A program made the translations under genes and the position numbers. From Lachnospiraceae bacterium (GTDB lineage Bacteria; Bacillota; Clostridia; Lachnospirales; Lachnospiraceae), in assembly GCA_022763925.1 (NCBI GenBank), contig JALERW010000084.1, positions 1 to 64,000 on the forward strand: a stretch of 64,000 bases of DNA. The letters are read 5' to 3'. Shown here one piece after another: positions 1 to 64,000 of the stretch (within the stretch, counting starts at the first letter, position 1; every line of letters starts with the position of its first letter). The notes under the pieces are model-generated. The model saw only the letters and a list, made by a program, of their open reading frames with translations. It made no database searches and was not told the origin of the DNA.

Positions 1-2151
1 GGAGTGGATTTCACCAGAAAGAAAGCAATTGCTTACGATAAAGAGACCTTTATGACCAGGCTTCCGGGTGTGTTCGCCGGCGGAGACTGCGGAAACGATA
101 AAATTTCCATCGCAGTGGAAGCGATTGCGGATGCCAGAAAGGGAAGCTATGTGGTAGATTCCTATCTGGAGGGAGAGACCATTCCGTACCGGAAGGAATA
201 CACGGTAGTACGTACCGATATTACAGCAAAGAACTTCGAGGACAGAGAATACCAGTGCCGTCCGAAGATGGAGGAGATGAGCCCGCAGGAGCGTAAGGAC
301 AATTTCCTGGAAATCGTGAAGGGCTACACAGAGGAGCAGGCAAGACAGGAGGCTTCCCGCTGCCTGGAATGCGGCTGCCATGATTATTATGAGTGCAAGC
401 TGATCCAGTATGCGAACCAGTATCAGGTGAAACCGGAGCGCCTGGCAGGAGAGGTACATAAAATCGAGTTCAGTGATGAGCATCCGTTTATCCTGAGAGA
501 TCCGAATAAATGTATTCTGTGCGGACTTTGTGTCCGTGCCTGTGAAGAAGTTGTGGGAGTCGGAGCACTTGGCTTTGTACAGCGTGGTTTTGACACCGTG
601 GTACTTCCGGCACTTGGCCGGCCTCTTCAGGAGGCAGGCTGTATTTCCTGCGGACAGTGTGTGAGCGTATGTCCTACCGGAGCACTTCAGGAGCGCCTTC
701 CTATGAAGAAGCAGATTCCTCTTCAGACAGAGGATAAGGATATGATCTGCGGTTTCTGCTCCATGGGCTGTTCCATGAAGGCGGAAACATGCGGAAATGT
801 TCTTGTGAAGGCACGTCCCGATGAGGACGGAGCTGTGAATAAGGGCGTTCTGTGTATGGGCGGAAAGTTTGGATTCTCCAGTGCACAGAAGGAGGATAAA
901 AAGATTCTTGTGCCGATGACCCGTAAAGCAGACGGCAGCCGGACAGAGGCAGGCTATCATGATGCACTGGTGCTTGCTGCCAAGAAAGTGGAAGCAATCC
1001 GTGCAGGCTTTGGAGAGGGCTCTGTGGCAGTTGCCGTTTCCGACCGGTATACCAATGAGGAGGCCTATGTGGTTTCACGTCTGGCAGAGAAGATCGGTGC
1101 AAAGGTATTATGCTTCGACAACCGTTCCTGCGGACTTGAGCCGGTCATGGGACTTGATTCTTCGCCGAATACCATTGATGAGGTTCTGAGCACAGAAGTG
1201 ATTCTGGCTGTTGGCTTTGAGATGAAGGCAAATGCCGTTATGCGCATCAAACTGATGCAGGCGGCGAAGAATGGCGCGAAGGTTGTTCTGATCAATCCGA
1301 AGGGCTTTGAGCAGGAGCATATGGCTTTTGCATATAAGAAGATTTATACGGAGAACAGTCTTGATTTCTTAAAGCAGGTTGCAAAGGCACTTGTTGAGGC
1401 CGGCTGTGGCAGGGATAAAGAAGGCTTTGATGCATTTGCGGCATCTGTGGAGAGTGCCGTGGTTTCTAACGAGGCACGTAAGGTGGCAGAGCTTTATCTG
1501 GGCGCAAAGAAGGCGATGATCGTCTTCCAGCAGAATGTGGTATCGGCTGCCTGCGCAAAGCTGGCCGGTGATCTGGCAGTGCTCTCCGGACATATCGGAG
1601 GTCCGAGAAACGGTATCTGTATGCTGAAAGCAAAGAACAATAGCCAGGGCCTTCATGATCTGGGCATTACGGCAGGCGCAGAGGCGATGGATGGAGTAAA
1701 GGCACTGCTTGTATTCGGAGAAAATCCGGATCCGGAGTATCTGAAGGGATTAAAATTCCTGATGGTCTGCGATACCCACCTTACCCCGGCGGCAGAGCTG
1801 GCAGATGTGGTGATCCCGGGAACAGCTCCGATTCATGCGGAAGGTACCTATACCAATACGGAGCGCCGTTTCCAGGAGACCCAGAGAGTAGTGGAGCCGG
1901 ATGTATGCTACAATAACTGGCAGGTGGCTGCACAGCTGTCCGCTGTTCTGGAGCAGGATATGTCGTACGGCTCTGAATCGGATATTCAGCGGGAGATGGA
2001 AGGAAAACTTTCCTTCTACCGGAATGCTTCTGTTGGTGAAATCATGGGCGGTGTGCTTGTACCCGCAAAGCAGGTTCTTGTTCCGGCAGAGGATGCATTG
2101 TTTGCGGATCCCGTGAAAAATGCGGATTATCTGAAGGATATCATTCTGTAA
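1..2151 (+). CDS. GltD-like FAD/NAD tail fused to 4Fe-4S and NuoG/formate-dehydrogenase-like molybdopterin oxidoreductase domain; 5' end cut by window
   Basis: GVFAGGDC FAD-binding motif near N-term, CILCGLCVRAC and CISCGQCVSVCP ferredoxin motifs, ICGFCSMGC cluster, NuoG-like C-term (EGTYTNTERRFQ). Confidence 0.8.
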   Translation, partial: GVDFTRKKAIAYDKETFMTRLPGVFAGGDCGNDKISIAVEAIADARKGSYVVDSYLEGETIPYRKEYTVVRTDITAKNFEDREYQCRPKMEEMSPQERKDNFLEIVKGYTEEQARQEASRCLECGCHDYYECKLIQYANQYQVKPERLAGEVHKIEFSDEHPFILRDPNKCILCGLCVRACEEVVGVGALGFVQRGFDTVVLPALGRPLQEAGCISCGQCVSVCPTGALQERLPMKKQIPLQTEDKDMICGFCSMGCSMKAETCGNVLVKARPDEDGAVNKGVLCMGGKFGFSSAQKEDKKILVPMTRKADGSRTEAGYHDALVLAAKKVEAIRAGFGEGSVAVAVSDRYTNEEAYVVSRLAEKIGAKVLCFDNRSCGLEPVMGLDSSPNTIDEVLSTEVILAVGFEMKANAVMRIKLMQAAKNGAKVVLINPKGFEQEHMAFAYKKIYTENSLDFLKQVAKALVEAGCGRDKEGFDAFAASVESAVVSNEARKVAELYLGAKKAMIVFQQNVVSAACAKLAGDLAVLSGHIGGPRNGICMLKAKNNSQGLHDLGITAGAEAMDGVKALLVFGENPDPEYLKGLKFLMVCDTHLTPAAELADVVIPGTAPIHAEGTYTNTERRFQETQRVVEPDVCYNNWQVAAQLSAVLEQDMSYGSESDIQREMEGKLSFYRNASVGEIMGGVLVPAKQVLVPAEDALFADPVKNADYLKDIIL

Positions 2152-2167
2152 TAAAAATAAGACGAAT

Positions 2168-2207
2168 AAAAACGGCGCCGGCCCCTGGATGGGCCGGCGC
2201 TGTTTTG
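2168..2207 (+). terminator. Intrinsic terminator
   Basis: GCGCCGGCCC-ctggat-GGGCCGGCGC perfect 10-bp stem (2175-2200), then tgtttt. Confidence 0.85.
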
Positions 2208-2350
2208 CTGAGAACGAGAAAAATCCATATTCGTTGGTCTGGTTTATTGACAAAAAAACATGGAAATCTTATAATTATTTAGATTGTATAGATTTTCGGC
2301 CTGTTCCTGTTAAAACAGATGGGGAGAGTCGATATATAGGAGGAAATAAC

Positions 2351-4990
2351 GTGGAAAAGTACGGTGTAAATGAACTTAGAAAAATGTTTCTGGAGTTCTT
2401 TGAGAGTAAGGGACATCTGGCAATGAAGAGCTTTTCGCTTGTACCGCATAATGACAACAGTCTGCTGCTGATCAATTCGGGAATGGCGCCTCTGAAGCCT
2501 TATTTTACCGGTCAGGAGATTCCGCCGAGAAGACGGGTGACGACCTGCCAGAAATGTATTCGTACCGGTGATATTGAGAATGTGGGAAAGACAGCGCGTC
2601 ACGGTACCTTCTTTGAAATGCTGGGCAATTTCTCCTTTGGAGATTATTTTAAGAATGAAGCGATTGCCTGGTCCTGGGAATTCCTGACAGAGGTGGTGGG
2701 ACTTGATCCCAATCGTCTGTATCCTTCCGTTTATCAGGATGATGATGAGGCATTTGATATCTGGAACAAGAAGATCGGCATTCCTGCGGATCGGATCTTC
2801 CGTTTTGGAAAGGAAGACAATTTCTGGGAGCATGGAGCGGGTCCCTGCGGTCCGTGCTCGGAGATTTACTATGACCGTGGGGAAAAGTATGGCTGCGGCA
2901 AACCCGGATGTACGGTAGGCTGTGACTGTGACCGTTATATGGAAGTATGGAATAACGTATTTACCCAGTTTGATAATGACGGACATAATAATTATACTGA
3001 GCTTGTTCAGAAAAATATTGATACCGGAATGGGACTGGAGCGTCTGGCTGTGGTTGTTCAGGATGTGGATTCCATTTTTGATGTGGATACACTGGAAGCA
3101 CTGCGCAACAAGGTATGTGAGCTGGCAGGTGCAGTCTATAAGGCAGATGAAAAGAAGGATGTATCCATTCGTCTGATTACCGATCATATCCGTTCCTGTA
3201 CCTTTATGATCTCTGATGGTATTATGCCCTCCAATGAAGGAAGAGGCTATGTACTGCGCCGTTTGCTGCGCCGTGCGGCACGTCATGGCAGGCTGCTCGG
3301 AATTGAGGGCAAGTTCCTGGCCAATTTGAGTGAGACCGTGATCAACGGTTCCAAGGATGGCTATCCGGAGCTGGAAGAGAAGAAGGAAATGATCTTCAAG
3401 GTGCTTACGGAGGAAGAGAATAAATTCAACAAGACCATTGACCAGGGCTTAAGCATCCTTTCGGATATGGAAGAAGAAATGGCAAAGGCCGGTGCAAAGA
3501 CACTGTCTGGCGACAATGCCTTCAAATTATATGATACCTATGGCTTCCCTCTGGATCTGACGAAGGAGATTCTGGAGGAGAAGGGCTTCCTCGTTGATGA
3601 GGAGGGCTTTAAGGCAGCCATGAACGTACAGCGTGAGACTGCAAGAAAGGCAAGAAAGACCACAAATTACATGGGAGCAGATGCAACCATTTATGAAGAG
3701 ATCGATCCGTCCGTTACCACCGAGTTTGTAGGATATGACAGGCTGGTATATGAGTCTCCCATTACAGTTCTGACGACGGAGGAAGCCGTGGTGCAGGCGA
3801 TTACAGAGGGAGAGACTGCCACGATTTTTGTGGAAGAGACGCCGTTTTATGCCACCATGGGCGGTCAGCAGGCGGATATCGGAACCATCACCCTTCCGGA
3901 TGCAGAGTTCGAGGTGAAGGATGTGATCAAGCTGCTGGGAGGCAAGGTTGGTCATATCGGTACGGTAAAGAAGGGCATGTTCAAGGTCGGAGATAAGGTG
4001 ACCCTTACCGTGGATGAGAAAAACCGTGTGAATACCGGCAAGAACCACAGTGCCACCCATCTGCTGCAGAAGGCACTTCGTCTGGTTCTGGGCAACCATG
4101 TAGAGCAGGCGGGTTCCCTGGTGACCTGTGACCGGCTGCGTTTTGACTTTACTCATTTCCAGGCGCTGACTGCCGAGGAGCTCTCAAGGGTGGAAGCCAT
4201 TGTCAATGAGGAAATTCAGGCATCTCTTCCGGTGGATACGAAGATCATGTCTATCGAGGATGCCAAGAAATCCGGAGCCATGGCACTGTTCGGAGAGAAA
4301 TACGGAGATACGGTCCGGGTGGTAAATATGGGAGATTTCTCCATCGAGCTGTGCGGAGGAACGCATGTGAAAAATACCGGTGTGATCACTACCTTTAAGA
4401 TCGTATCGGAGGCAGGTATCGCTGCGGGTGTCAGAAGAATTGAGGCCCTGACCGGAGACGGTGTATTTGATTATTATAAAGCCATGGAAGATAAGGTGGA
4501 GGAGATCGCAAAGACTCTGAAGGCAACGCCTGCCAATGTGACGGAGAAGATCGATCACCTGCTGGCAGAGCTGAAGGCGCTCCAGAGTGAAAACGAATCG
4601 CTGAAGGCTAAAATGGCTCAGGAGGCCCTGGGGGATGTCATGGATCAGGTGCAGGAAGTGAAAGGTGTGAAGCTTCTGGCTACGAAAGTGGAAGGGGTGG
4701 ATATGAATGGCCTGCGTGACCTGGGTGACCAGCTGAAGACCAAGCTGGGCGAGGGCGTTGTTCTGATTGCGTCTGTGACGGACGGTAAGGTGAGCCTGAT
4801 GGCAACCGCTACCGATGGGGCTATGAAGCAGGGAGCCCACGCAGGCAATCTGATCAAGGGAATTGCTGCCCTGGTAGGCGGTGGCGGCGGCGGACGTCCG
4901 AACATGGCTCAGGCCGGAGGAAAGAACCCGGCAGGCGTTGAGGCTGCCCTCACAAAAGCTGCAGAGGTGCTGGAAGGCCAGATAAAATAA
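2351..4990 (+). CDS. alaS: Alanyl-tRNA synthetase
   Basis: GTG start after taggagg RBS; class II AlaRS N-term (ELRKMFLEFFESKGH), editing domain HSATHLLQKALR, C-term GGGGGGRPNMAQAGG. Confidence 0.97.
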   Translation: MEKYGVNELRKMFLEFFESKGHLAMKSFSLVPHNDNSLLLINSGMAPLKPYFTGQEIPPRRRVTTCQKCIRTGDIENVGKTARHGTFFEMLGNFSFGDYFKNEAIAWSWEFLTEVVGLDPNRLYPSVYQDDDEAFDIWNKKIGIPADRIFRFGKEDNFWEHGAGPCGPCSEIYYDRGEKYGCGKPGCTVGCDCDRYMEVWNNVFTQFDNDGHNNYTELVQKNIDTGMGLERLAVVVQDVDSIFDVDTLEALRNKVCELAGAVYKADEKKDVSIRLITDHIRSCTFMISDGIMPSNEGRGYVLRRLLRRAARHGRLLGIEGKFLANLSETVINGSKDGYPELEEKKEMIFKVLTEEENKFNKTIDQGLSILSDMEEEMAKAGAKTLSGDNAFKLYDTYGFPLDLTKEILEEKGFLVDEEGFKAAMNVQRETARKARKTTNYMGADATIYEEIDPSVTTEFVGYDRLVYESPITVLTTEEAVVQAITEGETATIFVEETPFYATMGGQQADIGTITLPDAEFEVKDVIKLLGGKVGHIGTVKKGMFKVGDKVTLTVDEKNRVNTGKNHSATHLLQKALRLVLGNHVEQAGSLVTCDRLRFDFTHFQALTAEELSRVEAIVNEEIQASLPVDTKIMSIEDAKKSGAMALFGEKYGDTVRVVNMGDFSIELCGGTHVKNTGVITTFKIVSEAGIAAGVRRIEALTGDGVFDYYKAMEDKVEEIAKTLKATPANVTEKIDHLLAELKALQSENESLKAKMAQEALGDVMDQVQEVKGVKLLATKVEGVDMNGLRDLGDQLKTKLGEGVVLIASVTDGKVSLMATATDGAMKQGAHAGNLIKGIAALVGGGGGGRPNMAQAGGKNPAGVEAALTKAAEVLEGQIK

Positions 4991-5032
4991 TCCGGATACG
5001 AGGATTCCGGGAATATACAGAAGCAGGAAAAG

Positions 5033-5086
5033 CAGAAGCTTCCTGGCCGGGAAATATAAGTTTCCTGGCGGGAAGCTTCTGTTTTT
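5033..5086 (+). terminator. Intrinsic terminator after alaS
   Basis: AGAAGCTTCC ... GGAAGCTTCT followed by gttttt. Confidence 0.85.
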
Positions 5087-5143
5087 AGTTGCTGTATCGG
5101 CCCGTAGGATGGTACAATGGGAAAAAGGGGAGGTGGAAGAAAC

Positions 5144-6175
5144 GTGGAAACCATAAGCTTTAAATGCCCGAATTGCGGTGGAGAACTTCTTTTTGATCCG
5201 GAGAGACAGGATTATCACTGTGAATACTGTGAAAGCCGTTTTTCGGAGGAGGAGCTGTCACGCGATGCCGAGCAGGAAAAGGAGACTGCGCATGAGGAGG
5301 AAGAGGGGGTCGTGTATTCCTGCCCGAACTGCGGTGCGCAGATTGTGACGGAGGAGACGACGGCGGCGACCTTCTGCTTTTACTGTCATAATCCTGTCAT
5401 CCTGACCGGACGGCTTTCGGGAGAATTCCTGCCGGACTGGATCATTCCTTTTAAGATCAGTAAGGAAAAGGCACTGAATACATTCCTGGACTGGGCAGGA
5501 AAAAGAAAATTTGTTCCGAGGGATCTGTTCCGGCAGGAAAACCTGGAAAAGATTTCCGGCGTTTATTTCCCATACTGGATGGTAGATTATAATCTGAAGG
5601 GACATACCATGGGCAGGGCAACCAAAGTCCGGGTGTGGTGTTCCAGAGATATGGAATATACGGAGACCACAGAATATGAGCTGGAGCGGGAGGGAACTGC
5701 CAGCTTCAAAAACTACGGGCAGAATGCCCTCCGGTCGGTACATACCAGGCTTCTGGAGGGCGTGATGCCGTTTCGGCCCGAGGAATGTGTTCCGTTCAAA
5801 ATGAGCTATCTGACCGGATTTCTGGCTGAAAAGCGTGATATTGAACGGAAAGAACTGGAAAAGGAAATGGAAGAGCGCATGAAACGGGAAGCAGAGCAGC
5901 TGTTCGAAAACAGTGAATGCGGTTATATGAGTGTTCGAAGAACCTCGGAAGAATTTCAGGTAATGGATACCTCCTGGAAGTATGCGCTGTTTCCGGTCTG
6001 GGTTCTGACCTATCGGGAGGGGAGCAGGATTCACTGCTTTGCCATGAACGGACAGACCGGAGAAATCCGCGGGGAGCTTCCTCTGGACAGGAAAAAGCTG
6101 AAGAAAAGCAGTCTGATCTGGGGGGCGGCAGCCTTTTTCATCGTTCTGATAGGGGGACTTGTGTTATGTCTGTAA
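5144..6175 (+). CDS. TFIIB-type zinc-ribbon protein with C-terminal TM segment
   Basis: Paired CPNCGGEL...CEYC and CPNCGAQI...CFYC motifs; GTG start after ggggaggtgg RBS; terminal hydrophobic helix. Confidence 0.75.
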   Translation: METISFKCPNCGGELLFDPERQDYHCEYCESRFSEEELSRDAEQEKETAHEEEEGVVYSCPNCGAQIVTEETTAATFCFYCHNPVILTGRLSGEFLPDWIIPFKISKEKALNTFLDWAGKRKFVPRDLFRQENLEKISGVYFPYWMVDYNLKGHTMGRATKVRVWCSRDMEYTETTEYELEREGTASFKNYGQNALRSVHTRLLEGVMPFRPEECVPFKMSYLTGFLAEKRDIERKELEKEMEERMKREAEQLFENSECGYMSVRRTSEEFQVMDTSWKYALFPVWVLTYREGSRIHCFAMNGQTGEIRGELPLDRKKLKKSSLIWGAAAFFIVLIGGLVLCL

Positions 6176-7059
6176 AAGAAAAGAGAACCGGATACGCAGC
6201 AGCGGCTTTTCGTTTTGCCGTATGCGTGACCGTATGTTTCCTGTTCGTGTCCGTTTTTGGATGCCGGGTGAGAGCCGCTTCTGTGCATGTGTTTGATGAG
6301 GCCTCACTCCTGAGTGATGAGGAGAGCGGTAAGCTGGAGGAGAAGCTTCAGAGCTTTGCGGATGAAACAAAAATGGAGCTTGGGTTTGTCAGCACAGATT
6401 CTCTGGATGGAAAGACGACGAGAGAATATGCAGATGATTTTTATGATAACAGTGGCCTTGGCCTGGATGAGGAAGCCTCAGGGGCTCTGCTCCTGATCGA
6501 TATGGAAAACAGGGAAATTTATATTTCTACCTGCGGAAAAATGCAGAATTATCTGACGGATGATCGGATCGAACGGGTGCTGGATGCGGTGATTGACGGC
6601 ATGGACAGTGGTTTTTATCAGGCCGCGGTAAACTTTGTGGACGAAACGGCAAGCTATGTGGCTGCCGGCTATGAGGAGCATGCCCATCAGTATCAGGAAG
6701 AGACCGGAGAAATCACCTATACCGGCGAGGATTCCCGGAAGAAAGGAAATCCGCTGGCGGTGATCGCTGCAGCGCTGGCTGCAGGACTTCTGGTGGGGGT
6801 TTTTCGGTATACTCTGATAAAATCCCGATATAAGTCGTATGGAGAGCCGGACACCTACAGCTATGCCGGAGAGCGGAAGGTTCAGTTTTCAAAAAAGGAT
6901 GACCGGGTGATAAACCGTTTCGTTACTCATCGGCGTCTTCCTCCTCCGCCTCCGCCGACGGCTTCCGGCGGTTCTTCCTTTGGAGGGGCATCGGGCAGGA
7001 GCACGGTACATACGTCCTCCAGCGGGCGGTCGCATGGAGGCGGCGGAAGAAGCTTCTGA
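6166..7059 (+). CDS. TPM-domain (YgcG/Psb32-like) membrane protein with Ser/Gly-rich tail
   Basis: Signal/TM N-term, VFDEASLLSDEESGKLEEKLQSFADETKMELGFVSTDS, ends GGSSFGGASGRS...GGGGRSF; overlaps upstream stop by 10 bp. Confidence 0.8.
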   Translation: MSVKEKRTGYAAAAFRFAVCVTVCFLFVSVFGCRVRAASVHVFDEASLLSDEESGKLEEKLQSFADETKMELGFVSTDSLDGKTTREYADDFYDNSGLGLDEEASGALLLIDMENREIYISTCGKMQNYLTDDRIERVLDAVIDGMDSGFYQAAVNFVDETASYVAAGYEEHAHQYQEETGEITYTGEDSRKKGNPLAVIAAALAAGLLVGVFRYTLIKSRYKSYGEPDTYSYAGERKVQFSKKDDRVINRFVTHRRLPPPPPPTASGGSSFGGASGRSTVHTSSSGRSHGGGGRSF

Positions 7060-7109
7060 CCAAAACAGATGGATACTTTTGGAGGAGTTGCCTGTTTGCA
7101 AAAAAACAG

Positions 7110-7137
7110 TTGACGGATGGAAAAAATCTGGTATAAT
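7110..7137 (+). promoter_or_regulatory. SigA-type promoter for rpsU
   Basis: TTGACG-16 bp-TATAAT. Confidence 0.75.
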
Positions 7138-7215
7138 ATATTCTAGTGCAATGAAAATACCCAAACAGTTGTATTCTGCACAATACACAACTGGAGGGAG
7201 GTTAGGTGTGAGACT

Positions 7216-7392
7216 ATGTCAAACGTAATCGTAAAAGAGAACGAGACTTTAGACAGCGCTTTACGTAGATTTAAGAGAAACTGTGCGAAAGCAGGTATCC
7301 AGCAGGAAATTCGTAAAAGAGAGCATTACGAAAAGCCCAGCGTAAGACGTAAAAAGAAATCTGAAGCAGCCAGAAAACGTAAATATAACTAA
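7216..7392 (+). CDS. rpsU: 30S ribosomal protein S21 (58 aa, absent from the ORF track because of size)
   Basis: [58 protein letters not shown]. Confidence 0.97.
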
Positions 7393-7408
7393 TTATCAGG
7401 ACCATTGA

Positions 7409-7436
7409 AGACCTCAGAATCATCTGAGGTCTTTTT
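7409..7436 (+). terminator. Intrinsic terminator after rpsU
   Basis: AGACCTCAGA-atca-TCTGAGGTCT + ttttt. Confidence 0.92.
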
Positions 7437-7509
7437 GCTGTCCCGGAAATGTCTATTTGCCCGAAAAAAGGAATACACTGTAATAATCCCGGGGCGAAGG
7501 GGCGAAAAC

Positions 7510-8730
7510 GTGAAAAGAAAACATCAGATTCGAAGGACTATGGGAAGAATATTCTGCGTGGTGCTGACAGCAGTGATTTTTTTGGGCGCGGGCAGTAAAG
7601 GAAGAGTCTATGCAGAAGAGGCTGCGAGTCAGGATGCTCCGGTGCTGGAGCTTCAGTCCGTATCGGCAATCCTGATGGAGGCTTCCACCGGAAAGGTGAT
7701 CTATGAGAAAAATGCGGATGAAGCACTGAGGCCGGCCAGTATAACCAAAATCATGACACTGATTCTGATTTTTGATGCGCTGGCAGAAGGGAAAATCGGG
7801 CTTTCGGATGAGGTCGTTACCAGTGCCCATGCAAAATCCATGGGAGGCTCACAGGTATATCTGGAAGAAGGGGAAGTACAGACGGTGGAAACACTGATCA
7901 AGTGCATTGTGATTGCATCCGGAAATGATGCTTCGGTGGCAATGGCAGAATATATTGCCGGAAGCGAAGAAGCCTTTGTTCAGAAAATGAATGAACGCGC
8001 AGAAGGGCTTGGGATGGAACAGACCAATTTTGAAGACTGCTGCGGGCTTACAGATTCTGCCACGCATGTAAGCTCTGCAAGGGATGTGGCTCTCATGAGC
8101 AGGGAGCTGGTGACAAAATATCCTCAGATTTATCAGTATTCCACGATATGGATGGAGAATATCACCCATGTGACCCGGCAGGGGACGAAGGAATTTTGCC
8201 TTACCAATACGAATAAGCTTCTGAAAAGCTATGAGGGAATTCTGGGGCTTAAGACCGGAAGCACCAGTCTGGCCAAATACTGTCTGTCTGCGACGGCGAT
8301 CCGGAATGATATTCATCTGATCGCAGTTATCATGGCGGCGCCGGATTATAAGGCGAGATTTCAGGAGGCTTCGGCTCTTCTCAATTACGGATATGCGAAC
8401 GTAAGTCTCTACCAGGATGAGATGGGGGATGTCCGGATCCCGGAAATCGCTGTAAAGGGAAGTATCAAAAGGTCGGTGAGCGGTGTGTTTGAAGGACCTT
8501 TTTCCTATCTGTGCACCAATGGAGAGAAGAAGGATCAGATCACCCGGGAGGTGGAAGTGGCAGAAGAGCTGTCAGCACCGGTCGAGGCTGGTCAGACGGT
8601 GGGAGCCATCCGTTACTTTCTGAACGGAAAGGAGATCGGAACCATTCCGATTCTGGCAGACAGCAGTGCAGAGCGTGCGGCTTATCCGGATTATCTTCGG
8701 CTGGTGGCAGAAAATTTCGGAATCCTGTAG
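7510..8730 (+). CDS. D-alanyl-D-alanine carboxypeptidase (PBP5/DacF-like)
   Basis: SITKIM (SxxK), SGNDASVAMAE (SxN), LKTGST (KTG) motifs; signal peptide; GTG start downstream of terminator. Confidence 0.92.
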   Translation: MKRKHQIRRTMGRIFCVVLTAVIFLGAGSKGRVYAEEAASQDAPVLELQSVSAILMEASTGKVIYEKNADEALRPASITKIMTLILIFDALAEGKIGLSDEVVTSAHAKSMGGSQVYLEEGEVQTVETLIKCIVIASGNDASVAMAEYIAGSEEAFVQKMNERAEGLGMEQTNFEDCCGLTDSATHVSSARDVALMSRELVTKYPQIYQYSTIWMENITHVTRQGTKEFCLTNTNKLLKSYEGILGLKTGSTSLAKYCLSATAIRNDIHLIAVIMAAPDYKARFQEASALLNYGYANVSLYQDEMGDVRIPEIAVKGSIKRSVSGVFEGPFSYLCTNGEKKDQITREVEVAEELSAPVEAGQTVGAIRYFLNGKEIGTIPILADSSAERAAYPDYLRLVAENFGIL

Positions 8731-8737
8731 AAAAAAC

Positions 8738-8768
8738 TATTGCCCTGTAACATAAATATGCTTATAAT
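8738..8768 (+). promoter_or_regulatory. Promoter for MATE gene
   Basis: TTGCCC-17 bp-TATAAT. Confidence 0.5.
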
Positions 8769-8817
8769 ACATGTTTGGCTGAAAAAATTTACATACAGAA
8801 ATACGGGTGAAGTTTTT

Positions 8818-10164
8818 ATGGAAAAGGTACAATATACAACAGGAAAGATCTTTCGGATGTCTGTGCCTGTTTTTATCGAGCTGCTTCTTCAGATGCTTGT
8901 GGGGAATGTGGACCAGATGATGGTGAGCCGGCATTCGCAGGTATCTGTGGCAGCCATAGGAAATGCCAATCAGATTATGAATATCATCATCATTGTGCTG
9001 AACGTGATGTGTGCGGCGGCGGGAATTCTGATCTCGCAGTATCTGGGCGCGAAGGATGAACAAAAGATCGAAGAGACGGTAAATGTATCCTTTTTTGTTA
9101 CCTTTGTATTCAGTGCCGTTCTGACCTTTCTGGCGGTGGGGCTTCGTTATCCGATCCTTCGCAGGATCCTGAATGCACCGGAGGATGTGGCAGGGGAAGC
9201 AGCCGGTTATCTGGCCGTTGTGGGCAGTCTGATTCTGGTGCAGGGCTGTTATATGACGTTTGCAGCTGCTCTGCGCAGCCACGGATTCATGAAGGATGTG
9301 ATGATGATATCTGTCATCATGAATCTGGTAAATATTGCGGGGAATGCCATTCTGATCAACGGATGGTTTTTCTTCCCGACACTCGGAATTATCGGAGCGG
9401 CTGTTTCCACGGATCTGAGTAAGCTGTTGGGACTTTTACTGATTTATCGTCTGTTCCGGAAAAAAACAGATCTGAAGCTGACATCTGCATCGTTTCATCC
9501 GTTTCCTTCCGGGACTTTGAAGAAAATACTGGCTATTGGGATTCCGTCCGGAGGAGAAGAACTCTCCTACAATCTTTCTCAGATCGCAATACTGAGTTAT
9601 ATCAATATTTTCGGCACCGCTGTGATCGCTGCAAAAATTTACAGCAGTATGTTTGCAAATGTTGCCTATGTATATTCCATGGCGATCGCTCAGGCGACAC
9701 AGATCGTGGTTGGTTATCTCGTGGGAGCAGGTTCTCTGGAACAGATAGCCAAAAGGGTCTGGTCAACCATGGGGATCTGTATCGGCGTTTCGGTGACACT
9801 GACGGCTGTGATGTGGCAAAACAGTGATGCGTTGTATGGGCTTTTTACGACGAATCCGACGATCCTTGGGCTGGGAAGAGTGATTCTCGGAATTGAGATT
9901 TTTCTGGAAATCGGGCGTTCCATCAATATTGTCATGACCAGATGTCTGTTTGCGGTGGGCGATGTCCGGTTCCCGGTCATGCTTGGTATTTCTTCTCAAT
10001 GGCTTGTTTCGGTGCTTCTGAGCTATTTTGTCGGGGTACGTATGGGCTATGGGCTGCCGGGCATCTGGTTTGCCATGGCGCTGGATGAAAACATTCGGGG
10101 AGTTCTGTTTGTTATCCGGTTTAAGAAAAATGCATGGATGAAGCTGGCCTATCGGGCAAGGTGA
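8818..10164 (+). CDS. MATE family efflux transporter
   Basis: ~12 TM segments, FRMSVPVFIELLLQMLVGNVDQMMVSRHS N-terminal MATE signature. Confidence 0.92.
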   Translation: MEKVQYTTGKIFRMSVPVFIELLLQMLVGNVDQMMVSRHSQVSVAAIGNANQIMNIIIIVLNVMCAAAGILISQYLGAKDEQKIEETVNVSFFVTFVFSAVLTFLAVGLRYPILRRILNAPEDVAGEAAGYLAVVGSLILVQGCYMTFAAALRSHGFMKDVMMISVIMNLVNIAGNAILINGWFFFPTLGIIGAAVSTDLSKLLGLLLIYRLFRKKTDLKLTSASFHPFPSGTLKKILAIGIPSGGEELSYNLSQIAILSYINIFGTAVIAAKIYSSMFANVAYVYSMAIAQATQIVVGYLVGAGSLEQIAKRVWSTMGICIGVSVTLTAVMWQNSDALYGLFTTNPTILGLGRVILGIEIFLEIGRSINIVMTRCLFAVGDVRFPVMLGISSQWLVSVLLSYFVGVRMGYGLPGIWFAMALDENIRGVLFVIRFKKNAWMKLAYRAR

Positions 10165-10235
10165 CAGGAAGAAAAGTTTATGCTATAATGATATGCGTAA
10201 GAAAAATATCGGCTTGCGGAGGGAACAGCAGGAGT

Positions 10236-11120
10236 ATGAAGAGATTTCAGGTTACGGAATACGAATTATACTCAGATTTCTTTTCAGTGAATGCCAGGCC
10301 GGTGACGGTGGTATTGCTGGCAGATCTTCATAACTGTATTTATGGAAAGAAGAACCGGAGGCTTCTCGGGGCGATTGAGAAGGTACGTCCGGATTTTGTA
10401 CTGTGTGCAGGAGATATGCTTGTCGGTAAAAAGGGCAGAAGCATGAAGCCGGCAGTGGATTTTATGACTGCCGTGGCAAAAAAATTTCCGGTCTATTATG
10501 GAAACGGCAATCATGAATACCGGATTCGGACAGAGCCGCAGAAGTATGGTTCGATGTACCAGGAATATGAGGAGACGCTTACCAGGGCCGGTGTACATTT
10601 TCTTATGAATGACAAGGCGATCGTGCCTGCAGGGAATACCTATGTCAGCATATATGGGTATGAGCTGGAGGGGGCCTATTACCGCAAATTCAATGAGCTG
10701 GAGCTGACGAAGCGGCAGCTGTGCGCCAGACTCGGAGAGGCGGACCGGAACCGGTTCAGTATTCTGATCGCGCATAATCCGGTCTATGGAGACACCTATG
10801 CCGAGTGGGGAGCGGATCTTACGGTAAGCGGCCATCTGCATGGAGGAATTATCAGAATTCCGGGGGTCGGAGGGATCATTTCCCCACAGGCAAGACTGTT
10901 TCCGAAATATGACGGCGGGATGTACGAAATAGGAGGAAGGCATCTGGCGGTCAGCCGGGGACTCGGCGGACATACCGTGAATATCCGTATCTTTAACCGG
11001 CCGGAGCTGGTGGTGATTAAGCTTTGTCCTCCATTCCAGGGAAGCAAAGAGGAGCGAAGCAGACGTAAAAGACATACCGTCCGAAGACTGCTTCACAGAC
11101 GCAGTATGCCGCGTGAATAA
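10236..11120 (+). CDS. Metallophosphoesterase
   Basis: LLADLHN, CAGDML, GNGNHEYR, AHNP, GHLHGGIIRIP motifs. Confidence 0.88.
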   Translation: MKRFQVTEYELYSDFFSVNARPVTVVLLADLHNCIYGKKNRRLLGAIEKVRPDFVLCAGDMLVGKKGRSMKPAVDFMTAVAKKFPVYYGNGNHEYRIRTEPQKYGSMYQEYEETLTRAGVHFLMNDKAIVPAGNTYVSIYGYELEGAYYRKFNELELTKRQLCARLGEADRNRFSILIAHNPVYGDTYAEWGADLTVSGHLHGGIIRIPGVGGIISPQARLFPKYDGGMYEIGGRHLAVSRGLGGHTVNIRIFNRPELVVIKLCPPFQGSKEERSRRKRHTVRRLLHRRSMPRE

Positions 11121-11167
11121 GAGGAGAAGACAGATTTTGACTGGAAACCGGCATCGGCCGGCGGAGA

Positions 11168-11998
11168 ATGGACAGGATGGAATTATCGGTAAAGCTGGAA
11201 GTGTTTGAGGGTCCGCTGGATCTTCTGCTTCATTTGATTGATAAAAATAAAGTAAATATTTATGATATTCCCATTGTGGAGATTACGACCCAGTATATGG
11301 AATATATCCGGGAAATGCAGAGGCAGGACTTAAATATCATGAGTGAGTTCCTTGTGATGGCAGCGACCCTTTTGAACATCAAGGCGAAAATGCTTCTCCC
11401 GGCTTCTGCGGATGAGGACGGGGAGGAAGAGGATCCGAGAGCGGAGCTTGTGGAAAAGCTGCTGGAGTATAAGATGTACAAATATATGTCTCTGGAGCTG
11501 AAGGACCGGATGGTGGATGCAGAGCGGTCCATGTACAGGAAGCCGGCTCTGCCGAAGGAAGTACAGGATTATGAGGAGCCCATTGATATGGATGAGCTTC
11601 TGGGAGATCTGACGCTGGCAAAGCTTGGGGCAGTTTTCAAATCGCTGATGAAGCGGCAGGAGGATAAGATCGATCCGGTGCGCAGCAAATTCGGCAAAGT
11701 GGAGAAGGAAGAGGTCAGCCTGACCGAGAAGATCAGCTATGTGGAGCGCTATGCCAGGGAAAGAGGATGTTTCAGCTTTCAGACGCTTATGCTTTCCCAG
11801 AAGACGAAGATGCATCGGATTGTTGCCTTTCTGGCGGTTCTGGAGCTGGTAAAGGGCGGAAAGCTGCACGTATTCCAGACGGATAATTTCGGGGATATTA
11901 CTATTGAAGCAGCTTTGGAAGGAACAAAAGATCCTGCTTTGGGGATGGAAGAGAAAAAGCAGAAGGAATCGGATGGGAGCGAAACGGATTGGAGATAA
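11168..11998 (+). CDS. scpA: Segregation and condensation protein A
   Basis: LEVFEGPLDLLLHLIDKNKVNIYDIPIVEITTQYMEYI. Confidence 0.96.
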   Translation: MDRMELSVKLEVFEGPLDLLLHLIDKNKVNIYDIPIVEITTQYMEYIREMQRQDLNIMSEFLVMAATLLNIKAKMLLPASADEDGEEEDPRAELVEKLLEYKMYKYMSLELKDRMVDAERSMYRKPALPKEVQDYEEPIDMDELLGDLTLAKLGAVFKSLMKRQEDKIDPVRSKFGKVEKEEVSLTEKISYVERYARERGCFSFQTLMLSQKTKMHRIVAFLAVLELVKGGKLHVFQTDNFGDITIEAALEGTKDPALGMEEKKQKESDGSETDWR

Positions 11999-12558
11999 AA
12001 AAACTGGAGGCAATTATTGAAGCGGTGCTGTTTACCATGGGAGATTCTGTGGAGCTTTCCAGGCTTGCCCTGGCGATTGAGCATGATGAGGAGACCACGA
12101 GAAAGCTCATACATAATATGATGGATCGCTATGAGGAGGAAGAAAGAGGCATTCGGATCATTGAGCTGGAGAATTCCTTTCAGATGTGTACAAAACCGGA
12201 ATGCTACGAGGCAATTATCCGGGTAGCAACCCAGCCGAAGAAGCATGTGCTGACGGATGTGCTTCTGGAGACTCTGTCTATCATAGCCTATAAGCAGCCT
12301 GTGACCAAGCTGGAGATCGAAAAGATCCGGGGCGTGAAGAGTGACCATGCGGTGAACCGACTGGTGGAGTATGATCTGGTCTGTGAGGTCGGACGGTTGG
12401 ATGCACCGGGAAGGCCGATCCTTTTTGGGACAACGGAGGAATTCTTGAGAAGCTTCGGCGTACAGTCCCTGGACGATTTGCCGATGCCCAGACCGGAACA
12501 GGTAGAGGATTTTAAAGCAGAGGCGGAGGAAGAAGTACAGCTTCGGCTGAATCTGTAG
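11989..12558 (+). CDS. scpB: Segregation and condensation protein B (TTG start overlapping scpA stop)
   Basis: KLEAIIEAVLFTMGDSVELSRLA, LSIIAYKQPVTKLEIEKIRGV. Confidence 0.96.
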   Translation: MEIKKLEAIIEAVLFTMGDSVELSRLALAIEHDEETTRKLIHNMMDRYEEEERGIRIIELENSFQMCTKPECYEAIIRVATQPKKHVLTDVLLETLSIIAYKQPVTKLEIEKIRGVKSDHAVNRLVEYDLVCEVGRLDAPGRPILFGTTEEFLRSFGVQSLDDLPMPRPEQVEDFKAEAEEEVQLRLNL

Positions 12559-12573
12559 CAGGAGGCGTCAGAT

Positions 12574-13185
12574 ATGGAAAAGGAACTGAATTATCCGGAT
12601 ATCGAGGGAAATTACGGCGGGAACCAGGAATGGTTCTCGTATTTTTCTATGCGTGTGGGCGGCTGTGCAGCTGCAACGGCCTGTGAGCTTCTGATGTATC
12701 TTTCCCAAAAGGAGGAGGCGTACAGGGAGCTTTACCCCTTTGATTCCGGGCGTTTTACAAAGGCAGGCTTTAATGAGCTGGGAAAGCGGATGCGGCCGTA
12801 TCTGAAACCGAGAAGAAGCGGCATCAACCGTCTTTCCATATATATGGACGGCCTTTTTGCCTATATGGAGCAGGAGGCGAAACGGCCGAAGCTTTTTTTG
12901 ATGGAGGGATTTGACGGAAATCGCTGTGTCCGGGATGCCGAGGCCTTTATCCGCGGCCGTCTGGAGGATGATATGCCGGTGCCATATCTGCTGCTTCGGC
13001 ACAGGGATCCGTCCTTTGATGATATTACCTGGCACTGGTTTATGCTGACCGGTTATGAGGAACGTCCGGAGGGCTTTACCGTACGGTTTGCTACCTATGG
13101 AGAACGCAGGGAGGTGCTGCTTGAGCGCCTCTGGGATACCGGCTACGGGGAAAAGGGCGGTATGGTTGGGATCTGCCTTGCGTGA
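12574..13185 (+). CDS. Conserved hypothetical protein, possible cysteine-peptidase-like (C39/papain-type) fold
   Basis: RBS aggaggcg; WFSYFSMRVGGCAAATACELLMYLS resembles a Cys active-site helix; DDITWHWFMLTGY could hold the His. Confidence 0.6.
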   Translation: MEKELNYPDIEGNYGGNQEWFSYFSMRVGGCAAATACELLMYLSQKEEAYRELYPFDSGRFTKAGFNELGKRMRPYLKPRRSGINRLSIYMDGLFAYMEQEAKRPKLFLMEGFDGNRCVRDAEAFIRGRLEDDMPVPYLLLRHRDPSFDDITWHWFMLTGYEERPEGFTVRFATYGERREVLLERLWDTGYGEKGGMVGICLA

Positions 13186-14063
13186 ATATAATCGAGAAAA
13201 CGCTTCAGGGTTTTGGAGGAAGTATGCTTGTGGCAGGCAAAGCCCACGGAACGGGTATGGATCGGAATGTCCAGCGGGATTTCGATCAGCCTTCCCCTGT
13301 CAAGATCTTCCCGGACGAATTCCCGTATCACACAGCCGATGCCCAGGCTGATACGGGAAAATTCGATCAGAAGGTCCATGTCGGTGACCTCCAGAAAATG
13401 TCTGGTCTCGATGTGGTTTCGGACCATATACTCATTGATATACTGCCGGGTTATATTTTCTCTGTCCAGGAGCATGATGGTGGCTGTGGCGAATACCTGA
13501 GCAGTTCCTGCATCCTCAGGGAGCTTTAAGTTTCTGCGGTAGTCCTCGGTAGCCACAAAAATGTCGTGGATTTCTCCGGTGGGAAGAAACAAAAGCTTCG
13601 GGTTGGCGCCCGGACTGCTGATCAGTCCGAGATCCAGCTGATTTTGCTCCAGCATCTGTATGGTGCGGGCAGAGGACTGACAGGCAATGGATACACGGAC
13701 AGAAGGATTTTCCTGGATAAACCCCTTGAGGTAGGGGAGCAGCAGATACTTGCACAGCGTTGTGCTGACACCGATATGCACAGAGCCGCTGTCTCCGGAG
13801 CGCTCCTTGGCCAGGAGATCTTCCCCCAGAGCGATGGACTGAAAGGCGCTGTGCACATGGCGGTACAGAAGCTCTCCGTCCCGGGTGAGGGTAACACCCC
13901 GGCTGCTGCGGTTGAACAGCGTCGTATCCAGATTCTGCTCCAGCTTCTGAATTGCCTTGCTGATGGCAGGCTGGCTGATGAAAAGCTCCCTGGATGCCCG
14001 GGAGATATTCTGGGTATTTGCCACTGTGTAAAAAACCTTGTAAAGAGAAAGGTTGGACTCCAT
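13143..14063 (-). CDS. LysR family transcriptional regulator
   Basis: N-term HTH NLSLYKVFYTVANTQNISRASRELFISQPAISKAIQKLEQ; divergent from leuC. Confidence 0.93.
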   Translation of the reverse strand: MESNLSLYKVFYTVANTQNISRASRELFISQPAISKAIQKLEQNLDTTLFNRSSRGVTLTRDGELLYRHVHSAFQSIALGEDLLAKERSGDSGSVHIGVSTTLCKYLLLPYLKGFIQENPSVRVSIACQSSARTIQMLEQNQLDLGLISSPGANPKLLFLPTGEIHDIFVATEDYRRNLKLPEDAGTAQVFATATIMLLDRENITRQYINEYMVRNHIETRHFLEVTDMDLLIEFSRISLGIGCVIREFVREDLDRGRLIEIPLDIPIHTRSVGFACHKHTSSKTLKRFLDYIHARQIPTIPPFSP

Positions 14064-14216
14064 AGATACACCTCCGGTATTGCCTCATGCAGAAGCGAAT
14101 TAATATAATTATAAGTTATGAAAAATATTTATAATATGTATTTCAATTATATCAAATAATATGCTATTCTTTCAATAAGAATATAAACGGAAAGAAAAAG
14201 AGGAGGAAACATTGAC

Positions 14217-15485
14217 ATGGGAATGACGATGACACAGAAGATTCTGGCTGCACATGCGGGACTTCCGGAAGTGGAAGCCGGACAGCTGATCGAGGCGAAA
14301 CTGGATCTGGTGCTTGGAAATGATATCACAACTCCGGTTGCGCTTAAGGAAATGGATAAGATGAACAAAAAGGGCGTATTTGATGATCAGAAGATCGCCC
14401 TTGTTATGGATCATTTTACTCCGAATAAGGATATCAAATCTGCGGAAAACTGCAAATGTGTGCGGGAGTTTGCCTGCGCAAACAGCATCAAAAACTACTT
14501 TGATGTGGGAAGCATGGGAATCGAGCATGCACTTCTTCCGGAGCAGGGACTGACGGTGGCCGGTGATGTGATCATCGGAGCGGACTCTCATACATGTACC
14601 TACGGAGCACTGGGGGCATTTTCCACCGGTGTGGGAAGCACGGATATGGCAGCAGGGATGGCGACCGGAAAGGCATGGTTCAAGGTTCCGTCCGCAATCC
14701 GGTTCAACCTGACGGGAAAACCCGCAAAATATATTTCCGGAAAGGATATTATTCTTCATATTATCGGTATGATCGGTGTGGACGGAGCTCTTTACCGTTC
14801 CATGGAATTTGTCGGCGACGGCATCGGCTATCTGTCTATGGATGACCGGTTTACAATCTGCAATATGGCCATCGAGGCGGGCGGAAAGAACGGGATTTTC
14901 CCTGTGGACGAGAAAGCAGAGCGGTATATGAAGGAGCACAGCAGCAGACCCTTTACCGTCTATGAGGCGGATGAGGATGCGGTATACGACGAGGAATATA
15001 CCATTGATCTGTCTGCGCTGAAGCCTACAGTAGCTTTCCCGCATCTTCCGGAGAATACGAAAACCATTGACGAAGTGGGGGAGATTTCCATCGATCAGGT
15101 TGTGATCGGATCCTGTACCAATGGAAGGCTGGAGGATCTTCGGATTGCGGCAGAGATTATGAAGGGCAGAAAGGTTGCAAAGAATGTCCGGACGATCGTG
15201 ATTCCGGGAACACAGCAGATTTATCTGGATGCCATTGAGGCCGGATATGTTCAGACCTTCATCCAGGCAGGCGCTATTGTAAGCACCCCGACCTGCGGAC
15301 CGTGCCTGGGCGGACATATGGGAATCCTGGCAGCAGGAGAGCGCTGCGTATCTACGACGAACCGAAACTTTGTGGGACGTATGGGAGATGTTACCTCTGA
15401 GATTTATCTGGCTAGTCCGGCAGTAGCTGCGGCCAGTGCCGTCACCGGAAAGATTTCCTGCCCGTGTGAGCTGGAAGAAAACTAA
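14217..15485 (+). CDS. leuC: 3-isopropylmalate dehydratase large subunit
   Basis: [57 protein letters not shown]. Confidence 0.92.
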
Positions 15486-15501
15486 AGGAGGAGAATGGAA
15501 G

Positions 15502-15993
15502 ATGAAAGCATGCGGAAGCGTTTTTAAATATGGGGACAATGTGGATACGGATGTAATCATTCCGGCAAGATATCTGAATATTACAAATTATACAGAGCTT
15601 GCTTCCCACTGCATGGAGGACATTGATAAGGATTTTGTGAAAAAGGTGAAAAAGGGCGATATCATGGTGGCCAATAAGAACTTTGGCTGTGGTTCCTCCA
15701 GAGAGCATGCACCGATCGTTATCAAGGAATCGGGAGTAAGCTGTGTGATTGCAGAGACCTTTGCGCGGATTTTTTACCGCAACGCCATCAATATCGGTCT
15801 TCCGATTATCGAATGTCCGGCTGCTGCACAGGGAATTGAAGCGGGAGATGAAGTGGAGGTAGACTTTGACAGCGGAATGATCTATAATAAAACGAAGGGA
15901 ACCGAGTTTAAAGGACAGGCTTTTCCGGAGTTTATGCAGAAGATCATCAGGGCAGAGGGCCTGATCAATTATATCAACAGCCAGGCAGAGTAG
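15502..15993 (+). CDS. leuD: 3-isopropylmalate dehydratase small subunit
   Basis: [35 protein letters not shown]. Confidence 0.92.
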
Positions 15994-16007
15994 CTGCCGT
16001 TACGGAA

Positions 16008-16060
16008 AATATAAATGCCCCCAAAATGCCGGAAACGCGGCTTTCGGAGGGCATTTTTCC
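16008..16060 (+). terminator. Intrinsic terminator after leuD
   Basis: AAATGCCC ... GGGCATTTTT. Confidence 0.65.
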
Positions 16061-16095
16061 TTTCCGGAAAAAAGACGGACCAGAGAGGAGCAGCG

Positions 16096-16380
16096 ATGGA
16101 CGAAAGAAAGATACGGAAATATATGCTGGTGGACGGGATCGTTCAGGGTGTGGGCTTTCGATGGTATGTGAGACATCAGGCAGAATGCTGCCATCTGACC
16201 GGGTGGGTGAAGAACCGGTATGACGGAAAGGTGGAAATGGAAGTCCAGGGATACCCGGTGGATATTGACCGGTTTACGGGGCTGATGCTCAGGGGCAACG
16301 GCTATGCCCGGGTGATGAGCTATGAGGAGGAAAAAAGAGAGCCCATGCCGGAGCTGGATTTTCGGGTGAAGGGTTATTGA
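16096..16380 (+). CDS. acyP: Acylphosphatase
   Basis: GIVQGVGFRWYVRHQA...LTGWVKNRYDGKVEMEVQG. Confidence 0.93.
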   Translation: MDERKIRKYMLVDGIVQGVGFRWYVRHQAECCHLTGWVKNRYDGKVEMEVQGYPVDIDRFTGLMLRGNGYARVMSYEEEKREPMPELDFRVKGY

Positions 16381-16418
16381 GCCGGAATCACACCGGATAA
16401 TAGGAAAGGATGGGAAAC

Positions 16419-17210
16419 ATGAGGCTGGGACTTGCACAGATGGATATGATCTGGGAGGATAAAGAGACAAATTATCAAAAGGCGGAACAATATATTATAG
16501 AAGGAAAAGAAAAAGGCGTGGAGTTCCTTCTTTTCCCGGAGATGAGTATGACCGGGTTTTCCATGCATGTAGAGCGGATCGGTGAGGCAAAGGAGGCCCC
16601 TGTTACCCGGGATTATTTCTGTGCGCTGGCCAAAAAGTACGGAATGTATATCGGAATCGGCTATGTGGAGCGTAAGGAAAATAAAAGAGGACGGAACCGC
16701 TATGCCATCCTTTCTCCGGAAGGGGAGGTACTGTGCGATTATGCAAAGATTCATCCGTTCACCTATGGAAGAGAAGGGGAATACTACGATGGAGGAGATG
16801 CGCTTTCTTTTTGTATGGTAGAGGACTGCTGTGTCAGCCCGCTGATCTGTTATGACCTGCGTTTTCCGGAGGTGTTTCAGGCTGCCTCCAGGAAGGCAGA
16901 TATGATCGTTGTGCCGGCAAGCTGGCCGGAGGCAAGAATGGATGCATGGGAGATTTTTCTGAAGGCGAGAGCCCTGGAGAATCAATGCATTATGGTAGGA
17001 ATTAACCGCGTGGGCATGGGAGGAAAAATTCCCTATGTCGGAAAAAGTATGGCAGTGGATGCAGAAGGGAAGGCGCTGGGCGGCCCCTTCCTGGGAGAGG
17101 GATTGTTTACGGTAGATGTGGACACCGCTTCCGTAAAAAATGCCAGGGAAGTATTTCCGACGAAAAAGGACCGGAAAGATTATGTTTACCGGATGCTTGG
17201 AATTGAGTAA
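16419..17210 (+). CDS. Carbon-nitrogen hydrolase (nitrilase/omega-amidase superfamily)
   Basis: LLFPEMSMTGFS (Glu), YAKIHPF (Lys), VSPLICYDLRFPEVF (Cys) catalytic triad. Confidence 0.9.
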   Translation: MRLGLAQMDMIWEDKETNYQKAEQYIIEGKEKGVEFLLFPEMSMTGFSMHVERIGEAKEAPVTRDYFCALAKKYGMYIGIGYVERKENKRGRNRYAILSPEGEVLCDYAKIHPFTYGREGEYYDGGDALSFCMVEDCCVSPLICYDLRFPEVFQAASRKADMIVVPASWPEARMDAWEIFLKARALENQCIMVGINRVGMGGKIPYVGKSMAVDAEGKALGGPFLGEGLFTVDVDTASVKNAREVFPTKKDRKDYVYRMLGIE

Positions 17211-17238
17211 AGGACTTGTTTGAGGAGGAGTAAAGGGC

Positions 17239-17739
17239 ATGGCGAAGGATAAGGCAGCAAGAGAAAAGACAAAAACCAATGCAATGCGGCAGCTGGACAG
17301 CGCGGGAATTTCCTATCGGACCATGGAATATGAGGTGGATGAATCAGATCTTTCCGGCGTGCATGTGGCTGCACAGCTGGGACAGCCCTGTGAGCAGATT
17401 TTTAAAACACTTGTGCTGAAGGATGAGAAGGGAGAGCACTATGTGTGCTGCATTCCGGTGGATCAGGAGCTGGATTTGAAAAAGGTTGCAAAAGCCTGTA
17501 AAACCAAAAAGGTGGAGATGCTTCCCATGAAGGAGCTGCTTCCGACTACGGGATATATCCGGGGAGGCTGTTCTCCCATTGGAATGAAAAAGAAATTTCC
17601 GACCTATATTGATGAGACAGCAGTACTGTTTGATGAAATTGCCATCAGCGGAGGCATCCGGGGAGAGCAGATTTTTATTCATCCTGAGACGCTGGCCGCT
17701 TTTGTTCAGGGAGAATTTTCGGACCTTGTGAAGGACTGA
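17239..17739 (+). CDS. ybaK: Cys-tRNA(Pro)/Cys-tRNA(Cys) deacylase YbaK
   Basis: TNAMRQLDSAGISYRTMEYE, PCEQIFKTLVLK, GYIRGGCSPIGMKKKFPTYIDE. Confidence 0.93.
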   Translation: MAKDKAAREKTKTNAMRQLDSAGISYRTMEYEVDESDLSGVHVAAQLGQPCEQIFKTLVLKDEKGEHYVCCIPVDQELDLKKVAKACKTKKVEMLPMKELLPTTGYIRGGCSPIGMKKKFPTYIDETAVLFDEIAISGGIRGEQIFIHPETLAAFVQGEFSDLVKD

Positions 17740-17761
17740 AAATATTACATAAATGTTAATA

Positions 17762-17799
17762 ATACCTTTTCTCAGAAAACTGAGAAGGGGTATTTTTTT
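17762..17799 (+). terminator. Intrinsic terminator after ybaK
   Basis: ATACCTTTTCTCAG-aaaa-CTGAGAAGGGGTAT + T-run. Confidence 0.92.
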
Positions 17800-18004
17800 G
17801 CACTTTTTTGTTGTAATAGTGTATAAAACATAGAAAAACAGGGAAAAATTCTTTGTGTAAGTAAGTTATTTTTTGAAAATATCATGCATAAAATTTGATT
17901 AAGTCGCCGAAAATATTAAAAAGATATTAACATTATTACAAAGTTGTGACATAATGTGAACTTGTGATGTAATATTTCACGGGTCTGAAAGGAGTGACAA
18001 GATC

Positions 18005-18580
18005 ATGAAATTATGGAAAGACTCAGGAAAGAAACGCATGTCGGTGATGCTGGTGATATCCGCTGTGATGGTGATGCTGGCAGCCGGACTGGTAAGTGAT
18101 ATAGAACAGGAAATCGTGACGGCGGCGAGTGCAAAAGCATACAGCTATGAGAGCCTGGTGGGACCCCAGAAGGAAGTCATGACAGTGGCTTACACGAATA
18201 CTGTGTACAATGTAAGGGATTATGATACCCTGTGCAGAATTGTGGAGGCAGAGGCATCCGGAGAGGATATGGTTGGAAAAATCATGGTGGCCAATGTGAT
18301 ACTCAACCGGGTGGCTCATGAAAAATTTCCGGATTCCGTTTATGAGGTGGTTTATGCCAAAGGGCAGTTCTCTCCGGTATCCAACGGAAGAATCAATCGG
18401 GTAACCCCTTCCGGTGAGACGAAGGAAGCCGTTGAGCGTGCTCTGTCCGGAGAGGATTATTCCAACGGCGCTCTGTACTTTGCAGCAAGAAGCTACGCGT
18501 CTGCATCCAATATGCGCTGGTTTGACCGATGTCTGACCAAGGTGGCAGATCACGGCGGCCATGAATTTTATACGATATAG
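18005..18580 (+). CDS. Exported SleB-family cell wall hydrolase
   Basis: Signal peptide; LCRIVEAEASGEDMVGKIMVANVILNRV...FPDSVYEVVYAKGQFSPVSNGRI (Hydrolase_2). Confidence 0.9.
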   Translation: MKLWKDSGKKRMSVMLVISAVMVMLAAGLVSDIEQEIVTAASAKAYSYESLVGPQKEVMTVAYTNTVYNVRDYDTLCRIVEAEASGEDMVGKIMVANVILNRVAHEKFPDSVYEVVYAKGQFSPVSNGRINRVTPSGETKEAVERALSGEDYSNGALYFAARSYASASNMRWFDRCLTKVADHGGHEFYTI

Positions 18581-18581
18581 C

Positions 18582-18610
18582 TTGTTTGAAAAAGGGATCT
18601 GTGCTATAAT
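18582..18610 (+). promoter_or_regulatory. Promoter for thrC
   Basis: TTGTTT-17 bp-TATAAT. Confidence 0.7.
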
Positions 18611-18696
18611 GCATTGCGAAACCAGCAGGCCGGGGCAGGGTATCCGGCCGCCGGGCAGAAAAAGGCCCGGCAACTACATAGAAAAGGAATGGTACG

Positions 18697-20190
18697 ATGG
18701 ATCTGTTATACAAAAGTACAAGAAGCAATGATATTGCAGTTACTGCATCCCAGGCAATTTTAAAGGGACTTTCCGATGACGGAGGACTTTTTATGCCGGA
18801 ACGGATTCCTGCGCTGGATATTTCCATGAAGGATATGGTAAATATGTCTTACCAGGAGATCGCGTATGAGGTGATGAAGCTTTTCCTTTCGGATTTCACC
18901 GAGGAGGAACTGAGAAGCTGCATCCGGCAGGCATATGATGACAAGTTTGACACAAAAGAGATCGCACCGATCGCAAAGGTGGGAAAGGCCTATTACCTGG
19001 AGCTGTTCCATGGAGCAACCATTGCATTTAAGGATATGGCCCTGTCTATTCTTCCGCACCTGATGACCACGGCGGCGAAGAAGAATCACGCGGATCATGA
19101 GATCGTAATCCTGACTGCTACAAGCGGCGATACCGGAAAGGCAGCATTGGCCGGCTTCGCGGATGTGCCCGGAACGAAGATCGTCGTATTTTATCCGAAG
19201 AACGGTGTCAGCCCGATTCAGGAAAAGCAGATGATCACCCAGAAGGGAGACAATACCTTTGTGGTTGGCATCCATGGCAATTTCGATGATGCTCAGAGCG
19301 GCGTGAAAGCAATTTTCGGCGATAAGAAGATGGCAGAGAAGATGGCAGCGGCAGGCTTCCAGTTTTCTTCCGCTAACTCAATCAATATCGGCCGCCTGAT
19401 TCCGCAGGTGGTATATTATGTGTATGCATATGTAAAGCTTCTGGAAAACGGGGAGATCTCAGAAAATGAGAAGATCAATGTGACGGTGCCCACCGGAAAT
19501 TTCGGCAATATTCTTGCGGCCTACCTGGCCAAGGGCATCGGTGTTCCGATCGGGAAGCTGATCTGCGCATCCAATGAGAATAAGGTTCTCTATGATTTCT
19601 TCTCCACCGGAATCTATGACCGGAACCGGGAATTTGTCCTGACCTCTTCTCCGTCCATGGACATTCTGATTTCCAGTAATCTGGAGCGTTTGATCTACAA
19701 AATTTCCGGTGAGGATGCCGAATGCAACCGGAAGCTTATGGCAGAGCTTTCTTCCAGAGGCTCTTATCAGATCACGGATGAAATGCGCTCCCGCCTGGAG
19801 GATTTCTACGGAAACTATGCATCGGAGCAGGAGACGGCTGCGATGATAAGGGAAGTGTATGAGGATACCGGGTATGTAATGGATACTCATACGGCAGTAG
19901 GTGCGGCGGTATACCGCAAGTACTGTGCGGATACGAAGGATAAAACAAAGACTGTGATAGCATCCACAGCCAGCCCTTATAAATTTACCAGAAGTGTTAT
20001 GGGGGCGATCGATTCAAAATATAATGCACTTGGAGATTTCGAACTGGTGGATGAACTCTCCAGAATTTCGGGAACACCGGTGCCGAAGGCGATCGAGGAG
20101 ATCCGTACGGCGAAGGTGCTGCACGACACGGTATGTGAAGCCTCGCAGATGGAGGACGTGATCTGCCGTTTCCTTGGTATTTGCGATTAA
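18697..20190 (+). CDS. thrC: Threonine synthase
   Basis: YKSTRSNDIAVTASQAILKGLSDDGGLFMPE; FHGATIAFKDMALSILPHLM; TATSGDTGKAAL. Confidence 0.95.
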   Translation: MDLLYKSTRSNDIAVTASQAILKGLSDDGGLFMPERIPALDISMKDMVNMSYQEIAYEVMKLFLSDFTEEELRSCIRQAYDDKFDTKEIAPIAKVGKAYYLELFHGATIAFKDMALSILPHLMTTAAKKNHADHEIVILTATSGDTGKAALAGFADVPGTKIVVFYPKNGVSPIQEKQMITQKGDNTFVVGIHGNFDDAQSGVKAIFGDKKMAEKMAAAGFQFSSANSINIGRLIPQVVYYVYAYVKLLENGEISENEKINVTVPTGNFGNILAAYLAKGIGVPIGKLICASNENKVLYDFFSTGIYDRNREFVLTSSPSMDILISSNLERLIYKISGEDAECNRKLMAELSSRGSYQITDEMRSRLEDFYGNYASEQETAAMIREVYEDTGYVMDTHTAVGAAVYRKYCADTKDKTKTVIASTASPYKFTRSVMGAIDSKYNALGDFELVDELSRISGTPVPKAIEEIRTAKVLHDTVCEASQMEDVICRFLGICD

Positions 20191-20220
20191 CAGGTGCACA
20201 GAAGATAAGGGGTAGTGCAT

Positions 20221-20619
20221 ATGAATGATACGTTTGGCTTTATGGATCTGATCTTCCTTGCTGCGGCGATATATATCGGATATCACTGGTATTGTCTTCA
20301 GATCAGGGGAGAGATCAAAACGGGAATTCTTCTGAATAAAGAAGTAGATGTGGAAAAATGCCTGGATAAGCAGGGCTACATACGGGAGGCTTCGCCGAAG
20401 CTTCTGCTCCTGGCTGTGACCGCACTGGCAGCTTCGGTGCTTTGTCTGCTGAGCAGTTTCGGGGTGCTTGTGGTTCCTTTGGCGGTACTGCTTGGGGTAC
20501 TTGCTCTGTTTATGATCGTGCTGATCTGGGTTGGCTTTCAGGGAAGCAGACTTTATAAGAAATACTGGGATACCGCTAAGAAAAGTATCAAACGCGGAAG
20601 CCAGAGTGTAAAAAAATAA
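20221..20619 (+). CDS. Small membrane protein of unknown function
   Basis: 132 aa, three predicted TM helices; good context directly after thrC. Confidence 0.65.
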   Translation: MNDTFGFMDLIFLAAAIYIGYHWYCLQIRGEIKTGILLNKEVDVEKCLDKQGYIREASPKLLLLAVTALAASVLCLLSSFGVLVVPLAVLLGVLALFMIVLIWVGFQGSRLYKKYWDTAKKSIKRGSQSVKK

Positions 20620-20620
20620 A

Positions 20621-20670
20621 GACAAAAGACCAAAGCTGTGCAGGATGCCGCGAAACGTTGGTCTTTTGTC
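20621..20670. terminator. Bidirectional intrinsic terminator between convergent genes
   Basis: GACAAAAGACCAA ... TTGGTCTTTTGTC perfect 13-bp stem. Confidence 0.85.
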
Positions 20671-20686
20671 TGTAAAAGTCTTTCAT

Positions 20687-22051
20687 TTAACGTTTTTTCA
20701 GCGGAGTATAGTCCCGGTGTCTGGCAATGCTTTTGTAAGCCGGCCGGATGATCTTTCCTCCGTTATTCAGTTCCTCAATACGGTGTGCACTCCAGCCGAC
20801 GATACGGGCCATGGCAAAAATCGGAGTGAACAGCTCGGTCGGAAGATCCAGCATGCTGTAGACAAAACCGCTGTAAAAATCCACATTGGCACTGACACCC
20901 TTATATATTTTCCGCTCTTTGGCAATCACTTCCTTTGCCAGCCGTTCCGTGAGAAAATACAGTTCATATTCATCCTGGCGTCCTTTTTCCTGGGCCAGCC
21001 TCTTCACAAAGGAGCGGAAAATATCCGCTCTGGGATCGGAGAGAGAATAGACTGCGTGGCCCATACCGTAAATCAGACCCGCATGGTCGAAGGCTTCCCT
21101 GTTCAGAAGCCGGGTAAGATAGGCCGATACCTCGTCTTCGTCCTTCCAGTCCTTTACCTGCTCCTTCATATCCTGAAACATCTTTACCACCTTGACATTG
21201 GCACCGCCGTGCTTCGGACCCTTCAGAGAGCCGAGAGCGGCAGCGATGGCTGAATAGGTGTCTGTTCCGGAGGAGGAAACTACATGGGTGGTAAAGGTGG
21301 AATTGTTTCCGCCGCCGTGTTCCATATGGAGCACCAGAGCAATATCCAGAATGCGGGCTTCAAATTCGGTGAAGCTGCTGTCCGGGCGAAGAATGTGGAG
21401 AATATTTTCCGCCGTGGAGAGCTCCGGCTTCGGTGCATGGATAAAAAGGCTATTTCCGTCATGATAATGGCTGTAGGCCTGATATCCGTAGATAGACAAA
21501 AGAGGGAAGAGACTGATCAGCTGAAGACACTGACGCAGTACATTGGGAATGGAAATGTCATCTGCTCTGTCATCATAAGAATACAGAGTAAGAACGCTTC
21601 GGGCCAGCGTGTTCATCATATCCTGGCTGGGAGCCTTCATGATAATATCCCGCACGAAGCTGGTTGGCAGCGTGCGGTAGTTGGCCAGAAGATTTGTGAA
21701 GGACAAAAGCTCCATTTTGTCCGGAAGAGAGCCGAACAGAAGCAGATAGGTGATTTCCTCAAAGCCAAAGCGGTTCTCTGAGATAAAGCCGTTCACCAGA
21801 TCCTTGATGTTGATTCCCCGGTAGTAGAGTTTTCCCTCACAGGGAATCATTTCGTTGTCCTCGATGGTATAGGAGGTGATGGCGGAAATGTCGGTAAGAC
21901 CGGCAAGCACGCCCTTGCCGTTGATGTCGCGTAAGCCTCGCTTCACCTCGTACTTGGTATAGAGTTCCGGGTTGATTTCACTGGAATCCTGTGCCAGCCT
22001 GGACAAGGAGAGTATTTCCGGTGAAATATCAGAATAGATATTTGAATTCAT
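20687..22051 (-). CDS. Citrate synthase (Si-type, citrate/2-methylcitrate synthase family)
   Basis: LYYRGINIKDLV, HMEHGGGNNSTFTTHVVSSSGTDTYSAIAAALGSLKGPKHGGAN, MGHAVYSLSDPRA. Confidence 0.93.
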   Translation of the reverse strand: MNSNIYSDISPEILSLSRLAQDSSEINPELYTKYEVKRGLRDINGKGVLAGLTDISAITSYTIEDNEMIPCEGKLYYRGINIKDLVNGFISENRFGFEEITYLLLFGSLPDKMELLSFTNLLANYRTLPTSFVRDIIMKAPSQDMMNTLARSVLTLYSYDDRADDISIPNVLRQCLQLISLFPLLSIYGYQAYSHYHDGNSLFIHAPKPELSTAENILHILRPDSSFTEFEARILDIALVLHMEHGGGNNSTFTTHVVSSSGTDTYSAIAAALGSLKGPKHGGANVKVVKMFQDMKEQVKDWKDEDEVSAYLTRLLNREAFDHAGLIYGMGHAVYSLSDPRADIFRSFVKRLAQEKGRQDEYELYFLTERLAKEVIAKERKIYKGVSANVDFYSGFVYSMLDLPTELFTPIFAMARIVGWSAHRIEELNNGGKIIRPAYKSIARHRDYTPLKKR

Positions 22052-22335
22052 GCAACACACGTCCTTTCTGATATTTTTACGCGGCAGACCGGTAAAAAAG
22101 ATGCCATCATTTTATCACAGAAGCATTTTTCGCACAATTAAAACCGGAAAGTCTTTATGAAAAATTAACAATTTGAAGTAGAAATATACGTGAAAAAGGA
22201 TGGAAAATGTCGAAAAATAGACAAAAGGGAGTATTCCGAGGGTAAGAATAAAAGAAAAACAGGTTTCCTTCAGGAGAAAAAAGAGGTAAAATAGAAAAGG
22301 ATATACTGGAAGAGTATCAAGAAGGAGGGCAAGAA

Positions 22336-22977
22336 ATGGACACGAAGGATATTTTGAAAAGAGTAGATCACACCGCTTTGAAAGCGTTCTGCACATGGGA
22401 GGATATAAGAAAGCTTTGTGATGAGGCAGTGGCCTGTCAGATGGCATCCGTATGTATTCCGCCCAATTATATCAGGAGAGTGCACGATGCTTATGGAGAA
22501 ACGCTGGATATCTGTACGGTGATCGGTTTTCCGCTTGGATACAGTGTAACCTCAGCCAAGGTGGAAGAGGCGCGTCAGGCGGTGGCGGACGGAGCCCGGG
22601 AAGTGGATATGGTGATCAATATTACCGATGTGAAGAATGGGGATTATGATAAAGTGGAGGATGAAATCCGTGCAGTGCGAAAGGTCTGTGAAGGAAAGAT
22701 CCTTAAAGTGATTATTGAGACCTGTTACCTGACAACGGAGGAAAAGATCGCCATGTGCAGAGCCGTGACAGCGGCTGGGGCAGACTATATCAAGACCTCC
22801 ACGGGCTTTGGAAGTGCCGGCGCGGCTCTTGAGGATATTGAACTGTTTAAGAAATACATCGGCCCGGATGTAAAGATCAAGGCAGCGGGAGGGATCCGTA
22901 CCAGAGAAGCGATGGAGGCCTTTATTGAGGCGGGATGTGACCGGATTGGTTCCAGCTCAGCCATGAATATCCTGTGA
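22336..22977 (+). CDS. deoC: Deoxyribose-phosphate aldolase
   Basis: RVDHTALKA, VIGFPLGYSVTSAK, EVDMVINI, KVIIETCYLT, YIKTSTGF, KAAGGIRT. Confidence 0.96.
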   Translation: MDTKDILKRVDHTALKAFCTWEDIRKLCDEAVACQMASVCIPPNYIRRVHDAYGETLDICTVIGFPLGYSVTSAKVEEARQAVADGAREVDMVINITDVKNGDYDKVEDEIRAVRKVCEGKILKVIIETCYLTTEEKIAMCRAVTAAGADYIKTSTGFGSAGAALEDIELFKKYIGPDVKIKAAGGIRTREAMEAFIEAGCDRIGSSSAMNIL

Positions 22978-23057
22978 TTCTCTGGGTTTATGGAATCTGC
23001 ACAGCCAAAATATAGGCAAAAACTGCCAATTTTTTCATGCTTTGTAAGAATTTTTGA

Positions 23058-23086
23058 TTGATAATTTACATAGTATGAGATATAAT
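23058..23086 (+). promoter_or_regulatory. Promoter for 6S RNA
   Basis: TTGATA-17 bp-TATAAT. Confidence 0.7.
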
Positions 23087-23102
23087 AAGAGCGAAGTAAA
23101 GA

Positions 23103-23279
23103 ACGAATGGAATTATCCTGGGATGTTCGATACCCTGCAATTTTGAACCTACATTTACTTTTATGGGATTCCAAGATCGCTTGGTTGGATGCCAGGCCTC
23201 CTTTGTAGTGGAAGGCAGAAGACAAGTTGAGGTTACCCACCTAGCCTGGGCTAGGAGTCAAAATAGCAGGAAACGGCAT
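23103..23279 (+). ncRNA. ssrS: 6S RNA (ssrS-type) candidate
   Basis: Resembles the clostridial 6S pattern TCCTGGGATGTTCG...CCTGCAATTTTGAACCTACATTT...GTAGTGGAAGGC...AGGTTACCCACCTAGCCTGGGCTAGGAGTCAAAATAGCAGGA; closing stem TCCTG/CAGGA; own promoter and terminator, no credible ORF. Confidence 0.8.
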
Positions 23280-23297
23280 TTTGGGTGTACAAAAGAT

Positions 23298-23332
23298 AAA
23301 AAGCAGCCGAAAGGCTGCTTTTTCTTTCCGGG
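23298..23332 (+). terminator. Intrinsic terminator after 6S RNA
   Basis: AAAAGCAGCC-gaaa-GGCTGCTTTTTCTTT. Confidence 0.9.
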
Positions 23333-23377
23333 CGGAATATACTGCCTGTTGTTTGTTCTTTTGCCGAAGGAGGAATT

Positions 23378-25396
23378 TTGAAAGGTAGCAGATTGTATCG
23401 AAGACAGCTTTTATGGATTCTTCTGCTTCTGTGCGCGGCGTTGGTGCTGAAGCTTCTGAAGCTGACAGAGAATCGGGGCGGAAAACAGCCGGAGAATGGA
23501 CAGGAGGAAAGCAGCCAGGGGGAGCAGGGGCAGAAAGCAAAGCTTTTCATACTGGGAACCTCAGAGAATGTGGATGGCCTTGCAGAGGACCTTGTACTGA
23601 CGGATCAGGGAGTTTTCCGAACCAGACTGGATGTTTCCGGTTTCCCCGGACGCAGGGCAGAGGCGGAGCTTTCGGATAAGACAGAAGATGGCTATGAGGT
23701 GATTTCCGGGATCCGGGCGCTGCCTTCGGAAGAGTTCTGGCTGAATAATGTTTACATACTGGATGCCCGGCCGGATGGTCTAACGGTGCTGATTGAAAAC
23801 TATCCTGTTCGTCTTGCGGGAGCCATGGACGGCTCCTATGATTATGAGCATGTGGCGGATATCTGCCTTACGGACGGAGCGGTTCATGCTGTCCGGATAA
23901 AGAAAGAGACGATCAGGGGAAGGATTCTTTCGGTATATGATGATAAAATCGAGCTGGAGGGCTATGGAGTGCTTCCGCTTTCAGAGGATTTTCGGATTTA
24001 TGAGGATTATGAGACACCCAGAGAGCTGGATGCTTCCCGGCTGGTGGTGGGATATGATATTGCCGAATTTATTGCTGCGGACGGAATGATCTGTGCAGGC
24101 ATCGTAAAGGCGCCTCCGGATATGACAAGGATTCGTGTTGTTATCGGACGTACGGGATATACAGGGCTGATGCATGAGGAAATACGGATCGTTCCGGAAG
24201 GTGACGTGACCATGGTGACCGGGGATGGTGAGGAGAAAATTCCGGCAGGAGAGGAGCTCGTTTTTCGTCCGGAGTATCTGGATATGGAAGAGCGTATCCG
24301 GCTGATCCCGGATGAAGAGGACGGAAGAATGAAGGTGCTGTCTGTGGAACGAAGTCTTGGAAATCCGGAATATTCCGGGATTCTGGAGGTGAATCGAAGG
24401 GAAGACGGGCTTCTTCTCGTAAACGAGGTGGGACTTGAGGTTTATCTGTGTTCAGTTGTGCCCAGTGAGATGCCCTCGTCCTATGAGCCGGAGGCATTAA
24501 AGGCCCAGGCCGTGTGCGCGAGAAGCTATGCCTTTTGCCAGATCCGGGAAAGTCGGTATCAGGCCTATGGTGCCCATGTGGATGACAGCGTCAGCAGTCA
24601 GGTATATAATAATGTTCCCCGCACGGAGGCTTCCACAAGGGCCGTTTATGATACGGCAGGAGAGGTGGCGGTTTATGATAATGAAGTGATCACTGCTTAT
24701 TATTTTTCCACCTCCTGCGGCTGTACCACATCGGCAGAGGTGTGGGGAAGGGATGCACAGCTGCCCTATCTGAAATCCCGTCAGGTGTCCGATGAAAACG
24801 GAACGGATTATGAGAGCGGCTTAAGCTGGTACCGATGGAGCACTGCAGGAAACGGGGAGGCATATAGGAATGGGATCCTTATGCGTGTGAGTGCGCTGGC
24901 GCAGAGCGCGCCGGAAACCGTGAAGGTGAAGAGGAAGGACGGAAGCTACGGCGACGGAGCGGTACCAACACTGGGGGACATCACCGATATCCGGGAAGGA
25001 GAACGGATGGAAGGGGGAGCCTTGTTTTCTCTTTATATTGACGGAACAAAAGGCTCTGTCCGGATCGATACGGAATATGCTGTCCGGAAAGTGCTCTGTG
25101 AAAGCGGGATGGAAATCCTCCGGCAGGATGAAAGCACCGTAAAGGCAGGAACGCTTCTTCCCAGCGCTTTTTTCGTCCTGACGCGGGAGCAGAAGGATGG
25201 GATGCTGAACACTCTTCGGATCGAAGGCGGAGGCTACGGACACGGAGTCGGCCTGAGCCAGAATGGGGCGAATGCCATGGCTGCGGAGGGAAAAGGATAT
25301 CAGGAAATTCTGAATTTTTTTTATGACGGGATAGCTGTTGAAAAAATGAAGGACGCCTTTTTGATGTGTTGCGTTTTGGAGGAAAATAAGATATGA
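23378..25396 (+). CDS. SpoIID/LytB-domain protein with long N-terminal extension
   Basis: TTG start after aaggagg; N-term TM; LEVYLCSVVPSEMPSSYEPEALKAQAVCARSYA, YFSTSCGCTTSAEVWG, GGGYGHGVGLSQNGANAMA. Confidence 0.9.
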   Translation: MKGSRLYRRQLLWILLLLCAALVLKLLKLTENRGGKQPENGQEESSQGEQGQKAKLFILGTSENVDGLAEDLVLTDQGVFRTRLDVSGFPGRRAEAELSDKTEDGYEVISGIRALPSEEFWLNNVYILDARPDGLTVLIENYPVRLAGAMDGSYDYEHVADICLTDGAVHAVRIKKETIRGRILSVYDDKIELEGYGVLPLSEDFRIYEDYETPRELDASRLVVGYDIAEFIAADGMICAGIVKAPPDMTRIRVVIGRTGYTGLMHEEIRIVPEGDVTMVTGDGEEKIPAGEELVFRPEYLDMEERIRLIPDEEDGRMKVLSVERSLGNPEYSGILEVNRREDGLLLVNEVGLEVYLCSVVPSEMPSSYEPEALKAQAVCARSYAFCQIRESRYQAYGAHVDDSVSSQVYNNVPRTEASTRAVYDTAGEVAVYDNEVITAYYFSTSCGCTTSAEVWGRDAQLPYLKSRQVSDENGTDYESGLSWYRWSTAGNGEAYRNGILMRVSALAQSAPETVKVKRKDGSYGDGAVPTLGDITDIREGERMEGGALFSLYIDGTKGSVRIDTEYAVRKVLCESGMEILRQDESTVKAGTLLPSAFFVLTREQKDGMLNTLRIEGGGYGHGVGLSQNGANAMAAEGKGYQEILNFFYDGIAVEKMKDAFLMCCVLEENKI

Positions 25397-25444
25397 TAGG
25401 CGCAGCAGGAAAATGATTTCTATTGTGTACAGAGGAGAATGGGA

Positions 25445-26350
25445 ATGAAAACATTCAGATTTCTATATCGAATGCTGATGGATTTCATCAAGCGGATGGG
25501 AGAGGACCATGTGAGCGCATATGCGGCACAGACGGCTTATTTTACCATGCTTTCCTTCATTCCCATCATCATGCTGCTGCTGGCACTTATGAAATATACG
25601 CCGGTGAGTGAGGCCATGATACAGAAGGTTTTTTCGGAAAATGTGCCCGGAGCTGTTTATCCGATGATCCTGGGGATTATCGATGATGTGTATAACCGTT
25701 CCACCAGTCTCATTCCAGTGACGGCGATTGCCACTGCCTGGTCTGCCGGAAAGGGCGTTCTGGCGATGACCAGAGGCTTCAACTGTATATACAAGGTAAA
25801 TGAGACACGTAATTATATTGCGCTTCGGCTTCGTTCTGCGGTGTATACTGTGCTGCTTATTGCATCGGTGGTGCTCAGCCTGTCCATCATGGTGTTCGGC
25901 AATCAGCTGCATGAGCTGTTTCGCGGACGTTTTCCGGTTCTGGAACAGATTACCGCATGTATCATCAGCTTCCGAACCCTTCTGATGCTGGGAGTTCTGG
26001 TATTATTCTTCACCTTTATATACCGGTTTCTTCCGAACCGGAGGGCGGCGATCCTTCTTCAGGTGCCCGGAGCCATGTTTACGGCGGCCGCATGGTCCGG
26101 TTTTTCCTTTTTCTTCTCCATTTATGTGGATCAGTACAGCAATTACTCCCGTACCTACGGAAGTCTTACTACGCTGATCATCGTGATGCTTTGGCTCTAT
26201 GCCTGTATGTATATCGTAATGATCGGAGCTGCCATCAATTCTTATTATGAAGGAAAATTCCGTGAAATGCGGGAGAGAGCCAGAAGGAAAAAATTCATCC
26301 GGAGGGAAGCGAGAAGACTGGAGGAATCCGAAGAAGGTGCAAAAGTGTAA
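25445..26350 (+). CDS. YihY/BrkB family integral membrane protein
   Basis: AYAAQTAYFTMLSFIPIIMLLLALM, ATAWSAGKGVLAMTRGFN, six TM; agaggag RBS 7 bp from ATG. Confidence 0.9.
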   Translation: MKTFRFLYRMLMDFIKRMGEDHVSAYAAQTAYFTMLSFIPIIMLLLALMKYTPVSEAMIQKVFSENVPGAVYPMILGIIDDVYNRSTSLIPVTAIATAWSAGKGVLAMTRGFNCIYKVNETRNYIALRLRSAVYTVLLIASVVLSLSIMVFGNQLHELFRGRFPVLEQITACIISFRTLLMLGVLVLFFTFIYRFLPNRRAAILLQVPGAMFTAAAWSGFSFFFSIYVDQYSNYSRTYGSLTTLIIVMLWLYACMYIVMIGAAINSYYEGKFREMRERARRKKFIRREARRLEESEEGAKV

Positions 26351-26375
26351 TTGAATAGAATACCGGATGCACTGT

Positions 26376-26431
26376 AAAAGGGAAGCAGCTGTCTTAAGCA
26401 CCTGTACGGTTCAGACAGCAGCCTCCCTTTT
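26376..26431. terminator. Bidirectional terminator
   Basis: AAAAGGGAAGCAGCTGTCT ... AGACAGCAGCCTCCCTTTT. Confidence 0.7.
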
Positions 26432-26466
26432 ATTCACATGGCCGTTTTTTCGGTTTTGTTCGTACT

Positions 26467-27024
26467 CTACAGGATCGCTCCCTGGTCCGTCTCCTGTTTG
26501 TTCTCCTTCAGATAGTCTGCAATATAGCTGGAAACTTCCGGGACATCAAAGGGGACATCTCCCAGAATCTCCCGAAATTCCCTGGTATCCAGATGAAAGG
26601 ATTTCTGATCATAGGTATAGGTAAAAAGAAAGTCCGTACCGGGATTGAAAACGATCAGGGTATGGATGGTTCCGCATATGTCTCCCAGGGGCATGCGGTC
26701 AATGTGGCTGAGGCCAAAGTCTGCCTGGACGATGGTTCCCTTGCCGGGTCTGGACCATATGGAGAAATCTCCTCCGGCGCTCTCGGCAGCCATTTTGAAA
26801 AAGGGAATGCCAAGTCCCACTTTACGGGTCGTACGGGTGGTAAAGAACGGATCCTCTGCATGGGCCAGCTGCTCCGGTGTCATGCCGCAGCCGTCATCCC
26901 CTATGAATACCCGGAGCCGGTCTGCAGCGGTATCTATCGTTACATCAATGGTGACGAGGCTGGCAGAGGCTCTTATGGAATTTTCTGCAATATCCAGAAT
27001 ATTTAAAGAAATCTCGGTCATCAT
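26467..27024 (-). CDS. HATPase_c (histidine-kinase-like) ATP-binding protein
   Basis: LNILDIAENSIRA (N-box), FIGDDGCGMT (G1), RKVGLGIPFFKMAAESAGG (G2). Confidence 0.85.
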   Translation of the reverse strand: MMTEISLNILDIAENSIRASASLVTIDVTIDTAADRLRVFIGDDGCGMTPEQLAHAEDPFFTTRTTRKVGLGIPFFKMAAESAGGDFSIWSRPGKGTIVQADFGLSHIDRMPLGDICGTIHTLIVFNPGTDFLFTYTYDQKSFHLDTREFREILGDVPFDVPEVSSYIADYLKENKQETDQGAIL

Positions 27025-27157
27025 AAGGCATCTTTGTTCCTTCCTTCGTTATTGTGTTTCATTATAGCATTTTCAGGGATAAAAAGCTATTATTACTTTG
27101 AAAATGTTATCCGGCATGTTATAATAGCGAAAGATATTAATGCGGGGAGGAAAAGGG

Positions 27158-27514
27158 ATGTTACTGATAAACGTTCAAGAGCTGCTTCATGCGACCGCAC
27201 TTTGCGGAGAAGATTACCTGCAGAACTATGATGTGAAATCGGTCTATGCGTCCGATATGATGAGTGATGTGCTTGCACAGGTTAAGGGACATCCTTTGCT
27301 TCTTACCGGTCTGTGCAATCCGCAGGTGATCCGGACGGCTGAGATGGTGGACATTTCCTGCGTGGTCTTTGTACGCGGAAAATCTCCGGACGAGCATATC
27401 CTTGAGCTGGCAAAGGATGGGCTTCTTTGTGTGCTGAGAACAGATCTTACCATGTTTGAGGCATGTGGAATCCTTTATCAGGCAGGCTTGTGTGGAGGTG
27501 ATGAAATTGAGTGA
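27158..27514 (+). CDS. DRTGG-domain protein (copy 1)
   Basis: 118 aa; domain architecture and context typical of clostridial hydrogenase-associated DRTGG proteins. Confidence 0.7.
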   Translation: MLLINVQELLHATALCGEDYLQNYDVKSVYASDMMSDVLAQVKGHPLLLTGLCNPQVIRTAEMVDISCVVFVRGKSPDEHILELAKDGLLCVLRTDLTMFEACGILYQAGLCGGDEIE

Positions 27515-27950
27515 CAGCATTATGACACTGAAGTACAGGGTGAGCGCAGATGATTTCAAATCAGCTGGAGAGGCCAGCAGTGATGTGAAGAATAAGCTGA
27601 AGAAAATGGGGTTTCCACCGGAGGTTGTGCGAAAGGTCGCCATTTCCATGTATGAGGGTGAGATCAACATGGTCATTCATGCCAACGGCGGTGAGATTAC
27701 GGTGGATATCACCATGGATGAGATCATTATTGTGCTTCAGGATGTCGGACCCGGAATTAAGGATATCGACAAGGCAATGCAGGCCGGATATTCCACCGCT
27801 TCGGATCAGATCCGTTCCCTGGGCTTCGGAGCAGGCATGGGACTTCCGAACATGAAGAAATATTCCGATGATATGAAAATAGAGACAACGCTGGGCGTTG
27901 GAACAACGGTAACGCTTGTCATAAAGCTGCAGCCACAAAGCCATGTATGA
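27501..27950 (+). CDS. Anti-sigma-factor-like HATPase (RsbW/SpoIIAB family); start ambiguous between ATG 27501 and TTG 27507
   Basis: YEGEINMVIHANGGEITVDI (N-box), QDVGPGIKDIDKAMQAGYSTASDQIRSLGFGAGMGLPNMKKYSD. Confidence 0.88.
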   Translation: MKLSDSIMTLKYRVSADDFKSAGEASSDVKNKLKKMGFPPEVVRKVAISMYEGEINMVIHANGGEITVDITMDEIIIVLQDVGPGIKDIDKAMQAGYSTASDQIRSLGFGAGMGLPNMKKYSDDMKIETTLGVGTTVTLVIKLQPQSHV

Positions 27951-27979
27951 GGAGAAGACACAGAGAGAGGAATTAGATA

Positions 27980-29434
27980 ATGGATAAGTTTTTTCATTCT
28001 GTATATCTGGAGGAGAAAAATTGTACGGGCTGTTATAACTGTATCAAGCGATGTCCGACCGGTGCGATCCGGGTACGGGACGGGAAAGCCCGGGTGATCA
28101 ATAAATACTGTATCGACTGCGGGGAATGTGTCCGTTCCTGCAAGCAGCATGCCAAATCCTCGAAGAGAAACAAGCTGAAGGGAGACCTGGTGGGAAAGTT
28201 CGACTACATGGTTGCCCTGCCGTCCCAGGCGCTGTACAGTCAGTTTCAGCATCTGGAGGATGTGGATATCCTTCTTACGGCTCTGAAGCTGATGGGCTTT
28301 GATGATATTGTGGAGGTGTCCAGTGCTGCGGAGGTGCTCACGGAAAAGACCAAGCAATACATCCGGGAGCATGAGGATCTGTGGCCGATCATCAGTACTG
28401 CCTGTCCTACGGTGCTGCGGCTTATTCGGGTTCGTTTCCCGAATCTGATCGATCATCTGCTTCCGTTCCATATTCCCGCAGAGGTAGCTGCCCGTACCGC
28501 AAGAAAGAAGGCTATGAGAGAGACCGGACTTTCGTCGGAAAAGATAGGAATTGTCTACATCGCGCCCTGTCCCTCCAAGGTCAGTTATGTGCAGGCCCCG
28601 ATGGGAACGGAGAAGAGTGAGATCGATGTGGTGCTGGCCATTAAGGATATCTACCGTATTATCCTTCCCTATCTGACCGAGGCCCAGAAGCAGGTGCAGC
28701 ATCTTCGAAAAGGAGGCAGCACCGGAATTGCCTGGGGAAGAAGCGGCGGTGAAGCGCGCTCCCTGGGAGAGAAGGATTATATTGCGGCGGACGGCATTTT
28801 AAGTGTCATCAACGTCCTGGAGGACCTGGAGGATGAAAAGTTTGAAAAGGTTCCGTTCATTGAGCTGAACGCCTGTGACGGCGGCTGTGTGGGCGGTGTG
28901 CTGAATATTGAAAATCCGTTTGTGGCAAGGGCCAAGATCCTGAAGCTGGGGAAGGAACTTCCCGAGACAGCTTTGGAGGATATGCTTGCGGTGGAAGAGG
29001 AAGATATTCTCTGGAACAGCAAAGTGGAGTATGAACCGGTGTTCCAGCTGGGAAGCAGTTTCATGGAGAGCATCTCTCTGATGAAGCAGGTGGATGAGCT
29101 GCAGAAGAAATTTCCCGGACTGGACTGCGGCTGCTGCGGGGCTCCCTCCTGCCGGGCGCTGGCGGAGGATATCGTCCGAGGCGTGGCGACCGAAAATGCC
29201 TGTATCCATATTCTGAAGGACCGGCTGCATCTTCTGTCCAGATATGCAAGGGAATTTGCCAACAATGAAGTGGTAACAGAAGAAAATGTGAAGGAATACA
29301 TCGATACGGCGCGTCAGTATATCAACAAAATGTCCATGGATATTGCAAAGCTGGATGATACCATCGGGGTAAAACCGCAGCCGGAGCAGAAAACACCTCT
29401 GAAAGAGGATCTGGAGGAGGAATCCGGATCCTGA
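27980..29434 (+). CDS. [FeFe]-hydrogenase large-subunit-like protein with 2x[4Fe-4S] N-term and FeS (CxxC...) C-terminal domain; putative sensory type
   Basis: CTGCYNCIKRCP, CIDCGECVRSC; degenerate H-cluster motifs STACPTV, APCPSK, ELNACDGGCVGG; C-term LDCGCCGAPSCRALAEDIVRG. Confidence 0.88.
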   Translation: MDKFFHSVYLEEKNCTGCYNCIKRCPTGAIRVRDGKARVINKYCIDCGECVRSCKQHAKSSKRNKLKGDLVGKFDYMVALPSQALYSQFQHLEDVDILLTALKLMGFDDIVEVSSAAEVLTEKTKQYIREHEDLWPIISTACPTVLRLIRVRFPNLIDHLLPFHIPAEVAARTARKKAMRETGLSSEKIGIVYIAPCPSKVSYVQAPMGTEKSEIDVVLAIKDIYRIILPYLTEAQKQVQHLRKGGSTGIAWGRSGGEARSLGEKDYIAADGILSVINVLEDLEDEKFEKVPFIELNACDGGCVGGVLNIENPFVARAKILKLGKELPETALEDMLAVEEEDILWNSKVEYEPVFQLGSSFMESISLMKQVDELQKKFPGLDCGCCGAPSCRALAEDIVRGVATENACIHILKDRLHLLSRYAREFANNEVVTEENVKEYIDTARQYINKMSMDIAKLDDTIGVKPQPEQKTPLKEDLEEESGS

Positions 29435-29495
29435 AGGATAGTCTGAATGATAATGATTGCGGCTGCCCGGGCAGCTGGCGGGGAAGGAAACGTAT

Positions 29496-29831
29496 ATGAC
29501 AGTCAGAGAATTAGCAGAGAAAAATATATTTGAACTGATTAATATGGGAGATCAGCCGGAGGCGAGGATCAGCAAGCCGTTCTGCTGTGATCTTCTGAGT
29601 GTTGCCATGGGGAAAGCGCCGGCCGGGGGCTGCTGGGTAACGGTGATGGCAAACATCAATACACTGGCGGTGGCAGCGCTTACAGAGGCGTCCTGTATCG
29701 TGCTTGCAGAGGGCATGAAGCTGGATGAGACATGTATTCAGAAGGCTGCACAGCAGGGAATCACGGTATTTGCGGTGAATGAACCGATTTTTGATACGGC
29801 ACTGAAGGTACAGAAGCTTCTCGATGCTTAG
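29496..29831 (+). CDS. DRTGG-domain protein (copy 2)
   Basis: 111 aa, TVRELAEKNIFELINMGDQPEARISKPFCCDLLSVAMGKAPAGGCWVTV; ggggaagg RBS. Confidence 0.72.
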   Translation: MTVRELAEKNIFELINMGDQPEARISKPFCCDLLSVAMGKAPAGGCWVTVMANINTLAVAALTEASCIVLAEGMKLDETCIQKAAQQGITVFAVNEPIFDTALKVQKLLDA

Positions 29832-30546
29832 GATCAGCTACGACCTGCATATCCATTCCTGCCTTTCCCCATGCGGGGATGAGGATATGACACCGGCTAA
29901 TATCGTGGGAATGGCGGCCATAAAGGGGCTGGATGTGATTGCACTGACCGATCATAATTCCTGCAAAAACTGTCCGGCAGTTATGAAATTCGCCGAAAAA
30001 TACGGTGTGACCGTGATCCCCGGTATGGAGCTTACCACACAGGAGGAGGTTCATGTGCTCTGCCTGTTTGCCGGGCTTTCGGATGCCATGCGGTTTGATA
30101 CATATGTATATGAGCATCTGATGCCGTTTCCGAACCGGGAGGATATCTTCGGACGGCAGCTGATTTATAATGAGAAGGATGAGATTTCCGGAAAAGTGGA
30201 ACATCTTTTGATCAACAGTACGGATATCTCCTTTGATTATGTTCCGGAGATCGTCGAGCGCTTCGGAGGAATTATGATTCCTGCACACATTGAAAAAAGC
30301 TCCAACAGCCTTCTTCATAACCTTGGTTTCGTTCCGCCCGACAGCCGGTTTCGCTGTGTGGAGGTGGAGGACAGAGCGCATGCGCCAAAGCTGAGAGAAC
30401 AGAATCCTTATCTGAAGGAATGCCGGATCATCTGCAATTCCGATGCACATTATCTGGACCGCATTCACGAGCGGGAGGAATTTCTTGAAATCAGGTCCCT
30501 GAAGCCTTCAGATATCCTGGCTGCCCTGACCGGAGAGGAAGGCTGA
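29824..30546 (+). CDS. PHP-domain phosphoesterase
   Basis: DLHIHSCLSPCGDEDMT, ALTDHNS, GMELTTQEEVHVL, IPAHIEK, NSDAHYLD. Confidence 0.9.
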   Translation: MLRISYDLHIHSCLSPCGDEDMTPANIVGMAAIKGLDVIALTDHNSCKNCPAVMKFAEKYGVTVIPGMELTTQEEVHVLCLFAGLSDAMRFDTYVYEHLMPFPNREDIFGRQLIYNEKDEISGKVEHLLINSTDISFDYVPEIVERFGGIMIPAHIEKSSNSLLHNLGFVPPDSRFRCVEVEDRAHAPKLREQNPYLKECRIICNSDAHYLDRIHEREEFLEIRSLKPSDILAALTGEEG

Positions 30547-30562
30547 AGGCGTAAAAAGATGC

Positions 30563-30592
30563 TTGACAAGGAACCCGGGGTGTGGGTATAAT
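30563..30592 (+). promoter_or_regulatory. Promoter for pheST T-box transcript
   Basis: TTGACA-18 bp-TATAAT. Confidence 0.75.
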
Positions 30593-30639
30593 GACAAAAG
30601 ATTCCGATAAAATAACGGATAGTTATCTACAAAGAATGA

Positions 30640-30885
30640 AAAGGCATGGAAGGTGTACAGTAGGCTGCTGTTTTCCACAAGAGAGAGAGGATCACCGGCT
30701 GCGAGTCCTCTTTGGTTCAGGCAGAAGCTGAATTTCCCACCGGAGCTGCATTTCCGAAAGAGAGTAAGAAATGACGGATCGACTGCACGTTACGCAGAGA
30801 AGAGTGCCCGGATCTTTTTCCGGGAAATAGGGTGGTACCGCGACAGCCTCGTCCCTTTCAGGGATAAGGCTGTTTTGTTTTTGTT
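30640..30885 (+). promoter_or_regulatory. T-box riboswitch (tRNA-Phe type) upstream of pheS
   Basis: Canonical T-box AGGGTGGTACCGCG (30829-30842), leader GAATTTCCCACC with candidate Phe specifier (TTT/TTC), terminator AGCCTCGTCCCT...AGGGATAAGGCT + T-rich tail. Confidence 0.93.
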
Positions 30886-30939
30886 CGCTGCGAGCCGGGC
30901 GCCATCCTTTACCTTCAGAAATGTGAGAGGAGAAGAAAG

Positions 30940-31959
30940 ATGAGAGAGAAGCTTAACAGCATCAGAGAAGAAGCGCTGAAGCAGATTCAGGCCTCCGATG
31001 CCCTGGAGAAACTGAATGATGTAAGAGTTGCCTTCCTTGGGAAAAAGGGAGAGCTGACGGCTGTACTTAAGAGCATGAAGGATGTGGATGCGAAGGAACG
31101 TCCGATCATCGGCCAGATGGTCAATGAGACACGGGCGGAAATCGAGAAGGCGCTGGAGGAGACGAAAAAGCGCATGGAGGAGGCCATCCGTGAGGAACGG
31201 CTGAAAAATGAAGTGATTGATGTAACGCTCCCGGCAAGGAAGAACAATGTGGGACACCGTCATCCGAATACGATCGCGCTGGAAGAGGTGGAACGTATTT
31301 TTGTCGGTATGGGCTATGAGGTTGTGGAAGGCCCTGAGGTGGAATATGATCTGTACAATTTTGAAAAATTGAACATTCCTGCCAATCATCCGGCAAAGGA
31401 TGAGCAGGATACTTTTTATATCAATAAGGATATTGTGCTTCGTACCCAGACATCTCCGGTACAGGCGCGTATCATGGAGCAGGGAAAGCTTCCGATCCGT
31501 ATGATCGCTCCGGGAAGAGTATTCCGTGCCGACGAGGTGGATGCCACCCATTCTCCGTCCTTCCATCAGATTGAAGGACTGGTTGTGGATAAGAACATTA
31601 CTTTTGCAGACCTGAAGGGAACGCTGGAGGTATTTGCCAAGGAGCTGTTCGGTGAGAACACAAAGACCAAATTCCGTCCGCACCATTTCCCGTTCACAGA
31701 GCCCAGTGCAGAGATGGATGTAAGCTGCTTCAAATGCGGAGGCAAGGGCTGCCGATTCTGCAAAGGTGAAGGCTGGATCGAGATCCTGGGCTGCGGTATG
31801 GTACACCCGCATGTATTTGAGATGTGCGGTATTGATCCTGAGGAGTATACCGGCTTTGCGTTCGGTGTGGGCCTGGAGCGTATAGCGCTTCTGAAATATG
31901 AGATTGATGACATGAGACTGCTGTATGAGAATGACATGCGGTTCCTGAAACAGTTCTAG
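30940..31959 (+). CDS. pheS: Phenylalanyl-tRNA synthetase alpha subunit
   Basis: [59 protein letters not shown]. Confidence 0.97.
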
Positions 31960-31978
31960 GAGAGGGAGGAAACATACG

Positions 31979-34399
31979 ATGAATACGTCTTTAGCATGGT
32001 TAAAAGCCTATGTTCCGGATCTGGATGTGGAGGCGCAGGAGTTTGCGGACGCCATGACCCTGTCCGGTTCCAAGGTGGAAGGATATGAGAAGAAGGATGA
32101 GGATCTGGAAAAGATCGTGATCGGCCAGATCCTGAAGATTGAGAAACACCCGGATGCGGATAAGCTGATCATCTGTCAGGTGGACGTGGGTGCCGGAACT
32201 CCTCTGCAGATTGTGACCGGAGCACCCAATGTAAAGGAAGGGGATAAGGTTCCCGTTGTTCTGGACGGAGGTAAGGTCGCCGGAGGACACGACGGAAAGA
32301 TGACGCCGGGAGGAATCAGGATCAAGAAAGGAAAGCTGCGCGGTGTGGAATCCAACGGTATGCTCTGTTCCATTGAGGAGCTGGGCTCCACCAGAGATAT
32401 GTATCCGGAGGCTCCGGAATCCGGTATTTACATTTTCGGTGAGGATGCGGTTGTCGGGGAAAATGCGGTAAAAGCCCTTGGCCTGGATGATGTGGTAGTA
32501 GAGTATGAGATCACCTCCAACCGTGTGGACTGCTTCTCCGTTGTGGGACTTGCCAGAGAAGCGGCAGCAACCTTCCGGAAGGATTTCTTTCCGCCTGTGA
32601 TTACTCCGACGGGAAACAGTGAAAATGTCAATGATTATATAAAAGTAACCGTGAAGGATACGGACCTGTGTCCCAGATACTGTGCGAGAGTTGTGAAAAA
32701 TATCAGGATTGCTCCGTCTCCGGTATGGATGCAGCGCCGTCTGGCAGCTCACGGAATCCGTCCCATTAACAATATTGTGGATATCACCAATTATGTGATG
32801 GAAGAATTCGGACAGCCGATGCATGCGTATGATCTGGATACGATCGCAGGCCATGAAATTATTGTACGAAGAGGGGAGGATGGAGAAAAATTTGTTACAC
32901 TGGACGGACAGGAACGTCAGGTGGACAGCTCTGTCCTGATGATCTGTGATGCGGATAAAGCGGTAGGTATCGCCGGAATCATGGGAGGAGAGAACTCCAT
33001 GATCACAGATCACGTACAGACAATGCTCTTTGAGGCTGCGTGCTTCGACGGTACAAACATCCGTCTTTCCAGCAAAAAAGTCGGACTTCGTACCGATGCT
33101 TCCGGAAAGTTCGAAAAAGGACTGGATCCGAATACCGCACTGGATGCCATCAACCGTGCCTGCCAGCTGGTTGAGGAGCTGGGAGCCGGAGAAGTGGTGG
33201 GAGGAGTTGTGGATGTGTACAGCAGAGTCCGCACCGGAAACCGTGTTCCTTTTGATCCGGAATACGTGAACCGCCTTCTGGGAACGGATATTGACCGCGA
33301 AACGATGATCGGTTATTTTAAGAAGATCGACCTGGGCTTCGATGAAAAGACCTCTGAGGTAATTGTTCCTTCCTGGAGACAGGATCTTCTCCGTCCGGCG
33401 GATCTGGCAGAGGAAGTGGCAAGATTCTACGGCTATGACAATATACCGACCACGCTGCCCTCCGGAGAAGCTACCACCGGAAAGCTGAGCTTTAAGATGA
33501 GGATCGAGGCAATTGCCAGAGATATTGCGGAATTCTGCGGCTTCAGCCAGGGGATGACCTATTCCTTTGAAAGCCCGAAGGTGTTCGACCGGCTTCGGAT
33601 TCCCGAAGACTGCAGTCTCAGAAATGTGGTTACGATCTCCAACCCTCTGGGTGAGGACTTCAGCATTATGAGAACCACTTCTCTGAATGGTATGCTGACC
33701 TCTCTTGCAACCAATTACAACCGCAGAAACAAAAATGTGCGGCTGTATGAGCTGGGAAATATTTACCTTCCGAAGCAGCTGCCCCTTACGGAGCTTCCCG
33801 AGGAGCGGATGCAGTTCACTCTTGGCATGTACGGGGATGGCGATTTCTATACCATGAAAGGGGTGGTGGAGGAATTCCTGGACAAGATCGGAATGAATAA
33901 AAAGGAAACCTACGATCCGAACGCGCAGAAGCCCTTCCTTCATCCCGGAAGACAGGCGAATATTGTGTATGATAAGACGGTGATCGGATTCCTGGGAGAG
34001 CTTCATCCGGAGGTGGCTGATACGTATGGAATCGGAGAACGCGCGTATATAGCTGTACTGGACATGCCGGCGATTCTTCCGTTTGCATCCTTCGACCGCA
34101 AGTATGAGGGAATTGCCAGATTCCCTGCAGTGACCCGTGATATTTCCATGGTAGTGCCGAAGGAAATTCTGGCCGGAGATATCGAGGCCGTGATCGAGCA
34201 GCGCGGCGGAAAGAATCTGGAGAGCTATCAGCTGTTCGATGTATATGAGGGAAGCCAGATTAAAGCGGGATATAAGTCTCTGGCATATTCCATCGTATTC
34301 CGTTCCAAAGAGAAGACATTGGAGGAAGCGGAGATTTCGGGAGCTATGAAGAAGATCCTGAAGGCACTGGAGTCCATGGGCATTGAACTGCGTCAGTAA
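31979..34399 (+). CDS. pheT: Phenylalanyl-tRNA synthetase beta subunit
   Basis: tRNA-binding domain [25 protein letters not shown]3/B4 and B5 domains, FDX-ACB C-term. Confidence 0.97.
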
Positions 34400-34416
34400 A
34401 CAGGAAAGAAGAGCAT

Positions 34417-35442
34417 ATGAAAACATCAGATTTTTATTTTGATCTGCCCCAGGAGCTGATTGCACAGGATCCTCTGGAAGACCGGTCCAGCTCCAGACTC
34501 CTGGTGCTGGATAAAAAAAACGGTGATATCGAGCATCATATATTCCGGGATATTGTGGATTTTCTGAATCCGGGCGACTGCCTGGTGGTGAATAACACAA
34601 AGGTTATCCCGGCCAGACTGTTCGGTGTGAAGGAGGGAACTCAGGCTAAGATCGAGCTTCTTCTTCTGAAGCGGAAGGAACATGATATCTGGGAAACTCT
34701 GGTAAAGCCGGGGAAAAAGGCCCGCGTGGGGACCAGGATCCTGTTCGGAGACGGGCTTCTTACCGGGGAAGTGATCGATGTGGTAGAAGAGGGAAACCGT
34801 CTGATCCGGTTTCATTATGAAGGAATTTTTGAAGAAATTCTGGATCAGCTGGGACAGATGCCTCTTCCCCCGTATATCACCCACCAGCTGAAGGACAAGA
34901 ACCGTTATCAGACGGTTTATGCAAAGCATGACGGTTCCGCGGCTGCGCCGACAGCAGGACTTCATTTTACTCCGGAGCTGTTAAAAAAGATTGAGGAAAA
35001 AGGCGTGAATATTGCGCATGTGACGCTGCATGTGGGACTGGGAACCTTCCGACCCGTTAAGGTGGAGGATGTGACACAGCATCACATGCACTCGGAATTC
35101 TTTTTTATCGAGGAGGATCAGGCAGAGCTGATCAATGAGACAAAGAAGCAAGGAGGAAGAGTCATCAGTGTCGGAACCACCAGCTGCCGTACGCTGGAGT
35201 CGGCAGCGGCGGAGGACGGACGGGTAAAAGCATGCAGCGGATGGACGGATATCTTCATTTATCCCGGCTACCGGTTTAAGACGATTGACGCGCTGATCAC
35301 AAATTTTCATCTGCCGGAATCCACCCTTTTGATGCTTGTTTCCGCGCTTGCGGGTAAGGAGCATATTATGCATGCCTACGAGGTGGCGGTCAAAGAGCGG
35401 TATCGTTTCTTTTCCTTCGGGGACGCCATGTTTATCCGTTAG
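34417..35442 (+). CDS. queA: S-adenosylmethionine:tRNA ribosyltransferase-isomerase
   Basis: [70 protein letters not shown]. Confidence 0.97.
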
Positions 35443-35507
35443 GCCCTGCAGGAAATGTCAGGTTTTTCCTGGACAGAAACAAAAAAACAAGATAAGATAA
35501 AAGAAAA

Positions 35508-35553
35508 GCAAAGAGGCAGTGCCGGGATTTTGGCATCTGTCTCTTTGCATTTT
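35508..35553 (+). terminator. Intrinsic terminator after queA
   Basis: GCAAAGAGGCAGTGCC ... GGCATCTGTCTCTTTGC + atttt. Confidence 0.75.
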
Positions 35554-35588
35554 ATGGAAAATGTGCGAAAAGGAAAGAGGAACAGAGG

Positions 35589-36082
35589 ATGAAAAAGAAA
35601 CAGTGGTATCCGTTTGCCATGCTGGGCTGTGCTGCCATGGTGAACCTTGTTTATATGGGACTGATCTATAATATGCTTGGGCTCTATACGCCCTCAATCC
35701 TGCAGGAATTTCCGGATTTTTCCCGATCTTCCTTTACGGTAACCATGACACTGATCAATCTGATGGCGGCGGCTGCAAATATGATTCATACGCCGGTATA
35801 AGCTCAGCTGTTTTTGGCTGTGCAAAAACGGTAATGAATAATCTGACGGTATATCTCGTACAGGAAATTGCCGGGGAGGAAGAGAGAAGTCAGGTGGTAA
35901 GCCGTAAGCCTTGGGGTTGCCTTTATGAGTTTTGGCTGTGCAGTGGGTGTATATATGGTTCAGCCGGGGTATGATCTTTGCGGAAGCTACCGCAGCATTT
36001 ATGTGCTGTATATTGTGCTGGCAGCTTTGTGTATGGTGCTGACCCGATATCTTCGAAATCACCGGAGAAATTCTGTAATCTG
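35589..36082 (+). pseudogene. Decayed MFS transporter remnant
   Basis: Intact N-term (~70 aa, MFS TM1-2 like) then stop; downstream fragments TVMNNLTVYLVQEIAGEEERSQVVSR and, in another frame, MSFGCAVGVYMVQPGYDLCGSYRSIYVLYIVLAALCMVLTRYLRN*. Confidence 0.75.
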
Positions 36083-36085
36083 ATA

Positions 36086-36113
36086 TTGACAGCCAATAGA
36101 TTCGTGGTATAAT
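36086..36113 (+). promoter_or_regulatory. Promoter of metal-efflux operon
   Basis: TTGACA-16 bp-TATAAT. Confidence 0.75.
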
Positions 36114-36122
36114 AGAAACAAA

Positions 36123-36144
36123 CATATGAATAAATGTTCATATG
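36123..36144. promoter_or_regulatory. ArsR/SmtB-type operator candidate
   Basis: CATATGAA-taaatg-TTCATATG inverted repeat just downstream of -10. Confidence 0.75.
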
Positions 36145-36179
36145 ATAAAACGAGAGATTGAAGAAAAGGGGAATGAACC

Positions 36180-36398
36180 ATGAAAAAAACGTATAAGATC
36201 GATGTGGACTGTGCAAACTGTGCGAATAAGATGGAGGAAGCAGCAAGAAAGACTTCCGGGGTGAAGGATGCGACTGTGAATTTTATGACCCTGAAGATGA
36301 TCGTTGAATTTGAGGATGGGGCTGATCCGAAGGCTGTCATGGAGACGGTACGCAGAAACTGCAAAAAGGTTGAGGATGACTGTGAGATTTTTCTGTAA
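36180..36398 (+). CDS. Stand-alone heavy-metal-associated (HMA) domain protein
   Basis: 72 aa, KIDVDCANCANKMEEAARKTSGVKDATVNFMTLKM. Confidence 0.9.
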   Translation: MKKTYKIDVDCANCANKMEEAARKTSGVKDATVNFMTLKMIVEFEDGADPKAVMETVRRNCKKVEDDCEIFL

Positions 36399-36424
36399 AG
36401 GACTTTAAAGAAGAGGATGCGATT

Positions 36425-38293
36425 ATGAACAGAAAGCAGAAGAAGGTTTTGATTAGGATTCTTTCTACGGTGATCCTTTTGATTGTTTTTAACTTCCTTC
36501 CGGCAGAAGGCGTGCTCTCTTTCTGTCTGTACCTGGTTCCTTACGGGATCATCAGCTATGATATCCTTTTAAAAGCCGGGAAGGGAATCCGAAACGGGCA
36601 GGTCTTCGATGAGAATTTTCTGATGGCAGTGGCTACCGTGGGGGCAATCTGTCTGGGAGATTACCGGGAAGGCGTGGCAGTTATGCTGTTTTATCAGATC
36701 GGTGAGCTGTTTCAGAGCTATGCGGTGGGCAGAAGCCGGAAAAGTATCAGTGAGCTGATGGATATCCGTCCGGATTATGCGAATGTGGAAGAAGACGGGG
36801 AACTGAAACGGGTGGATCCGGATGAGGTCCCGATCGGAACGGTCATTGTGGTTCAGCCGGGAGAGAAGATCCCGATTGATGGGATCATAGAAGAAGGAGA
36901 GGCGCTTCTGAACACCAGTGCCCTGACCGGAGAAAGTCTGCCGAGAGAGGCTCATCCGCAGGATGAAGTGATCAGCGGCTGCATTAATATGTCCGGTGTT
37001 CTGAAGATCCGGACAACAAAGGAATTCGGGGAATCCACCGTATCCAAAATACTGGATCTGGTGGAGAATTCCAGCTCCAGAAAATCCAGATCAGAGAATT
37101 TTATCTCCAGATTTGCCCGTTACTATACGCCGGCCGTATGCTACGGTGCTCTGGCCCTGGCTGTGCTTCCGCCGCTTGTTCGGATGACGGCGCTTGGGCT
37201 TGCACCGCAGTGGGGCTCCTGGATTTACCGGGCATTGACCTTTCTTGTTATCAGCTGCCCCTGTGCTCTGGTCATCAGTATTCCTCTGAGCTTTTTTGCC
37301 GGGATCGGCGGAGCCGGAAATGCAGGAGTGCTTGTGAAGGGCTCCAATTATCTGGAAACGCTTGCCCAGACAAAGTATGTGGTTTTTGATAAAACCGGTA
37401 CGCTGACCAGGGGAGTATTTGAGGTGGTGGGGGTGCACCATAACGCTATGGAGGAGGAGAGGCTCCTGGAATATGCCGCTCTGGCGGAGAGCTATTCTTC
37501 ACATCCCATCAGCAGAAGTCTTAAGAAGGCATATGGAAAGCAGATCGACCAGGAACGGGTGACCGGGGTGAAGGAGATCAGCGGAAACGGGGTAACGGCT
37601 CTGGTGGATCAGATTCCGGTGGCAGTGGGAAATGCAAAGCTGATGAGGCAGCTTGGAATTGTTTTTGTTCCCTGCAGCCAGGTGGGAACGATTGTGCATG
37701 TAGCAGTGAACGGTGCCTATGCGGGACATATTCTGATTGCGGATGTGGTAAAGGAGCATTCCGCGCAGGCAATTTCGGAGCTTCGCAAAGCCGGTATTTC
37801 GAAAACCGTGATGCTTACCGGTGATGCAGACCGGGTTGCTTTAAAGGTGGCAGAGGAGCTTTCTGTGGATGAGGTGTACAGCGAGCTGCTTCCTGCGGAT
37901 AAGGTAGCAAAGGTGGAAGAGCTTCTTTCCCGGTGCAGAGGCAGGGAGAAGCTGGCCTTTGTGGGAGACGGAATCAACGATGCTCCGGTACTTTCCCGGG
38001 CAGATATCGGAATTGCCATGGGAGCACTCGGCTCTGATGCGGCAATCGAGGCCGCGGACGTTGTGCTTATGGATGATGACCCGCAAAAGATCGTGAAGGC
38101 GATCCGGATCGCAAGAAAATGCCTGCGCATTGTATATGAAAACATCTATTTTGCCATTGGGGTCAAAATACTGTGTCTGCTCCTGGGCGCGCTGGGAATC
38201 GCCAACATGTGGCTTGCGATTTTTGCGGATGTGGGAGTTATGGTAATTGCCGCGCTCAATGCGATCCGTGCATTATTTGTAAAAAATCTGTAG
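36425..38293 (+). CDS. Heavy-metal translocating P-type ATPase (P1B, Zn/Cd/Pb-like), no N-terminal HMA
   Basis: SCPCALVISIPLSFFAGIGGAG (CPC), VFDKTGTLTRG, ALTGESLPREA, GDGINDAPVL. Confidence 0.95.
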   Translation: MNRKQKKVLIRILSTVILLIVFNFLPAEGVLSFCLYLVPYGIISYDILLKAGKGIRNGQVFDENFLMAVATVGAICLGDYREGVAVMLFYQIGELFQSYAVGRSRKSISELMDIRPDYANVEEDGELKRVDPDEVPIGTVIVVQPGEKIPIDGIIEEGEALLNTSALTGESLPREAHPQDEVISGCINMSGVLKIRTTKEFGESTVSKILDLVENSSSRKSRSENFISRFARYYTPAVCYGALALAVLPPLVRMTALGLAPQWGSWIYRALTFLVISCPCALVISIPLSFFAGIGGAGNAGVLVKGSNYLETLAQTKYVVFDKTGTLTRGVFEVVGVHHNAMEEERLLEYAALAESYSSHPISRSLKKAYGKQIDQERVTGVKEISGNGVTALVDQIPVAVGNAKLMRQLGIVFVPCSQVGTIVHVAVNGAYAGHILIADVVKEHSAQAISELRKAGISKTVMLTGDADRVALKVAEELSVDEVYSELLPADKVAKVEELLSRCRGREKLAFVGDGINDAPVLSRADIGIAMGALGSDAAIEAADVVLMDDDPQKIVKAIRIARKCLRIVYENIYFAIGVKILCLLLGALGIANMWLAIFADVGVMVIAALNAIRALFVKNL

Positions 38294-38306
38294 ATAGGAG
38301 AGCAAA

Positions 38307-38678
38307 ATGGAACAGAAGCTATCAGAAAAAGAAACCATGTGCTGTGATATCCTGGAGGTACATGAGGATCTGCTGAAGATCGTGCAGGAGACAATGCCGG
38401 AGGAGACGGAGCTTTATGATCTGGCAGAGCTTTTTAAGGTATTCGGTGATTCCACCAGAATCCGGATCCTGTTTGTACTGTTTGAAGCTGAGGTCTGCGT
38501 CTGTGACCTTGCTCAGGCTCTTGGCATGACCCAGTCTGCCATATCTCATCAGCTTCGGATTCTGAAACAGAATAAGCTGGTGAAGAGCAGAAGAGAGGGA
38601 AAATCCGTGTTTTACTCTCTGGCGGATGAGCATGTACGGACGATCATCGCCCAGGGCCGGGAGCATATTGAGGAATAA
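38307..38678 (+). CDS. ArsR family metalloregulator
   Basis: FKVFGDSTRIRILFVLFEAEVCVCDLAQALGMTQSAISHQLRILKQNKLVKSRREGKSVFYSLAD; ELCVCDL-like metal motif. Confidence 0.95.
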   Translation: MEQKLSEKETMCCDILEVHEDLLKIVQETMPEETELYDLAELFKVFGDSTRIRILFVLFEAEVCVCDLAQALGMTQSAISHQLRILKQNKLVKSRREGKSVFYSLADEHVRTIIAQGREHIEE

Positions 38679-38680
38679 AA

Positions 38681-39235
38681 TCAGAGAAAACTGTTTAATA
38701 TCATTCCACCGATGATCAGCAGGAGACCCGAAAAGCCCAGAGGCTCCGGTATACGGTCTCCCAGAACCAGAATGCCTCCGATCAGCGTAAAGATCACTTC
38801 CCCGCACTGTGTTGCCTCAATGACAGCCAGCTGGCGGGGATTTTCCTTTACAAGGTCCGTGGCGTGAAAAAACAGAATCGTTGCGATAACACCGGAAAAC
38901 AGTGCCACAGCAAAGGACTGAAGCAGCTGTCCGCGGGACGGAAGACCGGAGCGCAGGAAGGCAGCTGCCGCTGTGATGAGCCAGAAGGGCATACTTGAGA
39001 GAGTCATACCGAAAACCCGCTGAACCGTATTGAGAAACACCGGGCAGTGCTGCATCATTTTACGGTTGCCCAGGGGATAGGAAAATGCTGCGATAAGAAG
39101 GGGAAGCAGAAAGAGATATCGGAGGCAGGCACCCCACATCCAGTAGCCGCCGGATAAATGCATACTCCGGTTAAAAATGAATGTGAATGCAAAAAACAGT
39201 GATGAAAGTACGCCGTAAATAAGTGCTTTTTTCAT
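38681..39235 (-). CDS. EmrE-type multidrug efflux (DMT superfamily) protein, apparently internally shortened
   Basis: KALIYGVLSSLFFAFTFIFNRSMHLSGGYWMWGACLRY start and FHATDLVKENPRQLAVIEATQCGEVIFTLIGGILVLGD end; about 184 aa. Confidence 0.7.
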   Translation of the reverse strand: MKKALIYGVLSSLFFAFTFIFNRSMHLSGGYWMWGACLRYLFLLPLLIAAFSYPLGNRKMMQHCPVFLNTVQRVFGMTLSSMPFWLITAAAAFLRSGLPSRGQLLQSFAVALFSGVIATILFFHATDLVKENPRQLAVIEATQCGEVIFTLIGGILVLGDRIPEPLGFSGLLLIIGGMILNSFL

Positions 39236-39402
39236 TATGATCAAAAGTCCCTTCTTTAAAAACTGCATTTATTATAATCAGAATGCCGATGAAGGGCAAT
39301 GATCCAAAAGTATGATTTCTCTTCAGGGAATTTCATGTATAAATGTATTGAAAAACCTTTTGCCCGCGGATACAATAGTATCGTCAGCGGAGGGAGATTT
39401 TT

Positions 39403-40518
39403 ATGAACAGAAATGAGATCATCGTTATACATGGAGAAGATATTGTGGCTATGACCCGAAGGCTTCTGAAGGAAGCAGACCTGGCATCCATGATCGGAGA
39501 GCAAAGGAAGCGGATCGGAATCAAGCCGAATCTGGTTGGGGCCTATCCGGCAGAGGACGGTGCCACCACGCATCCTGCGATCGTGGAGGAGCTGATCCGG
39601 TATCTTCAGGAAAACGGCTTCAGAGATATTACGATACTGGAGGGCTCCTGGGTCGGAGACCGGACAGAGGATGCCTTTGAAGTATGCGGCTACACTGCGC
39701 TGGCAAAGGCATATGATGTCAGACTTGTGGATACGCAGAAGGATACCGCACATGAAGAAGACTGTGAAGGCATTAAGCTTTGGATCTGCGACAGCGTCCG
39801 GTCCATCGATTTCCTGATCAATGTACCGGTGCTCAAGGGACACTGTCAGACAAGGATGACCTGTGCCCTGAAAAATATGAAGGGGCTGATTCCGAATAAA
39901 GAGAAGAGGCGGTTTCATACGATGGGGCTTCATAAGCCCATTGCCCATCTGAATACACGGATCCGTCAGGATTTTATTCTGGTGGACAGCATATGCGGGG
40001 ACTGGGATTTTGAGGATGGCGGGAACCCTGTGGTGACGAACCGGATGTATGCGGCGAAGGATCCGGTACTGTGTGATGCCTTTGGCTGCAGGCTTCTTTC
40101 CCGGGAGGTATCGGAGGTGCCCTACATCGGTATGGCAGAAGCGCTTGGTGCAGGAAGCGCAGACCTTGCCCATGCGGATATCCGGTATCTGAATGCTCCG
40201 AAAAGCGGAACCGGGGAGGCCCCGGCAGCGAGCAGGGTACTTCGTCTGGCAGAAAAGGCAGAGGAGATCGACTCCTGCAGTGCCTGTTACGGCTATCTGA
40301 TACCGGCGCTGGATATGCTGGACCGGGAAGGGCTTCTGGATCAGCTTGATGAGAAGGTATGTCTTGGTCAGGGCTACCGGGGGCTTACGGGAACCCTTGG
40401 GATCGGAACCTGCACAAGGGAGTTTTCCTGTAATCTTTTGGGCTGTCCCCCGGTGGAATCAGAAATATATGAATTTCTGAAGGATTATATTCTGAAAAAA
40501 AAGAAGGATGAAACATGA
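39403..40518 (+). CDS. DUF362 domain protein
   Basis: GIKPNLVGAYPAEDGATTHPAIVEELI, NVPVLKGHCQTRMTCALKNMKGLIPNKEK. Confidence 0.85.
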   Translation: MNRNEIIVIHGEDIVAMTRRLLKEADLASMIGEQRKRIGIKPNLVGAYPAEDGATTHPAIVEELIRYLQENGFRDITILEGSWVGDRTEDAFEVCGYTALAKAYDVRLVDTQKDTAHEEDCEGIKLWICDSVRSIDFLINVPVLKGHCQTRMTCALKNMKGLIPNKEKRRFHTMGLHKPIAHLNTRIRQDFILVDSICGDWDFEDGGNPVVTNRMYAAKDPVLCDAFGCRLLSREVSEVPYIGMAEALGAGSADLAHADIRYLNAPKSGTGEAPAASRVLRLAEKAEEIDSCSACYGYLIPALDMLDREGLLDQLDEKVCLGQGYRGLTGTLGIGTCTREFSCNLLGCPPVESEIYEFLKDYILKKKKDET

Positions 40519-40523
40519 AAAGA

Positions 40524-40566
40524 AAAATCCGGAGAATTTCTTAAGAAATTCTTTGGATTTTTTTGT
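40524..40566 (+). terminator. Intrinsic terminator
   Basis: AAATCCGGAGAATTTC-ttaa-GAAATTCTTTGGATTTTTTT. Confidence 0.85.
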
Positions 40567-40663
40567 ATGCTGTATTTAGTTTTCTTCTCTATCCTGTAGA
40601 GGAAAGGAGGAGAGCATGATATAATCGACTGGACAGAATGCTACAGTAAGGGAGATTGGGATT

Positions 40664-41377
40664 GTGAATACATATAATGTGTTGGTCGTGGAGGACGATC
40701 AGGAAATCAGAGACGGAATCGGAATTTATCTGAGCAGTCAGGGTTATCAGGTGTTCAAGGCAGCAGACGGGGTGGAAGGCCTTGCAGTCATAGAAAAAAA
40801 TGAGATCCACCTGGCCGTGGTGGATGTGATGATGCCCAGGATGGATGGGATTACTATGGTGATGAAGCTTCGGGAAACCCATGATTTTCCGGTGATTATG
40901 CTTTCGGCAAAATCAGAAGAGGTGGATAAGATTCTGGGACTGAATATGGGAGCAGATGATTATGTGACAAAGCCCTTCACGCCGCTGGAGCTGCTGGCAA
41001 GAGTGAATTCCCATCTGAGACGTTATTCCCGGTATCTGGAAATGGTAAAGGAAAAACAGAATGCTCCGAACGAGCATGTATATATGATAGGCGGGCTGGA
41101 GCTTAATGAGGATACCGTGGAGCTTAAGGTGGACGGACAGCCGGTGAAAATGACTCCGATGGAGTTCAAAATCCTTCAGCTGCTGATGAAAAATCCCGGA
41201 AGGGTATTTTCTGCCGATGAGATTTATGAACGGATCTGGAACGAACGGGCGGTGAATACGGATACGATTATGGTTCATGTAAGGAATATCCGGGAAAAAA
41301 TTGAAATCAATCCAAAGGAACCGAAATATTTGAAGGTGGTGTGGGGTGTTGGATACAAAATCGAAAAACAACCGTAA
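40664..41377 (+). CDS. OmpR/PhoB-family response regulator
   Basis: VLVVEDDQEIRDGIG, VVDVMMPRMDGI, GADDYVTKPFTPLELLARV; winged-helix C-term; GTG start. Confidence 0.95.
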   Translation: MNTYNVLVVEDDQEIRDGIGIYLSSQGYQVFKAADGVEGLAVIEKNEIHLAVVDVMMPRMDGITMVMKLRETHDFPVIMLSAKSEEVDKILGLNMGADDYVTKPFTPLELLARVNSHLRRYSRYLEMVKEKQNAPNEHVYMIGGLELNEDTVELKVDGQPVKMTPMEFKILQLLMKNPGRVFSADEIYERIWNERAVNTDTIMVHVRNIREKIEINPKEPKYLKVVWGVGYKIEKQP

Positions 41378-43550
41378 AAAGGGATTGTTCTGTGTTTTTT
41401 TATGTGCGGTGCTGCCGGCTGTGATCATGCTTGCATTCTACCCGTTTTTTGGGAAGAGAGCACATAGGAATGCCGAACAGGAGCAGATGACTGAGACTGC
41501 GGATCAGTATGAGAATTATTTTGGAACTTCCTATATTTACGATATTTATCAGAGTGCTTATGTCCTCTATGAGGACCTTGCAAAAAAGAACAGCGAAGGC
41601 TCCCTGGTAGAGGAGGATATCTTCTTTCCGGAGGTGGACAAGGAGAGCCTTACTGAGGAGGAACGGGAGTATTACCGGGAGATCGTCCGCAATGAAATGA
41701 GCAATAACAGGGACAGCTTTCTTGATTTTACCGGGCAGGCCGATTACTATGCGGTCGACACACAGACAAAGAATGAGGAATCCAACATCGGAGAAAACCG
41801 GACGCTGATCGAGGAATATTTGTCTTCAAAAAATACAGAAGAAGAGCTGAATAACCTGTATGATGCCTGGATCTGTATCCGGTACCGGGAAAACGGTGAT
41901 GTATCCCTGGAGGGGTATCATGGCCTTGATGGAAATCTGTTTCTTAGGAAAAACCAGGAATATCAGCACAGCAGTACGATGGAAGAACGCTATGGAGAAC
42001 CGGCACCGGAGCTGAAGGCCCCGTGCAATATGGTGGTCTTTTATGGACTGAGCGGGACAGAGGAATATGCAGCGTGGGAAGACTGGTACCGGATGTATCG
42101 GTATTATCTGAACAGCGGAGCTGTGTATCTGTTTTATGTGCTGCTGGCTGCTGTTGCGGTTTTGGCAGTATGGTTTCGGAAAAGGGAGTGTTATGAGCTG
42201 AATGAAACCCGTTTCTTTCATGTTCCGCTGGAGCTTGTGATCTGCGGCATTGTTCTGGTTCTGTCCATGACAGGCCCTGTAATAGAAATGATGGTAAGCT
42301 GCATGGAAGGCTTTGATTCCTCGGGAACAGCCGTTCTTTCGGGCTTTTGGGGTGCCGCGGGAAATCTGGCAGCCTGGTCCGCCCTGTTTTTCCTCTGGTT
42401 CTGGGAAGCAGGCTGTCTGTTCCCGATGCTTCAAAAAGGAATTCTGCCGTATATCAGGGAATATTCCCTGTGCTACCGGATTGTTCCGTTTGTGAAACAG
42501 AAGGTGTTTCCTTTCTTTACAGGGCAGTGGAAGCGGTTTTTGCATTTTATTGGCGATGTGGATCTGACAGAGCATATGGAAAAGAGCATCTGGAAGGTTG
42601 TGCTGGTAAACGGTGCTGTTGTAGCGATCCTGTGTACCATGTGGTTCGGCGGAATTGTGGGTGTTGTGATCTATTCGGTATTTCTGTTCTTTTATCTGAG
42701 AAGATTTTTTACGGGTATACGCAGACAGTATCAGGCTCTGCTTGTATGGGTGCGTGAGCTGTCCGGGGGAAATCTGAATGCGCAGATGGAAGGAGAGGCC
42801 GGAATCTTTGAGCCACTGAAGGAAGAGCTGGGACATATTCAGACAGGCTTTAAGCACGCGGTGGAGGAGGAGGTAAAAAGTCAGAAAATGAAGGCTGAGC
42901 TGATCACCAATGTTTCTCATGATCTGAAAACTCCGCTGACTGCCATTATTACTTATGTGAATCTTTTAAAGGAGGAGCATCTGACCGGGGAACAGCGAGC
43001 CGATTACATCCGGATACTGGATAAGAAATCCATGCGGCTGAAGGTGCTGATTGAGGATCTGTTTGAGATCAGCAAGGCAACAAGCAATAATGTACAGCTG
43101 AATATTTCTGATGTGGATATCGTAAATCTGATCCGGCAGGTGCGCTTTGAGATGGAGGATAAGCTTTCGTCCTCCGGCCTGCATTTTCGCTGGAATCTTC
43201 CAAAGGAGAAGGTGATTCTTCCTCTGGACAGCCAGAAGACCTATCGTGTATTTGAGAATCTTCTGGGAAATATCCTGAAATATGCCATGAAGGGCTCCAG
43301 AGTATATATTGATCTGAGAAGAGCAGATTCCGGAAGCACGGTGATTACAATGAAAAATATTTCCGCCACGGAGCTGAATTTTGATCCGAAGGAGATTACG
43401 GAGCGATTTGTCCGTGGAGATCTCTCCAGAAATACGGAGGGCAGCGGTCTTGGCCTTGCCATCGCCCGAAGCTTTGTGGAGCTTCAGGGCGGACAGCTGG
43501 ACATTGAAATTGACGGAGATCTGTTCAAGGCTATTATTGTATTTCCTTAA
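41346..43550 (+). CDS. Multi-TM sensor histidine kinase
   Basis: ELITNVSHDLKTPLTAIITYVNLL (H-box), FENLLGNILKYAM (N), GSGLGLAIARSF (G2); overlaps response regulator by 32 bp. Confidence 0.94.
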   Translation: MLDTKSKNNRKKGLFCVFLCAVLPAVIMLAFYPFFGKRAHRNAEQEQMTETADQYENYFGTSYIYDIYQSAYVLYEDLAKKNSEGSLVEEDIFFPEVDKESLTEEEREYYREIVRNEMSNNRDSFLDFTGQADYYAVDTQTKNEESNIGENRTLIEEYLSSKNTEEELNNLYDAWICIRYRENGDVSLEGYHGLDGNLFLRKNQEYQHSSTMEERYGEPAPELKAPCNMVVFYGLSGTEEYAAWEDWYRMYRYYLNSGAVYLFYVLLAAVAVLAVWFRKRECYELNETRFFHVPLELVICGIVLVLSMTGPVIEMMVSCMEGFDSSGTAVLSGFWGAAGNLAAWSALFFLWFWEAGCLFPMLQKGILPYIREYSLCYRIVPFVKQKVFPFFTGQWKRFLHFIGDVDLTEHMEKSIWKVVLVNGAVVAILCTMWFGGIVGVVIYSVFLFFYLRRFFTGIRRQYQALLVWVRELSGGNLNAQMEGEAGIFEPLKEELGHIQTGFKHAVEEEVKSQKMKAELITNVSHDLKTPLTAIITYVNLLKEEHLTGEQRADYIRILDKKSMRLKVLIEDLFEISKATSNNVQLNISDVDIVNLIRQVRFEMEDKLSSSGLHFRWNLPKEKVILPLDSQKTYRVFENLLGNILKYAMKGSRVYIDLRRADSGSTVITMKNISATELNFDPKEITERFVRGDLSRNTEGSGLGLAIARSFVELQGGQLDIEIDGDLFKAIIVFP

Positions 43551-43570
43551 CAGGCATAGTTTTATCATGT

Positions 43571-43604
43571 AAAGTCCCATCTCACAGACAGAGATGGGAC
43601 TTTA
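43571..43604 (+). terminator. Intrinsic terminator
   Basis: AAGTCCCATCTC-acagaca-GAGATGGGACTT. Confidence 0.85.
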
Positions 43605-43825
43605 TATGCGAATGGATAAAGTGCACAATTTATAACAAATAAAATTGTGCAAAGGAACGAAAAACGGGAGAAAAACATGCCAAGGGAAGAATGAGAGAGG
43701 AAGAAAATCCATCTGCATAATGACATAATGCATAAAAAATAATGTATAAATTTATCATTTTGACAGCTATGAAGAAGGGCAGGAAAGAAGTTTACCAGTA
43801 AAAAGGAGAAAGCGCTTCCGACCTA

Positions 43826-43854
43826 TTGTCATGGAAAGCCGCCTGTGCTAGTAT
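43826..43854 (+). promoter_or_regulatory. Promoter (extended -10) of small-peptide unit
   Basis: TTGTCA-17 bp-(TGC)TAGTAT. Confidence 0.6.
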
Positions 43855-43881
43855 ACAGGTGTCGAAAGGAAAGGCCTTCGG

Positions 43882-44004
43882 ATGAAGAAAACAGGATCGA
43901 TGAAAAATCGGAAAGGAGAAACAATTATGAAAACAATTATCAGCAAAATCTGGGAAAGCTTATGCGCACTGTCTGAGGAGATTTACGAGGAAAATTACAG
44001 ATAG
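43882..44004 (+). CDS. Small peptide: 25 aa from ATG 43927 (MKTIISKIWESLCALSEEIYEENYR) or 40 aa from in-frame ATG 43882
   Basis: ggaaaggagaaacaatt RBS before ATG 43927; own promoter and terminator; absent from ORF track because of size. Confidence 0.55.
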   Translation: MKKTGSMKNRKGETIMKTIISKIWESLCALSEEIYEENYR

Positions 44005-44058
44005 GTTACGCTTTCGGAAGGAAGACATGCAGATAAGAAGATCTGCATGAATTCAAAG

Positions 44059-44095
44059 GCTGATTGATGAATTTAAATCATCAATCTTTTTTTTG
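44059..44095 (+). terminator. Intrinsic terminator of small-peptide unit
   Basis: GATTGATGA-atttaaa-TCATCAATC + TTTTTTTT. Confidence 0.92.
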
Positions 44096-44196
44096 CCATT
44101 TGTAAGAAAAAAGTATTAAATCTGTCTGTAAATCGTTTGGACATATATGTTATAATGATCAAAATAAAAGAAACAAACAGGAGGGACAGCGATACC

Positions 44197-45264
44197 ATGA
44201 AAAAGAGTTTGCAGATGGGGGTGCTGACCGTGATTCTGATGCTTCTTCTGTGCAGCTGCCAGGAGAAAAAGCAGTCGGAGAAAGAGGAGCCTGCGGCTTC
44301 TGAACAGCAGGAGGATATACAGGAAGATACTGTAATGGACACGAAGCAGGAAGAGGAAGGCGTTCCGGAAGAGACCGTCACACCAAAGGAGGAGCAGGAT
44401 TTATCCGCAGCAGCCTTTTCCTTTGCGGACCTGAAACATCTTCAGTTCTGTTTTTCCAGCGGAGCAGGCGGCTGGGCTACACTGCTGAATGTCAAGGCAG
44501 ACGGAAGCTTTTCCGGCAGGTTTTATGATGGCGATCTGGGCGTGACCGGGGACGGCTATCCCAACGGAACCATGTATCAGAGTAATTTCAGCGGGCAGTT
44601 TACACAGCCGGAAAAGATAAATGATTACACCTATAAGGTGAAGATCGGCAGTCTTTCCTATGCCCAGAAGGTCGGAAGCGAAGAGATCAAAGACGGAATG
44701 CTGTACTGTTATACAGATGTCTATGGACTGGAGGGCGGCGGAGATATTCTGATCTATCTTCCGGGTGCACCTCTTGCGGAGCTTCCGGAGGAATTTTTAA
44801 GCTGGGTGGGGTATTATGACCCTGCCGATACGAACGATACAAAGCTTCCCTTCTATGCATTGAATAATGAGGCACAGCAGTACGGTTTTTCCAGTTATGA
44901 TATTGTGGAGAATATGCGGGATTCCCTGCAGTATGCGGAAGAGACGGGGGCAGTGCTTGAAAAAGAGCTGGAGGAGGAACCGCTCTCCCAGGCGGATCTG
45001 AATATAAAGTCTCAGGAACTGTATGAACTGTGGGATGGAACTTTAAATCAGCTCTGGAGCGTCCTTAAGCAGACGCTGGATAAGGAAGATATGGATGCTC
45101 TGACCGTACAGGAACGGGAGTGGATCAAAAACAAGGAGCAGGAAGCTGCACAGGCGGGAGCGGAAGCTGAGGGAGGCTCCATGCAGCCCATGCTTGTTAA
45201 CAGGAAAGCTGCCAGTCTGACAAAGGATCGGGTGTATGAGCTTATGGAGCGGCTGGATCCGTAA
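44197..45264 (+). CDS. Lipoprotein with C-terminal LprI/DUF1311-like domain
   Basis: Lipobox LLLCSC; acidic linker; C-term LNIKSQELYELWDGTLNQLWSVLKQTLDKEDMDALTVQEREWIKNKEQEA. Confidence 0.75.
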   Translation: MKKSLQMGVLTVILMLLLCSCQEKKQSEKEEPAASEQQEDIQEDTVMDTKQEEEGVPEETVTPKEEQDLSAAAFSFADLKHLQFCFSSGAGGWATLLNVKADGSFSGRFYDGDLGVTGDGYPNGTMYQSNFSGQFTQPEKINDYTYKVKIGSLSYAQKVGSEEIKDGMLYCYTDVYGLEGGGDILIYLPGAPLAELPEEFLSWVGYYDPADTNDTKLPFYALNNEAQQYGFSSYDIVENMRDSLQYAEETGAVLEKELEEEPLSQADLNIKSQELYELWDGTLNQLWSVLKQTLDKEDMDALTVQEREWIKNKEQEAAQAGAEAEGGSMQPMLVNRKAASLTKDRVYELMERLDP

Positions 45265-45331
45265 ATAATACATGAGAACACGCTAAAATCACATAATATA
45301 CGATAGAACTACAGAAAAAGGAGATGTTTTC

Positions 45332-46555
45332 ATGAAACCGGAAGTTTTATTAAAGGAAGCAAATGATCTTCGGGACACGATCATTTCAGAGCGCAGATAT
45401 CTGCACGAACACCCGGAGACCGGTTTTGATCTTAAGGATACAAAGGCATTTGTCAGGCAGGAGCTTATAGATATGGGATACGAGCCGGAGGAATGCGGAA
45501 AGGCAGGTCTGGTCGTTACCGCCGGAGGAAAAAAAGAGGGAAAGGTATTCCTGATCCGGGGAGATATGGATGCACTCCCCATCCGGGAGGAAAGCGGCGT
45601 ATCCTTTGCTTCGAAGAATGGCAATATGCATGCCTGCGGCCATGATATGCATGCGTCGATGCTTCTTGGGGCAGCACGTCTTCTGAAGGCGCATGAGGAG
45701 GAGATCAAAGGGACCGTCAAGCTGATGTTTCAGCCTGCAGAGGAGATTTTCGAAGGGTCTCATGACATGATTGAGGCGGGAGTTCTGAAAAATCCGGATG
45801 TGGATGCCGCTCTGATGATCCATGTGATGGCCGGGATGCCGTTCCCTGCCGGAACAGTAATCGTATCTGCTCCTGGGGTATCCGCTCCTGCCGCAGATGT
45901 ATTTGAAATTCATGTAAAGGGAAAGGGCTGCCACGGCTCGATGCCGAATACAGGTATTGACCCGCTGAATGCGGCTGCCCATATTCTGATCGCCCTGCAG
46001 GAGATCAATACGAGGGAGCTTGCGGTCAATGACCGGGCAGTGCTTACCATTGGAACCATGAATGCCGGAACGGCACCGAATGTAATTCCGGATACGGTAT
46101 CCATGGGCGGAAGCCTTCGGACCTATGACGGTGAGGTACGGGACTATATTAAGAGACGCCTGAAAGAGATCACGGAGGGAATCGCGGGAACCTTCCGCAC
46201 CCAGGCGGAGGTGATCTTTACCAGCGGCTGTCCGACCCTTAAGAATGACCGGGAGCTGGCCGTCTGTGCGGAAAAATATGTGAAAGAGCTTCTCGGACCG
46301 GGCAAAGCGTTCTCCACGGCGGAACTGAATGCCATGTCCAATGGGCAGAGTTCGTCCAAGAGTGCGGGTTCGGAGGATTTTGCCTATGTCAGCCAGGAGG
46401 TGCCGTCCGTTATGCTGGCTCTGGCAGCCGGGCAGCCAGAGAAAGGCCATAAATATCCGCAGCACCATCCGATGGTGACCTTTGATGAGGATGCCCTTGC
46501 ATCCGGAAGCGCGGTATATGCATATACGGCTATGCGGTGGCTGGAGGAAAACTAA
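45332..46555 (+). CDS. M20 family amidohydrolase
   Basis: RRYLHEHPETGFD, IRGDMDALPI, HACGHDMHASMLLGAARLL, FQPAEE. Confidence 0.93.
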   Translation: MKPEVLLKEANDLRDTIISERRYLHEHPETGFDLKDTKAFVRQELIDMGYEPEECGKAGLVVTAGGKKEGKVFLIRGDMDALPIREESGVSFASKNGNMHACGHDMHASMLLGAARLLKAHEEEIKGTVKLMFQPAEEIFEGSHDMIEAGVLKNPDVDAALMIHVMAGMPFPAGTVIVSAPGVSAPAADVFEIHVKGKGCHGSMPNTGIDPLNAAAHILIALQEINTRELAVNDRAVLTIGTMNAGTAPNVIPDTVSMGGSLRTYDGEVRDYIKRRLKEITEGIAGTFRTQAEVIFTSGCPTLKNDRELAVCAEKYVKELLGPGKAFSTAELNAMSNGQSSSKSAGSEDFAYVSQEVPSVMLALAAGQPEKGHKYPQHHPMVTFDEDALASGSAVYAYTAMRWLEEN

Positions 46556-46580
46556 GCAGACATTCTGACGAATAAAAGAG

Positions 46581-46621
46581 GGGACTGTTTCTTCCGTTTG
46601 GAAGGAACAGTCCCGGTTTTT
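46581..46621. terminator. Bidirectional terminator between M20 gene and aroA
   Basis: GGGACTGTT-cttccgtttggaagg-AACAGTCCC + ggtttttt. Confidence 0.85.
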
Positions 46622-46623
46622 TG

Positions 46624-46662
46624 CGGCTGAGAAAATAACTGCTGCAGTTATTTTCTCAGCCG
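46624..46662. repeat. Perfect 19-bp inverted repeat with 1-nt centre over aroA stop codon
   Basis: CGGCTGAGAAAATAACTGC-t-GCAGTTATTTTCTCAGCCG. Confidence 0.95.
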
Positions 46663-47940
46663 ATTCAGATCTTCATAGAAATCAGGATAGGAGATGTTGA
46701 CACAGTCTGCTCCCTGAATTCTTGTTTCCCCGTCACTTGCCAGGGAGGCAACGGCAAAGGACATGGCGATCCGGTGATCCAGATGGCTGTCGATGACTGC
46801 TCCGTGCAGCGGCCGGCCTCCGCGTATGATCATTCCGTCTTTTGTGGCTTCAATGTCAGCACCCATGGCCTTTAAATTCTGAACCATGACATCGATCCGA
46901 TTGGATTCCTTTACCTTCAGTTCTTCTGCGTCCCGGATGACGGTCGTTCCTTCCGCGAAGCAGGCCAGAACAGCGAGGATGGGAATCTCATCGATCAGTG
47001 TGGGAATGATTTCTCCCTGAATAGAGGTACCTTTCAGGGTACTGGTTTTCACCAGCAGATCTGCGGTGGGCTCTCCGTTGTCTGTGGAAACATTCAGAAG
47101 CGTAATATCCGCTCCCATCGTTCTCACTACCTTCAGAATACCGTCCCGGGTCGGATTGATTCCCACATTGCGGATGAGAATTTCAGAGCCGGGAACAATA
47201 AGTCCGGCTGCAATGAAATAGGCTGCGGAGGAAATATCTCCGGGGACATGTACCCTCTGGCCACAGAGCTTCGGCTCGGGGAGAATGGTAACGGTTGTGC
47301 CTTCTGTCCGGACGGATGCACCGAAATAATTCATCATGATCTCAGAATGATTTCGGGAAAGATAGGGCTCGGTAACGCTGGTAGGGCCGTCCGCATACAT
47401 GCCTGCGAACAGGATGCAGGATTTGACCTGGGCAGAGGCCACCTTCGAGGTATAGGAGATCCCCTTCAGCAGCGTTCCGGAATCGCCGGTTCCCCGGATG
47501 CGAAGAGGAGCACAGCCGTTTCCTTTGATACTGTCAATATTAACGCCCATCATGGAAAGCGGTTCCATAATCCGCTTCATGGGACGTTTCTGGATGGAAG
47601 CGTCACCGTTCAAAACCGTCTCAAAGGGCTGGCCGGCAAGGATTCCGGAAATCAGACGGGTGGTCGTTCCGCTGTTGCCGACATCCAGTACAGAGGAGGG
47701 GGCAGACAGTCCGTGCAGTCCCCTGCCTGTGATACGGACAGAGGTTCCCTTCTGCTCGATGGAAATTCCCAGCTTCCGGAAACAGTCGATGGTGGACAGA
47801 CAGTCCGCCCCCTGAAGGAAATTGGTGATTTCCGTGGTTCCGCTGCTTAAGGCACCGAGCATGATGGCACGGTGGGAGATGGATTTATCTCCCGGTATGG
47901 TAACTTCTCCGGCAAGACCGGAGGTTTTCGTAAAAATCAT
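46648..47940 (-). CDS. aroA: 5-enolpyruvylshikimate-3-phosphate synthase
   Basis: GDKSISHRAIMLGALSSGTTEI, DVGNSGTTTRLISGIL, EELKVKESNRIDVM, DHRIAMSFAVASL. Confidence 0.96.
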   Translation of the reverse strand: MIFTKTSGLAGEVTIPGDKSISHRAIMLGALSSGTTEITNFLQGADCLSTIDCFRKLGISIEQKGTSVRITGRGLHGLSAPSSVLDVGNSGTTTRLISGILAGQPFETVLNGDASIQKRPMKRIMEPLSMMGVNIDSIKGNGCAPLRIRGTGDSGTLLKGISYTSKVASAQVKSCILFAGMYADGPTSVTEPYLSRNHSEIMMNYFGASVRTEGTTVTILPEPKLCGQRVHVPGDISSAAYFIAAGLIVPGSEILIRNVGINPTRDGILKVVRTMGADITLLNVSTDNGEPTADLLVKTSTLKGTSIQGEIIPTLIDEIPILAVLACFAEGTTVIRDAEELKVKESNRIDVMVQNLKAMGADIEATKDGMIIRGGRPLHGAVIDSHLDHRIAMSFAVASLASDGETRIQGADCVNISYPDFYEDLNRLRK

Positions 47941-47995
47941 ATGAATACTCCATTTCTTTTGTTCGTTGAATCATTTCTTCCGGTATTTAAATATT

Positions 47996-49093
47996 TCAGG
48001 ATTCATATACCGTATAACGGTATTTTCTCAGAAGCGCCGCCGCCTTTTCACAGGCATCCTCCTGATAAAATTCAATGCGCAGGACTCCTTCCTCAAAGGA
48101 CCTGTTATGAATGATACCGATGTTGCGGATATTAATGTTGTTGCTTGCCAGTATGGTGGCAATGGTTGCAATTCCTCCCGCCTCATCAATAATATCACAG
48201 TAAATGGCATAAACCTTCTTGATCGGACCGGAAGAATTGTCCGGGATAGAGTTCCGGTAATCTCTGGAGGTTTCGAACAGCCGGTAGATCTCTTCGCTTT
48301 CCCGGTTGTGTACCATTTCCCGGATGGAGGAAAGATAGGAAATATAGCGGTCCAGCATCTCTTCAATGGGCTTCTGGTTGAGTTCACAGATCTGCTGCCA
48401 CATGACCGGAGAGGAGGAGGCGATCCGCGTAATGTCCTTAAAGCCTCCGGCTGCGATCATCTTCATCTTTTCATCCGGGGAATCGGATTCCTTTACCACA
48501 TTTACAAGCCCTGCGGCGATGAGATGGGGCAGATGGCTGACCGCTGCGACAATGTGATCGTGCTCCTCCATCCGGATGACAAGCGGAATGGCTCCCAGCG
48601 AGCGCACATAAGCCTCCATGGATGCCGCGTCTTCCTCTGGAAACTCCTCTGCGGGAGTCAGAATATAGTAGGCATTTTCAATCAGATGATCATTGGAATT
48701 CGAATAACCGCTTTTTTCGGAGCCGGCCATCGGATGCCCGCCGATAAAGCAGCTTTCCAGGCCATGACGGCATACTTCCTGATGGATTCCTGATTTTACA
48801 CTGCCAACGTCAGTCAGAACGGCTCCGGGCTTCATAAGCTTACGTATGACAGGAAGATACGTGTTGTTATCATTCACCGGTGCGCAGAGAAAAATAAGGT
48901 CACAGGAGGAAAAGGTTTCGTCCACCTTTGTGCAGGCGGAGGTGATGACTCCTTCGGAGAGGGAGAGGGTCAGATTGTCCAGGTTTGTGTCAAAGGCTGC
49001 AATCTGCGTATCCGGATGAAATTTCCGGATGGCCCGGGCGATGGATCCTCCGATCAGCCCAAGGCCGATAAAACCGATAGTCTGAAAATTCAT
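47996..49093 (-). CDS. tyrA: Prephenate dehydrogenase with C-terminal ACT domain
   Basis: IGLGLIGGSIARAIRKFHP, GGHPMAGSEKSGY, AVSHLPHLIA; ACT-like IYCDIIDEAGGIATIATILASNNINIRNIGI. Confidence 0.95.
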   Translation of the reverse strand: MNFQTIGFIGLGLIGGSIARAIRKFHPDTQIAAFDTNLDNLTLSLSEGVITSACTKVDETFSSCDLIFLCAPVNDNNTYLPVIRKLMKPGAVLTDVGSVKSGIHQEVCRHGLESCFIGGHPMAGSEKSGYSNSNDHLIENAYYILTPAEEFPEEDAASMEAYVRSLGAIPLVIRMEEHDHIVAAVSHLPHLIAAGLVNVVKESDSPDEKMKMIAAGGFKDITRIASSSPVMWQQICELNQKPIEEMLDRYISYLSSIREMVHNRESEEIYRLFETSRDYRNSIPDNSSGPIKKVYAIYCDIIDEAGGIATIATILASNNINIRNIGIIHNRSFEEGVLRIEFYQEDACEKAAALLRKYRYTVYES

Positions 49094-49126
49094 TGGAAAA
49101 CTCCTTTAAAAGTTCTGGGCCTGTTC

Positions 49127-50140
49127 TCAGAAAGCTCTTTTTGAAAGCGCCGCATAGGATTTCAGCTCTTTAGTAAGTGTTTCAAACTGATCGAAGGTCA
49201 GAGACTGAGGACCGTCAGAGAGGGCACAGGCCGGATTGTTGTGTACCTCGATCATGAGGCCGTCAGCGCCGCAGGCGACGGCAGCCTTTGCAAGAGGAGA
49301 TACATAGGCGCGTACTCCGGAGGCATGGCTGGGATCAATGATGACCGGAAGGTGGGTCCGTGCCTTAAGCACCGGAACGGCGCTGATATCCAGCGTATTG
49401 CGTGTAGCAGTCTCGAAGGTACGAATACCCCGCTCACACAAAACCACATTCGGATTGCCCTCTGCCACAATATATTCCGCGGCGTTCAGCCATTCATCGA
49501 TGGTGGCTGCCATTCCGCGCTTCAGCATAACCGGAAGGCCGGACTGTCCGGCTTCCCGGAGAAGATTGAAGTTCTGCATGTTTCTCGTCCCGATCTGAAT
49601 CATATCTACATATTTTACAGCAGCATTGATGGACTCTGCACTGATGACCTCGCAGATGGTGGCAAGGCCGGTTTCTTCTCCGGCTTCCTTCATATATTTA
49701 AGTCCTTCTTCCTCCAGACCCTGGAAGGAGTAGGGAGAGGTGCGAGGCTTGTATGCTCCGCCGCGGAGCATGGTGGCGCCGGCTGCCTTCACGGCACGGG
49801 CGATGGTGAGCAGCTGCTCTCTGGATTCGATCGCACAGGGGCCTGCCATAATGGTCAGGGTATCCGGGCCGATCACGGCAGAGCCGGCATGGATGACGGA
49901 TGGCTCTGGATGGAACTTACGGTTGGTGAGCTTGTAGCTCTCCGTAACCTGAACAATCTTGTCCACATCCGGGAAAACCTCCAGATTCTGACCTTCCAGG
50001 CGGGATTTGTCTCCGATTACGCCGATAATGGTTACTTCCTTACCTGCGGAAAGATGGGGGGTCAGTCCTCTGGATTCAATTAATTTTACGACAGCATCCA
50101 CATGTTCCTGGGACGCGTAGGGTTTCATTACAACGATCAT
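49127..50140 (-). CDS. aroF: 3-deoxy-7-phosphoheptulonate synthase (AroF/AroG-Ibeta type)
   Basis: GPCAIESREQLLTIARAVKAAGATMLRGGAYKPRTSPYSFQGL, DPSHASGVRAYVSPLAKAA. Confidence 0.95.
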   Translation of the reverse strand: MIVVMKPYASQEHVDAVVKLIESRGLTPHLSAGKEVTIIGVIGDKSRLEGQNLEVFPDVDKIVQVTESYKLTNRKFHPEPSVIHAGSAVIGPDTLTIMAGPCAIESREQLLTIARAVKAAGATMLRGGAYKPRTSPYSFQGLEEEGLKYMKEAGEETGLATICEVISAESINAAVKYVDMIQIGTRNMQNFNLLREAGQSGLPVMLKRGMAATIDEWLNAAEYIVAEGNPNVVLCERGIRTFETATRNTLDISAVPVLKARTHLPVIIDPSHASGVRAYVSPLAKAAVACGADGLMIEVHNNPACALSDGPQSLTFDQFETLTKELKSYAALSKRAF

Positions 50141-50338
50141 AACGGATTCTCCATTTCTTTATTATTCATATTGCATCTATTTTAAATCGCTGAAAATAGA
50201 TTGTCAATACTATATCGCTTTAAAGCGAAAAATTGAAGAAAAGATATTTGGCATATTTATATAAAATGCTTGTAAAAAAGGTAATATTTTAGTAGAATAT
50301 ATACATGGGACTAAACTAAATGCATTGGAGGAATTCAT

Positions 50339-52420
50339 ATGAACACTTACACAACTGACAAAATTCGAAATGTTGTACTTTTAGGACACGGAGGCTGCGG
50401 TAAGACGAGTCTTGCAGAGGCTATGGCATTCGTATCCGGATATACAACCAGACTTGGAAAAGTAACAGACGGCAACACGATCAGTGATTATGATAAAGAA
50501 GAGATTAAGAGAAAGTTTTCGATCAGCACATCCGTAGTTCCGGTGGAATGGCAGGGATATAAGATCAATCTGCTGGATACTCCCGGGTATTTTGACTTTG
50601 TGGGAGAGGTGGAGGAAGCTGTGGCAGCTGCCGACGCTGCAGTGATCGTCGTATCCGGAAAAGCAGGTGTGGAAGTCGGAACGGAGAAGGCCTGGGAGCT
50701 CTGTGAAAAATATAAGCTGCCGAGAATGTTCTTCGTATCCGAGATGGATGTGGATCATGCAAGCTTCCGTGAAGTGGTGGAGAAGCTTACAGGGCTTTAC
50801 GGTAAGAAGATCGCTCCGTTCTATCAGCCAATCCGTGAGAACGAGAAGTTTGTGGGCTACATCAATGTCATGAAGATGGCAGGAAGAAGATTTACCGGTA
50901 TCGGTACGCGGGAAGAGTGTGAGATCCCGGATTACTGTAAGGATAATCTGGACATCTGCCGTGAGGCTATGATGGATGCGGTAGCTGAGACCAGTGAGGA
51001 ATTCATGGAGCGCTATTTTGCCGGAGATGAGTTCTCCGTAAGCGAGATCCGTGCTGCAATGACCTTCAATGTGAATGACGGAAGCATTGTTCCCGTATCC
51101 ATGGGCTCCAATACAGAGATCCGCAATATTCATAATCTGATGAATGATATCGTGGAGCTGTTCCCAAGCCCGGATAAGAGAGAGTGTGCCGGAATCAATA
51201 TGAAGACGAATGAGATCTTCGCTGCAAACTATGACTTCTCCAAGTCGAAATCCGCATATATTTTCAAGACCATCGTGGATCCGTTTATCGGAAAATATTC
51301 GCTTATGAAGGTCTGCTCCGGTGTTGTCAAGGCCGATGATACCATTTATGATGTGGATAAGGAGAATGAAGAGAAGATCAGTAAGCTTTATATCTTAAGA
51401 GGAAATAAGCCGGAGGAGGTAAAGGAGCTTCATGCGGGTGATATCGGAGCCATCGCGAAGCTGACCGCTGCAAGAACAGGTGATTCCCTTGCAACCAAGG
51501 CTGCGCCGATCCGGTATGGCAAGACAGAGATCTCAAAACCTTATACCTATAAGAGATACACGGCAAAGAATAAGGGGGATGAGGATAAGATCTCCCAGGC
51601 ACTGTCCAAGATGATGCATGAGGATCTGACCTTAAAGAGCGTCAATGATGCGGAGAATCGCCAGACGCTTCTGTATGGTATGGGTGATCAGCAGCTGGAT
51701 ATTGTTGTGAGCAAGCTGTTGGACAAATATAAGGTGGAGATCGAGCTGAGCAAGCCGAAGGTTGCATTCCGTGAGACGATCCGTAAGAAAGCGGATGTGG
51801 AATACAAGTATAAGAAGCAGTCCGGAGGACATGGACAGTACGGACATGTAAAGATGACCTTTGAGCCTTCCGGAGATCTGGATACACCGTATGTATTCGA
51901 TCAGATCGTGGTAGGAGGAGCGGTTCCGAAAAACTACTTCCCTGCAGTAGAGAAGGGTGTACAGGAATCGGTTGCAAAGGGCCCGCTTGCCGGATATCCG
52001 GTTGTAGGTGTGAAGGCGGTTCTGTATGACGGATCCTATCATCCGGTAGATTCTTCCGAAATGGCATTCAAGACTGCTGCCAGCCAGGCATTCAAGAAAG
52101 GCTTCCTGGAGGCTTCTCCGGTGCTTTTGGAGCCCATCGTTTCTCTGAAGGTTATCGTTCCGGACAGCTATACCGGTGATGTTATGGGTGATCTGAATAA
52201 GAGACGCGGCCGTGTACTTGGTATGAACCCGATTGCGGGCGGTAAGCAGGTGATTGAAGCTGACGTTCCCATGATGGAGCTCTACGGATACTGTACAGAT
52301 CTTCGTTCCATGACTGGCGGAAGAGGCAGCTATTCCTATGAATTTGCCCGTTATGAGCAGGCACCGTCCGATGTGCAGCAGAAGGAGATCGATGCACGTG
52401 CGGCGAAAGACGGCGAATAA
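50339..52420 (+). CDS. Elongation factor G-like (EF-G paralogue) translational GTPase
   Basis: GHGGCGKTSLAEAM P-loop, DTPGYFDFVGEV, SEMD in place of NKMD; EF-G IV/V domains. Confidence 0.92.
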   Translation: MNTYTTDKIRNVVLLGHGGCGKTSLAEAMAFVSGYTTRLGKVTDGNTISDYDKEEIKRKFSISTSVVPVEWQGYKINLLDTPGYFDFVGEVEEAVAAADAAVIVVSGKAGVEVGTEKAWELCEKYKLPRMFFVSEMDVDHASFREVVEKLTGLYGKKIAPFYQPIRENEKFVGYINVMKMAGRRFTGIGTREECEIPDYCKDNLDICREAMMDAVAETSEEFMERYFAGDEFSVSEIRAAMTFNVNDGSIVPVSMGSNTEIRNIHNLMNDIVELFPSPDKRECAGINMKTNEIFAANYDFSKSKSAYIFKTIVDPFIGKYSLMKVCSGVVKADDTIYDVDKENEEKISKLYILRGNKPEEVKELHAGDIGAIAKLTAARTGDSLATKAAPIRYGKTEISKPYTYKRYTAKNKGDEDKISQALSKMMHEDLTLKSVNDAENRQTLLYGMGDQQLDIVVSKLLDKYKVEIELSKPKVAFRETIRKKADVEYKYKKQSGGHGQYGHVKMTFEPSGDLDTPYVFDQIVVGGAVPKNYFPAVEKGVQESVAKGPLAGYPVVGVKAVLYDGSYHPVDSSEMAFKTAASQAFKKGFLEASPVLLEPIVSLKVIVPDSYTGDVMGDLNKRRGRVLGMNPIAGGKQVIEADVPMMELYGYCTDLRSMTGGRGSYSYEFARYEQAPSDVQQKEIDARAAKDGE

Positions 52421-52458
52421 GATGTTCTGAGTTTTTTATGAGGTTCTATTTTTCATAC

Positions 52459-52496
52459 TATGAGGGTGGGAAAGCATTTGCTTTCTCACCCTCATT
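52459..52496. terminator. Bidirectional terminator
   Basis: ATGAGGGTGGGAAAGC-attt-GCTTTCTCACCCTCAT. Confidence 0.88.
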
Positions 52497-52497
52497 T

Positions 52498-52794
52498 TCA
52501 GCTGCGTTCGGTAGGATGCATCATTTGAAACAGCTGTACCATTCGGTTCATACGGTCCACTTCCTCACCGGATTTTCCCTGCTTGAGAACGTCAAAAATA
52601 AGCCGGAATTCATCCTGAGAGAAAGAGACTCCGTCTTTCTTCATTCCTGAGGTGGCTGCGAGAAGAAACGGAAGAATTTCATTCATGGATTTTCCTCCGG
52701 CCTGGTTTTTCAGCTGCATCAGCATCATAAGCTTCTTCGGATCTATTCCGGAAAGGGAAGGGTCATTCATCCAGGAGTTATTGTCCATGGGCAT
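52498..52794 (-). CDS. Conserved-looking hypothetical protein (98 aa)
   Basis: Overlaps upstream ORF by 17 bp, same strand, ends at shared terminator. Confidence 0.65.
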   Translation of the reverse strand: MPMDNNSWMNDPSLSGIDPKKLMMLMQLKNQAGGKSMNEILPFLLAATSGMKKDGVSFSQDEFRLIFDVLKQGKSGEEVDRMNRMVQLFQMMHPTERS

Positions 52795-53257
52795 TTCCCT
52801 CCGATCTGTTTTCGTTCTGCACCGCTTCCGAGAACTGCCGGAACATCTGCTGCTGTTCCCTGGAAAGCATGGAGGTCAGATAATCTGTGGGATCCGCCGG
52901 AGAAGTTCCTTCCTTTTCCGGATGATTTTGCATGGCCTGAAAGAGCTGAAGCATCTGCAAAGCATTCAAAAGGGAATCGATGGTATGCCGCTGGGCTTCG
53001 GAGCAATAGGAACGGATGTAGTTCAGCATGTGCACAGGGGTTCTCATGGCCGGTTCCATACTGCATGCCTGCAGACGATCGGAATTTTCCGAGATCAGGC
53101 GCAGGGACATACGAAATTCCATGAATTTTGCAAATGCGAGAAAGAAGGGCTGTTCCCTGGGATTCAGAAAAGGGATGCATGCTTTCATTGCCTGGAGATC
53201 GTCGTCACAGATCAGAGCGTCTATGGGAGTCATACTTGGTGTCTGCTGTTCGGACAT
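52778..53257 (-). CDS. Hypothetical protein (159 aa)
   Basis: RBS (reverse of tcaccttttt); operon with downstream 98-aa ORF. Confidence 0.65.
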   Translation of the reverse strand: MSEQQTPSMTPIDALICDDDLQAMKACIPFLNPREQPFFLAFAKFMEFRMSLRLISENSDRLQACSMEPAMRTPVHMLNYIRSYCSEAQRHTIDSLLNALQMLQLFQAMQNHPEKEGTSPADPTDYLTSMLSREQQQMFRQFSEAVQNENRSEGNAHGQ

Positions 53258-53353
53258 AAAGTCACCTTTTTGTTTTCTTTTACTATATGAATATTCAAAA
53301 GGAATTAGTACCGTTCCAATAAACCTTCATATATTAAAAGAGGAGGTGTCATA

Positions 53354-53524
53354 ATGTCAAAATTGATTATAGATGGAAATGCCGTGTATGAGATTGATGA
53401 GAACTGCATGAGGAAAAAAAGGGAAGAAAGGAACAGAAAGAGAAGTCATGAAGACGAGAGACAAAAACAGGAAAAACGGCATCTGAGGGATGCGGACAAA
53501 AACGAAGCAAGGAGATCCCGTTAA
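53354..53524 (+). CDS. 56-aa highly charged (K/R/E/D-rich) hypothetical protein
   Basis: Strong RBS aagaggaggtg 7-8 bp from ATG; MSKLIIDGNAVYEIDENCMRKKREERNRKRSHEDERQKQEKRHLRDADKNEARRSR; terminator immediately after. Confidence 0.65.
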   Translation: MSKLIIDGNAVYEIDENCMRKKREERNRKRSHEDERQKQEKRHLRDADKNEARRSR

Positions 53525-53525
53525 A

Positions 53526-53556
53526 AAGAGCCCCTGTCATCAGGGGCTCCTTTTAT
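53526..53556. terminator. Bidirectional terminator
   Basis: GAGCCCCTG-tcat-CAGGGGCTC + ctttt. Confidence 0.9.
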
Positions 53557-53572
53557 GGATGCATCGCTGTCA

Positions 53573-53818
53573 TTAGCAGCCGCATCTGTCAAAGCATCCG
53601 TTGCCGCAGAAATTGCTGCCGCCGCAGCAGAACAGAAGAAGGATCAGAAGAATGCAGCTGTCACCGCCGAAGCCGCATCCATTGTCTCTGTCTCTTCCGC
53701 CGCATCCGTTGCCGCAGAAGCAGAGCAGAAGAAGGATCCAGATAATGGAATTACAGCAATTTCCGTTTCCGCCTCCGTCACATCCACATCCGCAGTTTGC
53801 TGCTGTTAAATCACTCAT
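53573..53818 (-). CDS. Cys/Gly-rich small protein with two LLLL-Cys modules (of the type often annotated chorion class high-cysteine protein)
   Basis: GGAGGT RBS before ATG; 16 Cys in 81 aa; repeated SIIWILLLLCFCGNGCG / SCILLILLLFCCGGSNFCGNGC. Confidence 0.78.
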   Translation of the reverse strand: MSDLTAANCGCGCDGGGNGNCCNSIIWILLLLCFCGNGCGGRDRDNGCGFGGDSCILLILLLFCCGGSNFCGNGCFDRCGC

Positions 53819-53955
53819 GAGATTACCTCCAAATTTTAATTACAGTACATCATATGCATCCGGAACTGTTTTGACAGTGTTTTTTACAGGTATTGAAAGT
53901 GGAAAAGGGAAGTGCTAAAATCGGATATGCGACAAAAGAAAAAAGGGGAAATACT

Positions 53956-54675
53956 ATGCGAGGGATAGGAACCATTGTAAATGTACTGGCAGTGCTTGTC
54001 GGAGGCGGAATCGGAATGCTTCTGAAAAACGGACTGAAGCAGCGGTATCAGGAGATTCTGGATCAGGCACTGGGGGTGACGGTCATTTTTATCGGGGCTG
54101 CAGGCGCCATGAAGGGGATGCTTGTGATTTCCGGAAACACTCTTGAGACTGCAGGGACGATGCGGCTCATTGCTTCCATGGTGCTTGGAGCACTGATCGG
54201 AGAGTGGATCAATATTGAACGATGGATGGAACGGTTCGGTGAGTGGCTGAAGCGCACGGTAAAAGGAAAGAACGAGCCCCGGTTTGTGGAGGGCTTTGTC
54301 ACGGCGTCTCTGGTCATCTGTGTCGGAGCGATGGCGATTGTCGGAGCCATACAGGATGGACTCCTGGGGGATCCCTCCCTTTTGTATGCAAAAGCGATCC
54401 TGGATGGAGTGATTGTTCTGGTCTTTGCATCTGCCTATGGGAAGGGCGCACTGTTTTCCGCAATTCCGGTGGGAATCCTGCAGGGAAGCGTTACCGTATG
54501 TGCCGGCTTTCTGGAACCACTTTTAAATGATGCGGTTATTTCGGATCTTTCCTTCGTGGGCTCGGTGCTGATTTTCTGTGTCGGAATCAATCTGTGTTTC
54601 GGAAAACGGTTTCGGGTGGGAAATATGCTGCCGGCACTTTTGATTGCCGGATTGATCCGTTTATTTCCATTATAA
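53956..54675 (+). CDS. DUF554 family membrane protein
   Basis: RGIGTIVNVLAVLVGGGIGMLLKNGLKQRYQEILDQALGVTVIFIGAAGAM. Confidence 0.9.
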   Translation: MRGIGTIVNVLAVLVGGGIGMLLKNGLKQRYQEILDQALGVTVIFIGAAGAMKGMLVISGNTLETAGTMRLIASMVLGALIGEWINIERWMERFGEWLKRTVKGKNEPRFVEGFVTASLVICVGAMAIVGAIQDGLLGDPSLLYAKAILDGVIVLVFASAYGKGALFSAIPVGILQGSVTVCAGFLEPLLNDAVISDLSFVGSVLIFCVGINLCFGKRFRVGNMLPALLIAGLIRLFPL

Positions 54676-54699
54676 TACCGGAGGAAGGAGAGAATCGTT

Positions 54700-55644
54700 A
54701 TGGAGAATCTGATGTTCAGCCTCAATGCGACGGTGCCGATTTTTCTTACAATGGTAATCGGTATCTTTATGAGAAAGTCAGGTATATTCACGGATGAGGT
54801 AACGGAAAGGCTGAATAAATTTGTGTTTACCGCAGGAATTCCGGCGCTTCTGTTTCAGGATATTTCCGGAGCGGATGTCAGACAGGTATGGGATACCGGC
54901 TTTGTGGTATTCTGCTTTCTTGTGACACTGATTAGTATTCTGGCGGTGAGTGCAGGCTCCTTTTTCCTGAAAGACCGGTCGATTCAGGGAGAGGTGGTCC
55001 AGGCCTCCTACCGCAGCAGCGCCGCAATACTGGGCATTGCCTTTATACAGAATATATATGGAAATTCCGGGATGGCTCCCCTGATGATCATCGGTACCGT
55101 TCCGCTCTATAATGTCATGGCTGTGATCGTTCTGTCTCTTCTGAAGCCCGGACAGAAAAAGATGGACAGGGAGCTGATAAAAAAAACGCTGAAGGGGATC
55201 GTGACAAATCCGATCATTCTGGGGATTGCTTTCGGACTTTTATGGTCCTGCCTTCATATCCCTCAGCCGGTGATCCTTCAGAAAACCATAAAGAATGTGG
55301 CAGTTCTGGCAACTCCTCTGGGCCTGATGTCCATGGGTGCTTCCTTTGATCTGAAGAAGGCATGTGGGCGCATCTGCCCGGCTCTTGTATGCAGCTTTAT
55401 AAAGCTCGTGGGTTTCGCGGCAGTATTTCTTCCGGCTGCCGTTGCGTTCGGATACCGCGAGGAGAGGCTTGTGGCGATTCTCGTCATGCTTGGTTCCGCT
55501 ACCACAGTGAGCAGCTATATTATGGCAAAGAATATGGGGCATGAGGGTACCGTGACGTCCAGCACCGTGATGCTTTCCACATGCCTCAGTGCCTTTACGC
55601 TCACCGGATGGCTGTATCTTCTGAAATGTCTGGGGCTTATATGA
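54700..55644 (+). CDS. AEC (auxin efflux carrier) family transporter
   Basis: 10 TM pattern; FLTMVIGIFMRKSGIFTDEVTERLNKFVFTAGIPALLFQ. Confidence 0.88.
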   Translation: MENLMFSLNATVPIFLTMVIGIFMRKSGIFTDEVTERLNKFVFTAGIPALLFQDISGADVRQVWDTGFVVFCFLVTLISILAVSAGSFFLKDRSIQGEVVQASYRSSAAILGIAFIQNIYGNSGMAPLMIIGTVPLYNVMAVIVLSLLKPGQKKMDRELIKKTLKGIVTNPIILGIAFGLLWSCLHIPQPVILQKTIKNVAVLATPLGLMSMGASFDLKKACGRICPALVCSFIKLVGFAAVFLPAAVAFGYREERLVAILVMLGSATTVSSYIMAKNMGHEGTVTSSTVMLSTCLSAFTLTGWLYLLKCLGLI

Positions 55645-56405
55645 GAAAGAAGCTTCGGGTATATGTTCCGGCGCTGCTGGGCGCCTTCAGTATGATTTAT
55701 TACGGTATTTGTATCCGGGACAGCGGATGGGATACGTCCGGACTCTGGGTATGGCCGCTGTTTGCTCTGCTTTGTTTTCTGTATGCGGGGATGTTCCTTC
55801 GATCCATAAAGCGGGGAACGTCACCGGAACGGACTGCGGCGGGGCGTATGTCGGATATCCTGATCGTTTTTCTTTTTGCGTCCTTTTTTGTTTTCGAGAC
55901 CGGAGTGGTATGGGGAATGCATCAGCATGGAGAAAAATCACCGGATACGATTCTGATCCTGGGAGGAGGCGTGGTGGGAAGTACCCCAAGTCCTGCGCTT
56001 GAGGCCAGAATCGAAACAGCCGGAGAATATCTGAAAACGCATCCCGGGACAAATGCGGTCGCCTGCGGGGGACTGGAGGACAAGGATACGCTCAGCGAAG
56101 CCGTCTGTATTGAGAACGGGCTTCTTTCCATGGGAATCGCGGCGGACCGCATCAAAACGGAGGAGCATTCATCCACTACGGCGGAAAATATGCGTTTTTC
56201 CAGACGCCTGGTGGAAGAAGACGTCTGTGTGGGTATTGTGACAAGCAATTTCCATGTGTTCCGTTCCGTGCTGCTCGCCAAGGCTGCAGGATATTTTGAT
56301 GTATGCGGGATCGCTGCACCTTTTGGCGGTCGGATGCTTCCTCATTATATGGTGAGAGAGTTTATGACCTTTACTGCAGAACTCTTCCGGGGAAATCTGT
56401 TGTGA
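55641..56405 (+). CDS. YdcF/DUF218 family protein
   Basis: DTILILGGGVVGSTPSPALEARIETAGEYL, EEHSSTTAENMRFS, VTSNFHVFRS. Confidence 0.88.
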   Translation: MRKKLRVYVPALLGAFSMIYYGICIRDSGWDTSGLWVWPLFALLCFLYAGMFLRSIKRGTSPERTAAGRMSDILIVFLFASFFVFETGVVWGMHQHGEKSPDTILILGGGVVGSTPSPALEARIETAGEYLKTHPGTNAVACGGLEDKDTLSEAVCIENGLLSMGIAADRIKTEEHSSTTAENMRFSRRLVEEDVCVGIVTSNFHVFRSVLLAKAAGYFDVCGIAAPFGGRMLPHYMVREFMTFTAELFRGNLL

Positions 56406-56523
56406 CTAAATCGGCGGTATCTGATGGCGGGATCCGACCGGGTATGCTATAATACTTATGATAAATGATCGATGCCCTTGTATGAGGAGGGCAGGAATAC
56501 AGGAAAAGAAAGGGGATTTTACT

Positions 56524-57231
56524 ATGGGAACACCACATAATTCAGCAGCTATGGGAGATATTGCAAAGACTGTCCTTCTGCCGGGAGATCCGCTGCGCGC
56601 AAAGTTTATTGCGGAGCATTTTCTTGAGGCTCCGAAGCAGTTTAATGCTGTGCGCAATATGTTCGGCTATACGGGAACCTATAAGGGAAAGGAAGTCTCA
56701 GTCATGGGAACCGGAATGGGCTGTGCGTCTATTGGAATATATTCCTATGAGCTGATCCATTTCTTCGGTGTTGAGAATCTGATCCGGATCGGTTCCTGCG
56801 GAGCAACCCAGGAAAATGTCCGGTTGGGGGATATTATTATGGCAGCCGGAGCAAGCACGGACAGCAATTATGCTCATCAGTACAATCTGCCGGGAAGCTT
56901 TTCCGCCGTTGCCTCTTATCCTCTGCTTCGGAGGGCGGTTGAAACAGCCGAGAAATACGGCTATCCGTATCAGGTAGGCAATGTGCTCTCATCCGATGTC
57001 TTTTATAATGAGACAGAGGAATGGAAGATCTGGGCCAAAATGGGAATTCTTGCCGTGGAGATGGAGAGCTTTGCACTATACTGCAATGCGGCGCGGGCAG
57101 GCGTGAATGCGCTCGGTATCTTTACCGTATCCGATTCCCTGATCAGTCACGAGGAGATGTCCGCAAAGGAGAGGGAACAGGGCTTTACCAACATGATGAC
57201 TGTGGCACTCGAGGCTTCCCTGGAGCTGTAA
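56524..57231 (+). CDS. deoD: Purine-nucleoside phosphorylase, DeoD type
   Basis: PHNSAAMGDIAKTVLLPGDPLRAKFIAE, RIGSCGATQENVRLGDIIMA, AVEMESFALY. Confidence 0.96.
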   Translation: MGTPHNSAAMGDIAKTVLLPGDPLRAKFIAEHFLEAPKQFNAVRNMFGYTGTYKGKEVSVMGTGMGCASIGIYSYELIHFFGVENLIRIGSCGATQENVRLGDIIMAAGASTDSNYAHQYNLPGSFSAVASYPLLRRAVETAEKYGYPYQVGNVLSSDVFYNETEEWKIWAKMGILAVEMESFALYCNAARAGVNALGIFTVSDSLISHEEMSAKEREQGFTNMMTVALEASLEL

Positions 57232-57330
57232 ACCGAAAGAAGAATTGTTGTTTTGATTTCCGGGTGTACGCATTCTTCTGTTTTGGCATAAACTATCAGT
57301 GAAAGCATAGCTGAAGGATGAAGAACGATT

Positions 57331-58224
57331 ATGAATCAGGTTCATGCGCTGCTGAAGTCTGATTACGCGTACAGCAGGAACATTTTCGGCAAGAACATCG
57401 GGATTGCCGTTCTGGATACCGGAGTATATGCGGGACATCCGGATCTGATGAACCGGATCGTCCTGTTTAAGGATTTTATAAATAACCGAAGAGACCCCTA
57501 CGATGACAATGGGCACGGAACGCATGTATGCGGGATCCTGTGCGGAAGCGGAAAGGCTTCCGGGGGTGTCTGCATGGGTATTGCGCCGCTGGCAGATGTT
57601 GTCTGCCTCAAGGTACTGGACCGAAAGGGGAACGGAAGCACAGGGGATGTGCTGAATGCCTGCAGATGGATTTTAGCCAATCACAGAAAGTACGGCATTC
57701 GTATCGTGAATATTTCTGTAGGGACGGTCTGTGCGTCGCGCAGAAGTGAAGATGACGAGCTGATCCGCGGCGTCGAACAGCTCTGGGATGAAGGGCTGAC
57801 GGTAGTGGCTGCTGCCGGAAATAACGGTCCCAGAGCCGGGAGCATTACCATTCCGGGCATCAGCCGGAAGATCATTACGGTGGGAAGTCTGGAGGAGGGG
57901 GAATGTCTGACGGACTGCCGCCGCCAGATTCTGTATTCCGGAAGAGGACCTACGAAGGAATGTGTTGTTAAGCCGGAGGTGATTGCTCCGGGAACGGATG
58001 TGATGAGCTGTGCCAATTACGGAACCGGTTATGTGAAAAAGAGCGGGACATCCATGGCAGCCCCGGTGGTCAGCGGGTGTATCGCACTTTTGATGGAATG
58101 CCGGCCGGAGCTTAAGAACAGTGAGATCAAGATGCGGCTCTATGAACGGGCGGCTGACATGGGCCTTCCGCTGGAACGCCAGGGCTGGGGAATGATACAG
58201 GTAGAAAGGCTGCTGAAGCCGTAG
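57331..58224 (+). CDS. S8 (subtilisin-like) serine peptidase without signal peptide
   Basis: GIAVLDTGVYAGHPDL (Asp), DDNGHGTHVCGIL (His), KKSGTSMAAPVVSG (Ser). Confidence 0.95.
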   Translation: MNQVHALLKSDYAYSRNIFGKNIGIAVLDTGVYAGHPDLMNRIVLFKDFINNRRDPYDDNGHGTHVCGILCGSGKASGGVCMGIAPLADVVCLKVLDRKGNGSTGDVLNACRWILANHRKYGIRIVNISVGTVCASRRSEDDELIRGVEQLWDEGLTVVAAAGNNGPRAGSITIPGISRKIITVGSLEEGECLTDCRRQILYSGRGPTKECVVKPEVIAPGTDVMSCANYGTGYVKKSGTSMAAPVVSGCIALLMECRPELKNSEIKMRLYERAADMGLPLERQGWGMIQVERLLKP

Positions 58225-58240
58225 GAAAGGACTAAGAAGA

Positions 58241-58747
58241 ATGACAGAATGTGCAAGACCGACGATCGGAGGATTTTACCGCCATTTTAAAAACAGGCTC
58301 TATCAGGTATTAAATATTGCCGTTCATGCGGATACAGGAGAAGAGCTGGTGATTTATCAGGCGCTTTACGGAGAATTCCGGGTATATGCCCGGCCGCTTC
58401 GGGATTTTATGAGTGAAGTGGATCGCGAAAAATATCCGGATGCCATGCAGAAGATGCGGTTTGTAAAGGTAACGCTGAAATCTGTGCCGAAGGAGGAGGA
58501 ACCAAAGGATCAGGGGGAAGGAAGTGTCCATCCGCTGCTCCTTGCGTTTCTGGATGCAGAGAGCTTTGAGGACCGCCTGAAAATTTTTGATGAGATGGAG
58601 GGGATCGCCGATATGCATATGCTGGATGCCGTGGCTGCTTCCCTGGATATTTCTCTTAGCGGGAATGCTTCGCTTCAGGAGTGTTTCTCTCTTATCCGGG
58701 ATAATCTTGTCACACAGAAAAAGTATGAGTGCAGCCGCTGGCGGTAA
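58241..58747 (+). CDS. DUF1653 domain protein
   Basis: IGGFYRHFKNRLYQVLNIAVHADTGEELVIYQALYGEFRVYARPLRDFMSEVD. Confidence 0.85.
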   Translation: MTECARPTIGGFYRHFKNRLYQVLNIAVHADTGEELVIYQALYGEFRVYARPLRDFMSEVDREKYPDAMQKMRFVKVTLKSVPKEEEPKDQGEGSVHPLLLAFLDAESFEDRLKIFDEMEGIADMHMLDAVAASLDISLSGNASLQECFSLIRDNLVTQKKYECSRWR

Positions 58748-58821
58748 GGAAAACAAAGCAGAAGAGAGTCACTGACAGAAATGTCAGGGCTCTTTTCTTT
58801 CGGTGATTTTTCAATTTGCTA

Positions 58822-58850
58822 TTGACTAAGGTGGTATAATTGTATACAAT
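58822..58850 (+). promoter_or_regulatory. Promoter of Re-CS-like/gntR/icd operon
   Basis: TTGACT-17 bp-TACAAT. Confidence 0.65.
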
Positions 58851-58856
58851 CATACC
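58833..58856. promoter_or_regulatory. Probable GntR(FCD) operator overlapping -10
   Basis: GGTATAATTGTATACAATCATACC, 24-bp palindrome with one mismatched pair, core ATTGTATACAAT. Confidence 0.75.
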
Positions 58857-58927
58857 AAACATGAGATTTCCTTTTTAAAAGGAAGTAGAAAGAGAGATCA
58901 AATGAAATACAAAGGGGAGTGTTTTCA

Positions 58928-60328
58928 TTGGAGAATAGACCGGTAAAGCTGAATAAAAAGACAAATTTACTGGAACTGGAAGAGCATATGTACTACCTTG
59001 CGGATGTGCCGACACCGAATGTTTTCCGAAATCTTTTTCCGTATGAGGAAATTCCGAAGATTGCATTCAATGACCGCATTGTTCCGCACAATATGCCGGA
59101 AGAGATCTGGATTACGGATACGACCTTCCGGGACGGACAGCAGTCCAGAACGCCGTATTCCACAGAGCAGATCGTAACGCTGTATGATTATATGCATCGG
59201 CTGGGCGGGCCGCAGGGTAAGATCCGCCAGTGTGAATTTTTCCTGTACAGCAAGAAGGACCGGGATGCCGTCTATAAATGTCTGGAACGGGGGTACGAAT
59301 TTCCGGAGGTTACCAGTTGGATCCGTGCAAGCAAGAAGGATTTTGAGCTGGTAAAGGAGCTGGGCCTGAAAGAGACGGGCGTTCTCGTGAGCTGTTCCGA
59401 TTATCATATCTTTTATAAAATGAAGATGACGAGAAAGCAGGCTATGGAGAGCTATTTGAGCGTCATCCGGGACTGCCTGGAGACAGGAATTATTCCCCGG
59501 TGTCATCTGGAGGATATTACCAGATCCGATATTTACGGCTATGTGATTCCGTTCTGCTGCGAGCTGATGAAGCTGAGCAGGGAATATCAGATGCCGATCA
59601 AGGTTAGAGCCTGCGATACCATGGGCTATGGGGTCAATTATCCGGGAGCGGTCATTCCCAGATCGGTTCAGGGAATCATATACGGACTTAGCACACATGC
59701 AGGAGTACCGTCGGAATGGATCGAATGGCATGGACACAATGATTTTTACAAGGCGGTCTCCAATTCCACCACTGCCTGGCTTTACGGAGCCTGTGGTGTG
59801 AACTGTTCGCTGTTCGGCATCGGAGAGCGGACCGGGAATACGCCTCTGGAGGCGATGGTGTTTGAGTACGCGCAGCTGAAAGGAACGCTGGACGGCATGG
59901 ACACCCGGGTGATTACAGAGATGGCCGAATATTATGAGAAGGAGATCGGTTACAGTCTCCCTCCGAGAACTCCTTTTGTGGGAAAGAATTTCAATGTCAC
60001 AAGAGCGGGGATTCATGCGGACGGTCTCCTGAAAAATGAAGAGATCTACAATATATTTGATACAGAAAAATTCCTCAACCGTCCGGTTCTGGTGGCAGTA
60101 TCCAACACATCCGGGCTTGCAGGCATTGCACACTGGATGAATACCTATTATCATCTGAAGGGAGAGCATCAGGTGGATAAGAACTCCGAACTGGTGGCAA
60201 AGGTGAAGGAATGGGTGGATAAGGAATACGAAGGCGGACGGGTTACTGCCATAACGGATGAGGAACTGGAGGCAGTGATCGAGAAGGTTGGCGGAACAAT
60301 GCAGATCCAGCTGCATTCGGAGGAGTGA
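58928..60328 (+). CDS. Isopropylmalate/homocitrate synthase family (HMGL-like) protein; probable Re-citrate synthase
   Basis: ITDTTFRDGQQSRTPYSTEQIV, RACDTMGYGVNYPGA, EWHGHNDFYKAVSNSTTAWLYGACGVNCSLFGIGERTGNTPLEAM; operon with icd. Confidence 0.85.
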   Translation: MENRPVKLNKKTNLLELEEHMYYLADVPTPNVFRNLFPYEEIPKIAFNDRIVPHNMPEEIWITDTTFRDGQQSRTPYSTEQIVTLYDYMHRLGGPQGKIRQCEFFLYSKKDRDAVYKCLERGYEFPEVTSWIRASKKDFELVKELGLKETGVLVSCSDYHIFYKMKMTRKQAMESYLSVIRDCLETGIIPRCHLEDITRSDIYGYVIPFCCELMKLSREYQMPIKVRACDTMGYGVNYPGAVIPRSVQGIIYGLSTHAGVPSEWIEWHGHNDFYKAVSNSTTAWLYGACGVNCSLFGIGERTGNTPLEAMVFEYAQLKGTLDGMDTRVITEMAEYYEKEIGYSLPPRTPFVGKNFNVTRAGIHADGLLKNEEIYNIFDTEKFLNRPVLVAVSNTSGLAGIAHWMNTYYHLKGEHQVDKNSELVAKVKEWVDKEYEGGRVTAITDEELEAVIEKVGGTMQIQLHSEE

Positions 60329-60335
60329 ACAAAAG

Positions 60336-61046
60336 ATGAATTCACATGCGATACAGATGCCGGAAGAGACCGCAGAGGGGTATACCCTGGGCGGAAGAGT
60401 ATATCACAGAATAAGAGAGGATATCCTGAACGGAACCTATAAGCCGGATGAGGAGCTGAGGGAAATTGCCATCGGCAAAGCGCTGGGTGTATCCAGAACG
60501 CCGGTGCGGGAAGCACTGCGCCAGCTGGAGCTGGAAGGACTGGTGTATATCATTCCCAACAAGGGCGCTTATGTTAAGGGAATCACGGCAGAAGACGTCC
60601 GTGACATCTATATGATTCGTTCCCGTCTGGAGGGCTTAAGCGCAAGGCTGGCCGCAGAGAAGATCACGCCGCAGCAGCTGGCGGATCTGGAGGAAGTGAT
60701 TTATCTGGCGGAATACCATGCAGCAAACGGGCATTACGAAAAGGTGTTCGAGATGGACAGCAAATTTCATGAGCTGCTCTATGAGGCCTGCGGAAGCAGG
60801 CAGCTGCATCATCTGCTTTCGGATTATCACCATTATGTCCAACAGGTGCGTAAGCTGTCTGTAACAAAGGAAGTACGGGCAGGCCAGTCTACCCATGAGC
60901 ACCGGATGATCCTGGAGGCGATCCGGGAACGGGATCCGGATAAGGCGGAGGAGCTTGCCAGAGCACATGTGGCAAATACCATTCACAGTATACAGATGTC
61001 CGGCATTGACATGGATGAGGAGGAACTTTTAAATGGAAAAAATTAA
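60336..61046 (+). CDS. GntR family regulator, FCD subfamily
   Basis: [45 protein letters not shown] ligand domain [15 protein letters not shown]...[13 protein letters not shown]. Confidence 0.94.
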
Positions 61047-62238
61047 GATGACAACGCCGCTTGTGGAGATGGACGGCGATGAGATGACAAGGATTCTCTG
61101 GAAAATGATCAAGGAGGAGCTTCTGCTTCCCTATATTGACCTGAATACCGAATATTACGATCTTGGACTTGTCCATCGAAACGAGACGGATGACCAGGTG
61201 ACGGTGGATTCCGCCCTTGCAACGAAGAAGTATGGAGTGGCGGTAAAGTGTGCCACCATTACCCCCAATGCGGCCCGCATGAGCGAATATCATCTGAAGG
61301 AAATGTGGAAAAGCCCCAATGGAACGATCCGTGCGATCCTGGACGGAACCGTATTCCGTGCTCCTATTGTGGTGAAGGGAATTGAGCCCACGGTCCGCAC
61401 ATGGAAGAAACCAATCACCATCGCCCGTCATGCATACGGAGATGTATATAAGGCAACCGAGATGAAGATTCCTGGTCCGGGAAAAGCAGAGCTGGTATTT
61501 ACATCTGCGGACGGAACCGAAATGCGCGAGACGATCCAGGAATTTGACGGACCCGGGATTATCCAGGGTATGCATAACATCAACAAATCCATTGAAAGCT
61601 TTGCAAGAAGCTGCTTCAATTATGCACTGGATACGAAGCAGGATATCTGGTTTGCAACAAAGGATACCATATCCAAAAAATATGACCACACGTTTAAGGA
61701 TATTTTCCAGGAAATTTACGATAAGGAATATGATGGGAAATTCCGGGCGGCCGGAATCGAATATTTCTATACACTGATAGACGATGCGGTAGCGCGCGTG
61801 ATCCGCTCGGAGGGCGGCTATATCTGGGCCTGCAAGAATTATGACGGAGATGTGATGAGTGATATGGTCGCAACCGCGTTCGGTTCACTGGCCATGATGA
61901 CCTCTGTTCTGGTATCTCCGGACGGGTATTACGAGTATGAGGCTGCCCACGGCACCGTGCAGAGACATTACTACAAGCACCTGAAGGGAGAGGAGACCTC
62001 TACCAACTCCGTGGCTACCATTTTCGCATGGACCGGCGCTCTTCGAAAGCGTGGAGAGCTGGATGGAAATCAGGAGCTGGAGGCATTCGCAGACCGGCTG
62101 GAAAAGGCTACGATTTCCACGATTGAAAGCGGAAAAATGACCAAGGATCTGGCACTGATCACTACCCTTCCGGATGTGACCGTGCAAAGCAGCGAAGCCT
62201 TTATCAAGGCGATCCGTGCAACCATGGATGCCATGTAA
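61033..62238 (+). CDS. icd: NADP-dependent isocitrate dehydrogenase (homodimeric, ~400 aa type)
   Basis: [74 protein letters not shown]. Confidence 0.95.
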
Positions 62239-62268
62239 AGGATATATTGTTTAAATTTCTACAGGAAA

Positions 62269-62318
62269 AAGAAACCGTCCCGACCGGACTCGATGAGATC
62301 CGGAAACGGGACGGTTTT
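62269..62318. terminator. Bidirectional terminator
   Basis: AAACCGTCCCG ... CGGGACGGTTTTT. Confidence 0.85.
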
Positions 62319-64000
62319 TCAGTTTGCTTCGCTTAACTTTTCCCACAGCTCCATGAGCTCCAGGAGTTTTTCGGAAATCGCTTCCTTTTCCTGATTCAGC
62401 TTGATGCATTCAGACACATTCGTGTAGATCTCTTCCTTTGTCATCCATTCATCAATCTCAGCTTCCCGTTTTTCCAGACGGGAAATTTCATCCTCTGTTC
62501 TTGCAAGATCATTCTGAAGCTTGCGTAGTCTGGCCTGCTCCTCCTTTTGCTGCTTCCAGTCCAGCTTGGCCTCGGAGAGGGGCTGATTTGCCGCGCTTTG
62601 AGAAACGGGATCGGGGCTTCCCAGATGGATTCGGGTAAGCTCGTCCTTTTTCTCCAGATAATAGTCATAGTTTCCGATGTAATTAATCAGTGTCTGTCCG
62701 GTCAGTTCCAGAATCCTTGTGGCGGTGCGGTTGATAAAATACCGGTCATGAGAGACATAGAGTACTGTCCCGGTATAGCTGTTCAGAGCGGATTCCAGGA
62801 TTTCCTTGGATACAATGTCCAGATGGTTGGTGGGCTCATCCAGAATCAGGAAATTGGCTTCTGAGAGCATCAGCTTCGCCAGGGAAACACGGCCCCGTTC
62901 CCCGCCGCTTAAATCGCTGATCTTTTTGAAAACATCATCACCGGTAAAAAGAAAGGCGGCCAGAACATTGCGGATACGGGTGTTGTCCAGATTCGGATAC
63001 GTATCGGATATTTCTTCAAAAAGTGTTTTCTCCATGTGAAGCACATGATGTTCCTGATCATAGTAGGCGATTTTTACATTGGAGCCCAGCCGGATCTCGC
63101 CGGCATCCTGAGCCACAAGGCCGTTGATGATCTTAAGTATGGTTGTTTTGCCGGTCCCGTTATTTCCTATGATGGCGACCTTTTCCCCGCGCCGGATGTC
63201 AAAGGTAAGGTCGGTAAAGAGCGGAAGGTTCGGATATTCCTTAGCCAGTCCCCGAACAGAAAGTACATCGTTTCCGCTCTGGCATTCCGGTTCCAGGGTC
63301 AGCTGCATCTGGGAGTGAACCTCGGCAGGTTTGTCCATCACCTCTATTTTGTTCAGCATCTTTTCGCGGCTTTCCGCCCGGCGGATGGATTTCTCACGGT
63401 TGAAGGAGCGCAGCTTCTCGATGACTGCCTCCTGATGCCGGATTTCCCGCTGCTGATTCAGATAGGCCTTCATCTGTGCATCACGGATCAGTGCCTTTTT
63501 CTGCGCATAGGCAGAATAATTTCCGGAAAACATGGTGGTGTGTCCGTTTTCTATCTCGATGATCTTGGTTACCACCCGGTCCAGAAAATACCGGTCGTGG
63601 GCAACGATCAGCACCGCGCCGCTGTAATTGACCAGATAGGTTTCCAGCCAGGAAATGGATGCCATGTCCAGGTGATTGGTGGGCTCGTCAAGAATCAGGA
63701 TGTCCGGCCTGGAAAGCAGGAGCTTGCCCAGGGCAACTCTTGTTTTCTGCCCTCCGGATAATTCCCGGGTCGGACGGTTAAAATCCTCCTCCTCGAACCC
63801 AAGCCCCTTCAGTACACCGGTGATTTCACTTTTTACCGCATAGCCGTTCTTTTGTTCAAATTCATGGGAGAGTGCGGAGTATCTGGTCATCATGGTCTCC
63901 AACTCTTCCCCGGATGCCGTTTTCATGGATCGCTCCAGCGCTCGTAAGGCGTCTTCCATGTCAAGGATATCCTGCTTGACGGAAAGCAGTTCCTGATAAA
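62319..64000 (-). CDS. ABC-F family ATP-binding protein; 5' end beyond window
   Basis: Two ABC domains: LSGGQKTRVALGKLLLSRPDILILDEPTNHLD and GNNGTGKTTILKII ... LSGGERGRVSLAKLMLSEANFLILDEPTNHLD; frame stays open upstream of listed ATG. Confidence 0.95.
   Translation of the reverse strand, partial: YQELLSVKQDILDMEDALRALERSMKTASGEELETMMTRYSALSHEFEQKNGYAVKSEITGVLKGLGFEEEDFNRPTRELSGGQKTRVALGKLLLSRPDILILDEPTNHLDMASISWLETYLVNYSGAVLIVAHDRYFLDRVVTKIIEIENGHTTMFSGNYSAYAQKKALIRDAQMKAYLNQQREIRHQEAVIEKLRSFNREKSIRRAESREKMLNKIEVMDKPAEVHSQMQLTLEPECQSGNDVLSVRGLAKEYPNLPLFTDLTFDIRRGEKVAIIGNNGTGKTTILKIINGLVAQDAGEIRLGSNVKIAYYDQEHHVLHMEKTLFEEISDTYPNLDNTRIRNVLAAFLFTGDDVFKKISDLSGGERGRVSLAKLMLSEANFLILDEPTNHLDIVSKEILESALNSYTGTVLYVSHDRYFINRTATRILELTGQTLINYIGNYDYYLEKKDELTRIHLGSPDPVSQSAANQPLSEAKLDWKQQKEEQARLRKLQNDLARTEDEISRLEKREAEIDEWMTKEEIYTNVSECIKLNQEKEAISEKLLELMELWEKLSEAN

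Follow-up and report, generated by a model that had tools for sequence, protein, structure and literature searches.

Comparison of the window (the whole 64,000-nucleotide stretch of DNA analysed here) with many related genomes, natural gene fusions included, suggests that the proteins of a six-gene cassette work as one complex controlling hydrogen- and ferredoxin-handling enzymes. The cassette combines a putative sensory [FeFe]-hydrogenase (HydS), two HATPases (HAT1 and HAT2), two DRTGG-type proteins (DR1 and DR2) and a PHP-domain phosphoesterase (PHP). The collinear order DR1-HAT2-HydS-DR2-PHP is kept in 108 of 117 related loci, arguing against a chance grouping of the five forward genes; this synteny survey, called for in the initial annotation, agrees with the single conserved functional unit proposed there. 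Of the 300 genomes sampled from the phylum, 118 (~39%) combine DR1, HAT2 and HydS (Fisher p<1e-67); a cassette this common may control how many anaerobes balance H2 and ferredoxin. One such cassette (L109) belongs to the laboratory species Lachnoclostridium phytofermentans.

Gene models and genomic context

All six open reading frames previously reported as one run with HAT1 divergent are present at 26467-30546, in the order and on the strands first described, with three of the six start codons (DR1, HAT2 and DR2) requiring correction. The DR1 start is probably 27158 and not the ATG at 27140, since the latter lies ahead of the ribosome-binding site and alignments with relatives begin at 27158. 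The HAT2 start was moved from 27456 to 27501/27507, its 5' end overlapping the 3' end of DR1, and that of DR2 from 29457 to 29496, with an 8 bp overlap between DR2 and PHP. The candidate promoter ahead of DR1 (TTGAAA-16-TATAAT, TG extended) matches the consensus at 11 of 12 positions and is suggestive only, the scan having returned 7 matches in the region vs 5.2 expected from shuffles.

Table 1. Features of the cassette in the window and the evidence for each.
Feature	Position	Strand	Evidence
HAT1, HATPase-only protein	26467..27024	-	Pfam, alignment, synteny
Candidate promoter, sigma-70-like, ahead of DR1	27098..27125	+	Consensus scan, suggestive only
DR1, DRTGG-domain protein	27158..27514	+	Pfam, alignments, AlphaFold, Foldseek
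HAT2, SpoIIAB/RsbW-like GHKL ATPase	27507..27950	+	Pfam, PDB match, alignment
HydS, group-D-like putative sensory [FeFe]-hydrogenase	27980..29434	+	Pfam, alignment, conservation, fold, tree
DR2, second DRTGG-type protein	29496..29831	+	Pfam, conservation, alignment
PHP, PHP-domain phosphoesterase	29824..30546	+	Pfam, conservation

The association with bifurcating hydrogenases claimed earlier was recovered across genomes, HAT1 lying inside a hydC-HAT1-fd-hydB-hydA operon (fd, 2Fe-2S) in 96 of the 117 related loci. Its alternative place is ahead of rnfC, and whole cassettes are found at rnfCDGEAB instead of HydABC (L205, L324, also L289/L293). In the source genus, the cassette and HAT1 occur without adjoining HydABC (4 of 4 genomes), and HAT1 is missing from the HydABC operons but kept beside the cassette. 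The hydC-fd-hydB-hydA genes of the source genome, also devoid of HAT1, adjoin groEL on contig C107, and the initial annotation was right that no bifurcating hydrogenase genes stand beside the cassette. With HydABC moved elsewhere in this genus, the complex would therefore need to act in trans.

Natural fusions link neighbouring members of the cassette: DR1 to HAT2 (L303, L315), HAT2 to HydS (L322) and HydS to DR2 (L295, L323; DRTGG confirmed by Pfam for L323). DR1, HAT2, HydS and DR2 are also nearly always found as a set. Judging from these fusions, the predicted partner of HydS is HAT2, and HAT1 is a separate member travelling with HydABC or Rnf operons. The previously suggested link between the Fe-S protein and the HATPases is thus strengthened by the HAT2-HydS fusion and narrowed to HAT2. 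Cassettes devoid of HydS retain the other members, and some carry a CBS pair fused to HAT2 (L289, L293, L326, L327). Two further loci (L324, L325) encode both CBS-HAT2 and HydS, so that CBS is not simply a stand-in for HydS, and its role as a pure substitute is weakened. The PAS-type HydS of L295 forms a fusion with PAS-HisKA-HATPase, next to a sigma54-dependent response regulator-like gene.

Predicted properties of the six proteins

HydS matches Fe_hyd_lg_C (PF02906, 97.0 bits), Fer4_10 and FeS (PF04060), and structure comparison relates its fold to [FeFe]-hydrogenases. Sequence alignment reveals all four cysteine ligands of an H-cluster (C142, C197, C299 and C303, equivalent to CpI C300, C355, C499 and C503), invariant in 109/109 HydS. 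These are accompanied by two N-terminal 4Fe-4S motifs (C15/18/21/25 and C44/47/50/54; PF13237 match) and a C-terminal Cx2Cx4Cx16C cluster (C383-x2-C386-x4-C391-x16-C408; PF04060 match). No PAS domain was detected by Pfam scan, and Ala141 occupies the position of CpI C299, leaving HydS without the proton-transfer cysteine. In a tree that left out TamHydS and TmHydS, the protein falls within a clade of cassette HydS (support 1.0), apart from group A, group B and PAS-type sequences. Charged residues are conserved near the clusters among 70 group D sequences (TamHydS R30, R32, K35, K58, D378, E392 and D393, with D403 nearby; PMC13104023); under an offset mapping from the ligand cysteines, made without the TamHydS sequence, their candidate counterparts R31, R33, K36, K59, D382, E396 and D397 are present, and D403 corresponds to Ala407. 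HydF and HydG are encoded in the same genome, both scoring over their cut-offs. HydS bears the marks of the putative sensory class (PAS-less group D / M2e, TamHydS-like), and its ligands and group D features uphold, at the sequence level, the H-cluster-type sensory assignment made at first. At CpI M353 it has Ala195, where 108/109 HydS have Ser/Thr, reported as typical of group D (M2e) and not defining, and the three congeners have Ser. This alanine is also found in clade members L282 and L299, and we withdraw its uniqueness to this protein. Together with an unusual deviation at 13 of 131 conserved positions, it indicates that sensing by this HydS may be altered.

The kinase-like character earlier attributed to both HATPases is consistent with their sequences. 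HAT1 contains HATPase_c only (54.7 bits), with a conserved C-terminal IDR-P-GD region in the alignment; neither HisKA nor a dimerisation domain with a phospho-acceptor His was detected by Pfam scan, and a histidine kinase was rejected on the absence of HisKA. HAT2 (HATPase_c / HATPase_c_2, 41.1/34.3 bits) has SpoIIAB as its best PDB match (1til, 1.2e-10), and the catalytic E50 and N54 of its GHKL-type N-box are invariant in the alignment. It scored 56.1 bits against NCBIfam anti-sigma models, far under the equivalog cut-off of 135, and no sigma factor, STAS or DNA-binding protein gene was found among the cassette members by Pfam and synteny; on both counts classification as a true anti-sigma factor was rejected.

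DR1 passes the Pfam DRTGG cut-off of 25.2 bits (29.7 bits), and its AlphaFold model (pLDDT 93.5) retrieves the DRTGG fold of 3l2b/3l31/2ioj with Foldseek. DR2, slightly below the same cut-off (24.2 bits), is still alignable. An invariant D-x-x-S motif appears as DMMSD in DR1, and the motif reads CDLLS in DR2; alignment with AF1212 is ambiguous at this motif, which is not demonstrably special to the cassette. PHP (Pfam 41.3 bits, cut-off 26.4), without a sequence match in the PDB, mostly retains the metal-ligand motifs DLHIH, TDH, E, EExH, PAH and SDAH across 102 sequences, with SPCG replacing the S-D-G motif customary in the family.

Proposed regulatory role and relation to known systems

We propose, at roughly even chances, that the cassette codes for a signalling complex that depends on ATP, responds to H2/redox state and serves ferredoxin/NAD-linked electron-transfer machinery, namely HydABC and, in some lineages, Rnf. 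H2 binding or reduction at the H-cluster would change the conformation of HydS, which would in turn switch the SpoIIAB-like kinase HAT2. H2 does not reduce the C-terminal cluster of TamHydS (PMC13104023), making a simple electron relay to that cluster unlikely. The likely targets of HAT2 would be the DRTGG proteins, with phosphotransfer as a conjecture and the invariant Ser of D-x-x-S, at a helix start, as candidate phospho-site. PHP would strip the phosphate or remove a small phosphorylated signal, and HAT1 would be the arm acting on HydABC or Rnf. A broader and more doubtful reading is a kind of ATP-dependent switch not described before, distinct from both two-component signalling and sigma-factor partner switching. 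Its SpoIIAB-like kinase would receive signals from a sensory hydrogenase (H2), a CBS pair (probably adenine nucleotides) or both, its substrates would be DRTGG in place of STAS proteins, and it would control HydABC or Rnf directly and post-translationally. Our literature search found no published biochemistry for the cassette partners.

Control might instead be transcriptional, HydS and the HATPases acting on an unlinked sigma/anti-sigma system or response regulator and changing hydrogenase gene expression. The resemblance of HAT2 to anti-sigma kinases, the response regulator-like gene beside the PAS-type fusion of L295 and the AraC-type regulator gene adjoining that of TamHydS (PMC8163306) favour such a route, but the conserved members include no DNA-binding or sigma/STAS gene and the anti-sigma score of HAT2 is low, and we consider it unlikely. 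We give the same low credence to a role outside signalling, in which the proteins help to assemble HydABC and Rnf, load their cofactors or serve as structural accessories. The position of HAT1 within the HydABC operon and ahead of rnfC would fit this role, as would the additional cofactor-less subunit HydD of the A. woodii hydrogenase (PMC6288185), of which HAT1 may be the counterpart. However, in the source genus HAT1 remains with the cassette and the HydABC operons lack it, and accessory functions leave the CBS input domain and the sensory-featured hydrogenase unexplained. Least probable, and very unlikely in our view, is that HydS is a working ferredoxin-linked hydrogenase whose neighbours tune its catalysis, with no sensing on behalf of other enzymes: every H-cluster ligand is retained and TamHydS turns over H2 (PMC8163306), but position C299 is Ala, group D lacks known proton-transfer residues (PMC8163306), and the other members persist in cassettes that have no HydS.

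The association between hydrogenases and HATPases was already known in part; our literature search turned up no account of the complete cassette, of its fusions or of the connection with Rnf, and nothing relevant on DRTGG together with hydrogenases. How group D sensory hydrogenases relay their signal is a stated open question (PMC8163306). The DR1-HAT2-HydS-DR2 fusion chain points to likely physical partners, as do the CBS variant and the link with Rnf, rendering this question directly testable.

The window HydS resembles TamHydS of Thermoanaerobacter mathranii in its two N-terminal 4Fe-4S motifs, H-domain and Cx2Cx4Cx16C, and in lacking PAS and C299, but differs at M353 (Ala, against Ser in TamHydS and the three congeners) and M497 (Asn, against Leu). 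The TamHydS gene lies near a histidine-kinase-like ATPase gene (PMC8163306), and in Thermoanaerobacter group D-type hydrogenase and histidine-kinase genes lie upstream of the bifurcating hydrogenase genes (PMC3608648), whereas HydABC is not adjoining in the source genome. Like the group C (M2f) HydS of T. maritima and R. albus, the window protein is a putative H2 sensor with a C-terminal Fe-S domain, and in TmHydS, too, C299 is replaced by Ala (PMC10055695); group C, however, carries PAS, and the H-domain of the window HydS belongs to a different clade from the PAS-type. Unlike in the L295 fusion, the window ATPases are separate proteins without HisKA. HAT2 shares its GHKL type and catalytic Glu and Asn with the SpoIIAB/RsbW partner-switching kinases, but its fusion partners are DRTGG, HydS and CBS, with sigma factor and STAS absent nearby. 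Finally, DR1 has the fold of the CBS-DRTGG region of Mn-dependent pyrophosphatase (3l2b/3l31), which likewise brings CBS pairs and DRTGG into one system, whereas the DRTGG proteins here stand alone, lack a pyrophosphatase domain and are coupled to a HATPase.

Gene content and the hydrogenase-like protein

The cassette is a real, conserved system, and the six open reading frames that the initial annotation had proposed were borne out by ORF reading and Pfam. In gene order, Pfam supported a HATPase (HAT1, minus strand), then on the plus strand a DRTGG protein (DR1), a HATPase (HAT2), an H-domain with Fe-S motifs (HydS), a second DRTGG protein (DR2, scoring just under the cut-off) and a PHP protein. 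The reading frames of HAT2 and DR1 overlap, as do those of DR2 and PHP (8 bp).

HydS retains the four H-cluster cysteines (C142, C197, C299 and C303, own numbering) and the lysine near the diiron site (K200), all invariant in 109 relatives, with two 4Fe-4S motifs in its N-terminal part and a C-terminal Cx2Cx4Cx16C, the motif reported for M2e/M2f enzymes (PMC8163306). A Pfam scan found no PAS domain in HydS. Alanine occupies the positions of CpI C299 and M353, the latter typically Ser/Thr and setting the window protein apart from three congeners. The AlphaFold model (mean pLDDT 72.5) matches [FeFe]-hydrogenase structures at a TM of about 0.55 and an rmsd of about 5 Å, values that support the predicted fold only. 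In a tree built with sequences of group A, group B and the PAS type, without the putative sensory hydrogenase TamHydS of Thermoanaerobacter mathranii, HydS grouped with other cassette HydS in a clade of full support, and we call it "group-D-like". Second hydrogenase-like proteins near two related cassettes (L054, L055) lie outside this clade.

The same genome encodes HydF and HydG, a group A bifurcating set, HydABC, on contig C107 (hydC, 2Fe-2S fd, hydB, hydA) and a group-B-like protein on contig C143. In bifurcating-set HydA (L071 and many relatives) the motif is TSCSP vs TSCCP in CpI, so that nearly all such HydA of the tree carry Ser where CpI has the H-cluster ligand C300. The genome of L295 carries a PAS-type hydrogenase besides its group D cassette.

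Coordinates of features in the window and in related loci
Sequence	Feature	Position	Remark
Window	Molybdopterin oxidoreductase, NuoG-like Fe-S domain	4-2151	Contig start; formate-dehydrogenase-like
Window	6S RNA (RF00013)	23112-23291	
Window	SpoIID-family gene	23378-25396	Flanks cassette; same place in three congeners
Window	BrkB/YihY-family gene	25439-26350	Flanks cassette; same place in three congeners
Window	Six cassette ORFs	26467-30546	
Window	Promoter-like site	27098-27125	Consensus match; weak evidence alone
Window	DR1 start	27158	Probable
Window	HAT2 start	27501/27507	Probable
Window	DR2 start	29496	Probable
Window	Next strong promoter-like site	30563-30592	12/12 sigma-70 match, 5' of T-box leader; weak evidence alone
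Window	T-box leader (RF00230)	30638-30859	Upstream of pheST
Window	pheS-pheT	30940-34399	Behind T-box leader
L054	Second hydrogenase-like protein	9943-11691	580-583 aa (with L055); C-terminal Fe-S motif
L055	Second hydrogenase-like protein	10053-11792	As L054
L071	Bifurcating-set HydA	5899-7656	
L295	PAS-type (group C-like) HydS fused to PAS-HisKA-HATPase	12143-14479	Adjoins response regulator gene, sigma54-dependent by appearance
L199	HAT1-type HATPase, rnfCDGEAB	4.7-10.4 kb	
L203	HAT1-type HATPase, rnfCDGEAB	1.7-7.4 kb	
L204	HAT1-type HATPase, rnfCDGEAB	10-15.5 kb	
L205	Whole HydS cassette, HAT1, rnfCDGEAB	4.4-12.9 kb	

Synteny with HydABC and Rnf

The order DR1-HAT2-HydS-DR2-PHP is kept in 108/117 related loci, and in 96 of the 117 the HydABC operon carries HAT1 between its hydC and fd genes; this hydC-HAT1-fd operon is mostly divergent from the cassette. 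Throughout the window's genus (4/4 genomes), HAT1 stands immediately next to DR1 and not in the HydABC operon, the block follows a BrkB-family gene, and pheST comes next in the three genomes whose contig extends far enough. HydABC leaves no room for HAT1 in genome G000, nor in either copy of G202. The simplest reading is a single departure of HydABC that left HAT1 with the cassette. Of 131 positions that other species conserve, HydS of the genus departs at 10-15 (background: median 1, 95th percentile 6), through changes partly shared and partly independent, and no comparably clear excess was found in the other cassette genes. This suggests, as a correlation within one clade, that constraint on HydS altered after separation from HydABC.

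Among 300 genomes of the phylum, DR1 occurs in 131, HAT2 in 126, HydS in 120 and all three together in 118 (Fisher p, inflated by shared ancestry: DR1-HAT2 5e-76, HAT2-HydS 6e-74, DR1-HydS 2e-68). HAT1-type proteins are present in 148/291 genomes of the class, and their gene lies directly 5' of rnfC in L199, L200, L201, L203 and L204. In L205, DR1-HAT2-HydS-DR2-HAT1 leads straight into rnfCDGEAB, an arrangement that L324 resembles. In L202, HAT1 sits within a co-directional cassette.

Natural fusions and a putative signalling route

When genes that adjoin in a chain occur naturally fused, this is conventionally taken as evidence of physical or functional coupling. As read in public assemblies, single proteins join DR1 to HAT2 (L303, L315), HAT2 to HydS (L322, 626 aa) and HydS to DR2 (L323, where the DRTGG portion clears the Pfam threshold applied, and L295, by tblastn and sequence). 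These fusions are the strongest new support for the earlier idea that the Fe-S protein communicates with a HATPase. CBS-HAT2 fusions were Pfam-confirmed in L289 and L293, and sequence reading showed them in L306, L307, L309 and L310; HydS is missing from the cassettes of L289, L293, L326 and L327, and L324 and L325 carry both CBS-HAT2 and HydS.

HAT2 is closest to SpoIIAB and keeps the catalytic Glu and Asn but, unlike SpoIIAB, has no sigma or STAS partner and is instead found fused to DRTGG, HydS or CBS domains. DR1 gives a confident model with a DRTGG fold, akin to the N-terminal domain of HPr kinase and to the CBS-DRTGG region found in pyrophosphatase; Asp33 and Ser36, the latter where a helix begins, are invariant in 29 aligned DR1 and DR2 sequences. 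From these features of sequence, fold and fusion we propose a scheme in which HydS would gate HAT2, the DRTGG proteins would be HAT2 targets, PHP would act as eraser and HAT1 would form an arm directed at HydABC or Rnf. Our evidence comprises sequence, synteny, co-occurrence and fusions, from which we infer every biochemical step.

Comparison with known systems

In the open-access papers searched, we found no description of the full cassette, DRTGG and PHP included, nor of its fusions, its CBS inputs or the Rnf link; because the search was limited to such papers, priority of the full description is not certain. Parts of the arrangement are on record: group D-type hydrogenase and histidine-kinase genes upstream of bifurcating hydrogenases in Thermoanaerobacter (PMC3608648), and Cthe_0339 of C. 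thermocellum, annotated as a histidine kinase within Cthe_0338-0342 (PMC3990059). The TamHydS gene adjoins HK-like ATPase and AraC-type genes, and its signal path was stated to be open (PMC8163306). The C-terminal cluster of TamHydS is not reduced by H2 (PMC13104023), which by analogy argues for a conformational relay.
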